DNA of 64,000 bases from Nymphaea colorata (lineage: Eukaryota; Streptophyta; Magnoliopsida; Nymphaeales; Nymphaeaceae): contig NC_045141.1 of the NCBI RefSeq assembly GCF_008831285.2, positions 9,720,106 through 9,784,105 on the forward strand, written 5' to 3'. Below the pieces are notes generated by a model that saw only the letters and a program-made list of their open reading frames with translations, was not told the DNA's origin and searched no databases. The translations under genes were made by a program, and so were the position numbers. Positions within the stretch are counted from its first letter, which is position 1. Every line of letters starts with the position of its first letter. This document shows positions 1 through 64,000 of this stretch, in pieces.

Positions 1-1068
1 ATTATGGGTTGAAGCAATTTCAGCAGCTAACTATATTATAAATAGGCAGCCAAGACGCTACCTTGAAAATAGATCTCCTATTGAAGTTCTCAGGGAAAAA
101 AACATTCTATTGAATATTTAAAAAGTTTGGTTGCATAGTATATGTGTGGAGATCTCCCAAACATCGAAATGAGTTGCAGCTTTGTGCCATAAAATGTGTC
201 TTTCTTGGATATTCTTCAACCAAAAAGGGGTATATGTGCTTTGATGCCAGTTCAAAGGAAATGTATATATCTCGTGATGTTAGATTTGATGAGTTGAAGG
301 CCTATTTTGAAAAATGTCTTCAGGGGGAGTCGCAAGCCTACTTTGAAAAACATCCTCAAAGAGAGCAAATAAACTTAAAATTTGATTCTCTCCCACTTCC
401 TAATATTTTTCCTATGGCTGATGTTGAGAATTGTAAAGCTCCTATTTAGGTCCAAAAATGATGAAAATACCACTCCTACCATTGAGGACGTCAATAATGA
501 CTCACAGCAAGCTACTACTAATGAGACACAACAACTTAACACCATATGATGATCAGAAAGAACTCGCCAACAAGCACAAAGAAATAGAGATTTTGTTATG
601 AGCAGTGCAGTTAGATATCCAATAGAAGCTTATGCTAACTATGATGTATTTTCTCAAACTCAAACAACCTTTTTTATGTAGCTAAACAATATTTATGAAC
701 AAGGACATTTGAAGAGGCCTTCCAAGATCCTTGTTGGAGAAAAGCCATAATGGATGAATTAGATGCTCTAATAAAAAAGTGAAAACATGAGAACTCATCC
801 CTCTTCATTCAGGTAAAAAAACAGTTAGTTGTAAATGGGCATTTAAATTGAAATTTCATAGTGATGGGGCTCTTGACAGACATAAAGCCCGTCTTATTGC
901 TCGAGGCTGCCTCTCAAACAGAAGGAATTGACTATACTGAGACATTTGCTCCAGTGGTGTAAATGACAACTCTTCATACCCTAATATCTATTGCTTGCAA
1001 TTTTAAGTGGAATTTATTTCAACTTGATGTAAAAAATGCTTTTCATCAAGGTGATTTACAAGAAGAGT
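1..1068 (+). mobile_element. Ty1/Copia pol remnant: end of integrase and start of reverse transcriptase
   Basis: The plus strand encodes successive pieces of a Copia polyprotein with stops and frame changes. Positions 1-110 give the end of the integrase (residues like AANYIINRQPRRYLENRSPI). Positions 144-449 hold an open stretch with the typical segment KCVFLGYSSTKKGYMCFD and a following SRDVRFDE. Positions about 690-1068 read as the start of the Copia-type reverse transcriptase: a 'DPCWRKAIMDELDAL' segment, 'EGIDYTETFAPVV' and 'FQLDVKNAFHQGDLQEE'. The YVDD catalytic box is absent because the element stops at about 1068, where LINE sequence on the other strand begins. Internal stops (for example just after 'ALIKK' and 'FAPVV') show it is dead. 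The left end lies outside the window. Family assignment is firm; the exact lineage is not. Confidence 0.93.
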
Positions 1069-2132
1069 AGGGCATACCCAGAAGAATACTTAAAGGCCTT
1101 GAGTGCTTGCATAATCTCATTATAAGAGTGATGGTGCCCTCTATAGAAGATGATTAGGTCATTGGCAAAGATAATTAGAGTAGGGCATACCCCAACCCAG
1201 GGGATATAGGGGGGAGCCAAGGAACCGTTCTGATGCCTGTACTCAATATTTCTAGAGAGTTTTTTTATAACAACAAGAAAAAGATAAGAAGACATGGGGT
1301 CCCCCTACCTCAGGCCTCTGTGTATTGGGAGGAACTCACTAGGAAGCCCATCAATGAGAACAGCGAACGAAGCTAATGAGATGCACGTCATAAATCTATC
1401 TAGCCATGCCAAGCTGAATCCCAGATCAATAAGAGCAGTCTTAAGAAAGGCCCAACTTACTCTGTCATAGGCTTTGGAAATATCTATTTTAAAGCATATG
1501 TTGCTCTATTGAAACCCCTCAAGCGAGTGTATACATTCATGAGCAAAGATAATATTTTCTATGATTGGTCGACCTGGAAGGAAGCCACCTTGGTCCTTGT
1601 TGATGACTTTTTGCAAGCCTCTTTTCATACAATTAGAAAGAAATTTAGAGATAATCTTATACAACACGTTGCATAAAGCAATAGGTCTGAGATCACCAAC
1701 TTTATAGAGACCATCCTTTTAGGAATAAGGGCAATATAATTTCGAATTATCATGTAGACCAGTTTCCTAGTGATCAAGAAACTATTGATAACCTATAGTA
1801 AATCATGGCCAACTATGCTCCAATGGTACTAATAGAAAGATGGTGGGAAACCATCTGGACCTGGTGTGCTATTCCCATCCAGGGAGAATGCCACGTGCTT
1901 CACCTGCTCAAGAGTGGCTGGGAGAAGTAAGCTAGCAATATCCTCTATCGACAGTCGAAGGGCATTAGAATTCTTGTTCATACTACAGCCTGAACCCTCC
2001 TCAGAACCAAGAAGATTACAAAAGAATTCCTCAGAGATTGTTCTAATATCATTCACATCATCAATTCTAATCCCCTCATGCTCCAATGCAGAAAAAGAAT
2101 TCTTCATTCTATGTTCTTTAACCACTGCCTAA
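1069..2132 (-). pseudogene. LINE (non-LTR retrotransposon) reverse transcriptase, first two thirds, decayed
   Basis: Read on the minus strand from 2132 down, this is the reverse transcriptase of a plant L1-type LINE. Around 1830-1870 lies 'STPGPDGFPPSFY', the entry motif of these enzymes. Around 1690-1560 are 'LRPIALCNVLYKIISKFL' and 'INKDQGGFLPGRPIIENI'. Around 1500-1260 are 'KIDISKAYDRVSWAFLK' and 'GLRQGDPMSSYLFLVV'. The catalytic loop near 1170-1150 reads FANDLIIF where the family has FADD, so the first aspartate of the loop is Asn. The thumb and zinc-knuckle 3' portion is missing: the sequence ends abruptly at 1069 against the Copia remnant, with no poly(A) tract (it would appear as poly(T) here). 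Several frameshifts and stops separate the pieces. It continues upstream into the endonuclease at 2423-3257. Confidence 0.93.
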
Positions 2133-2422
2133 TAGTAAGCCGTATTACAGTCATCTTCAGCCATCCACTTGACACAAGCTCTTTGCCTCCATAAGCTATC
2201 TTCCTCTTCAAGGGAAGCCTACAATTCCTCTCTAATAAGAAGTTCGTGAGTTCCGTCTCTGATAGTATAATCCAATTCAAGAGATTGAACTTTGTCAAGT
2301 TCATACCATACTGCATTTATATGGATCAAGATGTCACGCACACAATCCCTAGCTCATCTAGAAAGAGCAGATCGAGTGGATTCCAACTTTTTGAGCAGAT
2401 CGAGTGGATTCCAACTTTTTGA

Positions 2423-3257
2423 TCACCCTGATAAGGGGCACCCAAAAATGTGTGAATTCCAAGCCTCTTGGACTAGATATTTGCATTGTGGTCTTCTGGC
2501 CCAAGAGTGGAAATATCTGAACTGAGCAAATCTTTTAGGAGGGTTAAGAGTGAAACATGTTGACACTCTAAGAGTTGAGTTGTCAGAAGTCAATCTAGGG
2601 AGAATCCACAAGTTAGTAGCACTGCCCCACTGAGCCTTCCAGACATCATTAATAAAGGCCCATTTTAAATTGCACAAGACTTCTCTCGCCCCTTGTCTAT
2701 TATTGCACGATGTGAACCTACGATTAGGGTCAAACAATGGAAACATGTGGCAGCTCGAAACAAACCTATAGAAACTAGAGCAAGAATTTAGATTAGGCTG
2801 GCGCCCTATTTTTTCTGACCTATCCAACATAGTGTTGAAATCTCCAACCAGTAAAATCAGGCCTTGGAAGGTTGAGATAATGTTCTGCAGATACATTAAC
2901 ACCCATACTATTTCTACATATACGGAGGAAGATAAATACCCCCAGCAAGAAACTTGGCTTGAGACTGTTTATCAATGACCTCAAAAGAATCCAATACCTA
3001 TGCAGATTAAGAACCAATACAAAAAATTTTTGGGGCTTCCACCCATAGAGGATACGAACCACACCATCACAGACATCAACATTGGACATGGTAGCATAAG
3101 AGCCAAGCAAATCAGCATTAATGTGGAGCCAATCAACATGAATAAGGGTATCAAAAAACAAAAAACAATCAATAGCCTCATATTGCAAAGTGAGAAGCAA
3201 GTCATGCCTAGCCAATTGTCTAGCTAAGTGGTGGGTATTCCAAGCTAAACAATTCAA
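2423..3257 (-). pseudogene. LINE apurinic-type endonuclease domain, decayed
   Basis: This is the N-terminal part of the same LINE ORF2. From 3257 the minus strand starts 'MNCLAWNTHHLA', matching the 'SWNxRGL' start of plant LINE endonucleases. At about 2850 comes 'LILLVGDFNTMLDRSEK', the GDFN catalytic motif, followed by 'SSFYRFVSSC' and, near 2570, 'RLTSDNSTLRV', a degraded version of the SDHxPL motif in which the His is Asn. At least one frameshift near 2890-2980 splits the domain into overlapping reading frames. The spacing from endonuclease to reverse transcriptase (3257 to 2132) is as in an ordinary LINE ORF2. The element would have nicked target DNA and primed reverse transcription there; with the damaged catalytic motifs it cannot now. 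Confidence 0.88.
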
Positions 3258-4090
3258 TGAGGGAAGGGAGAGGCCGTTACCTGGTCGGGAAGGTCACCTT
3301 CATCAACAAGAACAAGAGGGGCTGGGGCTTGGCTGGATGGTGGAGTGTCCAACCGGACACTCTTCCCGACAGTGGCTAATGTGCTTATGCTTGCCTGTAG
3401 GCCCTGCTGGTTCCGGATCAGCAAACCTGTGATTAGTGACATCTTGTGTAATTTTCCTACCACTAAATAATCTACTGCCTTATCCATGGCTTTGGGTGAT
3501 ACCCCCTATTGAGAACAGAACCTTGAAATTACAGGTTTATATGTCAGCATTATCACCAACATCTTGAACATCGTGGGGGACTTTAGCTAGGAGCTGATAT
3601 ATGTGCTTGGGCATGGATTTGAACATGAAACCTGGGGGTATATCAGTGGACATAGTATTAAGCAGAACGAAAGGGTTATCCATATTAGCTGCAGGACTCT
3701 GGTTCCCTGTTGCATGCGTGATAATAGCACCCAGTAGGGGAGGAACCTTGCAACTGAGCCAGTGCTGCCCATTGAAATGTGTGATTCAACTCTTCATATG
3801 CTTCTTTAGGAATTAAAATCTTGAATCGGTCATCCTTAACCTCCACATCCAGAGCTCCTCAGTAACCATTGATTCCCATGAGTTGCTCACTGCACCCATG
3901 TTCAGATTGAATAAAAGGGGCAACGGTGTCGGAAGGATTCTATTTAGTAGTTCCCCTTTACCTGATAGAGGTGATTCTGTCCCTGGTAGAGGTGAAAATC
4001 CTCACTGGATGCCATTGGCGTCTCGATGGCCCCTGGTCCCTCCCCCCACCCAACACGAGGGAGAGAGGGCCCTCATACTACTGAGACTCT
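3258..4090 (-). pseudogene. probable LINE ORF1 / 5' region, decayed
   Basis: Directly upstream of the LINE endonuclease on the minus strand is a region of short open frames: 3254-3487, rich in Pro, Ser and Leu; 3587-3772; and a piece at about 3780-3740 reading 'NGQHWLSCKVPPLLGA'. Its position and low-complexity, proline-rich composition suit the RNA-binding ORF1 protein of plant LINEs, but no zinc knuckle is visible. The 5' limit is not defined. Sequence near 4030-4090 (GC-rich, CCC-rich on the plus strand) may still be 5' UTR. The assignment rests mostly on position. Confidence 0.5.
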
Positions 4091-4235
4091 AGCAGACGTT
4101 CTCTCACCACTCCAACAAAGCTTTCTCGACCTTTTTATGAACACACATGGAAGACCGTTTATAATAAGCCTTTATTAGGAATTGTCTGGGCCATTCCTAA
4201 AGCTAATTAGGAACTCCACTTTGAAGATTTTTTTA

Positions 4236-4257
4236 GGAACAGTCGTGCGACTGTTCC
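4236..4257. repeat. near-perfect palindrome, 10-bp arms, 2-nt centre
   Basis: GGAACAGTCG and its exact reverse complement CGACTGTTCC are separated by TG. It lies in a 400-bp stretch (4091-4484) with several 'AGGAA' and 'GGAAC' words in both orientations, which looks like the remnant of a small DNA transposon. I could not define its ends. Confidence 0.6.
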
Positions 4258-4484
4258 CAATTACTTTTACGAACAGCTGCTTATACTATTAGGTATGGTT
4301 TCTGGTGGTTCTTAAAAGTGGTAATTTGTTGCTGTGGCAATAGGAATAGTACCTTTGATGACAGATGCGTCTTGGGTAATCTGTATAGCAGTGATCAAGT
4401 ATAAATTCCTTAGCTCTATGGTCCCCTAGTTTTTCTTGCTGCTAGCCTTCAATCTCTCCATCATTCCTTCACTACAGACAGTCC

Positions 4485-5174
4485 TAAAAAGAGTGAGTCA
4501 TTTTCCAGCAAGCCAAACATGTGCTTGTATCACAAGGACAATGCATGTTGCCACGAAAAGCCAAGCAATGGTTGCATCTTGATTATGGCAGAATGTTTCA
4601 CTGTCTTCTCTGTTGTTGTCCTCCATGCTGCTAACTAGGATGCTGATGTCCTTGGTGATATTTCCATTTGTTATTGTTTCTATGGTCAACTCATCCTCAC
4701 GTACCTGGTAACATCCCAGACTAATAAGTATGGCCCTCACGAGAGTTGAATCTCTCTTTGGATTGCCAGCTCTTGTGCGAATTACTACTCCTATTGGTAA
4801 GCTCAAACTCCTATTCAAAATTGCTCACGACTGCAATAGGCTCAGCAAATGTGTTAGGCCCTATAGTCATGACTTGATCTCGTGATGCCGCACATAAGCC
4901 TCGCCCATAAACAACAACTCTCGATTCATTGGTTGGGTATTTGTTGGAAAATAATGTTCCAAGCTATGGAACTTCTTAGTGTAGCTGTCCACTGTCATGC
5001 TACCTTGATGTTGGTTCATGAACTTTTGTATCTTTCACTTTTGTACATGTTGAGGAAAATAGGCCTCTAAGAAGGCGTTCTTGAAATTCTTCGAAGAGAT
5101 TTACCTTTCTTGAATCAGATTTATCTTGCTGATTCCCACCAATGACAAACAACATCTCTCAAATAGTGAATACT
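4485..5174 (-). pseudogene. Ty3/Gypsy gag, C-terminal two thirds including zinc knuckle
   Basis: On the minus strand from 5174 downwards the three frames together read as a plant Gypsy gag. First comes the Trp-Trp-Glu segment ('VVCHWWESARK') typical of the retrotransposon gag domain. Next are pieces resembling 'EEFxxxFLExYFPxHVQ', then 'VDSYTKKFHSLE'-like residues, then 'NRELLFMGEAYVRHHEI'-like residues. At 4485-4527 there is a zinc knuckle of spacing Cys-X2-Cys-X4-His-X4-Cys (CLAC..H....C) broken by a TAG inside it. Several frameshifts are present. The domain is interrupted at 5174/5175 by a solo LTR, and its N-terminal side resumes at 8638. No protease or polymerase follows on the left; LINE and unassigned sequence do. 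The gag packages element RNA; this copy is inactive. Confidence 0.82.
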
Positions 5175-5394
5175 TGTCATCACCCCAAATTTTTCAAAAA
5201 TATATTTCAACAAATTTACAATAAATTTCAATGATATTGGGTCTCAAGCACTTCAATTTCCCTTCATTTTGATAAATTCTTCCTCCCATTTGATGATTGA
5301 TCACACTTGTGACTCTTTTGGACTAATTTCAGACTTGGGACCCAAGTTCAACCACAACTTCTAATTGTTCCATGCTTTGGATCCAAATTTAAAT

Positions 5395-5700
5395 ATGGAT
5401 CAAGTCAAAATCCCAGCTCTAGGCCGAAAATAGATCCCAGATCCATATGCAAATCCAAATCCAAGCTCTATATCCAAAATAGATCTCTAGATCCATAGGC
5501 ACATCCTAATGCCAGCTCTACACCCAAAACAGATTCTTAGATCCATATCTGAATCTAAATCCCATATCTGAATCTAAATCCCAGTTTTACATCCAAAGCA
5601 GACCCTTAGATTTGGATCTGGATCCAAATCCCAATTCAGGATCAATAATAGATCCCAAGATTTCAATCTGGATACAAAACTATGTTCTAAATAAAAAACT
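5395..5700. repeat. degenerate minisatellite in LTR copy 1, about 55-60 bp units
   Basis: About five imperfect units share the order 'ATCCAAATCCxAGCTCTA', 'CCAAAA(C/T)AGATC' and 'TAGATCCATA'. The array is in the upstream (U3) part of the LTR. The other three LTR copies have only a short related stretch there, so expansion is specific to this copy. Confidence 0.65.
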
Positions 5701-6617
5701 AAGCCACAAATCCAAATTCAAAGCTTAGATAAAAAATCCAACCTCAGATCTGGATCCAGATTCAAGCTTCAGATCCAAAATCATACCCCTGATCTGAAAA
5801 ACAAAACCAAAATCTGTAATTGAACCCGAAAATGGAATTAGATCTAGAAAATCACTCATCGACCCAAAGTAGATCCAAAAGCCAAAATTAGAATCCAAAT
5901 CAAAATTTCAACTCAAAATCTAAAATTGAGTCCAAGAATCCATCCTGGCACTATTCAAATCCCCGCACATATGCTGGAGCCTCCCCTTGGCTTTTCAAAT
6001 CAACTTCGCTTCGTACAATTTAAAAGTGTATTTAAAATGTGCTTTTTAGCATAAAACACCTATTTAATCTCCAACCAAAAGAATGTGATCTAGATTGAAA
6101 TCGAACACGAAATTGCCAAAAATGGAGTTGGGCCTATTTTATAAAGAGACTATTTTGCCCTTTAAACAATATTTATATTTTTAATATCAATTTTAAAATT
6201 TTCTAGGTGAGACCCACCTGTAGAGGGCAGTGGCAAGTGCTACCCTCACTGGGTCAGAAATGGGCCAATAAGGGGGCAATTTGCCCTATTGTGCACTCTA
6301 GCCAAGGCCACATGACAGTGCTAAGCATGCTGCACAGCACGGCACCAATCCTAGCTGCACGTGGCCTGCCGTGCCCAAGGCAGGACCTGCCACCCTGGCA
6401 GGCCCTATTTTAGGAGAAAACCGCTCCCTTGGGGGCAGTTTGCCTCTCTTTTGTGGGATTTAGCCCTACCAACACCCTTCAAAAGGTGTTTGCAAGGCTG
6501 ATGATCCAGTCCCTTTAGTCAAAACCTATGAAAAATGAAAAAAATAATAATTCAAAAATTCTAAAATTTCGAATGAAACTAGAAAAATTCAAATTTTGTG
6601 TTTTTGCTCCAATCTTC

Positions 6618-6627
6618 TATATAAATA
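6618..6627 (+). promoter_or_regulatory. LTR TATA box, copy 1
   Basis: TATATAAATA is followed by ACCC. The corresponding positions in the other copies read TATAAATA (29886-29893), TATAAATG (35378-35385) and a shortened TATACC (47713-47718). The shared position and direction set the orientation of all four LTRs. Confidence 0.7.
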
Positions 6628-8637
6628 CCCTTCATGTCTTCGTCTTTGGGTAGGAGCTAATCCATGTAGAACTTTTTGAGTCCAACTGGAAGTTTTAGAA
6701 GTTTTTTCCTTAGCTCATTCCCTCTCTCCCTCTTCTAACACTTAGCTTCTTCAACATTGGGCTTCATCTTCTTATTTATCTTCAACGGCGCACGTGGGAA
6801 GTGCTTGGAGAGTTTCATCAATACGTTGGAGTCCCATTCTGAAAGTATTTTTGCTCATTCGAAGTAGAGGTTTCATTTTTCTTCAACTACGGTATTTAGA
6901 AGCATGTAATCACTTCCCCTCTTGCTTTTTTCCTTCATCATCTTTCCATGGCCATCTCCCCATGGCCATGCAAGAAAGCTCTAAAAATTTTCTCTTTGGA
7001 ATCAAGAGCCACTCCTGAGTACACTGGGAGCTTGAGCAAGGTAAAGTGAAACTTCATTTTCTTTTCATTATTATCAATACAAACATGCATGACTTATGTT
7101 TCTTTTCCTTCTATTTTCATTGAATGCATGCATTGGCTATGTCTTTATCATAATATGCATGCACGACTACTTTATTTCCCAATTCATATATGAATGAACA
7201 ATGAGAATGAGAGCTTGGATTGGAATTTCTTTGTTTTACAATGAATTTGTGTTTGGGTCTTGTTTAACCCGAGAAATCCCTATGAATATGTATATGTTAA
7301 AATGCATTATCATGTCATCTCTGTGATTTTCTTTATTCTCTTGACAAATCACTTGTTAATACTCCGATTATTAATCCTAAAAGGTGTGCTCTTTGTTATT
7401 ATTTAATGTCGTTTGTAATTAGTTTCTCTCTCATACCCAATGGTAGAAGAGACATGCTTTCTAGTAATAGATAAGAGAAAATTAAATATGATCATTTTCT
7501 TGATATATAGGCTATGGAGACTTAGGCTAGGCTCCCTCTCATGAGCTCATGTTTCTCACCGGCCCACATAGAAAGAATGAAGTCAGAAATCCTCAAAACT
7601 ATCTCTTAAATCTTAGTTTTTGTATAAGAAAAGAAATCTCTCTCTCTCTTACCAATTTCTCTCTCTTCCTACATCTTTCTTTCTCTTAAGATTTCTATTT
7701 CCTCTCTTTGATTTTTTTTCTTTTAAAATTTCTCTCACTTACTAATTTCTCTCTCTCTACGTCTTTCTTTCTCTTAAGATTTCTATGTCTCTTCGTTCTC
7801 TTTAAATTTTTCTGTTTTCTTTAAGTTCTCTCAATTTCTCTTTTTTTATGAACATATTTTTTCCTTGCTTTGTTCCAAATATCTTCTCCCCAAAATCTAA
7901 GTTTTTGATTTTTATTTACCGACTCAATTAATGCATCCATCATTGGAGCCATGTTTGGTGGCCTACAACTCAAATATGTTTCCAAAACTTTTTCTTGAAA
8001 AGGCTGTCATGGTAACAACATTTAAAAAAAAAAAACATATACCAAAAGAACAAAAGTTTAGATGTATGTGATGGTATGATGTCTTAGATGAATGTTGTGG
8101 CAGGAATGCATAAGTTACGTTTAAGCGTATAGAATTAATACAGTCATACATCCATAATCACTTACGGAATTTCTGAATGAACACAAGCATTTTTCTAAAA
8201 AACTTAAGCAAGAGGAGGTGCTAACTGTAATAACCGAATTAGAACAATATCTTTGAACCGACTTAAGATTTCAAGAGATCAAACTTAGCTTTCAAAATTC
8301 TAAGACTACTTTCAAAAAAATTCTCGATTCTAAAAGATTCCTCAAATCAAAACTATTAACTATTCAAAATTTGCTCATCTGTCGATAAAAGTTTATGAGA
8401 TATTTATCTTCAAAATAACTTATTTTCCAAGCACCACACTGCGCCACACTTAGGTTGAAGATGAAGTTCAAGTGAATGTGATATATCGAGAGTGAATACA
8501 ACCCTTAGATTAGTTACACCTAGTAAAGGTACCGGGAATGGCCAATCCTCATAACGACTCGTGAGTCTCTTTTTCATTTTTAAAAAATATTTTTCTGAAG
8601 CACTCCAAAAGTCGAAACAAATCTTGGGAAGCAGACA

Positions 8638-8720
8638 GTCCTGTAATTAAACTTCTTCTCCTTGGGAACTTGCAACACTTGGAAAAAGTATTGTTTTATT
8701 GTTTCATAATCTTCAAAAAG
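8638..8720 (-). pseudogene. Ty3/Gypsy gag, segment upstream of the solo-LTR insertion
   Basis: Minus-strand residues 'QVLQVPKEKKFNY' match the stretch just before the 'YxxxxxxxxWWE' segment in plant Gypsy gag proteins. The other half starts at 5174 on the far side of the solo LTR. Further upstream (above 8720) the protein match fades. The evidence is the reading-frame continuity across the LTR after discounting one 5-bp duplication. Confidence 0.7.
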
Positions 8721-9204
8721 ATGGTAAAGGTTCATATGTCATTAAAACCTACATTTTTAAAAGCTCTAGATTAAACCCTTAATTAGATCGAACTTTCAAC
8801 TAAAATAACAGTTTGAAAACCTAAACTACTCCCATAGAACCATGACCTAACTCTTAAATGGAAAGTGAAAACACTAAACTCATTAATGAAATCAAAGACT
8901 ATAAACCCTGATCAATTGACAATTAAAGCCCTCAAGTACAAGCCTTGGAATATGGATCATGTTTTCAACTTTGAACCCAAGAACCTAATCATATTATTCA
9001 AACCTTTGAGATGCATGCATCATGCAACTTAGGGTTATCGTTGCATAATATATAATGACAATGGAGATAATCTAATGACTTTTCATTGTCAATAGAAAGT
9101 TATCAAGGTCAGATTACATTTTCATTTTTCAAAGTCAAATTGCTTTATAATTGCGATAGGATAGGGCTGATATTTAGATGCTTAGACAATGGAAGGGTAA
9201 AACT

Positions 9205-9300
9205 AGTCCTTGGCTTGATTACCCCCAATAAAGTGCCAGGAATAGTCAATCTTCATACCGATAGATCGGGTTCCATCTTTTTGCTTAACCTGCACAGATC
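9205..9300 (+). mobile_element. relic of a related LTR 3' region
   Basis: Positions 9215-9280 read 'TTGATTACCCCCAATAAAG' and then 'CCAGGAATAGTCAATC', closely matching the most conserved block of the long-LTR family (8505-8570, 31890-31940, 37395-37445 and 49870-49925). Flanking sequence does not match those copies. This is therefore either an older, largely erased copy or a diverged sister family sharing this block. Confidence 0.55.
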
Positions 9301-10752
9301 AAATAGTGGCGAGTAAAACAATATAAAATTGACATGTTGAGCGGTAAAATTTTACGTGCAAACAATATAGCATTTGAATTTGGATCTTTTTATGTTTTGA
9401 ATCGATACTGGCGTTATTTTAGATATTTTTGTCTTTGGATCTATGTTTATATGATTTGAATTTTATACAAATTTAACATTTAGATTTAGATCTGATTTTG
9501 TAAGACACATTTTATTTAGTTCAGCTACATGTTAAATTTATATTTGAGTTAACATGTTAAGAAATATGGTTCAAAATTCATATCCTATTTATACTTGGTC
9601 CAAAAGTATTTTAATATTTATAGACTTTTAGGATCTATAATGCTATGGAATCATCTTTTCTGTGTTTCTTCCATCATAAGGAATTAGATCTCAATATCTA
9701 CCCTCAACTAGCAAACAATTTGATGTTAGGTTTGTTGTTCATTTTTCAATGGAAAATTTTTGGGTAATCCTTTTTGAATGAATGTTAGAAAAAGAAAAAA
9801 TATGTTTTGTGTTGTTGATTGGGTAATGCCTATAACATCACATAATGATACTACTATAAGTAAAGTAACAAGTTGGACATGATGATATCCATGTTAGTCA
9901 AAGCACTTTTACTCAAGTTTGATGGTGAGACTATTTATAACTATGTAAAAATCTAAATTTGAGATATGTAGCACATATTAAATTATGACATCCAAAAGTT
10001 GACAAGCTAGATAAGAAGGTTGTATGATGCTTATGCATAGAGTACCCAACATTTCAGAAAGCTATAAACCATTTCACAAAACTATGACATTGTTCAAGAA
10101 CAGAAATGTGGTGTTCTTTAAAGAATCCAAATCTAGTGGTCCTGTTGATGATCAAATTTGATCCATTGGATATTTTTTAGAGACAATTTTAATGAACTGA
10201 TTGTAGGTTACTTTGTCAATGAACCAACTAAAGCTCAATAATGAATTCAATTATCATGTTGTGGATCAGTTTAATTTGGTAGAAGATATTGATGAATGGT
10301 TTGGCAACCAACGAGGACCAGTTTGGTAATGAACTAATCAGTTCCAATCTCTTTACTTCCCATTTTAGTAATAAATTAGATTGGGACAATTAATTGATAA
10401 TGCACCAACTGAATCTGGTCTCTTTGCTTCTCATACCCTTACAGGTCTCTATAGTCTCATGGCCTAGTGGGTGATATTGGATTGTGGTCATGAGATATGC
10501 CCGCCATCTCATTATGGATGATAGGATATCCATTATGAGGTCTGTATGTAAATGTATGTACAGTTATACTAAACTGAAACATGGCACCCAGTGACCTATA
10601 ACTAACATTTTTGGGTGTGCGAGAAAACTGGGCAGCCTATAAAATAGCCCAGCATCCTCCATGGAGGTGGAAAACATAAAGATATTATTGAAAAAGGGCT
10701 CTATGAAGCAAACCCATAAGCATCCTCAATTCACCATACTTTCCATTCTAGT

Positions 10753-10784
<32 letters not shown>

Positions 10785-12020
10785 CCCCCCCCCCTCTTTT
10801 TCTTTACTACCTCACTTTGTTCCTAATGCATGTTGCAGCGCTGGTCCTAAGCTATGTAAGGAACTAAAAATTCCAATAGATGTAGACTCTGACCAAGTTT
10901 AATCATGTCAATTCTTTTTTACATGTGTGTGGCTTGTTCACTCTTTTATTTTTCATTTCTTTACACTTGCAATACTGTGAACCTTATCAGGATGCTCCAT
11001 ATTATCATAAAAGTCTTACGAGAAGAGGCATTACCATTCAATGTTTATGCAAATGTAGGAGAAGCGATGGGTTAGAGCTTCCGTGCTCCACCACTTTACC
11101 AACTTTCTTTGGGTCTTGGAGTCGTTGATCAAAACACTTCTAAAAGTTAGCTAGGAACTTGGACACTTTGGGGCTGTTTGAAAATAATAGCAATATGTTA
11201 CTGTTCCATGCATATGCTGTAAAAGATGGAGGAGATCAAGGGCAGAGCCAATATTTTTTCCCATGGGGCGGGGGGAGGGGACGGCCTAAGAACAAACTAT
11301 AATATATTATATATACAATATATAATATATATATATATATAATATATTATATAATATGTTATATATATAGTACAATATATATATAATAATTATATATAAA
11401 CACACAATCTCTCTCTCTCTTTAGATAGCATTTGAAAACCACACTATAGCCGAAGTGAACATATATAGTATACAATTGCCCATGTCATGAAGGTGAAGCG
11501 ATCTGTCCTATGGCACACTTTAATAACTGCTTGTGTCATTAGCACGAAGCACGATCTATCCTAAATAGAGCGACCTGTCCTATGGCACACTTTAATAACT
11601 GCTTGTGTCATTAGAACGAAGCACGATCTATCCTAAATAGATAAGGCAATCTATTTATATTAAAGTGACAATAGTGTGAACATAAGGTGGAGATACAATA
11701 TCACAAGCCAAAATTTGGCTAACAAGTACATTCATAAACTCCAAAACAAAAAAAATGCTACTTAACTAAAACAAGCAGTTTTGTATTCTTTCTATGTAGC
11801 ACTATCAGTTTTTGTTTCTGTTTCTATTGAAAATAGTTACATATCATCATTCATTCACATGCACAATAAAATGTAAATAAAAAAGCTACATCATTTATTG
11901 TTAAAAACTAAAGAATGATTCAGATAAACATTAACATCAACAAGACGCAACATTATACTTTATCTATTTCAATTGTGCTCTACGAGTTTTGTCTTGTAAA
12001 ATGCATCCATAATATCATTC
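9301..12020. other. non-coding stretch with simple repeats; no gene seen
   Basis: No protein family is recognisable in any frame. It holds a (TC)n run followed by a C run at 10757-10794, preceded by a promoter-like 'CCTATAAAATAG' at about 10636-10647 that may belong to an unidentified LTR. A (TA)-rich block lies at about 11295-11400. A GGGGCTGTTTG word at 11172 resembles the end of a PIF/Harbinger MITE, but no partner end was found. Confidence 0.5.
11498..11641. repeat. 72-bp tandem duplication
   Basis: The first unit (11498-11569) starts GCGATCTGTCCTATGGCAC. The second (11570-11641) starts GCGACCTGTCCTATGGCAC and follows directly. They differ at only a few positions, which suggests a fairly recent duplication in non-coding DNA. 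Confidence 0.92.
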
Positions 12021-12075
12021 TACTACAAGAAATAAAATATTTACTAACATACAATCTGCGTTAGTAAAGGTTTCT
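12021..12075 (+). mobile_element. CACTA-like terminus
   Basis: TACTACAAGAAATAAAATAT is one substitution away from the canonical CACTACAAGAAA start of plant CACTA (En/Spm) transposons. It is followed by subterminal-style words (TTTACTAAC and GCGTTAGTAAAGG in opposite orientation). It could be the left end of the CACTA element whose decayed transposase lies at 15930-21030, but no matching right end with the same 3-bp duplication (TTC expected) was found. The link is therefore tentative. Confidence 0.5.
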
Positions 12076-12829
12076 ACAAACACAGACATTGTGTTACAAA
12101 ACATGCTACAAAGCCTTCTCTTACAAAAGTACCTTGCATTAGTAATAGTTATTAGTAATGAATGTTCTTCGTCGCTAGCAACAAAGTGGTTGTGTTAGTG
12201 GTTGTGTATTAGCAATGCACCTACTGCATGCTTAATATTTAATCAATTTTTTTTGGACTGTGGCTTCCCAAATGGGTGCCTTATTTTTCAGTACAAGTAT
12301 ACAATGTTTTGGGGAAAGTCCCCATTTAATGATGATCCTTCGTCAACTAGGCCTTCACCACGTTCCCTTGGCAGTCTCAGGTGTAATACAACCAATGATG
12401 ATCCTTCGTTAAAAATTCTTGGTGTTAACCTGCTATTGGTGACTGTAAGCACTTTCATCTAAACTTCTATTGGTGACTGTAAGTGTGTTCCTCTACAATT
12501 GCTAGTAATACAACTCAACAACGAGCAACCAACTGTAGAACCTAAAACGAAAAGTTTACCATGTCTGATGCTTTGTACCATGTCAGCAAGGTTGTCCACC
12601 CATTTCAAATAAAATTGCCCCTTTAGCACCCAAAACATTGATCTATTCATTCACTGGGAGTAAATTATGTGGAACAAGCTAAATATTCATTTCAGTCTCC
12701 TCAACTCCAATTTCAAGCTCAAAAGAAGCACCACTGCATAGTTTTAGAAACTGTTTACAAGCATATGCTATGCCTCACACTGGAATTATAGGAAAACCAG
12801 TTGATGCATCAGACAAATCCACCTTGCAA

Positions 12830-13048
12830 TAATCTAAGTAATGACATGACGCACCAAACAAATTCTCTTGCAAGAGAAAGGAGAGGCCTTCTCCAACCAG
12901 CAAAGCATTTGGTGACCTTGTTAAATTTGCTCTTTGCAGATTTGTTATTTTCATCTTACCCTCTCATACTTGTTGTTTCCATGTTAGGTCCCATCATCTT
13001 CTCGCTGGTCAAGGTCACAGTGTCATCCAACAGAACTGAAGCATAGCC
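12830..13048 (-). pseudogene. class III peroxidase pseudogene, second exon and beyond
   Basis: After an acceptor AG at 13050-13049, the minus strand reads G-Y-ASVLLDDT...EKMMGPNM...RG. This matches the 'GCDASVLLDDTxxFxGEKxxGPN..SLRGF' segment of secretory plant peroxidases. The Cys-Asp pair after the first Gly is reduced to Tyr by what looks like a 3-base loss; the lost Asp is a calcium ligand in the family. A TAA follows directly after 'RG'. Beyond it the similarity persists weakly ('LLSLAREFVW' for the usual 'ILALAARDSV') to about 12850. No later exons (proximal-haem-His region) were found to the left. It belongs with exon 1 at 13473-13690. Confidence 0.85.
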
Positions 13049-13070
13049 CTATAGATATATGCACATGCTT

Positions 13071-13355
13071 CAGTGGCGGAGCCACATATAGGCTGGTGTG
13101 GGCAGTTTCCCACACCAGCTTCTCAAATTTCTTTCATTTTTACATTAAGAACATTTAATATTTACTTTGTTATACATGTAAATGCTCCTTCAGGTATGAG
13201 GGCAGTTTCCCACACCAGCTTCTCAAATTTCTTTCATTTTTACATTAAGAACATTTAATATTTACTTTGTTATACATGTAAATGCTCCTTCAGGTATGAA
13301 AACCTGTGAACCAGTGCCCCTCCAAAAAAATTATGACTTCACCGATGGCACACAT
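13071..13355 (+). mobile_element. small hAT-like MITE in the peroxidase intron
   Basis: The left end CAGTGGCGGAGCCACATATA is a widespread plant MITE terminus. The right end near 13335-13350 (GACTTCACCGATGG) is its decayed inverted copy. A relative lies at 62342-62480, ending TCCGCCACTG and sharing 'CACACCAGCTT' and 'AGTGCCCC'. The 8-bp target duplication is uncertain (ACATGCTT versus ACATGTTA). Internally it carries a 100-bp tandem duplication. Confidence 0.7.
13101..13300. repeat. 100-bp tandem duplication inside the MITE
   Basis: 13101-13200 and 13201-13300 are identical except for the last base. Both begin GGCAGTTTCCCACACCAGCT. Near-perfect identity implies a recent event compared with the worn ends of the MITE itself. 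Confidence 0.96.
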
Positions 13356-13472
13356 GTTAATTTAGAATTTTCAACAAAGTTAATAATCTCACTTGCTCTC
13401 TGCTCAAGTTTTAAACAGATGAAAAGTTCCAGGAATCTTGTAGCTCTGTTCTGACATGGCCAAATTAATTAC

Positions 13473-13690
13473 CTGAACCAAGAATCGTGGAAGTGGAGCC
13501 AAAGGAGGGGGGCACCCATGTGGGACTCCATCTACACAGCACTCACCACGGTAGCTTTGATGGTGGAGAGTGCGGTGGGGAAGATGGTGGCATAGAAGGT
13601 GGTGCTTAGGTGAGCGGAAGTGGAAGTAGCTGTGGCTGCAAGAGCAACGAAAACCACCAAGGTCATGTAACGTGGAAGGGGCGATGCCAT
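13473..13690 (-). pseudogene. class III peroxidase pseudogene, exon 1 with signal peptide
   Basis: The minus strand starts ATG at 13690 and encodes a hydrophobic signal peptide (MASPLPRYMTLVVFVALAAT). It is followed by the mature start 'HLSTTFYATIFPTALSTIKA', matching 'QLSxxFYxxSCPxALSTIRS' of secretory plant peroxidases. It continues to 'MGAPLLWLHFHD' before a donor GT. Damage is clear. A TAG follows 'TVVSAV'. The Cys of 'SCP' is Phe. The catalytic Arg of 'LLRLHFHDC' is Trp. A one-base loss near the donor turns 'HDCFVQ' out of frame. The distal His is kept. Such enzymes oxidise phenolics with hydrogen peroxide in the cell wall; this copy cannot. A TATA-like TTATAATAAAG lies about 115 bp upstream on the minus strand (near 13800-13812). 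Confidence 0.93.
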
Positions 13691-14599
13691 CTTGATCGGG
13701 ACCAGCAAGCAACTAGAAGGGACTCAAAGAAACTGCTGCTTGCTAGTTAGCTTTCTTGAGTAATGAGATGATGTGGTGTTACTAAGATGCTCATCCTCTC
13801 CTTTATTATAAATTCCATGGTCGGCAGCCTGCTCTGGACTGGCCCCCACCTCTAGAACTTGAAAAGTTTGTTTAACTTTCCTCATAAGCAGTATGCCACT
13901 CCCTGTTGTTAAAATGATAGTCAATCCTCCTCCATAAATTTTTCACCTTCTGACCTTGTATAATACTCATGACGGGTTCTGTTATTTAATTCTTAAGTGT
14001 CGTCCAATATTCATATTTTTCATTTCCGATATACCTATCAAAAGTAGACAAATATTAGAAACTGATATGCTATAGATATGGATGGTGGCAATGCTTAAAC
14101 ATAGGATAACCTAGTTGCTGCGTTAGTTCCCATACCTTTTCCATTATAAATTTTCCTCCGGCCCTTTTTATTTTGTTCTAAACCATGGGCTCCCCACAAG
14201 GTTTTGCAGCCAATTTTTAACCATAAAGGCCAAATTTTGAAAGAACATTAACAGCCCCCTGAAATAATATCCCCAGCTTCTGCACCTTCCAAAAAGGTAT
14301 ATTTTCTTGTTCCCTGTGGTTTGCATGTTTTGTCAATTATTGCAAAAACTAGCAAAGCAATGACAAAAGTATCATAGCTACATGCTTACATCACATTACC
14401 TTCACACTGATACACACAAGTTTAGTAAGACCATAGGACCATGCAACTATCAACATGATATCCTCTTTCCTACAGATTCTTTCAAGTTTTACCACTGAAT
14501 TTTCTAACAGCTGCACACAACATGGATAACTAGTTAAAAGAACAATCACATCCAGTGCCCATCAAAGACAAGATACAAGAAAAATAGGTACCCAAAAGG

Positions 14600-15670
14600 C
14601 TATAACCAAGGAAAAGAAAAAAAAAATGTCCTACCATGTTAGCCATGACTAATCACTCTAGATGTGCCTGTCTGTAATGAGTGAATGACAAAAAATAAAG
14701 AAATGTGGTAACATCTCTCATCAAGTATGCACCAAAAAATTAGGATTCTTTTAAAGTATGAATGCGTGGCAGGAAGGCTACATAACAATCGACATGACAA
14801 AGTCTTCCCCTCGTAAAAGTAATGTGCCACTTGTTCCTTTTTATGACAAGAACTCGTACCACAGTGAGGCCCAGCATAAGCACATTGTAGGCTGCCATGG
14901 AATCTTGAGTGCAATTTCACCCTTTCAGAAAGCATATTCGGAAATAAAAGACAAACCAGCGGATATCACCAGTTGAATTACATACCTGAGTTGCAATTAC
15001 CAATATAAACTGAGCAAAAAACAAAGGACTTGTTTGATGAGCACTGCTGGAGACTCTTCCACGTACTTGGCCTTTACAGCATCATTTAGCTCCTGCAGGA
15101 AAGCACATATGCATTTCGCTTTCGACTCTGAACACTTTTTTCGTCAACTGAAAAGATTTAAAGCTCCATAAGATCAATAGGGAAAGTGCCGAAACAGTAA
15201 AGATCTACATTCTCAACAACATACCCATGAAATTGTTTCCGAGATAACCCCTGAAAGCACGTACGTATTTTGTAGAATGTACCCGTTTGAAAGACATTCT
15301 CCTCTTCCAGCTCCACATCCTTACATTGGATAAAGGCTACAATTGAGCACTTCATAGGCAGCACTCCATGGCAACGGAGAGTAGCACCACTCAAACAACT
15401 GGCAGCTCATCCAGGCTGCTCCCACTAAACAATAAAAGCACAAGTTTGGACACTGGAAAACAATAAATCAAGTTATGTGTCATGTCACATGCACTCATCT
15501 AGACTTGCAGCTTGCTGCAATGAAACCCTACAATAAACCAAAATAATGCACAAAAGATTAAAGATTGCCTACCCATCTTTTTGTGACAAAATTGCTTGCT
15601 AAGTTAAGGGATGTCAGAGTCAGATCTTCATTAAATTTCAGTGCTTGAGCTAGAGCAAAGGCACCAGTAT
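14600..15670 (-). pseudogene. exon-like remnants, one of leucine-rich-repeat type
   Basis: Three minus-strand pieces look exon-like but are not securely one gene. At about 15575-15665, residues 'GAFALAQALKFNEDLTLTSL' and 'NLASNFVTKRW' match the ribonuclease-inhibitor style of leucine-rich repeat and end at a GT. At 15158-15394 there is an open frame with an acidic patch (KDVELEEENVF) of unknown family. At about 15035-15098, after a TGCAG, residues 'ELNDAVKAKYVEESPAVLIK' appear. I do not recognise the parent protein. They lie between the peroxidase pseudogene and the CACTA transposase, so capture by a transposon is possible. Decayed local genes are the alternative. Confidence 0.35.
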
Positions 15671-15929
15671 CAAGCTTGCAAATATGAGAGAATTGCTGAT
15701 CACATTTTCATGATCACTAAAGAAATTGCAATGAAAAAAAAATATGGCTACTTACCCTGATCTCACTAAAACCTAGATGAAGAGAAGTTAAACTTTGTAT
15801 TTTAAAATTCAGACATAAAAATTTGAACATTGTTATAGGGATATAAAAACACAAGAATGTGTTTAATTTGTGCATCTAATCAGCATGGTTAATTTCTACT
15901 TCATGCACTTTATTGCATAGATCATCCAA

Positions 15930-17110
15930 CTACTCACACAATTGCATATTTTGCGCCTTCAGTTCACTTTGCCTAGGAGGTGAATTAAAAAATTGTGATG
16001 GTTTTGCCCCCTTTCCATAAGTACACACTTGTCCAAATTTGTCTAGCCCCATCAATCGTGACAAGACATCATTTGGAAATGCATCATCTCTAAGACCTTC
16101 AGGTAGTTGGGATATTGCTTTATTGAGTTGAGCTTGCAAATCAATTATGTGTATTTAATGAATTTTAATTATACTCTTTGCTAATAGTAATGAGATATTA
16201 TAATTTACAATTACTTCACTTGTCGCTTGGCTATGTTAGTTTCTTTTTCTACTTGTTTGTCTCATAATGAAGACCTCAGCATGGGAAGGCTGTGGTTCAC
16301 CTTCTCTAACCTGCATAAAATAGACAATATTTAATATTCATAATAAACAAGTCAATAATGATAATAATGAATAAGACAATACAATTTCTGGTCAAAATCT
16401 AGCAAGTCCCTTTTTTTGCTCATAATATGAGGAGTCTTGTACATTCTTTTGCTTTTTCACTATGCTCCTATAACAAACTGTTAAAGTTAGAAACTGTAAA
16501 TGATTACATACAATAAATTAGACTAATTAGAACTTGTTATATTCACATGATGCAACATATTATATATATTATCAATATAAACATGCTCACCATAGATTGT
16601 CTAGTTTCAAATGCGAATCAAGTTCCTCCATTAATCTTTAGGAATTGAGACTTTTCAATGCCTCATATAATTGTCTATTGATTTATGTTTTTGGTATATC
16701 TTCCTCAAAGTACATCTTCAATATCTTCACAAATTAACGTACTGTTTCATTGCCATCTTTTCCTGAACTTCATGGCCTTCATATTTTTCTGCAAGACAAC
16801 AATGTTTAATCATATATAGGTTGTATTAAACTTAAACGAAGAAAAAAAGCAAGAAAAACCAATTCCCAGGACATGATTCCACACATCATCTTTGCATATC
16901 TGAGGTAAATCTTTCCATGCATGGTAGATAAGTGGCATAATTTGACTGTTTCATGCCATTGTACTAATGAATGAACTAAGCTTTTGTGTTTTTTCTCCTA
17001 TTGGTTGACCATGTTTGTTGATCTCCATTTTGAACTTTTGTTTAGGCCCCAACCTTATAGAATCTAATGCACAAGAAATGCCCCTTGTTTTTTCTTTGTA
17101 CTGAGGCGGT
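15930..17110 (-). pseudogene. CACTA second protein (Transposase_24-type / plant En-Spm family), decayed
   Basis: Between 16139 and 15930 on the minus strand is 'LSRLMGLDKFGQVCTYGKGA' followed by 'KPSQF'. This is the hallmark of the plant Transposase_24 family found downstream of the main transposase in CACTA elements. Further upstream (about 16740-17110) are fragments in changing frames with the layout of that family, but with many stops. It follows the TNP2-like gene on the same strand, the normal order in these elements. Confidence 0.7.
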
Positions 17111-17609
17111 TGACCTAAAAATACATATGTGGTTAAAAAGATAGAAAATAATCACTATTTAAAGATATAAAATCTGTTTGGTTAAATACACATAGATGAA
17201 TCATACTTATGTTTGCCTCATATGTTGGAAATTCTTGCCTTTTGGACATATGTGAAACAATCCACTTTCAGCCATCTACATATGATACAACATAAACATA
17301 ACAAATTACAACAACAAAACCATAACTTAAAATGAACTATGCACTTAAAATAATCTATGCCACATATTACAAAAAAAAAAAAACAAGAAAAGCACAAAAC
17401 GTTTACCTTGATAAGGTGAAATGCTTTATTCTCACAAGATATAGAGACATGTCATAAATGAATACAATTAAATGTATTTAAAAATACATATATGAATATC
17501 ATGATATACTAAAAAAAATAAAGAAAATAAAAATATGCATGCAACAAACACAAATAAAATGGGAGATTAGAATATCATAATATGTGACTTAAAAATATAC
17601 ATGTCTCAT

Positions 17610-20600
17610 TTATATGTCAATATACATGGCCAGTACATTTGGCCTAACCCAAGAAACATCATCAACTATTTGTGATATTTCAATGTTGTAAAATTCACTT
17701 CCAAAATTATTATTCACTTCATCAATTATTGCATCTGGCATAGTTTGTTTCCTTTGCATATCAAACAAGCCTCTAAGTCTCACTTTAACAACAACTTGAC
17801 AATCTGTGTCAATAGGATCTTCAACATCGAAAACCTGTTCCACTTGAGCTGCGAGTACAAATGGTTCAGTTTCCATACATGTATATTTTGAATTCAGTAG
17901 CACAAAGCCGAACTCATTTTTCTTCATTCTTTTAGCATTTGAACTCAAAACATTGAACCATTTACACTTAAATAGAGCAAACTTTATATCTCCATTGTAT
18001 TCAACCTCAAAGATGTCTGTAATAACTCTATAATAAGTAACCTCAGCAAGAACTAGATTTCTATCTTTTACACTTGAGAAACTTAAAGTTTGTGTACCCG
18101 TAACAATGCTGCTGCTTTGAGTTTTCTTTTTTACTTCCTTTTCAAGTGTATGAATTCAAAATTCATTTATCACAAAACTATTATATTTTCTCACTATCTT
18201 TTGATTATATTGTGAAAGCCATATAAGTTCATATCCAATTGTTGGTCATTTTTTCTTTGATGTAACTAATAAATCTATAACAAATAAATGACTAACTATA
18301 TGATGTTTTATAATAATACAAATTAGAAATAAAAGTACGTCAAATAACAATATTTCAATTATATGATCTTGAAACCATTCGGAAAATTCGATCTTACGCA
18401 AGTGTTCAATGTTACGAGGCATTTTATATAATTATTGTATTCTCAACAAGTGCAGATGTTTCTTAATGGAAACTCAACTTATGAGTATAATTTCAATTTT
18501 AAGGACATCTCAAAATTAAAAAAACTAATTAAGTTAAGAACTTACTGAAGCTAAAGTGCCACTAAAGGATGATTAAACAATATATAAGTGTGTAGTTGTT
18601 GAAAAATTAAATTGTCTATAGTAAACAATGCATATGCTCCCAAAAATTGTCATTTCCTCAATAATATAGAACTTTGTTGATTCAATTTCTTCATAATTTC
18701 TCTCAAGATATTTCTTCAGCTAAATACCCTTCTACAATTGATCCTTCTAGTTAGTCGAAAAAGTTGAAAACATAATACTAGACATTAAAGCAAAATAAAG
18801 TACCTTTCAATAGGAAACATCCAATGGTATTGAATAGACCCACCCACAAAAACTTCATGAGCTAAGTGAATAGGCAAATAAATCATGATATCAAAGAATG
18901 TATGTGTAAATACTTTTTCTGATATGACACAATATCAATATAATTTGCTCCACTCAAATGCTTCAAATCTTTTTTTTTCTGACTTTTGTATATAATTCCT
19001 AGAAAAAACTACACAATTCAATCAATACTGTACTTTTTTTTGTAAAGATTTTCGTAAGGCTAATGGAAGGAATTGATGAATCGACATAGGACAGTCATGA
19101 CTCTTTAACTCCGCGATTTTATGCATCCAATGTGAAATATTTGAAGCATAACCATCTGGAACTTTCAAATTCCTCAAGACTTTACAAAATATGTTTTCTT
19201 TTCTTGTTCATGGTGAAACATGCTGCTAGCAAAAATATCTTACCAGCTCCATTACTTGTTTGTGGGTGAAGACCATGTCTTATATTCATTGCTTGTAAGT
19301 CCAAATGAGAATTATAATGATCTTTTTGTCATTTCTTCCAAATTCAACAATGTACTAACTATGTTGTCACAAACATTTTTTTTGATATGCACTACATCCA
19401 AGTTGTGACGTAATAAGTTATACTTTCAATATGGCAAAATGAAAACTATACATTTTCCCCAATTATACGACCATAGTTTATGTTCCACTTCTTCTAATGT
19501 ATCAATTCTAGAAAGAGTTGAAGGAGCACTTCTTAATTTTTCAGTCCCATCAAATGAACATTTGTCCAATCTATATGCATGATATGCAAACAAAAATCTT
19601 CGATGATCCATATATTATTCTTTAGAACTATTTATTAAACAATAAGAATGTTTATCCTTTTGGCATATAGGGCATGCTAATTTTCCTTTTGTGCTTCAAT
19701 CTTGATAAATCTCCATCAGTAGTAAAATCATTTATGGTCCATAATAAAGCTGCATGTATCTGAAAAACTATTTGTTGCTTGCATCATGAGTATCTACACC
19801 AAATTCCTACAACAATTTTAATTCATCAATTAGCATATGCAAATATCAATCTTTTCTCCCAAAGAATTTCACCTAGACATTAACAAAAACAAATTCATGT
19901 ATGGTTGTTTCATATACATACATGGTGGTAGATTATATATAACAATGATGACAAGTCATATACTGTATGAAGTACTCAAAGTATGAAATGAGTTGAAATT
20001 GTCACTTGCCAAACCAAGTATGATATTGTGACTGTTTAATGCAAAAAATAGATGTAATTTATCAAAAGATCTTCATGTCATTGAATCAGCTAAATATTTT
20101 AATAAACCATTTTTAATGTGTCCTTCATAATGCCATCTTATTATTGAACCAATTTTTTAATAAAAATACATTCTCTGAAGTCTTGGCATTAATGAAAAGT
20201 GGTGCACAATCTTCACAGAAATCTTTTAAGTTATGCTTTGATTTTCTTGTTCTATATTTTCTCTCCATCTAGAAGCACCACATATGTCACATTGATCTTT
20301 AGCACTTGCTTCTTTGCAAATTAACGTACAATTTTGAGGACATGTGTCGTTCTTTTCACAAGTCACGCCCAATGCTCTAATAGTTTTCTTTGTTTCATAA
20401 AATGATTTTGGTATTTGCACACCTATAGGAAATGCTTCTTGCAATTCCAATAGCATATCAAATGATTCATTACTCCATTCATGTAGACACTTTATGTGAA
20501 ATAACCAAATAATGAAAGAAAACATGGAGAACTTTTCACATCCTTGATACAATTCTTATTTAGTATCATTTAGCAACTTTGCATGTTTGTTATTATGGAT

Positions 20601-21030
20601 ATCTTGATCATCCATGTCACCCTCTGCATCTTGATCATCCACCTTCATGTTATCTTCTTCCAGACGTATTCCAAATACATCTCTTATTAACTCATTTATG
20701 TCATTTTCATCATCTTCTACAGTTTCATTAAGATCACTTTGATCTTGTGATATTGGCTTACCGTGATAATGCCAACGTATGTAATTTTGGACAAAACTGA
20801 TGCCCATCACATGATCCACAACATCAACTGCTATACTATTGTCATGGCAAAGTTGATGAAGTCTCTAACATCTTTCACATATTTCATGTTTCTTTTAAGA
20901 AAAAAAAAGTATTCATAATAAATCTTATATTCAAATAAAAAGTTGTAAAGCATAGTCGACCCTTCTTTCAGAAAGCACGCACCTGCAAATCCTCCAATCC
21001 GAAAGATTAGTGCTAATATAACTCCCAAAA
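17610..21030 (-). pseudogene. CACTA (En/Spm) TNP2-type transposase, decayed but domain-complete
   Basis: The domains run in the usual order on the minus strand. At about 21030-20760 lies the transposase-associated N-terminus ('KYVKDVRDFINFA', then 'YIRWHYHGKP'). At 20552-20226 come 'CLHEWSNESFDMLLELQEAF' and a Cys-rich segment with CDICGASRW. At about 20100-19430 is the transposase core ('LGLASDNFNSF', 'KLACPICQKD', 'YMDHRRFLF'). At about 19430-18780 is the DUF4218-like part ('KSHDCPMSIHQFLPLALR', 'MFPIER'). At 17610-18000 is the DUF4216-like end ('FKCKWFNV', 'EPFVLAAQVEQVFDVEDP'). Frames change often and stops are scattered, so no protein is made. The product would cut and paste the element through its CACTA ends. 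The right end of the element was not found. Confidence 0.93.
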
Positions 21031-22797
21031 GAAAGGCTCGAGAGCAAGTAAAAACCTACCTATCTTTCTATATCCAACTTCGATCTTCCATTTTCAACAA
21101 TTGCTTTTATTTAGTGCACACTTCAATCGATAAATGTCATAACAATAAAATCGTGATATACAAGTTCTGTTATATATTGTTTGAGAATCAACGGCAACAT
21201 ATGTTCTTTGAGGTATTTAAATAAGAGATCCAATCATGCATTCAAACTTTTTTAGTTGACAAGAACAGAATTTCTTATCATCAATCAGTGGCTTTATTGT
21301 GCATCAAATGATGAAATACTATGAAGGGCTCATGTTCTACTTCTTAACTGTAATCCTATATATGTGCTTTTCAAGCTGGACTTCCACAAATGGATCACCA
21401 AAACCATTGAGTTTCCTGGTTGTCAAGTCCACTGATGGATCACTAAAACAATGTTCCCTTAGTATTTGAAAGCAAATATTGGAGAGTATTTATCAATAAC
21501 TTTATTGTGCATGTGAAATGATAAAACATTTTGCAAAAGAACTACCCGTTATGACATAATAACTGATGGGCATCTATGAACATGCTTCATGGATGCCCTT
21601 TCTTTGAGGACCCTTACGCTATTTGGTAGTAACAACAAATTGTTACCATCCAAATCCATGCAAAAAATTACAACATATTCACGAAATATTGTAGTAGTAT
21701 AGTGTTATATGAATTTACTCCAAACTTTACAAGCTTAGAATTAAAAAATTTGTTTCTTTGTGGACTCTATGTAGGAAAAAAATAATGATGACAACAAGAT
21801 TCACAAAATTAGTACTCTTTTATTATCAATTAGTGATAGAAAATGCCTTTCAACAAAAAAATTAACACCAAGGATGTCCCCACAATTAGCGAGATGTTGT
21901 GCATAAAGAGATTTTTAACCCAAACACTTGCACAAAATAAACAAATCCAGGAACCAAAATTAACCAAAAATAGTATAATAATTTTTCTAAACAAGTTTTA
22001 TGTTCTAAGTTCAAACTAGAACAAGTAATCGGAAACCAAATTGCTAAATTACTACAATATGAAATTTTGGTCATCTCTTGGGACTTGCCCAACCAGTTGA
22101 GCTTTATTCATAGATCCGACCATTCGCACCTCAAATTAAAAGATGTTTGATAAGAACATTGTATTCTTAAAAACATGTTTTAACAACACTATGTTCCTAT
22201 TCCTTAAAAAATGTCATTATATTTACCAATGTATTATTGAATCTAAGAACAATATCTACAATCACAATGTGTTTCTCCAAACATATATTGTTTATCATGC
22301 AATTTAAGAACATGAGTTGTAAAAGCACAAAATAAGATCGAAGGAGGGAGGGACTGATCTTAAATCAATCCTAAAGATTTTAGATCAGGGGCATTTAAAT
22401 GCCCCCTATAGAAATAGAGAGAGTGCAATCGCATTTAGTTATTTGGAACACTACGAAAACCTTATAAACATTGTGGAAAAAGTTGAGCTACCAAATTCAT
22501 TCACACTTTATAATTAACTCAAAACCACATTGTAACTGTTTACTTAAAATCAATAAAGTGAAAAGAAGTTGTTCTGAAAACCTGAGCTACTTTTTAGAGT
22601 ACATAGCACCACTTTCAAAAACAATTAAAAATAGAACTATAAAGAAAATTTCTCAAAAGATATGAAATATGAAATTTCTAGAATTTTCGTCAACACATCT
22701 GTACATTCAACCTAGAGCCAAAGAAAACCAGATTGTTCTAAAAATAAAAAGCATAATCTAGTGCTAACCTCAAAATACATAACTTAATCTCACATAC
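21031..22797. other. non-coding stretch; short hairpin only
   Basis: No gene is recognisable. A 31-base hairpin lies at 21568-21598: GGGCATCTATGAA, a 5-nt loop, then TTCATGGATGCCC, with one G:T pair. A word GTAGTAGTATAGTG at 21691-21704 was considered as a CACTA right end but lacks a matching duplication. Confidence 0.5.
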
Positions 22798-22886
22798 CTG
22801 TGGTACGCCGGTGCTGTGTAACAATGTCGTGTTTGGTTGGTCATTGGGAAGCATCGGCCCACTGGCACTATAACTAGATCAACCTC
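22798..22886 (-). pseudogene. orphan exon resembling cytochrome c oxidase subunit 6b
   Basis: It is an 89-bp minus-strand exon, bounded by AG (22888-22887) and GT (22797-22796). One open frame ends 'CFPMTNQTRHCYTAPAYHR'. COX6b proteins have 'FRFPTTNQTRHCFTRY.E.HR' at this place, and in plants an exon border follows the HR. The twin-CX9C chaperone-like fold needs the next exon, and neither it nor an N-terminal exon was found nearby. Several residues differ (Arg-Tyr to Ala-Pro), so this is a decayed or captured fragment. The functional protein sits in the mitochondrial intermembrane space as part of complex IV. Splice-site fit and the TNQTRHC core make the match convincing despite its short length. 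Confidence 0.72.
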
Positions 22887-23989
22887 CTGAATCAGTAGAC
22901 ATGCAGAGGAAGGTCAATTAACGTGTGAAGGAAAGACAAGAATCCTACCACATTCATAAATCAAGAGAAACCAACTATATTCAAGCTGGCCCACGTCCTT
23001 GGGAACATAATTGCAGTTGGCTTATAAGGAAAATTTGACCATTATCAGTTGCATGAACCTTCTAATTATCAATATTCCTAGACTGTTAATAATTTTCACT
23101 CCTGCATGAACAAGGTAAAAGCAATCAATTATTCAAATGCATATAATAGACCAGATGACATTAAAAGCATTGTTGGCAGATCGTGAAAATGTTACACTAG
23201 AAAACAAATGACCTGACAACATTGAGTTTTTCAAATAGTATCCAAGGATCAACATATATGGGTTTAATCATCAACATATATTAGCAAACAAATCACATAA
23301 ATCTAACTACAATATCTTAAGGAAGCATTTGTGAGTACTGCTCGTGTAAAATTTTATCGATTCTTCTATTCTCATTCAAAGGCAATCCTTATGCTTATGA
23401 ATTTGAAGAAGTAAATCTGAGAGCGAGTGGGAGATGCTCCGTTACCTAATTTACTATGTTGTGAAGACATTAACTTGATAATACATGAAAGTTGGGTAAA
23501 CAGTTCTGCAAAGAGGCAGAACAACCAGTCTTCCTTCCTCTTGTGCAGTCACATATTTGACATCTCTGCAAGAGAAGAGGTTGAAACATCCAATGGATTT
23601 GATTTCATTGATTGCTTTCTAATTCCTGATTTTGAAACATACTCTTGTGTATTTCTTCCAGTTCGGACAAGAAATGTTGTTTCTATGCAAGCTTGCCTTG
23701 GTTTGCAGTTCAACAGATAATAATAACAATAACAATAATAATAATAATAAGGATATGAAATTTCCAAGCAAGTGAAAAGGCTAATCAAATATTTATTCAT
23801 TGGGACGTTTATATATAAAATCCAGATCTTAACCTAATTGCATATATGCATGAGAACTTCATTAGCCTGTAGGGCAACTTTTAATTAGCTATGATCAATA
23901 TAACAATATGAAAAAACTGAACAGAAAATACCCACATGTTAGGAGTTAAGGAAAAGTAGATCTCACTAATTAATTAAGATTGCCATTGA
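22887..23989. other. non-coding stretch
   Basis: No gene is recognisable. An (ATA/ATAACA)-rich microsatellite lies at about 23717-23750. An open stretch of 97 codons at 23427-23720 resembles nothing known and has no splice or promoter context. Confidence 0.5.
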
Positions 23990-25105
23990 TATTAGAAACA
24001 AGCATGATGAATGTCTATAAGATTTTCGAGCTTCAGCTTTACTTTTTCGTCACCCAATCAGTTGGTGAAGATGGTTTTATTATGATAATCATACACTTTC
24101 CCCATTCATATTTATATGCATATATATCGCCTAACTGAGCATGATTGCTGTGCCCCTAACAATATTGGTTCAACATTTTCCATGGCTTAGCATCAGAGAA
24201 TATTCTACTCCACTTAAGCACTTTGGAATTATGTGATTACACTTTCCTAAGAAGACAAACACATTAAAACACATTATATATGTGCTCACAAGTTGCAATG
24301 AGGATATATATATATATAGCCTTGGGAAATTAGCAAGCAATGCAGCCATCCATAAGAAATCAAAGGAAGGGAAAAAACAGTTCTTTTATAAGACGAAAAC
24401 AGTACTACTTATAAAAAAAAATTAAATCCTGTTTTTTTTATTCTGACCCTAAGTGTTGTTTTGAAATGAACCGGTGCTTAGCTAGTGTACTTTCATGCAT
24501 TTGATAAATCCGACTTTGCTAAGAAGTTTCGTCTTGCATGTTATTAGCACAAGTATGATAAACGTTTATAAGATTCTCTGGCTTCAGCATTATTTTTCGT
24601 CACCCAATAAGTTAGAGAAAATGGTTTTATTGTGACAATCATACACTTCCCCTATTCATATGTATGCATATATGTCACCTAAATGAGCATATTGATGTGC
24701 CCCTAATTATATTGACTCAATATTTTCCATGGCTTAGCATAAGAGAATATTCTACTCCACTTAAGCATTTTGGAATTATGTGATTACACTTTTCTAAGAG
24801 GACAAACACATTATATGTATGCCCACAAGCTGCAATCAAGAGATATATAGCCTTAGGAATTTAGCAAGCAATCATTCATTACGTTGGATATTTGCAGCCA
24901 TCCATAAGAAATCAAAGAAAGGGAAAAAAAAGCAATTCTTCTATAAGACGAAAATAATACTACTTATTAAAGAAAAAATTAAATGTTGTTTTTTCATTCT
25001 GACCCTAAGTGTTGTTTTGAAATGAACCGGTGCATAGCAAGTGCACTTTAATGCATTTGATATATCCAACTTGGCCAAGAAGTTTCATCATGCATGTTAT
25101 TAGCC
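23990..25105. repeat. tandem duplication, unit about 555 bp
   Basis: Unit A (about 23990-24545) and unit B (about 24546-25105) run in parallel. Shared landmarks are 'GGCTTAGCATCAGAGAATAT' (24184) against its one-base variant in B, 'GCAGCCATCCATAAGAAATC', and 'TTGTTTTGAAATGAACCGGT' ending at 24475 and 25031. Small indels separate the units, and similarity by eye is near 85-90%. Unit B has an extra stretch around 24870-24895. Nothing coding is seen in either unit. Confidence 0.92.
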
Positions 25106-27789
25106 TAGCTAGTAGTTGATTGCGTCTGTCCTATACAGTTGATTTGCTGCACATGCTTCCCTGAATCTTTGAGACTAAGTGAAATCAGAAATGGAAAGAA
25201 CTAAAGCACAACGTAGAAGGAAAGAGGCTTACTTGAGCCTGGTGCTATAGGGAATTTTTATATGCTCAATCACATCATCCAGCATACTGACTTTATCACA
25301 GTGACGAAATTTCAATCAAGAAACTCATATAAGTACCCTAGAATCTAGATCAACATGCCAAATACAGAAATCTTGGCATAAGTCTAGTGTCTCTGAGGTA
25401 AAATTGATCCTTTATATATAAGGCAGAAATCCAAATAAATATATCTAGCCTTATAAAATCCAAATAAATATATCTAGTTTATTCAGCTAATTGCTTATGA
25501 CCACATATCATGGTAAAAATAGAAGAAGATTGTTTGGATCAAAGGTGATGGCGATTCATCCATGGATATATCAATGGCTGTAAATATTGTCGAAATATGA
25601 ATGTTTTTGTTGTTATTTTATTCGTGATCAAAAGGCAAGAGTTGAGTTGTTTTCTAAATCAACATCACCAACATGACTCTTCAGGTCTAGCTCAGTTGAT
25701 TTTATATTAAGCTTTTCCTTTGACAGATCTAACCTGGTTCTATGTATGCTGTGATAAGATTCTCAGCCAAAGTTTTGAAGTTATCACAAAATAATGAAAA
25801 TGAAATCAGTATTCGTCAGCAACTCTATCATGAAAAAAATTAGAATCAAACTTGACGTGCTTGGTTCTACATGCAGTACATGGTTTAGTGGCCAATGTAT
25901 GCCATAAGGATTATCACTTGTAGGGTTTAAAAAATCCAATTCTCCAAATAAATTCTAACATTGATTTATATTATGCATTGGTGATGAATCTAATTAACCA
26001 GGGTATAAATAAAAGGCATAGATGCATCATGCCCACTAGTCAATTTTGTTTTAGACAGACAATTATATTTGCTGCCATCTAGACTGCCAACCCAACAACC
26101 TTTAGACTATGAAAAATAGAGTATATGCATGATAACACATGTATCTTAATGTGCATTTTCCACACAATGAATGAACAGAAACGGATAATGGCTTAGTTAC
26201 TCCTAAAAGTAGTCTGAGTTCTATTTGTGCTACAAATGCAAATTCGCTGGCTTTCCACATAGTGAATGAACAAAAATGGATAATGCATGAGTTTCCTTAT
26301 GAAGCTCAAAGATGACAACACAAAGTTTTATAAGATAATATTTATACATGTTGTTCTTCCATGTTAATCAATGTTGGTTAACCTTCATAAAAGAGAGCGA
26401 AAGGAAGGCCAGTTGCAGTTATTTCTCAAAGCCACATAGATCTTTTAACCCAAGTAGACAAGTAATTGAAAGCCTTTGTCTTTAGCGATTATGAGCAAAC
26501 TCATGAAGACCTAATGGAATCCTTTTAAGGTTTGAAATTGTCCATAGGAAAGCTCTCCAACAACCCCCTCACCATTATAAGGAAAATTTAATTGCAGATT
26601 TTTAATTGCATCTACATCAGGGTTGCATTTCAAAATATAAAAATGACATGAAATTGCATAAAAACGGCCACTAAGCCAAACAATAAAGTCATCTATCTAA
26701 TTGCTTGCACCAATCCAATAGGTACTCATGAACATACAATCAGTATTAACATTATGAATCATCACTAGTAAACTGACTTGCTCCTGCGATCATATTTATA
26801 GAAACAATGAGAAATGCACAAGTTTCAAAAGAAGGCTAGGGATCTGGCTTTACCCCTGCCATCAATGAGAGATAAATCACTTCCTGATTTTTTTTTCCCA
26901 GGCAGAACTACTTATTATTCATTTTTTTCATACCAGGAATCAATTAGCCATTGCCAAACTACAAACATAAGCAGACATAAGTCATCTAACATATGCAAAA
27001 TGCAGTTTATTATAGTACTGAATATCTTGGATTCCTGATGGTATTGGAATCCATAACAGATGCATATTTGTTGTATGCATTAGTTATTTATTATTTTATT
27101 AATAAATAATCAACAGATCTAGTTACTCAGCACAGAAAATAAAAGCCTCATGGCTTTGTATAAACCTTTTTGTATAAACTATCGATTGGAACAGAGAAAA
27201 TGAAAAAGGAACGTTTGTTTTCCCCTCCCAAAATATGGGATGAACCTGACCTAAGATTCAACTTAGCAGACTATATGTACAAAAGTGCATGGCTCATAGA
27301 TGCAAATAAAGAGGGGAAAAGGGCTCATAGAGTCGCCCACCTATAGGTTCCTTGTGCTGGAGCAGAAGCAACTAGCAAGAGAAGAACGAAAAAGGGAAAA
27401 TGGAAATCAGCGAGAAGTGTATAAATTTCATGGGTATCTTTTCCTAACACATTAACAAGATGCATTTGGAAATGGGGTAAACACATTAGGGGTGATTCCA
27501 ACGTAAGATCGAGATGCTTTTGCAAAGACTAGAATTCCCTAACACAAAGTAAAGTGTGTTTGTGAAGCCCCAAAATTGCTGATGTTCTCCAATGCAAGTT
27601 TTTTCTTGCATTAGAAAAGGCCATAATTTTAAATAATTTTTTAACACAATTTGAACTTTCAGTGGTAAATGATGTGTTATACAAGATTTTTCTTTCGCAC
27701 GCTGTGTTTCCATTGAAGAAAGCATTTTTGGCAAGACATAGGCTGATTTCGTTGCAGAAAGTTCGGCAAATAGCAATGTATAAAATTAT
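25106..27789. other. non-coding stretch; no gene seen
   Basis: It is A+T-rich with scattered stops in all frames. A short direct repeat 'CCAAATAAATATATCTAG' occurs at about 25430 and 25460. No family match was found. Confidence 0.5.
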
Positions 27790-28948
27790 TGTGTTGCTAT
27801 ATATCTTAATTCTACTAGTGTTCGAATCAAACATATGAGCAATTTCTTTCTCAATATACAAAAAAAGACAATCTATAATTTGCAAACAATTCATCATACA
27901 TTTTGTTACACAATCTTGTTTTAATAAGTTTAATAGTAGAGCATGCCCTTTGTGTCCTTTGTGTGGTTGCAGTGGAAACAAAGAGTGTTAGAATGAGACT
28001 AAGCAACTTGTATGCATAGGGATATCATTCACTTTTTCTACTATGTATGAATGCTTGACACACATCTGATTGTACTCAAATTTTGAAAATTTGGATCATG
28101 ACAAATATCATTCTTATAATGTCTCAGTGGACATCTTAAACTCATAAAATATAACTATGAAAAATCTTCAGGATAAAATTTCTATGCAAGAGTGTATGCA
28201 TATTATGCATTAAATGACTGACATTGATCTCTAAGGTCAAGTGTTGATATCGAACTAAGTATTCCTTCGAATTCTCGTTAAATATACTATTCAACTCTAC
28301 CAGTTGAGAATCAATAGCAACAATAAAAATATTGACATGATAATGATGTCTCACTGTGATAAAATCATGTTCACAATGAGAACGTGATTATCTGACATAA
28401 TATTGGGCATCCATATCTAGAATAGGGATATCATGTGACATACAAAATGCTTACACAATATCTATAAATGAATCTCAATCAGTCTCTCTAAGCACTTATG
28501 GAAACTCTTTTAAATTATAAACCAAAGTCATTGCATTTAAAATGTCTTGTCCTTGCTCTTGCAATGCCTAAAAAAGAGTATCACTTTGTCTCAAAATTTC
28601 TTGTACAAAGTACAAAACAAATACAAAGTCAAACGATGTGATCATTTTATACCTTCACCCCATATTTGAGATGTCAATCCATTGTCTCTTAAATTTTTGA
28701 ACACTACATAAGTTGCATTGAACTTTTTTACCAAACCACATATGGACAAAAAATGTGATCATCATCTAGTATCACCACATCGCTATAGTGATCAAATTTT
28801 ATTAAGTCAACTTTATGTTTCAAGGTCATCTATAGCAATTCTAGATGGAATTTCATTTGCTTGAGTTTTATGCAATTCATCATTACATTTACTGCTTGCA
28901 TTAATAACATTAATTACAAATGTTAACTATTCAAAAAAGTTATGAACA
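27790..28948 (-). pseudogene. hAT transposase (DUF4371/TTF-finger type), C-terminal half
   Basis: Read down from 28948 on the minus strand, the segments are 'NASSKCNDELHKTQANEI', 'CGDTR' (for GDTRW), 'ALQEQGQDILNAM' and 'ITVRHHYHVNIFIVAIDSQL'. The dimerisation region at about 28000-27790 includes 'VSTATTQRTQRACSTIKLIK', in the place of the family's 'VATATVERAFSAMxIVK', followed by 'YIEKEIAHMFDS'. These are the ordered landmarks of plant DUF4371-type hAT transposases. The other half is at 37541-38455, on the far side of an 8.59 kb retroelement. Many stops make it non-functional. The terminal inverted repeats of the hAT element were not identified. Confidence 0.88.
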
Positions 28949-31900
28949 TGTTATCACCCCAAATTTTTTCAAAAGACTACTTTATTTTCACTGAAACGAA
29001 ATTCTCAGTTATTTAGATTTAATTTTTTTTTTACCCTAATCTCATTCCTAGAACCAAAACAAGTTCACAACTATTCGATCTAAAGTGAATTTCTAAACCC
29101 ATGAATGAACCCAAACACAAAACTCAAATTCAAAACCCAATTGTAAACGTGAGATTCAAATCCAAAATCCAACTCTTGGATCCGAATTAGATCCAAAACC
29201 CAAGCCAAAATCAAGACAACAAAATTTGATTCTAAGAGCACCGCACGCGCATGATGAACCTTCCCTTTGTTTTATGTTTCATTATCATGCCAAGATATGT
29301 TTTGATCTTAAATCACTCACTAACGCATCGATGACCAATTGAACCCAATCCAGATTTAAAACGAGCCTGGAGTCACTCAAAACGGAGTCGACCCTCCATT
29401 TGTAATAAAAACCAATTTTATACATTTAAAAAAGGGCTTTATGTATTTTATATGAACAGCCTTTTATTTTATTTTGTTTTATTTTATGAAAAAAATTCTA
29501 GTTGTGTGTGACCGCATGCACCGCATCATGGGATCGTGTGCACAATCGCATGTGCATGGAAAGCGCGTTGCGTTCTACAGCACACTGCTACCCAACATGC
29601 TAGGTTTAATAGTGCCTGTTACTCGACAACGCCTGAACCGGGGCCTGCGCGTGTCGCAGGCCCAATTCTTATGCTAAAACCAGCCCATAGGCAGCGGTTT
29701 TGGCCCTGTTGGGTGGGCAATAGCCCTGCCCACACCCCAAAGGGTTTTTGCAGGCCTAATGGCCAATCCCACCTAGTCAAAACCTATTTTAAAAAAAAAT
29801 TAATTCAAAAATACTTGGAATTCGCATGAAAATCCTGTTAAATTCAAAAAAAATTCAAATTTTGTGTTTTGACTCCAAAACTCTCTATAAATACCCCCAT
29901 AATCTTCCCTTTCGGGCATGAGCTAATCATTGGGAGAACCGCTAGTGCTTCCTCACTTGAAAATATAGAGTTTTTCTGAGCTCTTTTTCCATTCCTCTCT
30001 ATTTCTCTTCTTCTTCTTCTTCTCTATGCTTGGGATCAAGCTTCTCCAAGTTTCAACTCATTAAGGAAGCATAAGAAGATCCCTTGGAGGAATATCTTCA
30101 TCATCTTGGAGCTTCACCCAAGACAACCTTTGGATCATCCGAAGAAGGAGACCTATTCATAAAATCATCTATATTAGAGATACCTAGTCATTCTCTTGTT
30201 TTTTTTTTTTTTCATTTCCTCTTACCACCTCCCCATGGCTATGCAAGAAAGCTCTAAAGATTTTCTATCCAGAATCGAGAGCTACTCTTAAGTGCACCAG
30301 GAGTATGCGCAAGGCAAAATAAATTCCATTTCTTCATTTCTTTTCAAAAATATGTTTGTTATGTTGCTTTATTCATCGTTTATGTTTGAGGTGATGTCCA
30401 TGTGTGATAGATTAATTTTCATTAGTTAATGAGTAAATGCATGGCAAGAATGAGGGTTTGGTTTGGGATTTCTTCATTCTTATGTTGATTTTTGAGGTTG
30501 GGATTTCTTCAACCTGGACACAAATATGTACATATAAAAATGCATCTGTACGTCATACTTACGTTTATTTTTTTTTTTCCTAATCACCCGATTAGGGACC
30601 CCAATGAGTTCTTTATTACGTTGCTCTCTATTTTATGAGTATTTGATTTTCTTCCATACACAATGGTGGGAGAAATAGATTTTCTCATAATAAACATAGT
30701 TTTATGTTCACAGATAAAAATATTTGGATTCATGTTTTCCAAAAGATTTTCGAAAGCAAGAACCCTCTTTAATGAGGCCTTTGAGACTTAGCCTAAGCTC
30801 TTGCATGAGCTGAAGTTTCTCTCCGGCCTATATAGAAAAATTGAACTTGGATATTTTCAAGTTATTTCTTGATTTTAACTTTCATGAAAGCATATGCATA
30901 TATATACGTGCACATGACTATCTATCTTTCTTTTTTTTTATATATTTTAACATATTCTTTTACAAATGCCTATACACGTACATATGAATATATATACACG
31001 TTTTTCACTTTCTCTATCTCTCTCTCTATCATTCTAAAATATTCTTCTTGCTCTCTTTTCGTGTTAACACTTCCTTTTCACAAGCTTTCATATACGTATA
31101 TAATACATATGTATATATAAGTACGTGAATGTATACATACACCTCTCTCTTTCTTTAAAAAAAAATCTTTTATTTTGTAATTTTCAAATCTCTTCCCCTC
31201 TATCTTTCCCTATGTCTTTTGGAATAAAGTAATTCTTTTTTCCATTCTTTTGAATATTTTTCTCCCATAAGCTAAGGTTTTAATTTCTCATTTGGCAACT
31301 TCACTAAGACCAAAACTCAACTGATGACCTAATATTAGGATCATGCTTGATGGTCTACAACCCAATTCCATTTTGAAAAATTTATCTCTTTTCATAAAAA
31401 TATTTACCACAATTATACAACTATAAATGAAAAACTTAAATGTATGTAGTGGTATGAATGTTTTTAAATAAATAGGAATGAGTAATGTGCTTTTAATCAT
31501 ATAAGTTTTAGTGCATTCATACGTTTACATTCACTTGTGAAATCACGAATTATCACAAGAACCTCTCTAAATGAACTTAGGCAAGATGAGATGGAGCTAT
31601 AGCTTGAGAGTAACCGAATTAAGCAAAGTCTCAAACCTACTTAATTTCTTAAGAGAACACTAAATCGATTTCCAAAGCGATTTTCAACTGTCTTCAAATG
31701 ATATTTGTAAAGATTTCTAAATTAAAAATTTCTCAAATCAAAATGTTTTACACTCACAAATGATTCTTCAAAACTTTTTCAAAAATTTGAAACATTAAAA
31801 TTTCACTATTTTCTCAAACACTACACCGCATTTAGAAAATAAAGATGTTTAAGCTAAAATGAAATGCATCAAGAATAAACATAGCTCTTGGGTTGGTTAC

Positions 31901-32025
31901 CCTCTGGTAAAGATTCTGGAATGGTCAATCCTCATACTGATGGGCCATTCTTTTTCTTTCTCATCAAATAAAGCCTCATTTTTTTGGAGCACTCCAAAAA
32001 CCAAAATATTTTGGGGATGAAAAAA
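28949..32025 (+). repeat. 5' LTR (copy 2)
   Basis: It begins TGTTATCACCCCAAATTTTT and ends TTGGGGATGAAAAAA, the last two bases CA being mutated. The TATA box is TATAAATA at 29886-29893. Upstream of it is a G+C- and CpG-rich block at about 29505-29760. The apparent open frames in this block (for example 29536-29829) recur in the 3' LTR with changes and are not genes. Confidence 0.9.
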
Positions 32026-32027
32026 GA

Positions 32028-32045
32028 TGGTGACTATGATGGGAA
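32028..32045 (+). other. probable primer-binding site
   Basis: TGGTGACTATGATGGGAA starts 2 bases after the 5' LTR. It is close to the TGGCGACTCTGCTGGGGA-type site I recall for Tat/Ogre elements, with transition-like changes. The position is exactly right for tRNA priming; the tRNA identity is inferred. Confidence 0.6.
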
Positions 32046-34031
32046 CCGTCATCGTCAAGCCATGATTATTATTAATGCATTTCCACTAACTTGAACATCT
32101 CTCATATTGCCGATTAATAAGCATGACCTCTTCTTTGGCCTTGACACCCTAGGCATGATGTTTACATATAAAACTAATTGTGGAGGATCAATCATGTTCA
32201 CCAAATTTAAGATCAAATATAACCCTCATCAATGTAAGGCTTGATTAAAAACAATATTTGATCTTCTACTTATTTTGGTCATTATCCTAAAAAACTTTGC
32301 ATTAGAGACAACTAATTTTGAATGTGTATTCATATTTCAAAAATTTTCAATACCTATTTGTCCAGTCATCATGTTGTCAGGTTTGATCTTAGGCAGTAGC
32401 ATAAAACTAAACCTTACAACATAACCAAACCATGGGTAGAAAAGTACCTTTATTAGTATCATGAGTGGTAACTTATGGTATATTAACAAATGACTAAGGA
32501 GAAATGAGAAACTCAGCTCTTAGTTGCCTAATGGAGAAGTCTATGCTCGTACTAAGCCTCTTGGCTAAGGTATATTAGCATATCTTCTATGAAATAATCA
32601 TAATTGATCAAACCAAACTCAATTAGGTTCTTATGATCCTTTTTCAAATATATGCATGATACATGTAAGTGCTGGATGTTTGTCTTCCATACACTCTTTA
32701 ATCAATTTAATAAATTTACATTCTATCTTCCTCATTTAAATCGTCTTGTTGGATCATCTCTTATGTAGTCTTCAATATGACCATGTCATAAACCCATGCT
32801 TTAACCCTACTACCTATATGGCATTGATTCATCAAGTTCTATCATTTGGCAAGTCCATTTTTTTTAAGAACTGCTCCAAAATCTACATTTTATCATACTT
32901 TGTCAATCTCTCATTTGTTCTTTTGTCCAACCTTCTACTCTTGAACATGGTACCCATCTATTGGTTCAATTACCAACTTTGCTTAACTCAGGTCATGCAT
33001 TATCCTCCTTTATATTTAGCCACATAATTTTCTAGCTTTAATACTCAGGGTGCACCTCCTCCTATTTTACTACTTCCATGATTTTATTGAGTCATCAATT
33101 ATTCCAGGTTGATTGTCAACCTTTGTTTTACTTCAGTATATTCCATTTTCAATTGTTGGTTCACCCATATTGAGTCTATATGAATCAAACATCATGTATT
33201 TATTCTATTCCGCTTGAAATTTAATCATTTCAAAATTAAGATTATTCATAAATAATAGATTGCTCATGATTTTCTTTGTTTTCCTATATTTTCAACTTCA
33301 TATCTTGCTATGAGAATCACTATCTACCGATCTTTTAAAAAAAATTCCTACAAGCTTGGTCCCAATTGCTTATCATTAAAGACAAATCAAAAATTCTTTC
33401 ATACCTAAGCTCATACACATGATATTACCTTTTACCCTCATTTTTCTATTAGCGAAAAATATATCAATTTCCTTTATATAATTTTGTCCACACCTTTTTT
33501 TATTGGTGCATTTTTCATTATTTTCTTCGCCTCAATCGATGACATTAACCATCTATCTTTTGCCCAATACATGGCACATTCTATTTTGAATCAAATCCTA
33601 TCTTTTGACATGACAGACATTTTTTTAATTATGAATATTTTGAGGTATCTTCTAAATTGCTTTCGTGACATATATATATTTTTCTTTCACAAAATCATGC
33701 TTGTCCATCAAGAAAAAAGGTCATATCCAAATCAAATCAACTCAGCTGCTAAGCTAAAATTTGATCAAGCGTGATTCGACCTCAATCCCAACCCAAGACA
33801 TCAACCAACGGCATTCAATGCAAGCTCAACCCAAGCACTAGTTTGGTGAATTTTATTAAGCAAGTCCAAAATCCAGCCTTCGGTGAAAACAAAAACTTCA
33901 CCATAAGGAACTCAAGGTGATAGGAAATCTTCTTGTCACAACCAATGTAGGAGCAACAGAGTCTCATTCCTAGCTTCAACAAAGGTATTTGTGGTAATAA
34001 AGGTTCTTTCCTTTCATTGCTACTTGTTATC
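32046..34031. other. internal region of the LARD-like element, no coding capacity recognised
   Basis: It holds A+T-rich sequence with two open stretches (32746-33027 and 33484-33774) that have hydrophobic, low-complexity translations and no similarity to gag or pol domains. I treat them as chance frames. Confidence 0.6.
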
Positions 34032-34290
34032 GAGCAACCCACTTAGCCAAGGGATAAAACCTGAAATTATGGATAAAAGAGCAACCCACGTAAGTAAGGG
34101 GTTAAACTTGCAATGTAAGCCAAGAGCAAGCCACGCAGGTAAGGGGGTTAAACCTACAATGCAAGCCAAGACAACCCATTTAGGGGAGTTAAATCTGAAT
34201 TCAATTTCGGCAAACCCATGCAAGTAAGAGGTTAAACCTACAACATAAGCTTAGATAACTCATTCAGGTAACAAGTTAAGCCAAAAACAT
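34032..34290. repeat. tandem array of six 39-47-bp units before the polypurine tract
   Basis: Units start at about 34032, 34079, 34124, 34170, 34209 and 34253. The consensus runs roughly GAGCAACCCACG, then AGGTAAGGGGTTAAACCTAC, then AATGCAAGCCAA. It ends 75 bp before the polypurine tract. Tandem repeats at this position are a recurrent feature of Tat/Ogre-type elements. Confidence 0.88.
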
Positions 34291-34365
34291 TACTCCAAAC
34301 ATATTTTGTTTGGAAAATCCGAGGTGCTCATCTTGTCACTAAGCACAACTAGTGCCGGTTTAGTA

Positions 34366-34376
34366 ACAAAGAGGGG
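34366..34376 (+). other. polypurine tract
   Basis: ACAAAGAGGGG, followed by CATT, lies directly before the 3' LTR. This is the expected plus-strand primer position. Confidence 0.65.
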
Positions 34377-34380
34377 CATT

Positions 34381-36561
34381 AGTTATCACCCCAAATTTTT
34401 CCAAAAGAATATACTTTACTTTCACTTAAACAAAATTCTCAGTTATTTAGATTAAATTTTTTTTAGACCATAATCTCATTCTTAATCCCAAAACAAGTTC
34501 GTGACTATTCGATCCAAAGTGAATCAATAAACCCATGTCCAAACCCAAACACAAAATTGAACTTCAAATTCAAAACCCAACTTTAAATGTGAGATCCAAA
34601 TCCAAAATCCAACTCACGGATTTGAATTAGATACAAAACTCAATCCGAGATCAAAACAACAAAATTTGATGCCATGAGCATCGGCGCATCCACAAACCTT
34701 CCTTTTGTTTTATGTTTCGTTTTCGTGCTAAAATGTGTTTTTAAGCATAAATCACTCACTAAAATGCGTCATTGACTAATTGAACCTAATCCGAATTTAA
34801 AACGAGCCCGGAGTCAATCACAATGGAGCCGGCCCCCCATTTGTAACAAAAAGCATTTTTATACATTAAAAAAGGGTTTTATGCCTTTAATATGAACAAC
34901 TTTTATTTTATTTTGTTTTGTTTTGTTTTGTTTTGTGAAAAAAATTTAGTCGCTCAAGTGTCGTATGCAAGCGATGGACGCGTAGTCGCAACTACGCATC
35001 GCGCGATGCGATTGCATGCGCGATCACATGCATGTGTGGCAGCGCATTCCGTGCAGCAGTGCGTTCCGTGTGCCGCTCGCCGACGTGCTAGGTGCAATAG
35101 CGCCTGGAATGCGATAGCAGCCGAACCAGGGCCTGCACGTGGCACAGGCCCCATTCTCATGCTAAAACCGGCCCTTGGGCAGTGGTTTTGGCCCTGTTGG
35201 GCGGCATTAGCCCTGCCCACATCCCAAAGGGGTTTTTGGGGTTCTAATGGCCAATCCAACTTAGTCAAATCTATTTTAAAAAAATTGAAAATAATTCAAA
35301 GATACTTAGAATTCGCATGATAATCTTGTTAAATTCAAAAAAAAAAAATCAAATTTTGAGTTTTAGCTCCAAAAGTCTATAAATGCCCCCACAATCTTGC
35401 CTCTTGGGCATGAGCTAATATTTGGGAGAAACTCTAGTGGTTCCTCACTTGAAAATCTAGAGTTTCTTCATCTTTCTTTTCATTTCTCTCTTCTTCTCTT
35501 CTTCTTCTTATCCAAGCTTGGGAGCAAGTTTCTCCAACTTTCAACTTTTTAAAAAAGCATAAGAAGAACTCTTAAGGGAATATCTCCATCATCTTGGAGC
35601 TTCACCCTTAGGATCATTCGGAGAAGGAGATTGATTCATATAATCATCTATATTAGAGGTATGTAGTTATTCTCTTGTTTCCATTTTTATTTTCATTTCC
35701 TCTTGACACATCCTCATGGCCATGCATGAAAGTTCTAAAGATTTTCTATCCCAAGTAGAGAGCTACTCTTAAGTGCACCAGCAGTATGAGCCAGGCGAAA
35801 TAAATTTCATTTTTTCAATTCTTTTCAAAAATATGCTTGTTATGTTGCTTTATTCATCATTTATGTTTGAGGTGATGTCCATGTATGATATATTAATTTT
35901 ACTTAATTAATGAGCATATGCATGGTGAGAATGAGGGTTTGGTTTCGGATTTCTTCATTTGTATGCTGATTTTTGATGTTGGGATTTGTTCAACTTGAAA
36001 AGGCCCCTTCATGAATATGTACACTTTAAAATACATCTTCATGTCATTCTTACATTTAGTTTCTTTTTTAATCGCCCGATTAGGGTCCCAATGAGTGCTT
36101 TGCTACGTTGCTCTCCATTTCATGAGTATTTGATTTTCTTACATATGTGGTGGGTAAAATAGATTTTATTGTAATAAACATGGTTTTAGGTTCATATATA
36201 AAAATATTTGGAACCATATTTATCAAAAGATTTTCGAAAGCAAGAAACCTCTTTAATGAGGCCTTTCGAGACTTAGCCTATGCTCTTGCATGAGCCCAAG
36301 CTCATCTCCGGCCTACATAAAAAAATTGAAGTCAGATATTTTTAAGTTATTTCTTGATTTCAAACTTTCATGAAAGCATATGCATATATACATGTTATAT
36401 ACGTATACGTGCACATGGCTATCTCTTTTTTTTCTCTCTTTATGATTTAACATATTCTTTTACAAATTTTTATACACTTACATATGAACATATATATATG
36501 CCTTCCACTATCGCTCACTCTTCTCCCTCTCCATTCGATTTAATACTTCTTTTTCACAATC

Positions 36562-36603
<42 letters not shown>

Positions 36604-36685
36604 GTATATATAAATACGTGTATGTATACATACCTCTCTCTCATTCTTTAAAAAAAAAAAAATCTTTTATTTTGTGACTTTAAAA

Positions 36686-36727
<42 letters not shown>

Positions 36728-37535
36728 CCTATTGCTCTCGAAATAAATTATTTTCTCCTTTTCATTCTTTTAGATATTTTTCTCCCAAGAGCTAAAGTTT
36801 TAATTTCTCATTTGTCGACTTCAATAAGACCAAAATTCAAGTGATGACCCAATATTAGAATTATGCTTGATGGTCTACAACTGCATTCCATTTTCAAAAA
36901 CTTTTCTCTTTTCATAAAAATATTTATGACAATTATACAAATATAAATGAAAAACTTAGATATATATGATGGTAGGAATGTTTTTAGATAAATGTTATGG
37001 TAGGAATGGATGATTTACTTTTAATCATACATTTACATTCACTTGTTAAATCATGAATGATCATAAGCACCACTCTAAAAGAACATAGGCAAGATGAGAA
37101 TGAGCTCTAGGTAGGTAGCAATCGAATTAGAGCGAAGTCTCAAACCAAATAAATTTCTTAAAAGAACACTAAATCAATTTCAAAAGCGATATTCAACGGT
37201 TTCCAAATGATATTTATAAAGATTTTTTAATTAAAAATTTCTCAAATCAAAATGTTTTATACTCACAAATGATTCTTCAAAACTCTCAAAAAATTGAAAC
37301 ATCAAATTTTCAATATTTTCTTAAACACTACACGGTATTTAGAATGAAAAGATGTTTAAGTTACAATAAAATGAATCAAGAATAAACATAGCTTTTGGAT
37401 TGGTTAACCCCAGTAAAGTTACTGGGAACGGTCAATCCTGATACTGACGAGCAAATCCCTTTCTTTCTAATTTCAAAATAAAACCTCATTTTTCTGGAGC
37501 ACTCCAAAAACCAAAATATTTTGGGGATGCAAACT
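34381..37535 (+). repeat. 3' LTR (copy 3)
   Basis: It starts AGTTATCACCCCAAATTTTT (first base mutated from T) and ends TTTTGGGGATGCAAACT. The TATA box is TATAAATG at 35378-35385. The CpG-rich block lies at about 34970-35240. It also holds a (TA)n run at 36566-36598 and a (CT)n run at 36692-36722 that are shorter or absent in the 5' LTR. Confidence 0.9.
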
Positions 37536-37540
37536 GAACG

Positions 37541-38455
37541 TTTGACAATTTCTTTTGAAACTACAACAAGTGCAAGTTATAATCTATAAGCAAAACAATA
37601 AACAAAATATGCATAAAGACATTCATTCAAAGTTAATGCTTGCAATCCATTACATTCACCTCGCATATTATTAACACCATCATATCCTTCATCAAGTTGT
37701 AATTGTGGTAGTATCTGTCACATGTGTATATAACAATCGATCTTAAACGTGACCATGCTTATTAACAAATCTAAGCACAATGGCCAGTTGCTCTCTCTTC
37801 AATTCATCTCATGCTTCATCAATAATAATACAATATTGAGCATCACTATTTTCTTCTATAATTTTAGCTCTCACAAAATTTCTTTTTGAATTATCGATGA
37901 TGTATATTTAGCATTCTTTGAAACATTATCCAAAACAACTTCTGCAACTTTGTCATTATAACTAGTCAAAGTGTTAATGAACTCAATAAATTTACCTTGA
38001 TTTAATGAGCTTGAACTTTCATCAAGTCCTCTAAAAGCATAAGTTTGAAATGCTAACAATGAACTGCGTCCACAAATGCCTTCATTCTAAAACGGTTGCT
38101 CTGAACATGCTTTGAACTTTGCTTTTTAATCATTTTATCTATGTGTTTGCTTTGATGACTTAAGTCATTAAATGCTCACACGTTCATATTATAAGACAAA
38201 TTTTGACTTAACTCTTTATGACTATGAAATACACATATTTTTTCACTACCATGCTCATTGTTCCATACTCTGAATCCTTTAGCAGTAAATGGACTACAGT
38301 TTGAAGGAATACTGAAAAGATAACATGACTAACAATATGCACTATCTGTCTTGGGAGAATATTTTAACTATGGAAATATTTGAAACCATGAAGCTTGATA
38401 TTTATGAAGATGATCTTTAGGACCTAACAATGGATATCTTTGAAGCTTGTGCTGA
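37541..38455 (-). pseudogene. hAT transposase (DUF4371/TTF-finger type), N-terminal half
   Basis: Reading down from 38455 on the minus strand gives 'QASWFQIFP.LKYSP' and 'FTAKGFRVWNNEHGSEKICV', which resemble the TTF-type zinc-finger region. 'HIDKMIKKQSSKHVQSNRFR' follows. At 38059-37871 comes 'LAFQTYAFRGLDESSSSLNQ' with 'GKFIEFINTLTSYNDK'. Then come 'VDEA' and 'KREQLAIVLRFV'. At about 37710-37630 is 'EGYDGVNNMRGE', the family's 'GYDGASNMRGE' block, and then 'YRL.LALVVVSKEIVKR' directly at the retroelement border. The continuation is at 28948 downwards. Stops and frameshifts are frequent. Confidence 0.9.
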
Positions 38456-38785
38456 TATGACTTATAATTAATATAAGTTCACCTAACTTTATTTCCTTAT
38501 TTATTGATATCTTTCATATATGACGTTGCAAACAAGGATCAGCACCATGCTTTCTGTAGTTTGAAGTTTTGGATTCATAAAAGAGAATCAGATTCAAAAA
38601 GACCACCATCAAAAGCTTTCATATTAGAACAACCAGTAGGTAGCATCTTTGTTTTCTCTCTTTGCAGCCAGCATCCTAGTTTTCTTCCTAACCTTCTTGT
38701 TCAGCAACTTGTTTTTTTATTCTTCTTTTTTTAAATAATAATGAATGATTTTTTTCATCATCTTCTCCATAAACTTACATGAAAA

Positions 38786-39268
38786 ATCTGAAATTTAAAA
38801 AAAAAAAACATAAGATTCAAATTAGCCAAGAAAAAAAAATTTAAGAGTGCATGCATCTAAAATTTGAAAGAAAAAAAAAAATCATAACCTCGTATCTTAG
38901 ACAGAACCCCTAATTCTCAAATGAGTCCAAGACCAATAGAAAACCCCTAATCTGCATATTAAAATTGAAAACCTTGACATTGAAATATAGAAGGCAATTA
39001 AAAGAGACTAATTAAACTAATTACATCCTTAAATAAAAAATAACATAAATTTAAGGGAGTGCAAGACATATACTAATGTGAAATGAAAAAGAGCTAATCA
39101 AATTAATTACATGCTTAAATAAGAAAAAAACAGAATTTAAAAGAGAGCATGAATCTGAAATTTAAAAGAAAACCCCCTAATCTTAATCAAAACCCCTAAT
39201 TCTCAAATGAGTCCATGACAAATAGAAAACCCCCAAATTTGCATGCTAAAATTGAAACCTTCACATTG
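38786..39268. repeat. direct repeat about 287 bp apart
   Basis: 'AACCCCTAATTCTCAAATGA' plus about 90 bp of following sequence (to 'CATTGA') occurs at 38905-38986 and again at 39191-39268. Each is preceded by 'CTGAAATTTAAAA'. The block between them is A-rich. It lies just outside the N-terminal end of the hAT gene, so it may be subterminal sequence of that transposon. Confidence 0.8.
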
Positions 39269-39299
39269 AGGGAGAGAGAGAGATTCATGGAGCACATTT

Positions 39300-39384
39300 T
39301 ATTGTGTCCAATGGATCTAACTAATATTTGGTCTAGATGCATTGGGCAGTAATATAACATAATGTTACTATTCCCAAACGGCCC
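39300..39384. mobile_element. partial PIF/Harbinger-like MITE end
   Basis: The right end is 'TACTATTCCCAAACGGCCC' followed by TAA, the 3-bp target type of this superfamily. The left end is not identifiable. It truncates the Copia remnant. Confidence 0.45.
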
Positions 39385-39387
39385 TAA

Positions 39388-39953
39388 AAGAACATTAATC
39401 AGCTTACCATTGTAGCTTATTTGCATCTTACAAATATTATCAACTGGAACATGTGTTCTATCACCAATGCAACGTGGAAATTGCTTGCTTTGTATATGAC
39501 ACAGCCTTTTGAGTCTCATGTTCATGTAGTTACTAGCACCACAATCAAGTATCCAATAACAAAAATGGATACTTGAAATTTTACCAAGATTTTTATATAT
39601 TTGTCAGCTTTGTCAAATTTCTTACTAGTAGGAGATGGCAAGATTGGATCTTGACATGTGCTATAAATGTTTTCCAAGTTCTTCGATGAATCGAAACTGT
39701 ACATGTTGCCAAGCTTGGGGCTATTGTACTTTGTGTCAACATTGACTGTGCTTACTATAAATCCTACTAGTATGTAGAAATTTTTATCTTCTTTGAGGTG
39801 CTCGGTTATAAGTATTTTGCTTTCAATTCGACAACTTGACCAAAACACTTCACGAATTTGAGGCACAGTTGCTGCAGCCTTGTTGATCCACCATTGAGTC
39901 ATGATTAGGAATGTCAATGGATCGGATTCAAATCGAATATACCTTAATTGCAT
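39388..39953 (-). pseudogene. Copia gag-protease remnant
   Basis: On the minus strand at about 39575-39530 a frame reads 'FCYWILDCGASNYMN'. It corresponds to the 'WILDSGASxHM' active site of Copia proteases, with the Ser changed to Cys. It is followed by 'CIGDRTHVPVDNICKMQISY', matching the downstream flap region. Upstream (39953-39580) is an open stretch with 'FSSKKFDKADKYIKIL'-like sequence where the gag-protease linker should be. One frameshift separates it from the protease. A MITE end cuts it at about 39385. No integrase or reverse transcriptase follows. Confidence 0.75.
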
Positions 39954-41184
39954 CCACTTTTTTAGATGTTCACATATTGGGATTCAAGTACGTACAAAAA
40001 AACATCATTTCCGAATTCAAAATCCGATTTCACAACTGAATCCAAATTTTGAATTGAATTTGGCTGATTTTCAAAATGTAACCACATTAAATATAGAATA
40101 TCTGTTTAAAAATAAATTTGATCTCAATCTGTATCCGAATCCAATCTGATGTCATTTCTTAAATCCAAATCGAATCATATTTCTTAATCGCATGTTAAAT
40201 TTTTGTTCCACATCCAAATTATAAGATGCAAATAAGTCTTCAAATTATAACCTCAAAATGTGCAATGGTACCATGTTAAACATTACAAGAGCAACAAACA
40301 AGAAAGAAGAACAATGATTGACGTCGTTGCAACTTGATGCCTACATCCACAAGAGAAAGGAGATAATTGACTTTTCATATGCAGCGAAAGGTTAAATAAA
40401 TAGGGGCTGAGCACCCAAAGAAACGCCGTAAGAGTAGATGGGATATTTTGGTAACTTTCTAAAAAATAATGTCTTTTTTCAGTTTTTTATTTTTTCCAAT
40501 TTCTATTTTTCTCTTGCTAAAAATTTTTTTTCAGTGTAAACTGATGGTATTTTCATCATTAACCACACTGGCGCACTAAATTTTATACACCAGTATGGTG
40601 CATACAACTAGGATCACTCCTATACTTGCTTCCTTTGCCTTGGTTGAGTTTGATAATAAAAGGGGCTGCTATTGCTGGCCTTTTACTACCAAAAAAAGCA
40701 CTGCAGCCTTTGCTAACCTTTTTCAAGTGGCAGACTATTGCTTGGGGAGATATGTGGATCGGTGTTTAAAAGGTGTGTCATCAGACTCTCATGCATTGAA
40801 AATGGTGCAAAATGTGATCCTTTAGTTGACATGTATATCATAACCCACCTGCACCGTGAAGGCAAAAATATTGGTGGAGGGGCAGCCCTTTTTTCAGGCA
40901 TTTTCTGCTCAATGAAGATGGCAGAATGTCAAAAAGAAACCCGATTAAGGGGGAAACGGCAGCAGCCCCTTTGTTATTGAAGAAGAGAGCTACATTCTTC
41001 TGTTGGCCCTTCTTAGGGAAAAAAAAATTGGCAGAGAGAGAGGGGGGTGAGCACTGTGAAAGGATAGAGAAAAAGAAGGGAGACGATCAAGAGGGAGTAA
41101 GGGCGGCCAAAGGGCAGACAGAAAAGGGTAGAGAGAAAGAGGGAAGGAAGATGCAGCTCCAACGGCAGAGGGGAGAGTAGGACG
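39954..41184. other. non-coding stretch; no gene seen
   Basis: It holds degenerate 'AATCC(A/G)AAT' words (39900-40200) and a GA-rich part (41030-41180). Open stretches on both strands here have biased low-complexity translations and no recognisable domains. Confidence 0.5.
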
Positions 41185-41312
41185 AGAATGGGTTGAAGGT
41201 GTTATACCCATTTTGCTAAAGGGCAGGAGAATCGGTTGGAGGTGTTGATACCCATTTTGCTAAAGGGCAGGAGAATCGGTTGAAGGTGTTGATACCCATT
41301 TTGCTAAAGGGC
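41185..41312. repeat. 44-bp tandem repeat, three copies
   Basis: Units start at 41221 and 41265, both with GGGCAGGAGAATCGGTTG. A partial unit (41185-41220) precedes them and a few bases follow after 41309. The units differ at one or two sites (GGAGG versus GAAGG). Confidence 0.95.
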
Positions 41313-42835
41313 AAAATTGGTATTAGAAAAAGCGACCCACATGGGCAAGCTTCTCAGAGCCGTTAGGTCTGCATTTTAAAAAACAAAATGCATAATATTT
41401 TGAAAATTTTCAGTTTGGCACATTGTTCGGTCCTTGTAGCTACCCTTTCTCTCCCTTTTTTTCTTACCCTGTATTAAAAAGAAAAAAACAATACAATACA
41501 ATACAAAAAGACTTTTATGAGACATCACATCAAACGATTGGAACAGATCATCCAATGCCACTTTAAAAATATTGTTTCCAAAGGTATCGTAATTATCATT
41601 TTTATTTGAAAAAAGCAATTTTTATGCAATAATATTTAATTTCTGGTTCATTGAACTATCACCCCACTAAAAAACCATGTTTGCACCCGTTCTCTCAATC
41701 CCTTTAAGATATAAGTCCTACTTTAGATGCCTTCACTACAGAGTGTCCCGTTTTTTTTTTAGCATAAGTAGTTGATGAAATGAAAACTCAAAACTGATCA
41801 CCTAACGAGCGCTACTTTATCCAATGCAACTACCACTTCAAGAATAGGTGTTAACATCTACATCATCCGATAAAAATTAAAATTTTAGGAAGATCAGACA
41901 TACAAGTTGAATTTTATAAGCTTTTAAGATGATCGACTTTCTTTCTCTAAGCATGGAATTCAATGTACGATTGAATGTAAAGTAAACTGAAATGAAAAGT
42001 ACAGTTATCCTTACTAACATTTTCAAAATGTGCCGGCCGGAAGGTGTACCTGACGAGATGTTTAGTTTTTTATTTCAAAATGAGTTGAGTTGATAAATTT
42101 TCAACCACAAAGTGTCTGATCTTTTTTGTCCCACCATTGATTTGAACATTCGGCCTTACTTACTAGTGAAAAATGTCTATCCATTCTGAAATACAAACAC
42201 AGGCAAATTTTTTCTCTGAAAATTTCATTTCATCCGATAAATTTTCTCTGCTTTCCTTACCAACCTTTTTTCTCACCTTTCATTCAGAAACGACCTTAGT
42301 TGTCATGACATTTTCGGTCTTTAAATTTATAAAAACAAACAAAACTCGATGCTTGGAAGACGTGTTTGGAGTGACATGTTCTTCCTTCCTTTTAAAAAAA
42401 ATTAAAACAAAACATCAACGAAGAAACAAGAATTGCCATTTATACCAAAGAAAGGAAGACGAGCAGAAGCAAAACTCATTAGCCTTGGGCTCTCCGTCCG
42501 GCAAGCTATGGCTATCGAATAAGCCATTACTGTTCCAAGGATGAATAATTCAAGAAGGAGATTCCTCCCGTGAATACGTTGCAATATGTCATGAAAGAAA
42601 GTCGTGCTCTCAACAAATTTGCCGTTGAACGGAATATGCGATCGTATACTTTTTGGCACCTGAGAGAAGAATGCCGATAAAGTAATTCATCCGCGGACGA
42701 ATTCTTTGAGGTAAAACTGCACAACCCGAAAGAAGCAGCACAATACAGCCAAAAACGTTTTGATTTATTTGCAGACACACAATTTTGCTACCAACCATCA
42801 AAATTATTGGGTTTTTGGCTACTTCCCCGATTCAT

Positions 42836-42873
<38 letters not shown>

Positions 42874-43260
42874 TAATCTTTTCTTCTCGACACTGTAAAT
42901 CCATAATAATCAGAAAGCATGACCCCCTCTCCTTCACAGCATAAGATTGAAGGATGGAAGAGTTTCAAAAGAGAGGGGGGAAGAGAGAGTGAGAGAGGGG
43001 GAGAGAGGACAATAGGATTATTTTTCCTCTTTCATACTGTAAACCCAAAAGGAGTGCCCCAAGTAAAGAAGTAGATGAAAGTGATGTAAACCCTACACAC
43101 CAAAGCCGGAAAAGAAAGAATGGGGAGGGAGAGGAAAAGAGAGAGAATAGAATCTCGGAGGAGATCCAAAGAGAACCAAACACCAATTCGATCGTCACTA
43201 CCGAATCGCCTACAGCCCCCATTCGGCAATCGGAAATCACCCAAAATCAACCTCTTCCCC
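41313..43260. other. 3' flank of the CYSTM gene, non-coding
   Basis: No other gene is seen. A (GA)n microsatellite lies at 42840-42869. Sequence from 43260 down to about 42900 is probably the 3' UTR and terminator region of the CYSTM gene. A GA-rich stretch (42960-43010, 43115-43150) gives misleading open frames. Confidence 0.5.
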
Positions 43261-43834
43261 TCAAAAGCACGCATCCAAAAGGCAGCAGCAGCAGAGAGCA
43301 GCCAGACTGCAAAGGAAGGAAATCACAAAGAATAATCAACAAAGAGCACAAACGCAAACGGATCTCCTGATCGCTGGACTCCAGCTAAGAGACTTAAGAA
43401 GAAGAAGAAGACACACCATCCTTCCATGAAAGAAGGGCCAGAGCTCTGCTGTTGTTGAGGCGGTGGTTGGGCGTACTGAGGGTACCCCTGAGGAGGATAG
43501 GCTCCCGGCGGAGGATAGCCTCCCTGAGGAGGGTAACCCTGCGGAGGGTACCCCGGCGGCGGCGCAGGATACCCCGGCGGTGGGTAGGCGTCCTTGGGAT
43601 AACCCTCTGGTGGGTACCCTGCAAGGTAAAAGAAAGAAAGAAGACAGATCAGAAACCCCTATCCTTCGAAGGAAAGACAATAACCCTAATTCTTTCACAA
43701 GATCTGTGACAGAAACAAGAACAAGAAAAGCGAAGGACTAGGCATTGTCATGAGAGAGAGATAGAGAAAGAGGGGTAACCTTGGGGAGGAGGGACGCCGA
43801 CAGGCGGTTGGTGATGCTGATCGTAGTAGCTCAT
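43261..43834 (-). CDS. CYSTM / WIH2-type cysteine-rich small protein, 3 exons, intact
   Basis: The exons are 43834-43780, 43618-43417 and 43306-43261 (303 nt, 100 residues plus TGA). Both introns (161 and 110 bp) have GT-AG borders and pyrimidine-rich acceptors. The protein starts MSYYDQHHQPPVGVPPPQG, continues with YPP-type repeats (GYPPQGYPPQGGYPP), a Gln run, then SSGPSFMEG and the tail CLAALCCCCLLDACF. This N-terminal Pro/Gln/Tyr-rich part plus a short Cys-rich hydrophobic tail is the CYSTM family layout. The tail is thought to anchor the protein in membranes. Members are linked to stress tolerance, and WIH proteins to megasporogenesis. Length, start and stop all match family members I know. 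It is the only gene here with no visible damage. It lies alone among repeats and is probably expressed. Confidence 0.96.
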
Positions 43835-43925
43835 CTTCTTCTCGTTCTTCCTCCTCCCAAAGGGTTCGTTCACAGATGAGAGAGAGAGGGAGAGAGAGAG
43901 AGGAGGTGGATGGGGCTCTGCTTTT
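43835..43925 (-). promoter_or_regulatory. 5' UTR / core promoter of the CYSTM gene with pyrimidine patch
   Basis: Upstream of the ATG, the minus strand has a long CT run (about 43876-43902 on the plus strand as GAGAGA) typical of plant Y-patch promoters. It is followed by 'GTGAACGAACCCTTTGGGAG'. The transcription start cannot be fixed. Confidence 0.5.
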
Positions 43926-43937
43926 GTGGTAAGGAGT

Positions 43938-43956
43938 GACGCGTATAGAACGCGTC
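43938..43956. promoter_or_regulatory. inverted CGCG-box pair in the CYSTM promoter
   Basis: GACGCGT-ATAGA-ACGCGTC is a perfect inverted repeat with 7-bp arms and a 5-bp spacer, about 105-120 bp before the ATG. ACGCGT fits the CGCG box (V-CGCG-B) bound by calmodulin-binding CAMTA factors and also CE3-type ABA elements. Binding is inferred. Confidence 0.6.
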
Positions 43957-44214
43957 CCTTTCTTAACCGTGGGGTGGGTTGGAATCCGCTGGAGCGTCAG
44001 TGGAATCGTGCGTGACCATAACAAAAGATGAGACACGACGGTAGAGAAAGTTGAAGTGTCTCTGTGACAGCTGACTTTGTAACGGACTTTTAGAAGATGG
44101 GAAGCAAATACCGGACGAGATAAGCGAGAAAGGGGGACGGATGGACTCGCATCTCCCGGGTGGCGCGGCAAATTTGGCTTTTTAATTTTCAGACCTGCCC
44201 TTTAGGGCCCCCGT

Positions 44215-45074
44215 TTGATGGGCAGATACAAGGTTTATAAATTATTGTATACATTATTTGTTTGGTGCTGGAACCAGAATCTGGAAAATTTTTTGAATCT
44301 TGCCTTTTCTGGTTGTGTGAACACTTCTGTTCTCTTATGAGCTCTAAAATTATGTATACATTGTAGATATGAAATCTGCTCGTTGCCCTCAGCCAAAAGC
44401 TCTTTCTGCTACTGCAAAAGAAGAGAGTTTGCAACCCCCTGTAAGAGAAAGTTCTGAAGCTTTGAAGGTGACTATGGCTGAGAGTGAGGCAGCTGCAGCC
44501 ATTAGCGTTCCTCCTCAGCAGTCTAACGAAAAAAGCAAAGCAGCAAGAAGTATTGATCAGACTGAGGCTACACATGACTCCATTAGCATGAAGGATCCAA
44601 TTTCTCAGGAAAGTGCTCTGCAAGCAGAGGAGGAAGTCCAACAAAAGCTCTCTATGGGAAATCAAGGTGCCCATATTGCAAAGCGGGTTTGTCCTGGGCA
44701 AATAAGTTGGGGAATCATCCGCTGTTTGTTAGTCACTTGTTTTTATTGTGCATTGTGGAAGCTAATAATTATCTCAAAATTCTTCCTTGCTAATCTTCGT
44801 AATTTCAGCTTTACTTGCATATAGCTATCAAGTATCAACTTCATTTTTTGCATCTTTATTCTCTTAGACGGCCATCTGTTTTATGCTGTAGTGTAAATGG
44901 AAATATATTTCTTTTTCATCAAACTAAAAAATATATTTCTGGAAATATATTTCTCAGTTATCACACACACATCAAAATGGGAATGAGAAAGATTTTTCTC
45001 ATTTCTTTTGTTCAGGAAATATATTTCCGAAAATATATTTACAATTCTAGATTTCTAATCCATCAAACGGCCCC
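44215..45074. mobile_element. PIF/Harbinger-like non-autonomous element with TTA target duplication
   Basis: The left end is GGGCCCCCGTTTGATGG and the right end CCATCAAACGGCCCC. Both sides carry TTA (44212-44214 and 45075-45077), the target type of PIF/Harbinger elements. It is 860 bp. The right third contains repeated palindromic words GGAAATATATTTC (44899, 44940 and 45015). The left half carries the 44369-44700 open frame. No DDE transposase is present. Confidence 0.82.
44369..44824 (+). CDS. unidentified open frame inside the Harbinger-like element
   Basis: The frame has 151 codons from ATG. The first 110 residues are hydrophilic and rich in Ala, Glu, Ser and Gln (e.g. AESEAAAAISVPPQQSNEKS) and look like disordered coding sequence. 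From about residue 112 the composition turns hydrophobic (LVTCFYCALWKL), which looks like intron or chance read-through. It may be a captured host exon spanning about 44369-44700. I do not recognise the parent. The long antisense frame (44189-44701) is probably its shadow. It could equally be a chance frame. Confidence 0.35.
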   Translation: MKSARCPQPKALSATAKEESLQPPVRESSEALKVTMAESEAAAAISVPPQQSNEKSKAARSIDQTEATHDSISMKDPISQESALQAEEEVQQKLSMGNQGAHIAKRVCPGQISWGIIRCLLVTCFYCALWKLIIISKFFLANLRNFSFTCI

Positions 45075-45142
45075 TTACTGAACATTTCATGTGAGGCAGC
45101 CAACTTGTGCATATCTTAGATGCACATGTTATATATTATAGG

Positions 45143-45768
45143 TAGGGTTGTTCGTGAGCAGAGTTCGAGTTGAACTGGGCCAGCTCAAACTTGTCTCGAG
45201 TTTCAAACCACATAACTGGAAGTTGGTTCCAGTTCTAGTTACCTAACTTGAGTTTGGCTTGACTTGAGATTAAGAAAGACTTGAACTAGGCTTAGATAAG
45301 CTGGATCGAGATTGAGCCAGAGCTTATCGAGTTGTTTATTAAAAAGTTATTTTTAACATCAATGAAAACTGCCACAATAGTTGTTCGGAAATTTTTATTA
45401 GGATTGCTAATTCGGGTAGAATTGAGGTCCCCCAATCACTTTCTATTTAGGATGCTATTTCTTTCTTAGTGGGGAGTGGTGAGAGTTGATTTTGGAATTC
45501 TGCTTGTACGTTGTTGCTTATCTCATTCTTTTCTTCCATCTAATAAAAGAAAGGGGCCTCATGGTTCATAAAAGAAAATATTCTGAACTAGCCACAAGGA
45601 AGATTGTCGGAGTTTCTTGCTTTGCGATAATAATGTGAAATACCTTTTACTTATTATTTTGCCACGAGTTTAATCAAGTTTAGACAAGCTGTGTCTCTTT
45701 AACTTGATCTCGACTGATCATTAAGTTTTGGGTTGAGCTCAAGTTACTCAACTGGATGAACAGCCCTA
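45143..45768. mobile_element. hAT-like MITE relic
   Basis: The ends are TAGGGTTGTTCGTGAGC (left) and GATGAACAGCCCTA (right). They are inverted copies of the common plant hAT terminus TAGGG(C/T)TGTTC. Inside are GAGTTCGAGTTGAACTGG and related GAGCTC-type words typical of this repeat. At about 45395-45555 there is unrelated sequence ending in 'CATCTAATAAAAGAAAGGGG', reminiscent of a LINE 3' end. No 8-bp duplication is evident. Confidence 0.6.
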
Positions 45769-46680
45769 CTTTTGAAGGGTACTCACAGGTAATTAAGGTT
45801 CGAGGTGACCATTAGTGAAAGGCATTAACTGTGGTGTCTCAATATTCCCAAGATAAGCTAAAAGATATATCTCTGCTTAAACCTCATCTTATTGCCATCT
45901 TACAGTTTGCTTCTACAAACCAAGAAACTAATGATTAAGGAACGTTTTCTCTATCTCAAGTCGTAATGCCTATTATAGTACTATAAGCTAAGTCATATAG
46001 ATGCACAAGCGAGTGTAGGTGTGGCTACAGTGGCAAGGCTTCGGATACAGAAGTTTTTTAAAATGTGACTATGAGAATATAGCGCGGTACTCACACATAT
46101 GTTCATCATGCATAATGCATAAAACTTCAAAATTAAGGTAAAATTCATAAGTTCGTACATAATAATGTATCAAATGGTATAATTTATAAGTTCAACGGTT
46201 CATACATATAAAGCCATTAAATTAAAATAAAAAAAGACCTTTTGTCATGAAAGAACCTGCATCATGACTTTAGCTCCTCCTTGTCCTTTTCATCTTCCTT
46301 CCCTTGCACATAAAAAATGGATGAAAGAAGGATCATGTAATTCTAAGTTAAGAAGTTTGTGGGGCTATTAATATCTTTGGCTGCAAAATCACTAAGCTTG
46401 CTTTGCATAGTAAAACTTGAAAATCCAACCAAGACGAATATACCAAGGTTTTTTTGTTAAAATCTCAATAAACACATCTGTAATTGCAAAATCAACAGAC
46501 CCTAAATTGATGGAACATCAATACCTGATGCTGCTGTTTATCACCATCTGTCACCAGGTCATTGTTTGTCGTTAGTCGTTTATCACCTCCATTTTTGTAT
46601 CATTGTGAGGAGAAATGTTGGAGAAGGATGGAGCTTAAAGAGTTAGAAGTAGAGTAGCGACACTTCATTTAATGCCTTTA
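45769..46680. other. non-coding stretch; no gene seen
   Basis: No family match or repeat structure was seen in either strand. Confidence 0.5.
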
Positions 46681-46804
46681 GGGATGGTATGGTGGTTATA
46701 ACACTGTATGGGTGTTTTATGAATTTATCTTAAAAATTGGAGCAAATTCATAAAATACTAAAATAAGTGACATTCACAAAGTGTGACATTTGCCAAACGA
46801 ACCC
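46681..46804. mobile_element. small Tourist-like MITE, TTA duplication
   Basis: It is 124 bp, with left end GGGATGGTATGGTGG and right end CCAAACGAACCC. TTA flanks both sides (46678-46680 and 46805-46807). The terminal inverted repeat is imperfect, so the call is moderate. Confidence 0.5.
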
Positions 46805-48009
46805 TTACATCATCACACAAGCAATTAAACTTTTTATTGGCATGACTTTGACTTAGACCAAGCCCAAAACATATCCATATGGTTGTAATCACCCCAAATT
46901 TTTCCAAAATGCTATGCTCTTTTGCCAAAACACAAACCTCAATTTTTTGGATCTAAATATCCAAAACCCAACTTCAGATCTAAATCAAGCATTTGAAACC
47001 CAAAATTCTAAATTAAGTTCAAAATGACAAAATTTGAGCATTGTGCATATGCGGACCTTCCCTTTGTTTTAAGGTCTCATTCTCATGCCAAAACATGCTT
47101 TTAAACCCAAGTCGCATGCTCGAACGAGTCGACAACGGATAAACCAAAATCGAATTCAAGACGAGCTCGGAGTGGCCGAAATAGAGTTGGCCGTCCATTT
47201 TTAACAAAAACCTCTTTTGTTACACATTTTAAATACAAAAAAAAAGTTTTTACTCTTCCTATACAAACAACATTTTTTATTTTATTTTATTAAATTTTAT
47301 TTGATTTTATTTAAAAAATGAGTTTTTGTGCATCCCGCGACGAGCAGCCACGCGCGTAGGCGATCGCGGACCGCGTGACAGCACTTCGTGCGGCGTGCCA
47401 CCGCGCACTCGTGCATCGCACGATCACGTGACCACGAGCGCCATGCACGTCGTCGCACGCCCTCAAGTGCTTTTTCGCATTGGCATGTTGTCAAACTTCA
47501 TTTTTTCTTCAAAATCGACCGTTAGAGGGTGATTTTGAGAGTTTTAAGTGGCATTAGTACTCCCTACACCTAAAAAATGGATTTTCAGCCCTAATGGCCA
47601 ATCACACTCATTTCAGACCTATTTCTTTTTTAAAAAATTGAAAATAATGCAAAATTGAAAATTTTATAAAATTCAAAAAAATTGAATTTCGAGTTTTGGC
47701 TCCAAAACTCTCTATACCCCAATTTTCCACCTCTTGGACAAGGAGCTATCCCTTGGAGTAGCCTCAGTGCATTCTCACTTGAGGACTTAGAGTTTTTAGC
47801 TCTCTTCCTCTTTTTTCTTTTTCAATCTTCTTCTTCTTCTCCAACTTGGAGCAAGTTTCATGAAGCTATAACTCTTCATGGGAGCACCAAAGATTTCTTG
47901 GAGGCCTCCTCTTCATCACCTTGGAGCTCTATTCAAGATGAGTCATTTTTCCTTCAACCATTCTCGTTAGAGGTACGTGACATTCATCTCTATTTTTTCT
48001 TTGTTTTGT

Positions 48010-48350
48010 TTCTCTCTTCTTCATCTCCCCATGGCCATATGAGATAACTCTCAAATCTCTATTTTAGAGTCAGAAGCTATGCTCGAGTGCACCAAGAGCA
48101 TGAGAAGATGAGATGATATTTCATTTTACGATTGAAGCATGTTCTCTCTTTTCTTGAATGTGGGATTGTTTTGGTTTTCTCATTTTCTATCTTCTTCATC
48201 TCCCCATGGTTATATGAGATAGCTTTAAAATCTCTATTTTAGAATCAAGAAGCTATACTCGAGTGCACCGGGAGCATGAGAAGATGAGATTATATTTCAT
48301 TTTATAATTGAATCATGCTCTCTCTCTTTTCTTAAATATTGTTTTGATAT
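48010..48350. repeat. tandem duplication of about 180 bp in LTR copy 4
   Basis: 'CTTCTTCATCTCCCCATGG' recurs after about 180 bp (from 48011 and 48190). 'GAGTGCACC' and 'GAGCATGAGAAGATGAGAT' follow in both. The other three LTRs have a single copy of this segment. Confidence 0.8.
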
Positions 48351-48837
48351 TATCCATGCATAGTTGTTTGATTTTCCATTTATATGTGGATGCACGGCGA
48401 GAATGAGAGTGTGGTTTGAGACTCTTTATTCTTATGCAAATTTTGAGGTTGGGACTTGTCCAACCCGGAGAGAACCCTCATGAATATGTACATGTTAAAA
48501 ATGCATTTTCATGTCATTACGTTTACTTTTCTTCTTAATCACCTAATTAGGAACCTTAATGAGTGCCTCATTATGTTGCTTGATTTTCTTCTATACCCAA
48601 CGGTGGAAGAAATATATCCATTGTAACAAACCAAATAATAACGTTCTATGTTTATATATAAATCATATTTTACAAAAGATTTTTGAAAGCAAATATCATC
48701 TCTAATGTAGCTTTGGAGACTTAGCTTAGGCTCTTGCATGAGTCCAAGCTCCCATTCAGCCTACATCAAACTTGAAGTCGGCTATTTTAAGTCATTTCTT
48801 GACTTTGAATCTCATGATGACACATATATATATATAT

Positions 48838-48930
48838 GTTATATACATATATGTGCACATATGTATATATATGTTATATACATATATGTGCACATATGTA
48901 TATATATGTTACATACATATATGTGCACAT
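48838..48930. repeat. 35-bp tandem repeat, about three copies
   Basis: Units begin GTTATATACATATATGTGCA at 48838 and 48873, with GTTACATACATATATGTGCA at 48908. Each unit contains the palindrome ATATGTGCACATAT. Confidence 0.92.
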
Positions 48931-50065
48931 GATGGTTCCCTTCATCCTTCTCTCTCTATGCTTTCACATTCTATTTTGCAAACTTTCATATGCACATGAA
49001 TATGTATATACATATGTTCTATTTCCTCTCTTTTGAATATTTTATTTCCCTTTTCAAGACAAATATCTTCCTTTACAAAATTTCTTATACATACACATAT
49101 ATACGTATATATATTACTCTTTTCCTCTAAAATCTCTATTTCTCTTCAAATAAATACCCATTTTCTTTTAAATTTTCATATATGTGTATATATGATAGTA
49201 TGTACACGTATATGCATGTCTTTCTCTATCTCTCTCTCTCTTTCTTTTCATGAGAATATTTCATCTCTTTTATTATTTTTAACATTTTCCTCTCATGATC
49301 TTTTTTTTTTTATTTACCGACTTCACTAAAACCAAAAATCAAGTAATGACCCAATATTGGATTCATGCTTGATGGTCTACAACCTCAATCCATTTTAAAA
49401 AAATTTTCTTCTTATATACGATAGTTATCAAAACAAAAATCTTGAGTGTATGTTATGGTAGGAATGCCTTTAGATGAATGTTGTGGTAGAAATGAATCAT
49501 GTAGAATCAATGCATTCATGCATCCACATTCACTTAACACCACAAATGAACACAAGCACATCTCTAAAAGAACTTAAGCAAGATGAGATGGAGCTCTAAC
49601 TAGGTAGTAACCGAATTAGAGCAAAATTTCAAACCTACTTAAAGTCTTAAGAGAACACTAAAGTAACTTCAAAATGATTTACCAAACTTTTCAAAATATT
49701 TTCCAGTTTTAGTTTTCTCCAACATATTTCACATTCTCAGATGATTCTTCAAGAACTTTTTCAAAAGTTTGAAACATCAAACTTTTAATATTTTTTTCAA
49801 ACACTACATCACATATAAAATGAAAAGATGTTTAAGTCAAAGTGAAATGCATCAATAATAAACAGAGCTTTTGGATTGATTACCCCCGGTAAAGGCACCA
49901 GGAATGGTTGATCCTCATACCGATGAGCGAGTCCCTTTCTCTCTCATTTTCAAAACAAAACTCATTTTTCTAGAGCACTATAAAAACCAAAAATTTTGGG
50001 GATGTGAACAATGGTGTGCTTGGTAATATACATACACCCTAACCTCTATTGTGTACCCATATTAC

Positions 50066-53000
50066 CATTACAAAAACCCTTTGCATTATTGACTGCTAGG
50101 AAATGTCGGTGAAAGATAGACAAGCATCGTTAAAGGTTTTACTGATGTTTCGTGCCATTGTTGGTGAAGAGAGTGTCAATAAAAGTTATCACCGACACAC
50201 TAGAGCAACACATCTATGTAGGCCATCAATGATTTGGTCAATACGTAGATAGATATTGATGATTACCAACATCCTACCTATCGTTAATAGTCTATTATTT
50301 CTATCATCTTAGCAGGCATCAATAAAACTTTATACTAACAATGGTCCTCAATGTCGGTAAAACTTTTTATTGACATTTAACTGGACATCGGGAAAATTTT
50401 AACCAACGTCTGGCTAAAGTCGCTATTACTCTTTATCAATGTAATGTATGTCGGTGAAAGTCTTTTAATTTTTCTCCCTATCTAAGTATGACATATTTTT
50501 TTCAAAAATTGGAAATACATATACAACATATACTTGCTTACATTTTTCATGCATCAAATGAAACAATTACTTGTTCATAAACTAATCATACATGTATAAA
50601 AAATGTTCGAACTTATAATACAATTTAGTTGATTCACTATAGTTCAAAATTACAAAAACATGAAGAGAAAGTGTTCCCATGGTAATTTTATCACTAATGT
50701 AGAAATCATACAAAATTTAGCGATGTCGGTGTGTCTACAATCAACATTAAGAAAACATGTAAGTTTTATCAAAAATCAAGTTTAACAAATAGACTCATTA
50801 CATCAAATAAAATGTTACATGACCTAGGTCTGTATCACCAAATTGTTCTGTTATAAACTGAGTAACTTGAGCTTAAAGTTGAAATAACTGAAACTCAAGC
50901 GTAGAAACTTTATCCTTCAGTAATGCATTTTGTTGATGCAAGGTAAGTATTTCGCTTCATTTAATTGACCAACCAAACTGAGAAAGACTGACACCAAGCC
51001 TCTTCATCCATACTCTACCATGTCTCTCATGTCCCATCACCCTGGAGTAGATGTCATTATTTTTCGGTATATCTTGTGTCCCTTAAGGCACGGTGTTGAG
51101 TTGTTCTTTTAGTTGATCGTACAACATATATAATAAAGAATGTAATTATTTGAGCATATAACAACATATATGTTGCTAAGATATAAGAATATAATTGTTC
51201 GAATAAGACTTACAATTACATCATTGCTTTAGGGTTGGAGTAGTTCAGGTTCTTGTTGGTCCTAGTAGCAATGAACAACTCAGCACATGATGGTTGCTCA
51301 AAACTTTTCCCAAACTACATATTACAATTAATACAAGATATCAATTAATATGTACGGTCATATAATATATGAAAACGGATAACATGTACCTCTTTCTCTT
51401 TGAAACATGCAAAATTCTGTGTGTCATTTGTATGCAAGTAATTCAGTTTAGCACTCATCTATGCATTTTTTTATCTCTCAATAGGATGCATCTGTCTGTA
51501 TTGTACTGGCTCACCTAATCGAACTTCATTTGATAAATGAATTGCAAATGCACCATCACATTGAAAAAATTGGTGGAAATATTTTTTCTAATTGACAAAG
51601 TGTTATGCTAATTTGTTGTTTTAATTCTTGTAACTCAGCATTTGTTATGGTCTTCATACACAATTTTTTGAAAAACTCAATATTTTATCAACACCCGACT
51701 GACCTTTGTGGGTGGAGATCTCTTCAAAGCCAAAGGAAGAAATTGTTGTAGGAATACGTGACAATCATGACTCTTAAAATTGAAGGTCTTGTATCCTCTC
51801 ACAATGACTTTGAGCTGTATGTTGTTTAAATAACAATATGGAATTGTTAAATTCTTCAACACATTACAAAATATATTTTTCTCATTCTTGTTCATGTTAT
51901 TGTTAGAGGAAGTACCCACTTGTCTGAATTTAGATGTTGTCCTGCATAAAATGACTATTGTATGTTCATTTCTTTCAAATCCATTCTAGCATTTAAATGA
52001 TTTTTTTATTTGTTTCATATATTTAATAATGTATCAATGATGTTGTCAAAAATGTTCTTTTCTATACGCATAATATCTAAATTGTTATGCTCTCAATATG
52101 GTAAAGTGAACAAAATACTCTTTTTCTTCCAATTATATCTGAGTCCTTCTTCCACATTTGTGTTCAACATCATATCATGCAACATTTTGACTCTACAATC
52201 ATGTGTCAGGTATCTGGTCTTAATTCTATTGTACCATCAAACACGTGTTTGTTTTTTGGTATCTATGACTCAGTGAATGCCAACAACGATGACCCATATA
52301 ATATATCTTTTCGCTATGCTTTAGTCTGCGACGACATGTATCTTTATAACAGATGGGACAAGTTAGCTTACCCTTTGCACTCCAACCCGATATGTATGCA
52401 TATCTCAAAAAATCATGTATGGTTCACAATAAAGCCATGCAGATTTGAAAATGTTGTTTCTTATGAAAGTCAAATGCACGTACTCCTTTATCCCATAATA
52501 AATTCAATTTATCAACCAACGGTTGTAGGCATACATCCATGTCATTTGGTTTGGAGCTGTTGGTGCTAACATGATTAATGACAACAACATATATGGTTGC
52601 TTCATGAGCATCCAAAGTGGTAAATTATGTATCATTAGCACCACAGGCCATATGTTGTAGGTTGAACTTAAATTTTCAAATTGATTGAATCCATCACTAG
52701 CCAAACCTAAGTGTACATTTCGAGCTTTAAATGCAAATGATGGATGCATCTCATCAAAGTTCTTCCATGATGCACCATCTGCTGGGCCTCTAAGGACTCC
52801 ATCCTTACACGTTGCTTGGTGTGCCATGTCATAAGGTTTGCAACTTCGGTCATTGTGAACATCCTCTTCAACCATGCAGTAAGGAAAAAATATCATATAG
52901 TCTTCATTGATGTCCTCTAATGCTTATCAGCCTTTGTCATCCTTTGTTGATCATCATTGTACAAAGTACTACATTTATCATATGTATCTTTCATTGTGTC

Positions 53001-55103
53001 TTTATTCCTGAATAACATACAATTATTAAGACACATATCTATTTTTAGCAATCAAACCCTATCTCTTTAATGATCTTCTTTGCCTTATAAACTGACTTTT
53101 ACAGTTCTACCCCTATAGGAAATTAACAACTTAAGCAACAAACTAAAACTTTTGCCGGCCCACCCACATAAATTTAAAAAAAAAAATCATCTTCGTAAAT
53201 TTGCTACACTCTGGATACAGTAGATGTTTAGCATCTTTAATCAATCTTTCATAGTCATCGTTATTCTGACCATCTTCCGTACTGTCTACCACATGAAAAA
53301 ATGATGCATCTGGTTGTACAGGAAACATGTTCGACAACCCTTAATATTTTCCACAACTGTGTCCGATGCACATTCATGTGAAATTCTTTTCTCTTCTTGA
53401 CATTCGAACAAACGTATGTTTGTACAAAGTCATTACATATGATGTGAATGATGATATCTTTAATAATTTAAGTGATGACATTATTGCATCTTACCCAAGG
53501 ACATTTCATTCTTCCAATCACCATTGCATTATGTGTAATAGCATAATAAAAAAATTGCTTCACATCAGTTACATATTCCAAACTGTCTGTTTTTTTTCAT
53601 AATCTAAGTTTGATTATCCATCTTTTAATAAGCACGTACAACAACTTCAATATGCTCAACTCCTTATATTGTGAATGCTAAATTTTAACTATTTAGTTTT
53701 AGATTCGTGCAAATGAATGCTCGTTGCATAGCTTTTCATGCAATCTTTCAAACAAGTTCCTAAATAATTTATTTGGATAATCCTATATCTTTCAAACAAT
53801 GTCATAAAGTGATGCCTTTAACATACATGCAACATAAATATCATCTTATCCCTAACTCGAATATCATTAACAAAAAATTAATTGCACCACATGGTGATAT
53901 AACATGCTACATAATACTTAAATGACACTACAATCTAAGCAGTTCAAGAAAATTATAAGTTTTCAGTTGTCTAAACAATTTGCTGAACACCTGCTCGGTA
54001 ACTTACAAGGATAGGGACCAGAAACATTCAAACATAAAAAAAGAATTCAAATGACAGCCAATCAAACTAATATTTTGTGAATATATGTGTACTTGAATTA
54101 GAAATGGTCCAAATCTTGATGCCAAAATCCGGCCATAATGTGCTGCAATCCAACGAGGCCAAAAATTAAGGAAAAATTGAAGGTTTTGTGTTTGTGTGTG
54201 GAGATTTTATGCAATTAATATATCAAATTGAATGTACTAAGCTCAACAAACATTCTTACAAAGTTTCACAGCAAAATACTACTCGAAAAAAAGTGATATC
54301 TTGCTGGAAAAAATTAGACATATACCCTAGAAGCATGTTATAACTTAAAATCATTTACAAATAAAAAAAAAAATAGGCGAGGAGATTGAGGAACCAACCT
54401 TTTCAAGTTTCAAGCAGTTAAAAAATGCGATGAACACCTGCAGTCGCCGAAACATCACTGGTGGAGGAAGAAGGAAGAGAAAAGAAAAGAGAAAAGAAGA
54501 AGAAATGAGAAGAATGGTTCAGATGGAGATAATAAATCAGGAAACTTTTTACCGACGCTTGTAGTACGTTAGTAAAGATGTTACTTAAAAATGTCACTGA
54601 TGTCAACGCAGTAAAATTACTGACATCTGAAGTGCATCGGTGAAAAGGAAATTAACGATGTCTAGAGTCAACATGTTGATTGAAGTCCAATTTTATTGGC
54701 GCATGAATGTTGGCGTCGGTAATGTTTCTATGGGAGATAAGTTTCCATGATGAGAGAAAAGTCACACGTTGGTAAAACTAGATTGATACATGTACTTTTT
54801 ACTAAATGCCACAATCGGACGTCGATAATCTTGAACAGCGAAAAGTTTCATCGACATAGGAACAGTAACACATCGATAAAATTGGCCATTTTTTTCTTTT
54901 TTACTTTGGCAGACATCCGGGTTTGGACATCGTTTAAGTTACAACTTCAGTGACACAATAGTTGTATGCATCAGCTGCTTTTAACTAGCATCTTTTGCTA
55001 GATGTCGATGAAAATTTATACTTACCGACATTTGGCTCTGAACGTCGGTGTTCATCGACATGATATTTCCATGCGTAGATGAAACCATTTTTTTTTTGTG
55101 GTG
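50066..55103 (-). mobile_element. CACTA (En/Spm) element, both ends present, TAC duplication
   Basis: The left end is CATTACAAAAACCC and the right end TTTTTTTTTTGTGGTG; canonical CACTA ends have mutated at one base on each side. TAC flanks both ends (50063-50065 and 55104-55106), the 3-bp duplication of this superfamily. The outer about 400 bp on each side are dense in short words in both orientations (TCGGTGAAAGT, ACCGACAT, TCGATGAAA), the subterminal sites of CACTA transposases. The element is 5038 bp. It carries a decayed TNP2-like gene on the minus strand. The second (Transposase_24-like) protein is not clearly recognisable. Confidence 0.9.
51400..53640 (-). pseudogene. TNP2-type transposase of the second CACTA element, decayed
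   Basis: The order on the minus strand is as follows. At 53640-53143 is the N-terminal associated part, ending 'DYERLIKDAKHLLYPECSKF'. At about 53100-52900 is 'AKKIIKEIGF', followed by a Cys-bearing stretch. At 52870-52420 is the core ('DGVLRGPADGASWKNFDEMH', 'VHLGLASDGFNQFENLSSTY', 'NIWPVVLMIHNLP'). At 52408-52226 is 'SGWSAKGKLTCPICYKDTCR'. At 51919-51677 is 'KSHDCHVFLQQFLPLALK'. At about 51545-51400 is 'GEPVQYRQMHPIER'. Frames shift between these pieces and stops occur. The core is less damaged than in the transposase at 17610-21030, so this copy is probably younger or of a different subfamily. Confidence 0.93.
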
Positions 55104-55106
55104 TAC

Positions 55107-55392
55107 CCAGGCTATATGACACATGAAAAAATAGAAAACTTCATTTGAAACAGCTTGTCCAATTCTTCCCAATGCAACCTATTTCGTAAATCCATTTGTT
55201 TTTAAATATGACATTCTTTCATGCTAACACACAAATTGAAAGTCAATGCAATAACAAAATGGAGTACCATTAGATAGGCCATTGGGAGTGGAAAGAAGTT
55301 AAGCAGACAACTCACACCGTTAGGATTTGATCCATCTCGAGCCGTCTAATTAGAGTTTTCCCTCTCTCCTAACTAAGAGCTTCTCAAATAAG

Positions 55393-55432
<40 letters not shown>

Positions 55433-56699
55433 CTCTCTTTTGGGGTGGTTCAAATCCTTCTTGACTTCGAGGTGTCACAAGCAGCCAATGTGCAAGGCAA
55501 TACCCCTTTCCAACTCATTGTTTCTTCTCATATGCTTTTCAGACCACACGTTTGCCTTTGTTGTCTGCCCTTATTTGTGCCTACATCAAAAAGGTTCTTG
55601 GCCATTGCCTTGGTCTGCTATTAGCATCTGTTCCTTCCTAGCATTCAATGCCAACAGAATTTCTAGCAATGGATTAAGAGTCATTGGCATATGAATCACT
55701 GACAGGCTTGGAGGATCTTTGTTAACTGCTTAGGCTGTCTACAATAATCCATGGCTGATATAGTGCATTAAAAATGTCCCAATACATGTATGAGGAGATA
55801 AAACTCATATATAGTGTTTGGAAGTCCGACCCATGAGAAACTTTGCTTGCAAATTAGTTTGATAGCTAAAAAAGTTGTGGCCTGCCTTTGTGTACACAAC
55901 TGAAAATTTTGACTGCAACTCAACATGAGAATCGAATGGTACCCATCACTAAAAAGTCCATCTAAAGCAAGAAAAACAAGCAACATCACTAAATGCCCAA
56001 TGAAAATAAAAAAGATAAAGGAAAAGACAATAGGTTTACCTAAAATTGCCATTGGTAGTATGCAGCAATCGCTACAAACGTCCTTCAAGAAGCTATTGAC
56101 TTTTAGAGAAGGAAACATGAAAGAGACAAATAAAGTAGGTCTCTATAATGATGCTCCTTGAAAGAATCCCCACATGTAAAACAAAGGGTCTTGCTTCTTC
56201 TTCATCCCTCCTTATCTTCCTCCTCCTTTGTCCCATTCGTCCTCTATGCCATGTCAAAATCTCTCATTTTCCGTTCAATAGACTTCTTCTTGAGTCTTAC
56301 GCACTTTTTTTATTATATAGACAATTCTAGGGGATGTTTTGGATTTATGAGGTATTCTCAAATGAATAATAAGAAAATGGAACTCTTAGCTCCAGACTCT
56401 CCCCTGCATTTGAGAATAGTATGGTGTATGTGTCCAAGAAGAATAATGATTTTCCAAAATTGTCCATAACACTACAGATATCAAGTCTATTTAGACAATA
56501 TCTTCTTGAATTTAAAGACATCTAAGGATGTATTTGATGGTTGAGACATTCTGCTTTCAAATAAAAAATGTCGCTCTGTAACAAACATCTGCTGGGGGAT
56601 AGGTCTCCTCCTTTTATAGCCAACATGTATATTTATATGACAAAAAAATGGGGTCAAAACATAGCTCAATCAACTATATCATTATTAGACTACAAAAAC
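55107..56699. other. non-coding stretch with a (TC)n run
   Basis: The (TC)n microsatellite is at 55393-55429. Open stretches on both strands (55440-55694 and 55768-56118) have no recognisable domains. Confidence 0.5.
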
Positions 56700-57240
56700 C
56701 TCAAAATTACACCAAAAGAGCTAGCCTCTTTGAAATCAGATTTGCTGCAGCTTCAACTTCATTCTTGAAGGTCTGTTCTACATTATCATAATAGACTAGA
56801 GGCTGGCTCTATATTCGGTGTTATTTTGGTTCAGTCTAATAACTCTATCCAAAATACGAAACACTATAGGTGGAGTGCAATTGGATCTCCTTGCCACAAT
56901 ATGAAACACTATCAGAACCTGAAAAAATTCATTTGCAATGCATTTGTCACTAATCTGCACAGATCCAATTAGCTCTTCAAAAGCACTGCTGGCAAAGGGA
57001 TCCAATTTCATTCCATATATAGTGTTTCATATATTTGCCCTCCACTCTACATTATTAGACTGAACCAAAATATCTCTCTTCGAGTTAAACTGGTTGATGT
57101 CTTTTTCGATGAATTGCAAATAACTTCGAAGGTTCTCATCATCTAGAAATTGCTTATAAGCTGCATTCCAACCTGATATGTCGACCATATGCATCCGCTC
57201 ATAACTCCTCACTGATATGTGAAACTCCTTGATTATTTCA
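56700..57240 (-). pseudogene. unidentified coding relic
   Basis: The minus strand reads as convincing protein over about 170 residues: 'EIIKEFHISVRSYERMHMVD', 'FLDDENLRSYLQFIEKDI', 'SNNVEWRANI', a TGA, then 'MKLDPFASSAFEELIGS' and 'EFFQVLIVFHIVARRSNC'. After a further frame change comes 'VYYDNVEQTFKNEVEAAANL'. Composition and lack of low complexity suggest a real gene fragment, helical and soluble. I do not recognise the family. It carries at least one stop and one frameshift. It lies at the 3' side of a LINE fragment on the same strand, so it could be transduced sequence or an independent decayed gene. Confidence 0.5.
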
Positions 57241-57299
57241 TTTAATCACTTGAACAATGTGAATGCTAATGTGATCATAATCCTCCTGGCAATTCTACA

Positions 57300-58830
57300 C
57301 CCCCAAGACTGACCAACCATGATTCATATATCAAATGCCTTCCTTTCATATATCTCCCACTGTCTTTGCAAAAAGACACCCATGTAAAGTTGCCAAAAAT
57401 TGAGAAACAAATGATCTTGGAACTGCCTGTCCTTCAAGCCTAACACTATTTTTGGAGCTTCCAGATGAACCAAATCCTATTTCACTTCATGGAAACGGTC
57501 TTTCCAACACTTGGATATTAATTTTTTAGAGGATCTCCTCCTACTACACTATTCTAGACAACATTTAATAGAATATGCAGACTAATTTAAAACCTCTTGA
57601 ATAGAGATTTACAAATATTTTGAGCCACCCTACAGTAAAAAGAAGAGGAATGTTTCATCTAAGTCAAAACGGTTGCAGATGCCACATCTCGATGCAAGGT
57701 TGAATCATATCCTTTTCAGCCTATGATATATTTGCAATCTCCCCTAACAACCTATGAAAATAACTCATTTAACTCTTGCAGGGATTTTCCCCTCCTAGAT
57801 TGATTTCTTCCACCCCTCAGATGGGCCATGATGTCCAACTTTTTCTCAAATTATGTAGCCACAAATGGGTTTCTGGCCATATCAGGACTTAATAAGGAAA
57901 TCATTTTTTGGGGGTTGGGTATGCATCTCAATATTAATCCCAAATTGGTCTAGCTAGAAACCTATTAATGATCCACCATTAGGGGAAAAGGTTTCTTGGA
58001 TAGTTAGTTAGCCCAAGGATGCCAAGCATAAGATGAAAGTGGCTGGCTGGTATCATATTAACTAATACGGCCATTTTTTCCCAAAACTGAACCCTGTCGC
58101 CTTCATAGACCTCTCACTGAATTTTACTTCTATTATATTTCCATGCTTGAAAACTTTTGTTCCATATAGTTGGGGTTTTGGGAAAGTGGCTCTTAGTCTA
58201 GGCGATTTGCCTTCTCAAATACTTATTTCTAACAAGCTTCGCCCAGTCTAAATTGCCTTGCAAGCCCCACATACAATAAATACTCGAGTAGCTTTATTGC
58301 TCTCCTCAAATCTTTTTAGAATAACTCCACCCGGCCACCTAAGCAAGAAAAAGTGAGTTCTATTTGATCAAGTGAGTCCTTCTTTGCCCACTACGTATTG
58401 CTCCAGAACAAATCTATAAAAATCAACTCAATTTTTTTCATTATTGCTTTCAGGATCATGTGCACCAAACTCCAGTACTGGGGGATTCTAGCAATCATGT
58501 GTTTGATTAGTCACAACTTGCAAACATATGACTGCATCTTCTGTTTCGATTGGGCAAATTTACCTTCTATGTTAAGAACAAGAGTCTGACACTGATTAGT
58601 AAAGATGCTACCATTTTGAAGGGGCATGCCAACCTACTTGGTAGACAGCTGCATAGTAGAAATGCCAAATTCAGCTTCAACTTGGAGCAGTAAATTCTTG
58701 GGAATATCAAACCCAATTAAAATAGTAATTTCTCTATCGATCTTCTTTCCCGCTCCTTCAAAGTGGTGAAGCCATATCATGAGAGCCCTAATTTTCTTCC
58801 TAGAACAACCTTCCATACAGTCTTTGGTCC
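57300..58830 (-). pseudogene. LINE ORF2 3' part (reverse transcriptase thumb and beyond), decayed
   Basis: From 58830 downwards on the minus strand come 'IRALMIWLHHFEGAGKKIDR' and 'VGMPLQNGSIFTNQCQTLVL', then 'LIKHMIARIPQYW', then 'MKKIELIFIDLFWS'. They match the 'YLGxPL..G', 'LIKxVI.SxPxYW' and 'IxxxxRxFLWG' landmarks downstream of the catalytic domain in plant LINEs. Continuing pieces with many stops run to about 57300. It supplies the portion missing from the LINE at 1069-4090 but is a separate copy. It abuts a Copia remnant at about 58850-58960. Confidence 0.75.
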
Positions 58831-58959
58831 TTCAATATCATGAGGTATGGTCACGAACTTCAATATCAAATCTATGGCATGGGATTCTTATTTGTATACT
58901 CTAGTAAGTTACGTGACCTCATGATATTATCTTCTGTATGAAATTCACTCCCATTATTT

Positions 58960-59780
58960 ATAAGTGATGGAGACATTGTTTCTTATGTGTCAAGCATTTG
59001 AATACAAATACTGTCTTATTTAGTATTGTTCTTAATTTGTTTTAGGAACATCAGTTCGTAAGAGTGCAGATTTCCACAATATATCTTTGCCATGGTCCTG
59101 TGGATATTTTTACTTTACAGTATATAACTTGTTGAATATTCACATTACCATATAAAGATACGTTTCTTTTATTTAGGTTCTATTTTTTATATTGACTAAA
59201 AATATCATGAACATAAGCGGCAAACCTATAGAGTCTCAAATAACTTAGGTCATATTGTTTGCCTATTCATAATTCATGTAGAGTTGTTGAGACAACTTTA
59301 GTGGGGACATGATCTAATATATATGCAACAGTACTAAAAAAACAATAATTCCAAAATGAAAGTCGATAATTTACTTGCAGTATTATAGACTTAATAATCT
59401 CCATTAAATGTTTGCGTCATGCAACACCATTTTGTTATAGTTAATTGTTCATCTAAATTATATGTCTATGCCTTTTTCATCACATGATTACTTTCTCATA
59501 AATGCTCTCTACCATGATCATCTTTTAGCACGTTGAAGTTATGATCAAGCCCATTTTCAACCATATTCAGTGAGTATAATCAGCATCTGAATATATTATT
59601 TTATAAGGCAATTTGCCATCAGTATGGAATAGTTTTCCTAGTCACTTTTCCAACAAGCCAGTGCTCATATATGAACATTTTGATTCTCATGTGTGATCTT
59701 AGAAGACCTTTTGATAGTCGATCCATTTTCTTTTGCCTAGCATATTTTAAATGAACATGGCATATGTTAACACATCCTCA
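58960..59780 (-). pseudogene. Copia GAG-pre-integrase and integrase remnant
   Basis: At about 59770-59620 the minus strand reads 'RQKKMDRLSKGLLRSHMRIK' and 'YEHWLVGKVTRKTIPY', the pre-integrase zinc-finger region (the usual CEHC is worn to YEHW). At about 59440-59220 it reads 'QNGVA' followed by 'RLSFWNYCFFSTVAYILDHV' and 'PTKVVSTTLHEL', the C-terminal half of the Copia integrase core. Frameshifts and stops are frequent. It is oriented opposite to the Copia remnant at 1-1068. Confidence 0.82.
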
Positions 59781-62341
59781 CTTATTTCATTGTTAATGTT
59801 TAACAACCCAAACTCAATATATAAAACAATTGAACCACTGATTAAAAAACCATAGGCTAATAAGGTTTGACCACAAAAGGTTTTCACAACATTAACCTTA
59901 AATGAGAGCTAGTAGTTCAAAATAAGAAGAGCTAAAAAAAATATATTCAATTATTTGGAATGTATGAAGTCATGCATTTTCTTGTTTATCATCATGCTTC
60001 CCTTAGTTTCGGTGGGGATTCTATTTCTTTTTATGCACTCGTATTTTTACTGTTCCTTGGAAAGAAGAGAGAGAGAGAGAGAGAGTGCCTCCCTGTGCCA
60101 AGCAACTCCATCAGATCTTCCTTTTAAAAAAAAAATAAAACAGAAAAAGATCGGGGTCGAGTAACGGGCGATGGCTTGCCGGAACATCCCAGCTGACAGC
60201 GGGGGAGGCTGTCCCGCTGCAAAAACTTGCCCGACGTAAGCCTCCCCTACGATGCCCCTGAGCACTCGAAATTTTTTCTGTAAAAGGAAGGCCGTCTGAT
60301 TTATGTAAATCGGACGGTTGAGATACGTTTTATTGTGGACAACAAGGATGCAATGTACAAATTCATTATGTATATATATACCAATATTATTAAATGTGAT
60401 AAGGTGAGGTGAACTTGTGAAGCGACATGCACTGCTGCGTAAGCTTTATGACAAAAAATCAATATATATGTAAAAACCAAATTCTTTGATATGCTTTCTA
60501 AAATTTCATCAATTTATCAGTGTATTAATGTTTAGTAGGTACTTGTGAATGGCTGTCAATGTAGAATACCACTTCTTATTTGACATGGGTGTGGCAGACC
60601 AATTGGACATTTTCTAGATCAGATTTAGTCAGACCTCTAAAATCTTATGGGTGTGTCTATTTCACTGCAGATTTGAAATCCGTGGTGATTTGAGATCGTT
60701 AAGGGATCTTAAATACATGATTTTTTATATACTAAGATTCTCGGTTTGAACTGAAGATCTTCCAATGCACATTCTTCAAATGTTTGCCGAGTAGTAGAAG
60801 GAGGCACAAGAGAGAAAGAGAGGGTCGATGGAACTTTTTTTTTTTTACCTTTGGTGGAAAACAATAAATGAAAATTATGTGAAAAATATGAATAACGAAT
60901 TTTAACGTGCTTTTAAGAATGCAAAAAAGAAAAAGAAAAAGAAACAGCATGCCTGATGTGCAGCCGTGCATGGGCATCACAAAGTCGAGCTTTTTTTTCA
61001 ACACGTTGAGAGGTCTGATGCGCAGTAGAGCTTGTGGATCATGCACACGCACTTAATAACACTGGTGCCAAATCCATAAGACGAACATATCATAGAAGAA
61101 GGGCCCTTTACTGAAGCAAAAAATTGTGTCATTAAAAATAAGGAAAAAGTCACTAACATCTTTACTAATATTTCTACGGAACAGCAGAATAAAGTATGTG
61201 ACAAATGACTTCACTGACAAAATGCTTCATGTAGTAACAGCCATATTACTGGTGACACGTCCATGTTAAAAAACATTTAGGAAGAAAACGTCACTAAAAA
61301 TTGGTGTTCCTATCGGCCTTTTAATCCGGGCATGATTTTACGTGTCATAAAAAATATGGTACTTTTACTCGCTTGAAAAATGACAGCAGTAAAATTATGC
61401 TTTAAAGGGTGTAGCATAACTGTTGTGTGTCAGGGTTCAATTCACATAAATGCTACTCTTTTAAAACAGCAAACAGCAAGATTGCAACACTCAATGAATG
61501 GTGTATTGTACCCCCACCCAATTCCCCAACGCAGTCTAAGACCTCATAGGTAGAGAATAGGGGAAGGCTTTGGGGCTTTTTTCTTTGATAGTGAGCTGCT
61601 AACCTCTTACTTACAAATGACAGTAAAATTGTACATCAAAATTATCACGATATAGGCTTATACCAGTGATTTATTTCATTACTGTTGGGTTCAACAAAAA
61701 GAGACTCACAGAGCCATTCCACTCAGAAGAGGGCTTCTGGGTTGTCGGCTGCTTAATTAATACAAAAATAGAACAAGCAAACACAAAACAAAACTCCGTC
61801 GTTTGCTACTCGAACAAAAAAGAAGAAAATAGGACATTAAAGCGATTGAACTCTTTTTATTTTACATTCTAGTCTAAAACTAATATCAATCTTGAACCAG
61901 ATGCCTTCTCTCACAGCTAGCTTTCCTGGCACTGGGAGAAGTTATTCAAGACATTAGGAAGCATGCAACGGTGCTCTCTATACTTGCTGGAAGGAACATA
62001 ATATAGCTGGTCTGGTTAGGAACCTATTTAAGACGGGCTAGTTAGATTCTCATGGGCGTCTTTGTGTCTTAAGTGATAGAGCATGATATCCAAGTTCAAG
62101 GGTATACCATTGCCATTACAAATACCGAAGCAGCCCAACACCTTGAAGGTAAGGGGAATGAGAGGCCTCTTTTATGGGTGATACGTTGTAACTCTCTACT
62201 CACCCAATGGATATGGTTAAACAACTATTTTAAAGGTAAGACTATTCTTGCAGCAAATAGTGTACTATGAATGTTAAAAATTCAACCATTTCTAAGGAAT
62301 ATATGTCCTCATCAGATTCTAAGCAGGCATTAAGTGCCTTC
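59781..62341. other. non-coding stretch; GC-rich island and one hairpin
   Basis: A (GA)n run lies at 60067-60085. A G+C-rich segment at about 60150-60260 stands out from the A+T-rich surroundings. A perfect-ended hairpin follows at 60292-60317. A stretch at about 61140-61330 has CACTA-like subterminal words (GTCACTAA), but no terminus was found. No gene was recognised. Confidence 0.5.
60292..60317. repeat. inverted repeat, 11-bp arms, 4-nt loop
   Basis: CCGTCTGATTT-ATGT-AAATCGGACGG has one mismatch (T against C). The motif 'ATCGGACGGTTGAGAT' is common in plant intergenic DNA and MITE ends. Confidence 0.7.
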
Positions 62342-62480
62342 CAAAGGCAGAGTCACATATGGGCTGCTCACACCAGCTTGAAAAGTGAATATCTTCGAAT
62401 ATTATGCATATGAGTGCCCCTTCACACATAAAAATTTGTGAACAGTGCTCCGCTCGAAAATTTTTCGGTCTCCGCCACTG
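62342..62480. mobile_element. small hAT-like MITE, relative of the one at 13071
   Basis: The left end is CAAAGGCAGAGTCACATATG (mutated CAGTGGCGGAGCCACATATA) and the right end GTCTCCGCCACTG. It shares 'CACACCAGCTTG' and 'GAGTGCCCCTTCA' with the copy in the peroxidase intron but lacks its 100-bp duplication. Confidence 0.75.
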
Positions 62481-64000
62481 TTGAGTGTTCAACATGTTCT
62501 GCTAGGGCTTGACTTGATTACTTAGTCTAAGCGCCAGATACATGCACATCTGACAACCGACTTCGATTTGTGTCAAAGTTGTTTTGAAAAATAACACCAA
62601 ATAACGCAGAACGAAGATAGATATTGTTCATTTCTTAATATCTCAATTTGCTAGATTTATTGACTTTATTTTGTTCTGACAAACCGTAGACTACGCTTTG
62701 GAGCATGTTACACTCTTAGACGTGCATTTTTTTGGCAAAATAAATATTTCAGTTTTAGATTGTTTGATTTTTGTTTATTTTTGAGCTGCAAATTGACTTG
62801 AAGATGCTTGACATTCATGATCATCATTTTTCTAATCGCATCTACATATATATATATATATTCATATATTCTTGGCATGCATTTCCTACTTGCTAACCGT
62901 TTATTTTCTTTTCAACTATATTAATGTCATTGTGGGTGTAGCTCGATCACCCAGTGAAGAACGTACCGCAATTGACATATGCTTAATGGAAAATTAATAT
63001 GGAAAATTCGAAGTTCATTAATTAACTTGCACGATTTGGCCCATCTTTGACGTTTCTAATTAATCGCACCTTCTGAAATTTTCAAATTTCAAAGTTGAGT
63101 AGCTATATTGTGATGGGTCTCGCAGTTTGATCCCGTCGATCCAGGCTTGTATAGTTGGCTCAAATTAATATATCATTCATATTACATCAAAGAGGACTCT
63201 CAATATAAATCTGAACAGATCAGACGTTCAAAATAAAGCCGACCCAAATTCACTCTACTTAAAATAGTTACAAGTACTATTGGGTTGCTCCTGAGAAATT
63301 TTTCTATCTTTTCATGGCAGATTAGTAAAAATTACATTAGCTTCCTCGCAAACTATATCATACATTGTGCCTGCTATTATTACCAAACTTTTAGATATAT
63401 TCTTGGTATTCTTCGTGTTATTGCTTGAGCTTGAGATCTGGGCCATCCATTATTCATAGCTAGTGGGTGTCACTGTGGTGATATCACCATAGAAGCCATG
63501 ATGGACGGTGGTAATGTCCGATGACTGATGGATGGTGATAAGGCACGGTCTCCGAGTACCCATGGAGCTGGTATCACATGTGAAGCCCATTCATTTAGGG
63601 CCCAAACGGACTTTCCCATGAAAAAAATACCAAAATTATACAGTAAAAGAAAACCTTTTTTCCGATTGTCTGATCCACTTGCAATCCGCATACTGACTTC
63701 GATGTGTAGCATTTTTCAGAAGTATTTGAGAAGAACACTATGTTCGTAGACGCAACATTATGTTTAATTTTGTTGGAGAAGACATAATGTGATTATAGAT
63801 ATTATGTCTAAATTTGTCGACTAAACAATACACATATTCATGTCATGTTTTTTGAAATGTGAACGTGGTGTTCTTTCAACATGTGTTAACAATAGCATGA
63901 TATTCTTTTTACCATACCCTAAAATGCACATTGACCCAAAGGACGACGCAGCCAAATTTTTTTTTAGTGGAGATGAATAGTATTTTCAAAATTTGTAGAA
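62481..64000. other. non-coding stretch; no gene seen
   Basis: It has a short (TA)n run at about 62847-62862. The antisense pair of open frames at 63470-63749 has no recognisable domain. Confidence 0.5.

Follow-up and report, generated by a model that had tools for sequence, protein, structure and literature searches.

The Dasheng/RIRE2 pair of rice is said to consist of a non-autonomous LTR element that relies on a related coding partner; its likeness to the element described here is one of architecture, and no partner was found for ours. LARDs such as Sukkula of barley combine long LTRs with a noncoding core, lack gag and pol and are presumed to be mobilised in trans (PMC7215508, PMC8268840); PMC7215508 presents them as structurally uniform groups in which gag, pol and env are missing from every member, while PMC4668562 puts their conserved noncoding core at 'usually >4 kb'. 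Pol-deleted Ogre elements of Lathyrus sativus have very long LTRs and, ahead of the 3′ LTR, a tandem repeat; the account that describes them (PMC7004042) calls tandem repeats in the 3′ UTR common for the Tat lineage and mentions arrays of this type in Ogre copies without pol. For non-chromovirus Ty3/gypsy elements, PMC6317226 describes LTRs that reach about 5 kb and tandem arrays in noncoding regions. RLG_Sabrina/WHAM of wheat, whose autonomous partner is RLG_Wilma, lacks a full polyprotein and has LTR ends and a primer site common to the coding family (PMC9744471); for our element, in contrast, no pol-bearing partner that shares its ends is known.

The window analysed here, a stretch of 64,000 nucleotides, contains at 28949-37535 a single LTR-retrotransposon insertion, which we call element A (Table 1). 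Two direct LTRs, 84% identical over the 3003 ungapped columns of their full-length alignment, surround the interior. A preliminary description had delimited one insertion at these coordinates from its LTR pair, flanking duplications, primer-site-like sequence and polypurine tract, with LTRs making up about 73% of its length; every one of these features was found where expected, and the measured LTR share is 72.6% of 8587 bp.

Table 1. Coordinates of element A, its parts and the related LTRs within the window.
Feature	Position	Strand	Details
Element A, whole LTR-retrotransposon insertion	28949-37535	+	8587 bp
Left target-site duplication	28944..28948		GAACA; partner GAACG, 4/5 bases
5′ LTR	28949..32025	+	3077 bp; 84% identity to 3′ LTR
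TATA-box-like motif in 5′ LTR	29883..29894	+	CTCTATAAATAC; CTCTATA at LTR position 935
Interior	32026..34380	+	2355 bp; no recognisable coding sequence
Primer-binding-site-like stretch	32028..32045	+	TGGTGACTATGATGGGAA; TGG begins 2 bp past 5′ LTR
Short tandem repeat	34077..34178	+	Period 46, 2.3 copies; score 148, 84% matches; upstream of polypurine tract
Polypurine tract	34368..34376	+	AAAGAGGGG; 4 bp upstream of 3′ LTR
3′ LTR	34381..37535	+	3155 bp
Right target-site duplication	37536..37540		GAACG
LTR C, older, related	5175..8637	+	Non-matching flanks ATACT / GTCCT
Solo LTR B, related	46884..50010	+	3127 bp; exact ATGGT at 46879-46883 and 50011-50015

The two flanking 5-mers form a short target-site duplication, and the chance expectation for a match of at least four in five bases between them is 16/1024. 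Only one LTR terminus in four reads TG, namely where the 5′ LTR begins; at its other end that LTR has a run of A, the 3′ LTR starts with AGTT (or TAGTT) and ends with AACT, and TG and CA are both present only in solo LTR B. The ends of element A have thus drifted, and its LTR boundaries are supported because the separate LTR B runs TGTAATCACCCC...GGGGATGTGAACA between its exact ATGGT copies. Compared with what we take to be the Arg-type primer site, the stretch at 32028 agrees at 14 of 18 positions, a match with four mismatches that speaks for a primer site by position rather than for a particular priming tRNA; it is the sole 14/18 match on either strand of the window, and a 13/18 match lies at 13564. 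A literature search with the start of that site, TGGCGACTC, gave none on LTR elements among the matches listed. The spacing of the TGG falls inside the 0-5 bp between LTR and primer site given for plant elements in PMC6317226. The TATA-like motif is aligned in all four LTRs, reading CTATAAAT in the 3′ LTR, CTCTATA in B and TATATAAATA in C, and on this sequence evidence may serve as a promoter.

Within the interior we found no gag, pol or other replication gene, in agreement with the preliminary description. Translated in six frames with X at stops, 32031-34379 matched no Pfam family at E ≤ 1 in any frame (0/6), whereas an equally long control stretch treated in the same way (window 1-2351) gave matches in three of six (RVT_1, 9e-22; SH3_retrovirus, 2e-21; RVT_2, 2e-8; and an RVT_2 match of 0.007 below the cut-off). 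The control stretch contains decayed LINE and copia sequence, and the same method recovers decayed reverse transcriptases there. Seven interior pieces scanned singly yielded one match far below the cut-off (DUF997, E 0.089), and the one piece compared with the PDB had no match. Among the 103 listed reading frames of at least 75 residues in the window, 54 were scanned together, and ten families each matched one of them, the weak matches to MTBP_C, CRAL_TRIO_2 and NUP210 Ig being taken as chance. ARAGORN predicted no tRNA anywhere in the window.

Close to its 3′ end the interior carries the short tandem repeat, with GAGCAA starting at 34032, 34079 and 34124 and GACAAC at 34170. Autocorrelation over 34020-34300 peaks at 0.390 at lag 45, below the largest value from 500 shuffles (0.395; mean of maxima 0.336), and because this is within the shuffle range a longer array is not demonstrated. 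The interior (32026-34380) also has a CpG observed/expected ratio of 0.33, compared with 0.61-0.75 for the A and B LTRs and 0.39 for C; this low value may reflect longer methylation or a different origin of the interior.

Dating by the LTR pair, which the preliminary description had proposed, shows that element A is an old insertion, since its LTRs are only 84% identical and the K2P distance between them is 0.18 (from an alignment extended slightly to 3013 columns, which has 287 transitions and 193 transversions); a recent insertion is ruled out by the same identity. Identity per 300 columns ranges from 0.75 to 0.87, and the 39 gap runs between the LTRs include none longer than 24 bp. At 1.3e-8, 6.5e-9 and 2.6e-9 substitutions per site and year, the distance corresponds to about 7.0, 13.9 and 34.8 million years respectively, so that the estimated age spans about 7-35 million years according to the rate chosen. 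PMC9744471 quotes the first of these rates as the usual one for plants.

We lean towards reading element A as an old, decayed non-autonomous plant LTR retrotransposon, probably of the Ty3/gypsy superfamily and perhaps of its Tat/Ogre group, that had lost gag and pol before it inserted and was copied in trans. It would have kept the parts needed in cis, namely LTRs with a promoter-like TATA motif, a primer site, a polypurine tract and the LTR ends. With gag and pol already absent, such a copy would have been transcribed from its own LTR; packaging of its RNA, tRNA-primed reverse transcription and integration would have depended on proteins supplied by an autonomous relative whose ends were similar. 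That the loss preceded insertion is suggested because the interior retains both its edges and the gaps between the LTRs are at most 24 bp long. Counting against this reading are the single interior known, the four primer-site mismatches, the shortness of the tandem array and the three of four LTR termini that depart from TG/CA.

A special case of trans-mobilisation, compatible with it rather than exclusive of it, is that element A belongs to a true LARD family, that is, to many insertions with the same noncoding interior, conserved for RNA packaging or dimerisation signals. We regard this as possible but doubtful. The long LTRs and noncoding core fit, as does the absence of recognisable gag or pol from all six interior frames, given that LARDs are characterised in PMC7215508 as uniform groups without gag, pol and env. 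However, a search of the window for a second interior, full or partial, found nothing beyond the element's own tandem repeat and one marginal match of 45 bp; the core, at 2355 bp, is below the 'usually >4 kb' of PMC4668562; and Rfam at gathering scores returned no family in the window. To count as a LARD, an element needs a noncoding interior that is conserved among several copies; for element A a single interior has been seen. The term 'LARD-like', used in the preliminary description, is therefore fair as a description, covering a non-autonomous element that has long LTRs and in which neither gag nor pol is detectable, and unproven as a classification, the small core speaking against it. We find it improbable that the locus belongs to a mobile, Tat/Ogre-related non-autonomous family whose 2.36-kb interior would be conserved in many insertions through an RNA packaging or dimerisation signal, and whose very long LTRs would be ancient (the 64 kb hold three insertion lineages, 59-69% identical).

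Element A could instead be a coding copy that lost gag-pol by deletion after insertion and was never mobile in its gutted form, an account that we consider rather unlikely. The single available interior and the age of the insertion (K2P 0.18) would both suit it, and large deletions are the origin given in PMC7004042 for Ogre copies without pol, the passage leaving their timing unstated. On the other side, both ends of the interior are retained and the locus shows no other large deletion dating from after insertion, the longest inter-LTR gap being 24 bp, although neither point is decisive. The idea that 28949-37535 holds unrelated DNA enclosed by two solo LTRs that happen to be neighbours, or by the copies of a duplicated LTR, is scarcely credible and was rejected: solo LTRs of the wider group (B and C) do occur in the window, but the flanking duplication encloses the pair rather than each LTR, the primer-site-like stretch and polypurine tract lie at the expected inner edges, and the two LTRs are 84% identical to each other compared with 69% to B.

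As to the lineage of the trans-mobilised element that we favour, assignment to Ty3/gypsy is probable and to the Tat/Ogre group tentative. We lean towards the latter because LTRs above 3 kb occur together with a 46-bp repeat upstream of the polypurine tract, features resembling those given for non-chromoviruses in PMC6317226 and for the Tat lineage and Ogre in PMC7004042, the repeat amounting to only 2.3 copies with an autocorrelation inside the shuffle range. Unlike the pol-deleted Ogre copies, element A thus has a short array, and it contains no Ogre coding sequence. Formal placement in Tat/Ogre rests on a polyprotein with an additional RNase H (aRH) domain and on position in the reverse transcriptase tree, and element A offers no coding domain for either; because it has no pol, the kinship is a lead, not a filing.

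Two further LTRs, B and C, lie on the same strand as element A. Globally, the LTRs of A are 69% identical to B (0.694 and 0.693) and 59-60% identical to C (0.602 and 0.589, with C aligned from 5200 and its first 25 bases left out), and B and C are 60% identical to each other. Local blastn pieces between A and B show 66-88% identity, mostly 70-76%. Identity figures of 79-82% for B and C from a further comparison are uninformative, three shuffled queries giving about the same, and only the scores separate them: 2174-2202 for B and 1507-1578 for C, versus 663-704 for shuffled queries. A 20-base stretch of the LTR end had no match among viral contigs.

Sequences belonging to one family are conventionally expected to reach 80% identity, and both B and C fall short of this with A. 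By that rule A, B and C would be different families of one wider group, and a single successful family at 80% identity comprising all three was rejected on the 59-69% identity between insertions. The preliminary description had counted four LTR copies in 64 kb and concluded that a non-autonomous family had been very successful. There are indeed four LTRs, but they represent only three insertion events (the A pair, solo B and C); success of such a family does not follow, as two of the LTRs belong to element A and the other two, at 69% and 59-60% identity to it, are without interiors and could derive from coding elements.

Elements of this kind are already well known, and element A exemplifies ordinary plant genome decay. 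It is of use chiefly to annotation, in which very long LTRs that lack a coding interior can easily be taken for intergenic sequence of unrelated origin. Were the interior found to be conserved in many copies, the locus would provide a further case for studying how LTR elements that are non-autonomous come to use proteins encoded elsewhere.

Other decayed elements surround it in the window. The LINE-type element in and beyond the control stretch occupies 1059-3293 on the − strand (RVT_1, 9e-22, with a weak Exo_endo_phos match of 0.037 below the cut-off), and the copia-type fragment lies at 92-1067 on the + strand (SH3_retrovirus, 2e-21; RVT_2, 2e-8). Two − strand stretches, 17613-18155 and 52507-52923, are CACTA-type remnants (DUF4216, 7e-16; Transposase_21, 6e-31), DUF4216 being presumably linked to CACTA elements, and 39199-39983, also on the − strand, is a possible copia-type remnant with a weak Pol_BBD match below the cut-off (0.0075). 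Proline/glycine/tyrosine-rich reading frames with GYPP repeats at 43326-43996 (− strand), in the kilobase with the window's highest GC content, perhaps represent a host gene; 43326-43658 had no Pfam match at 0.05. At 23980-25104 there are two head-to-tail copies of about 570 bp that are 82% identical.
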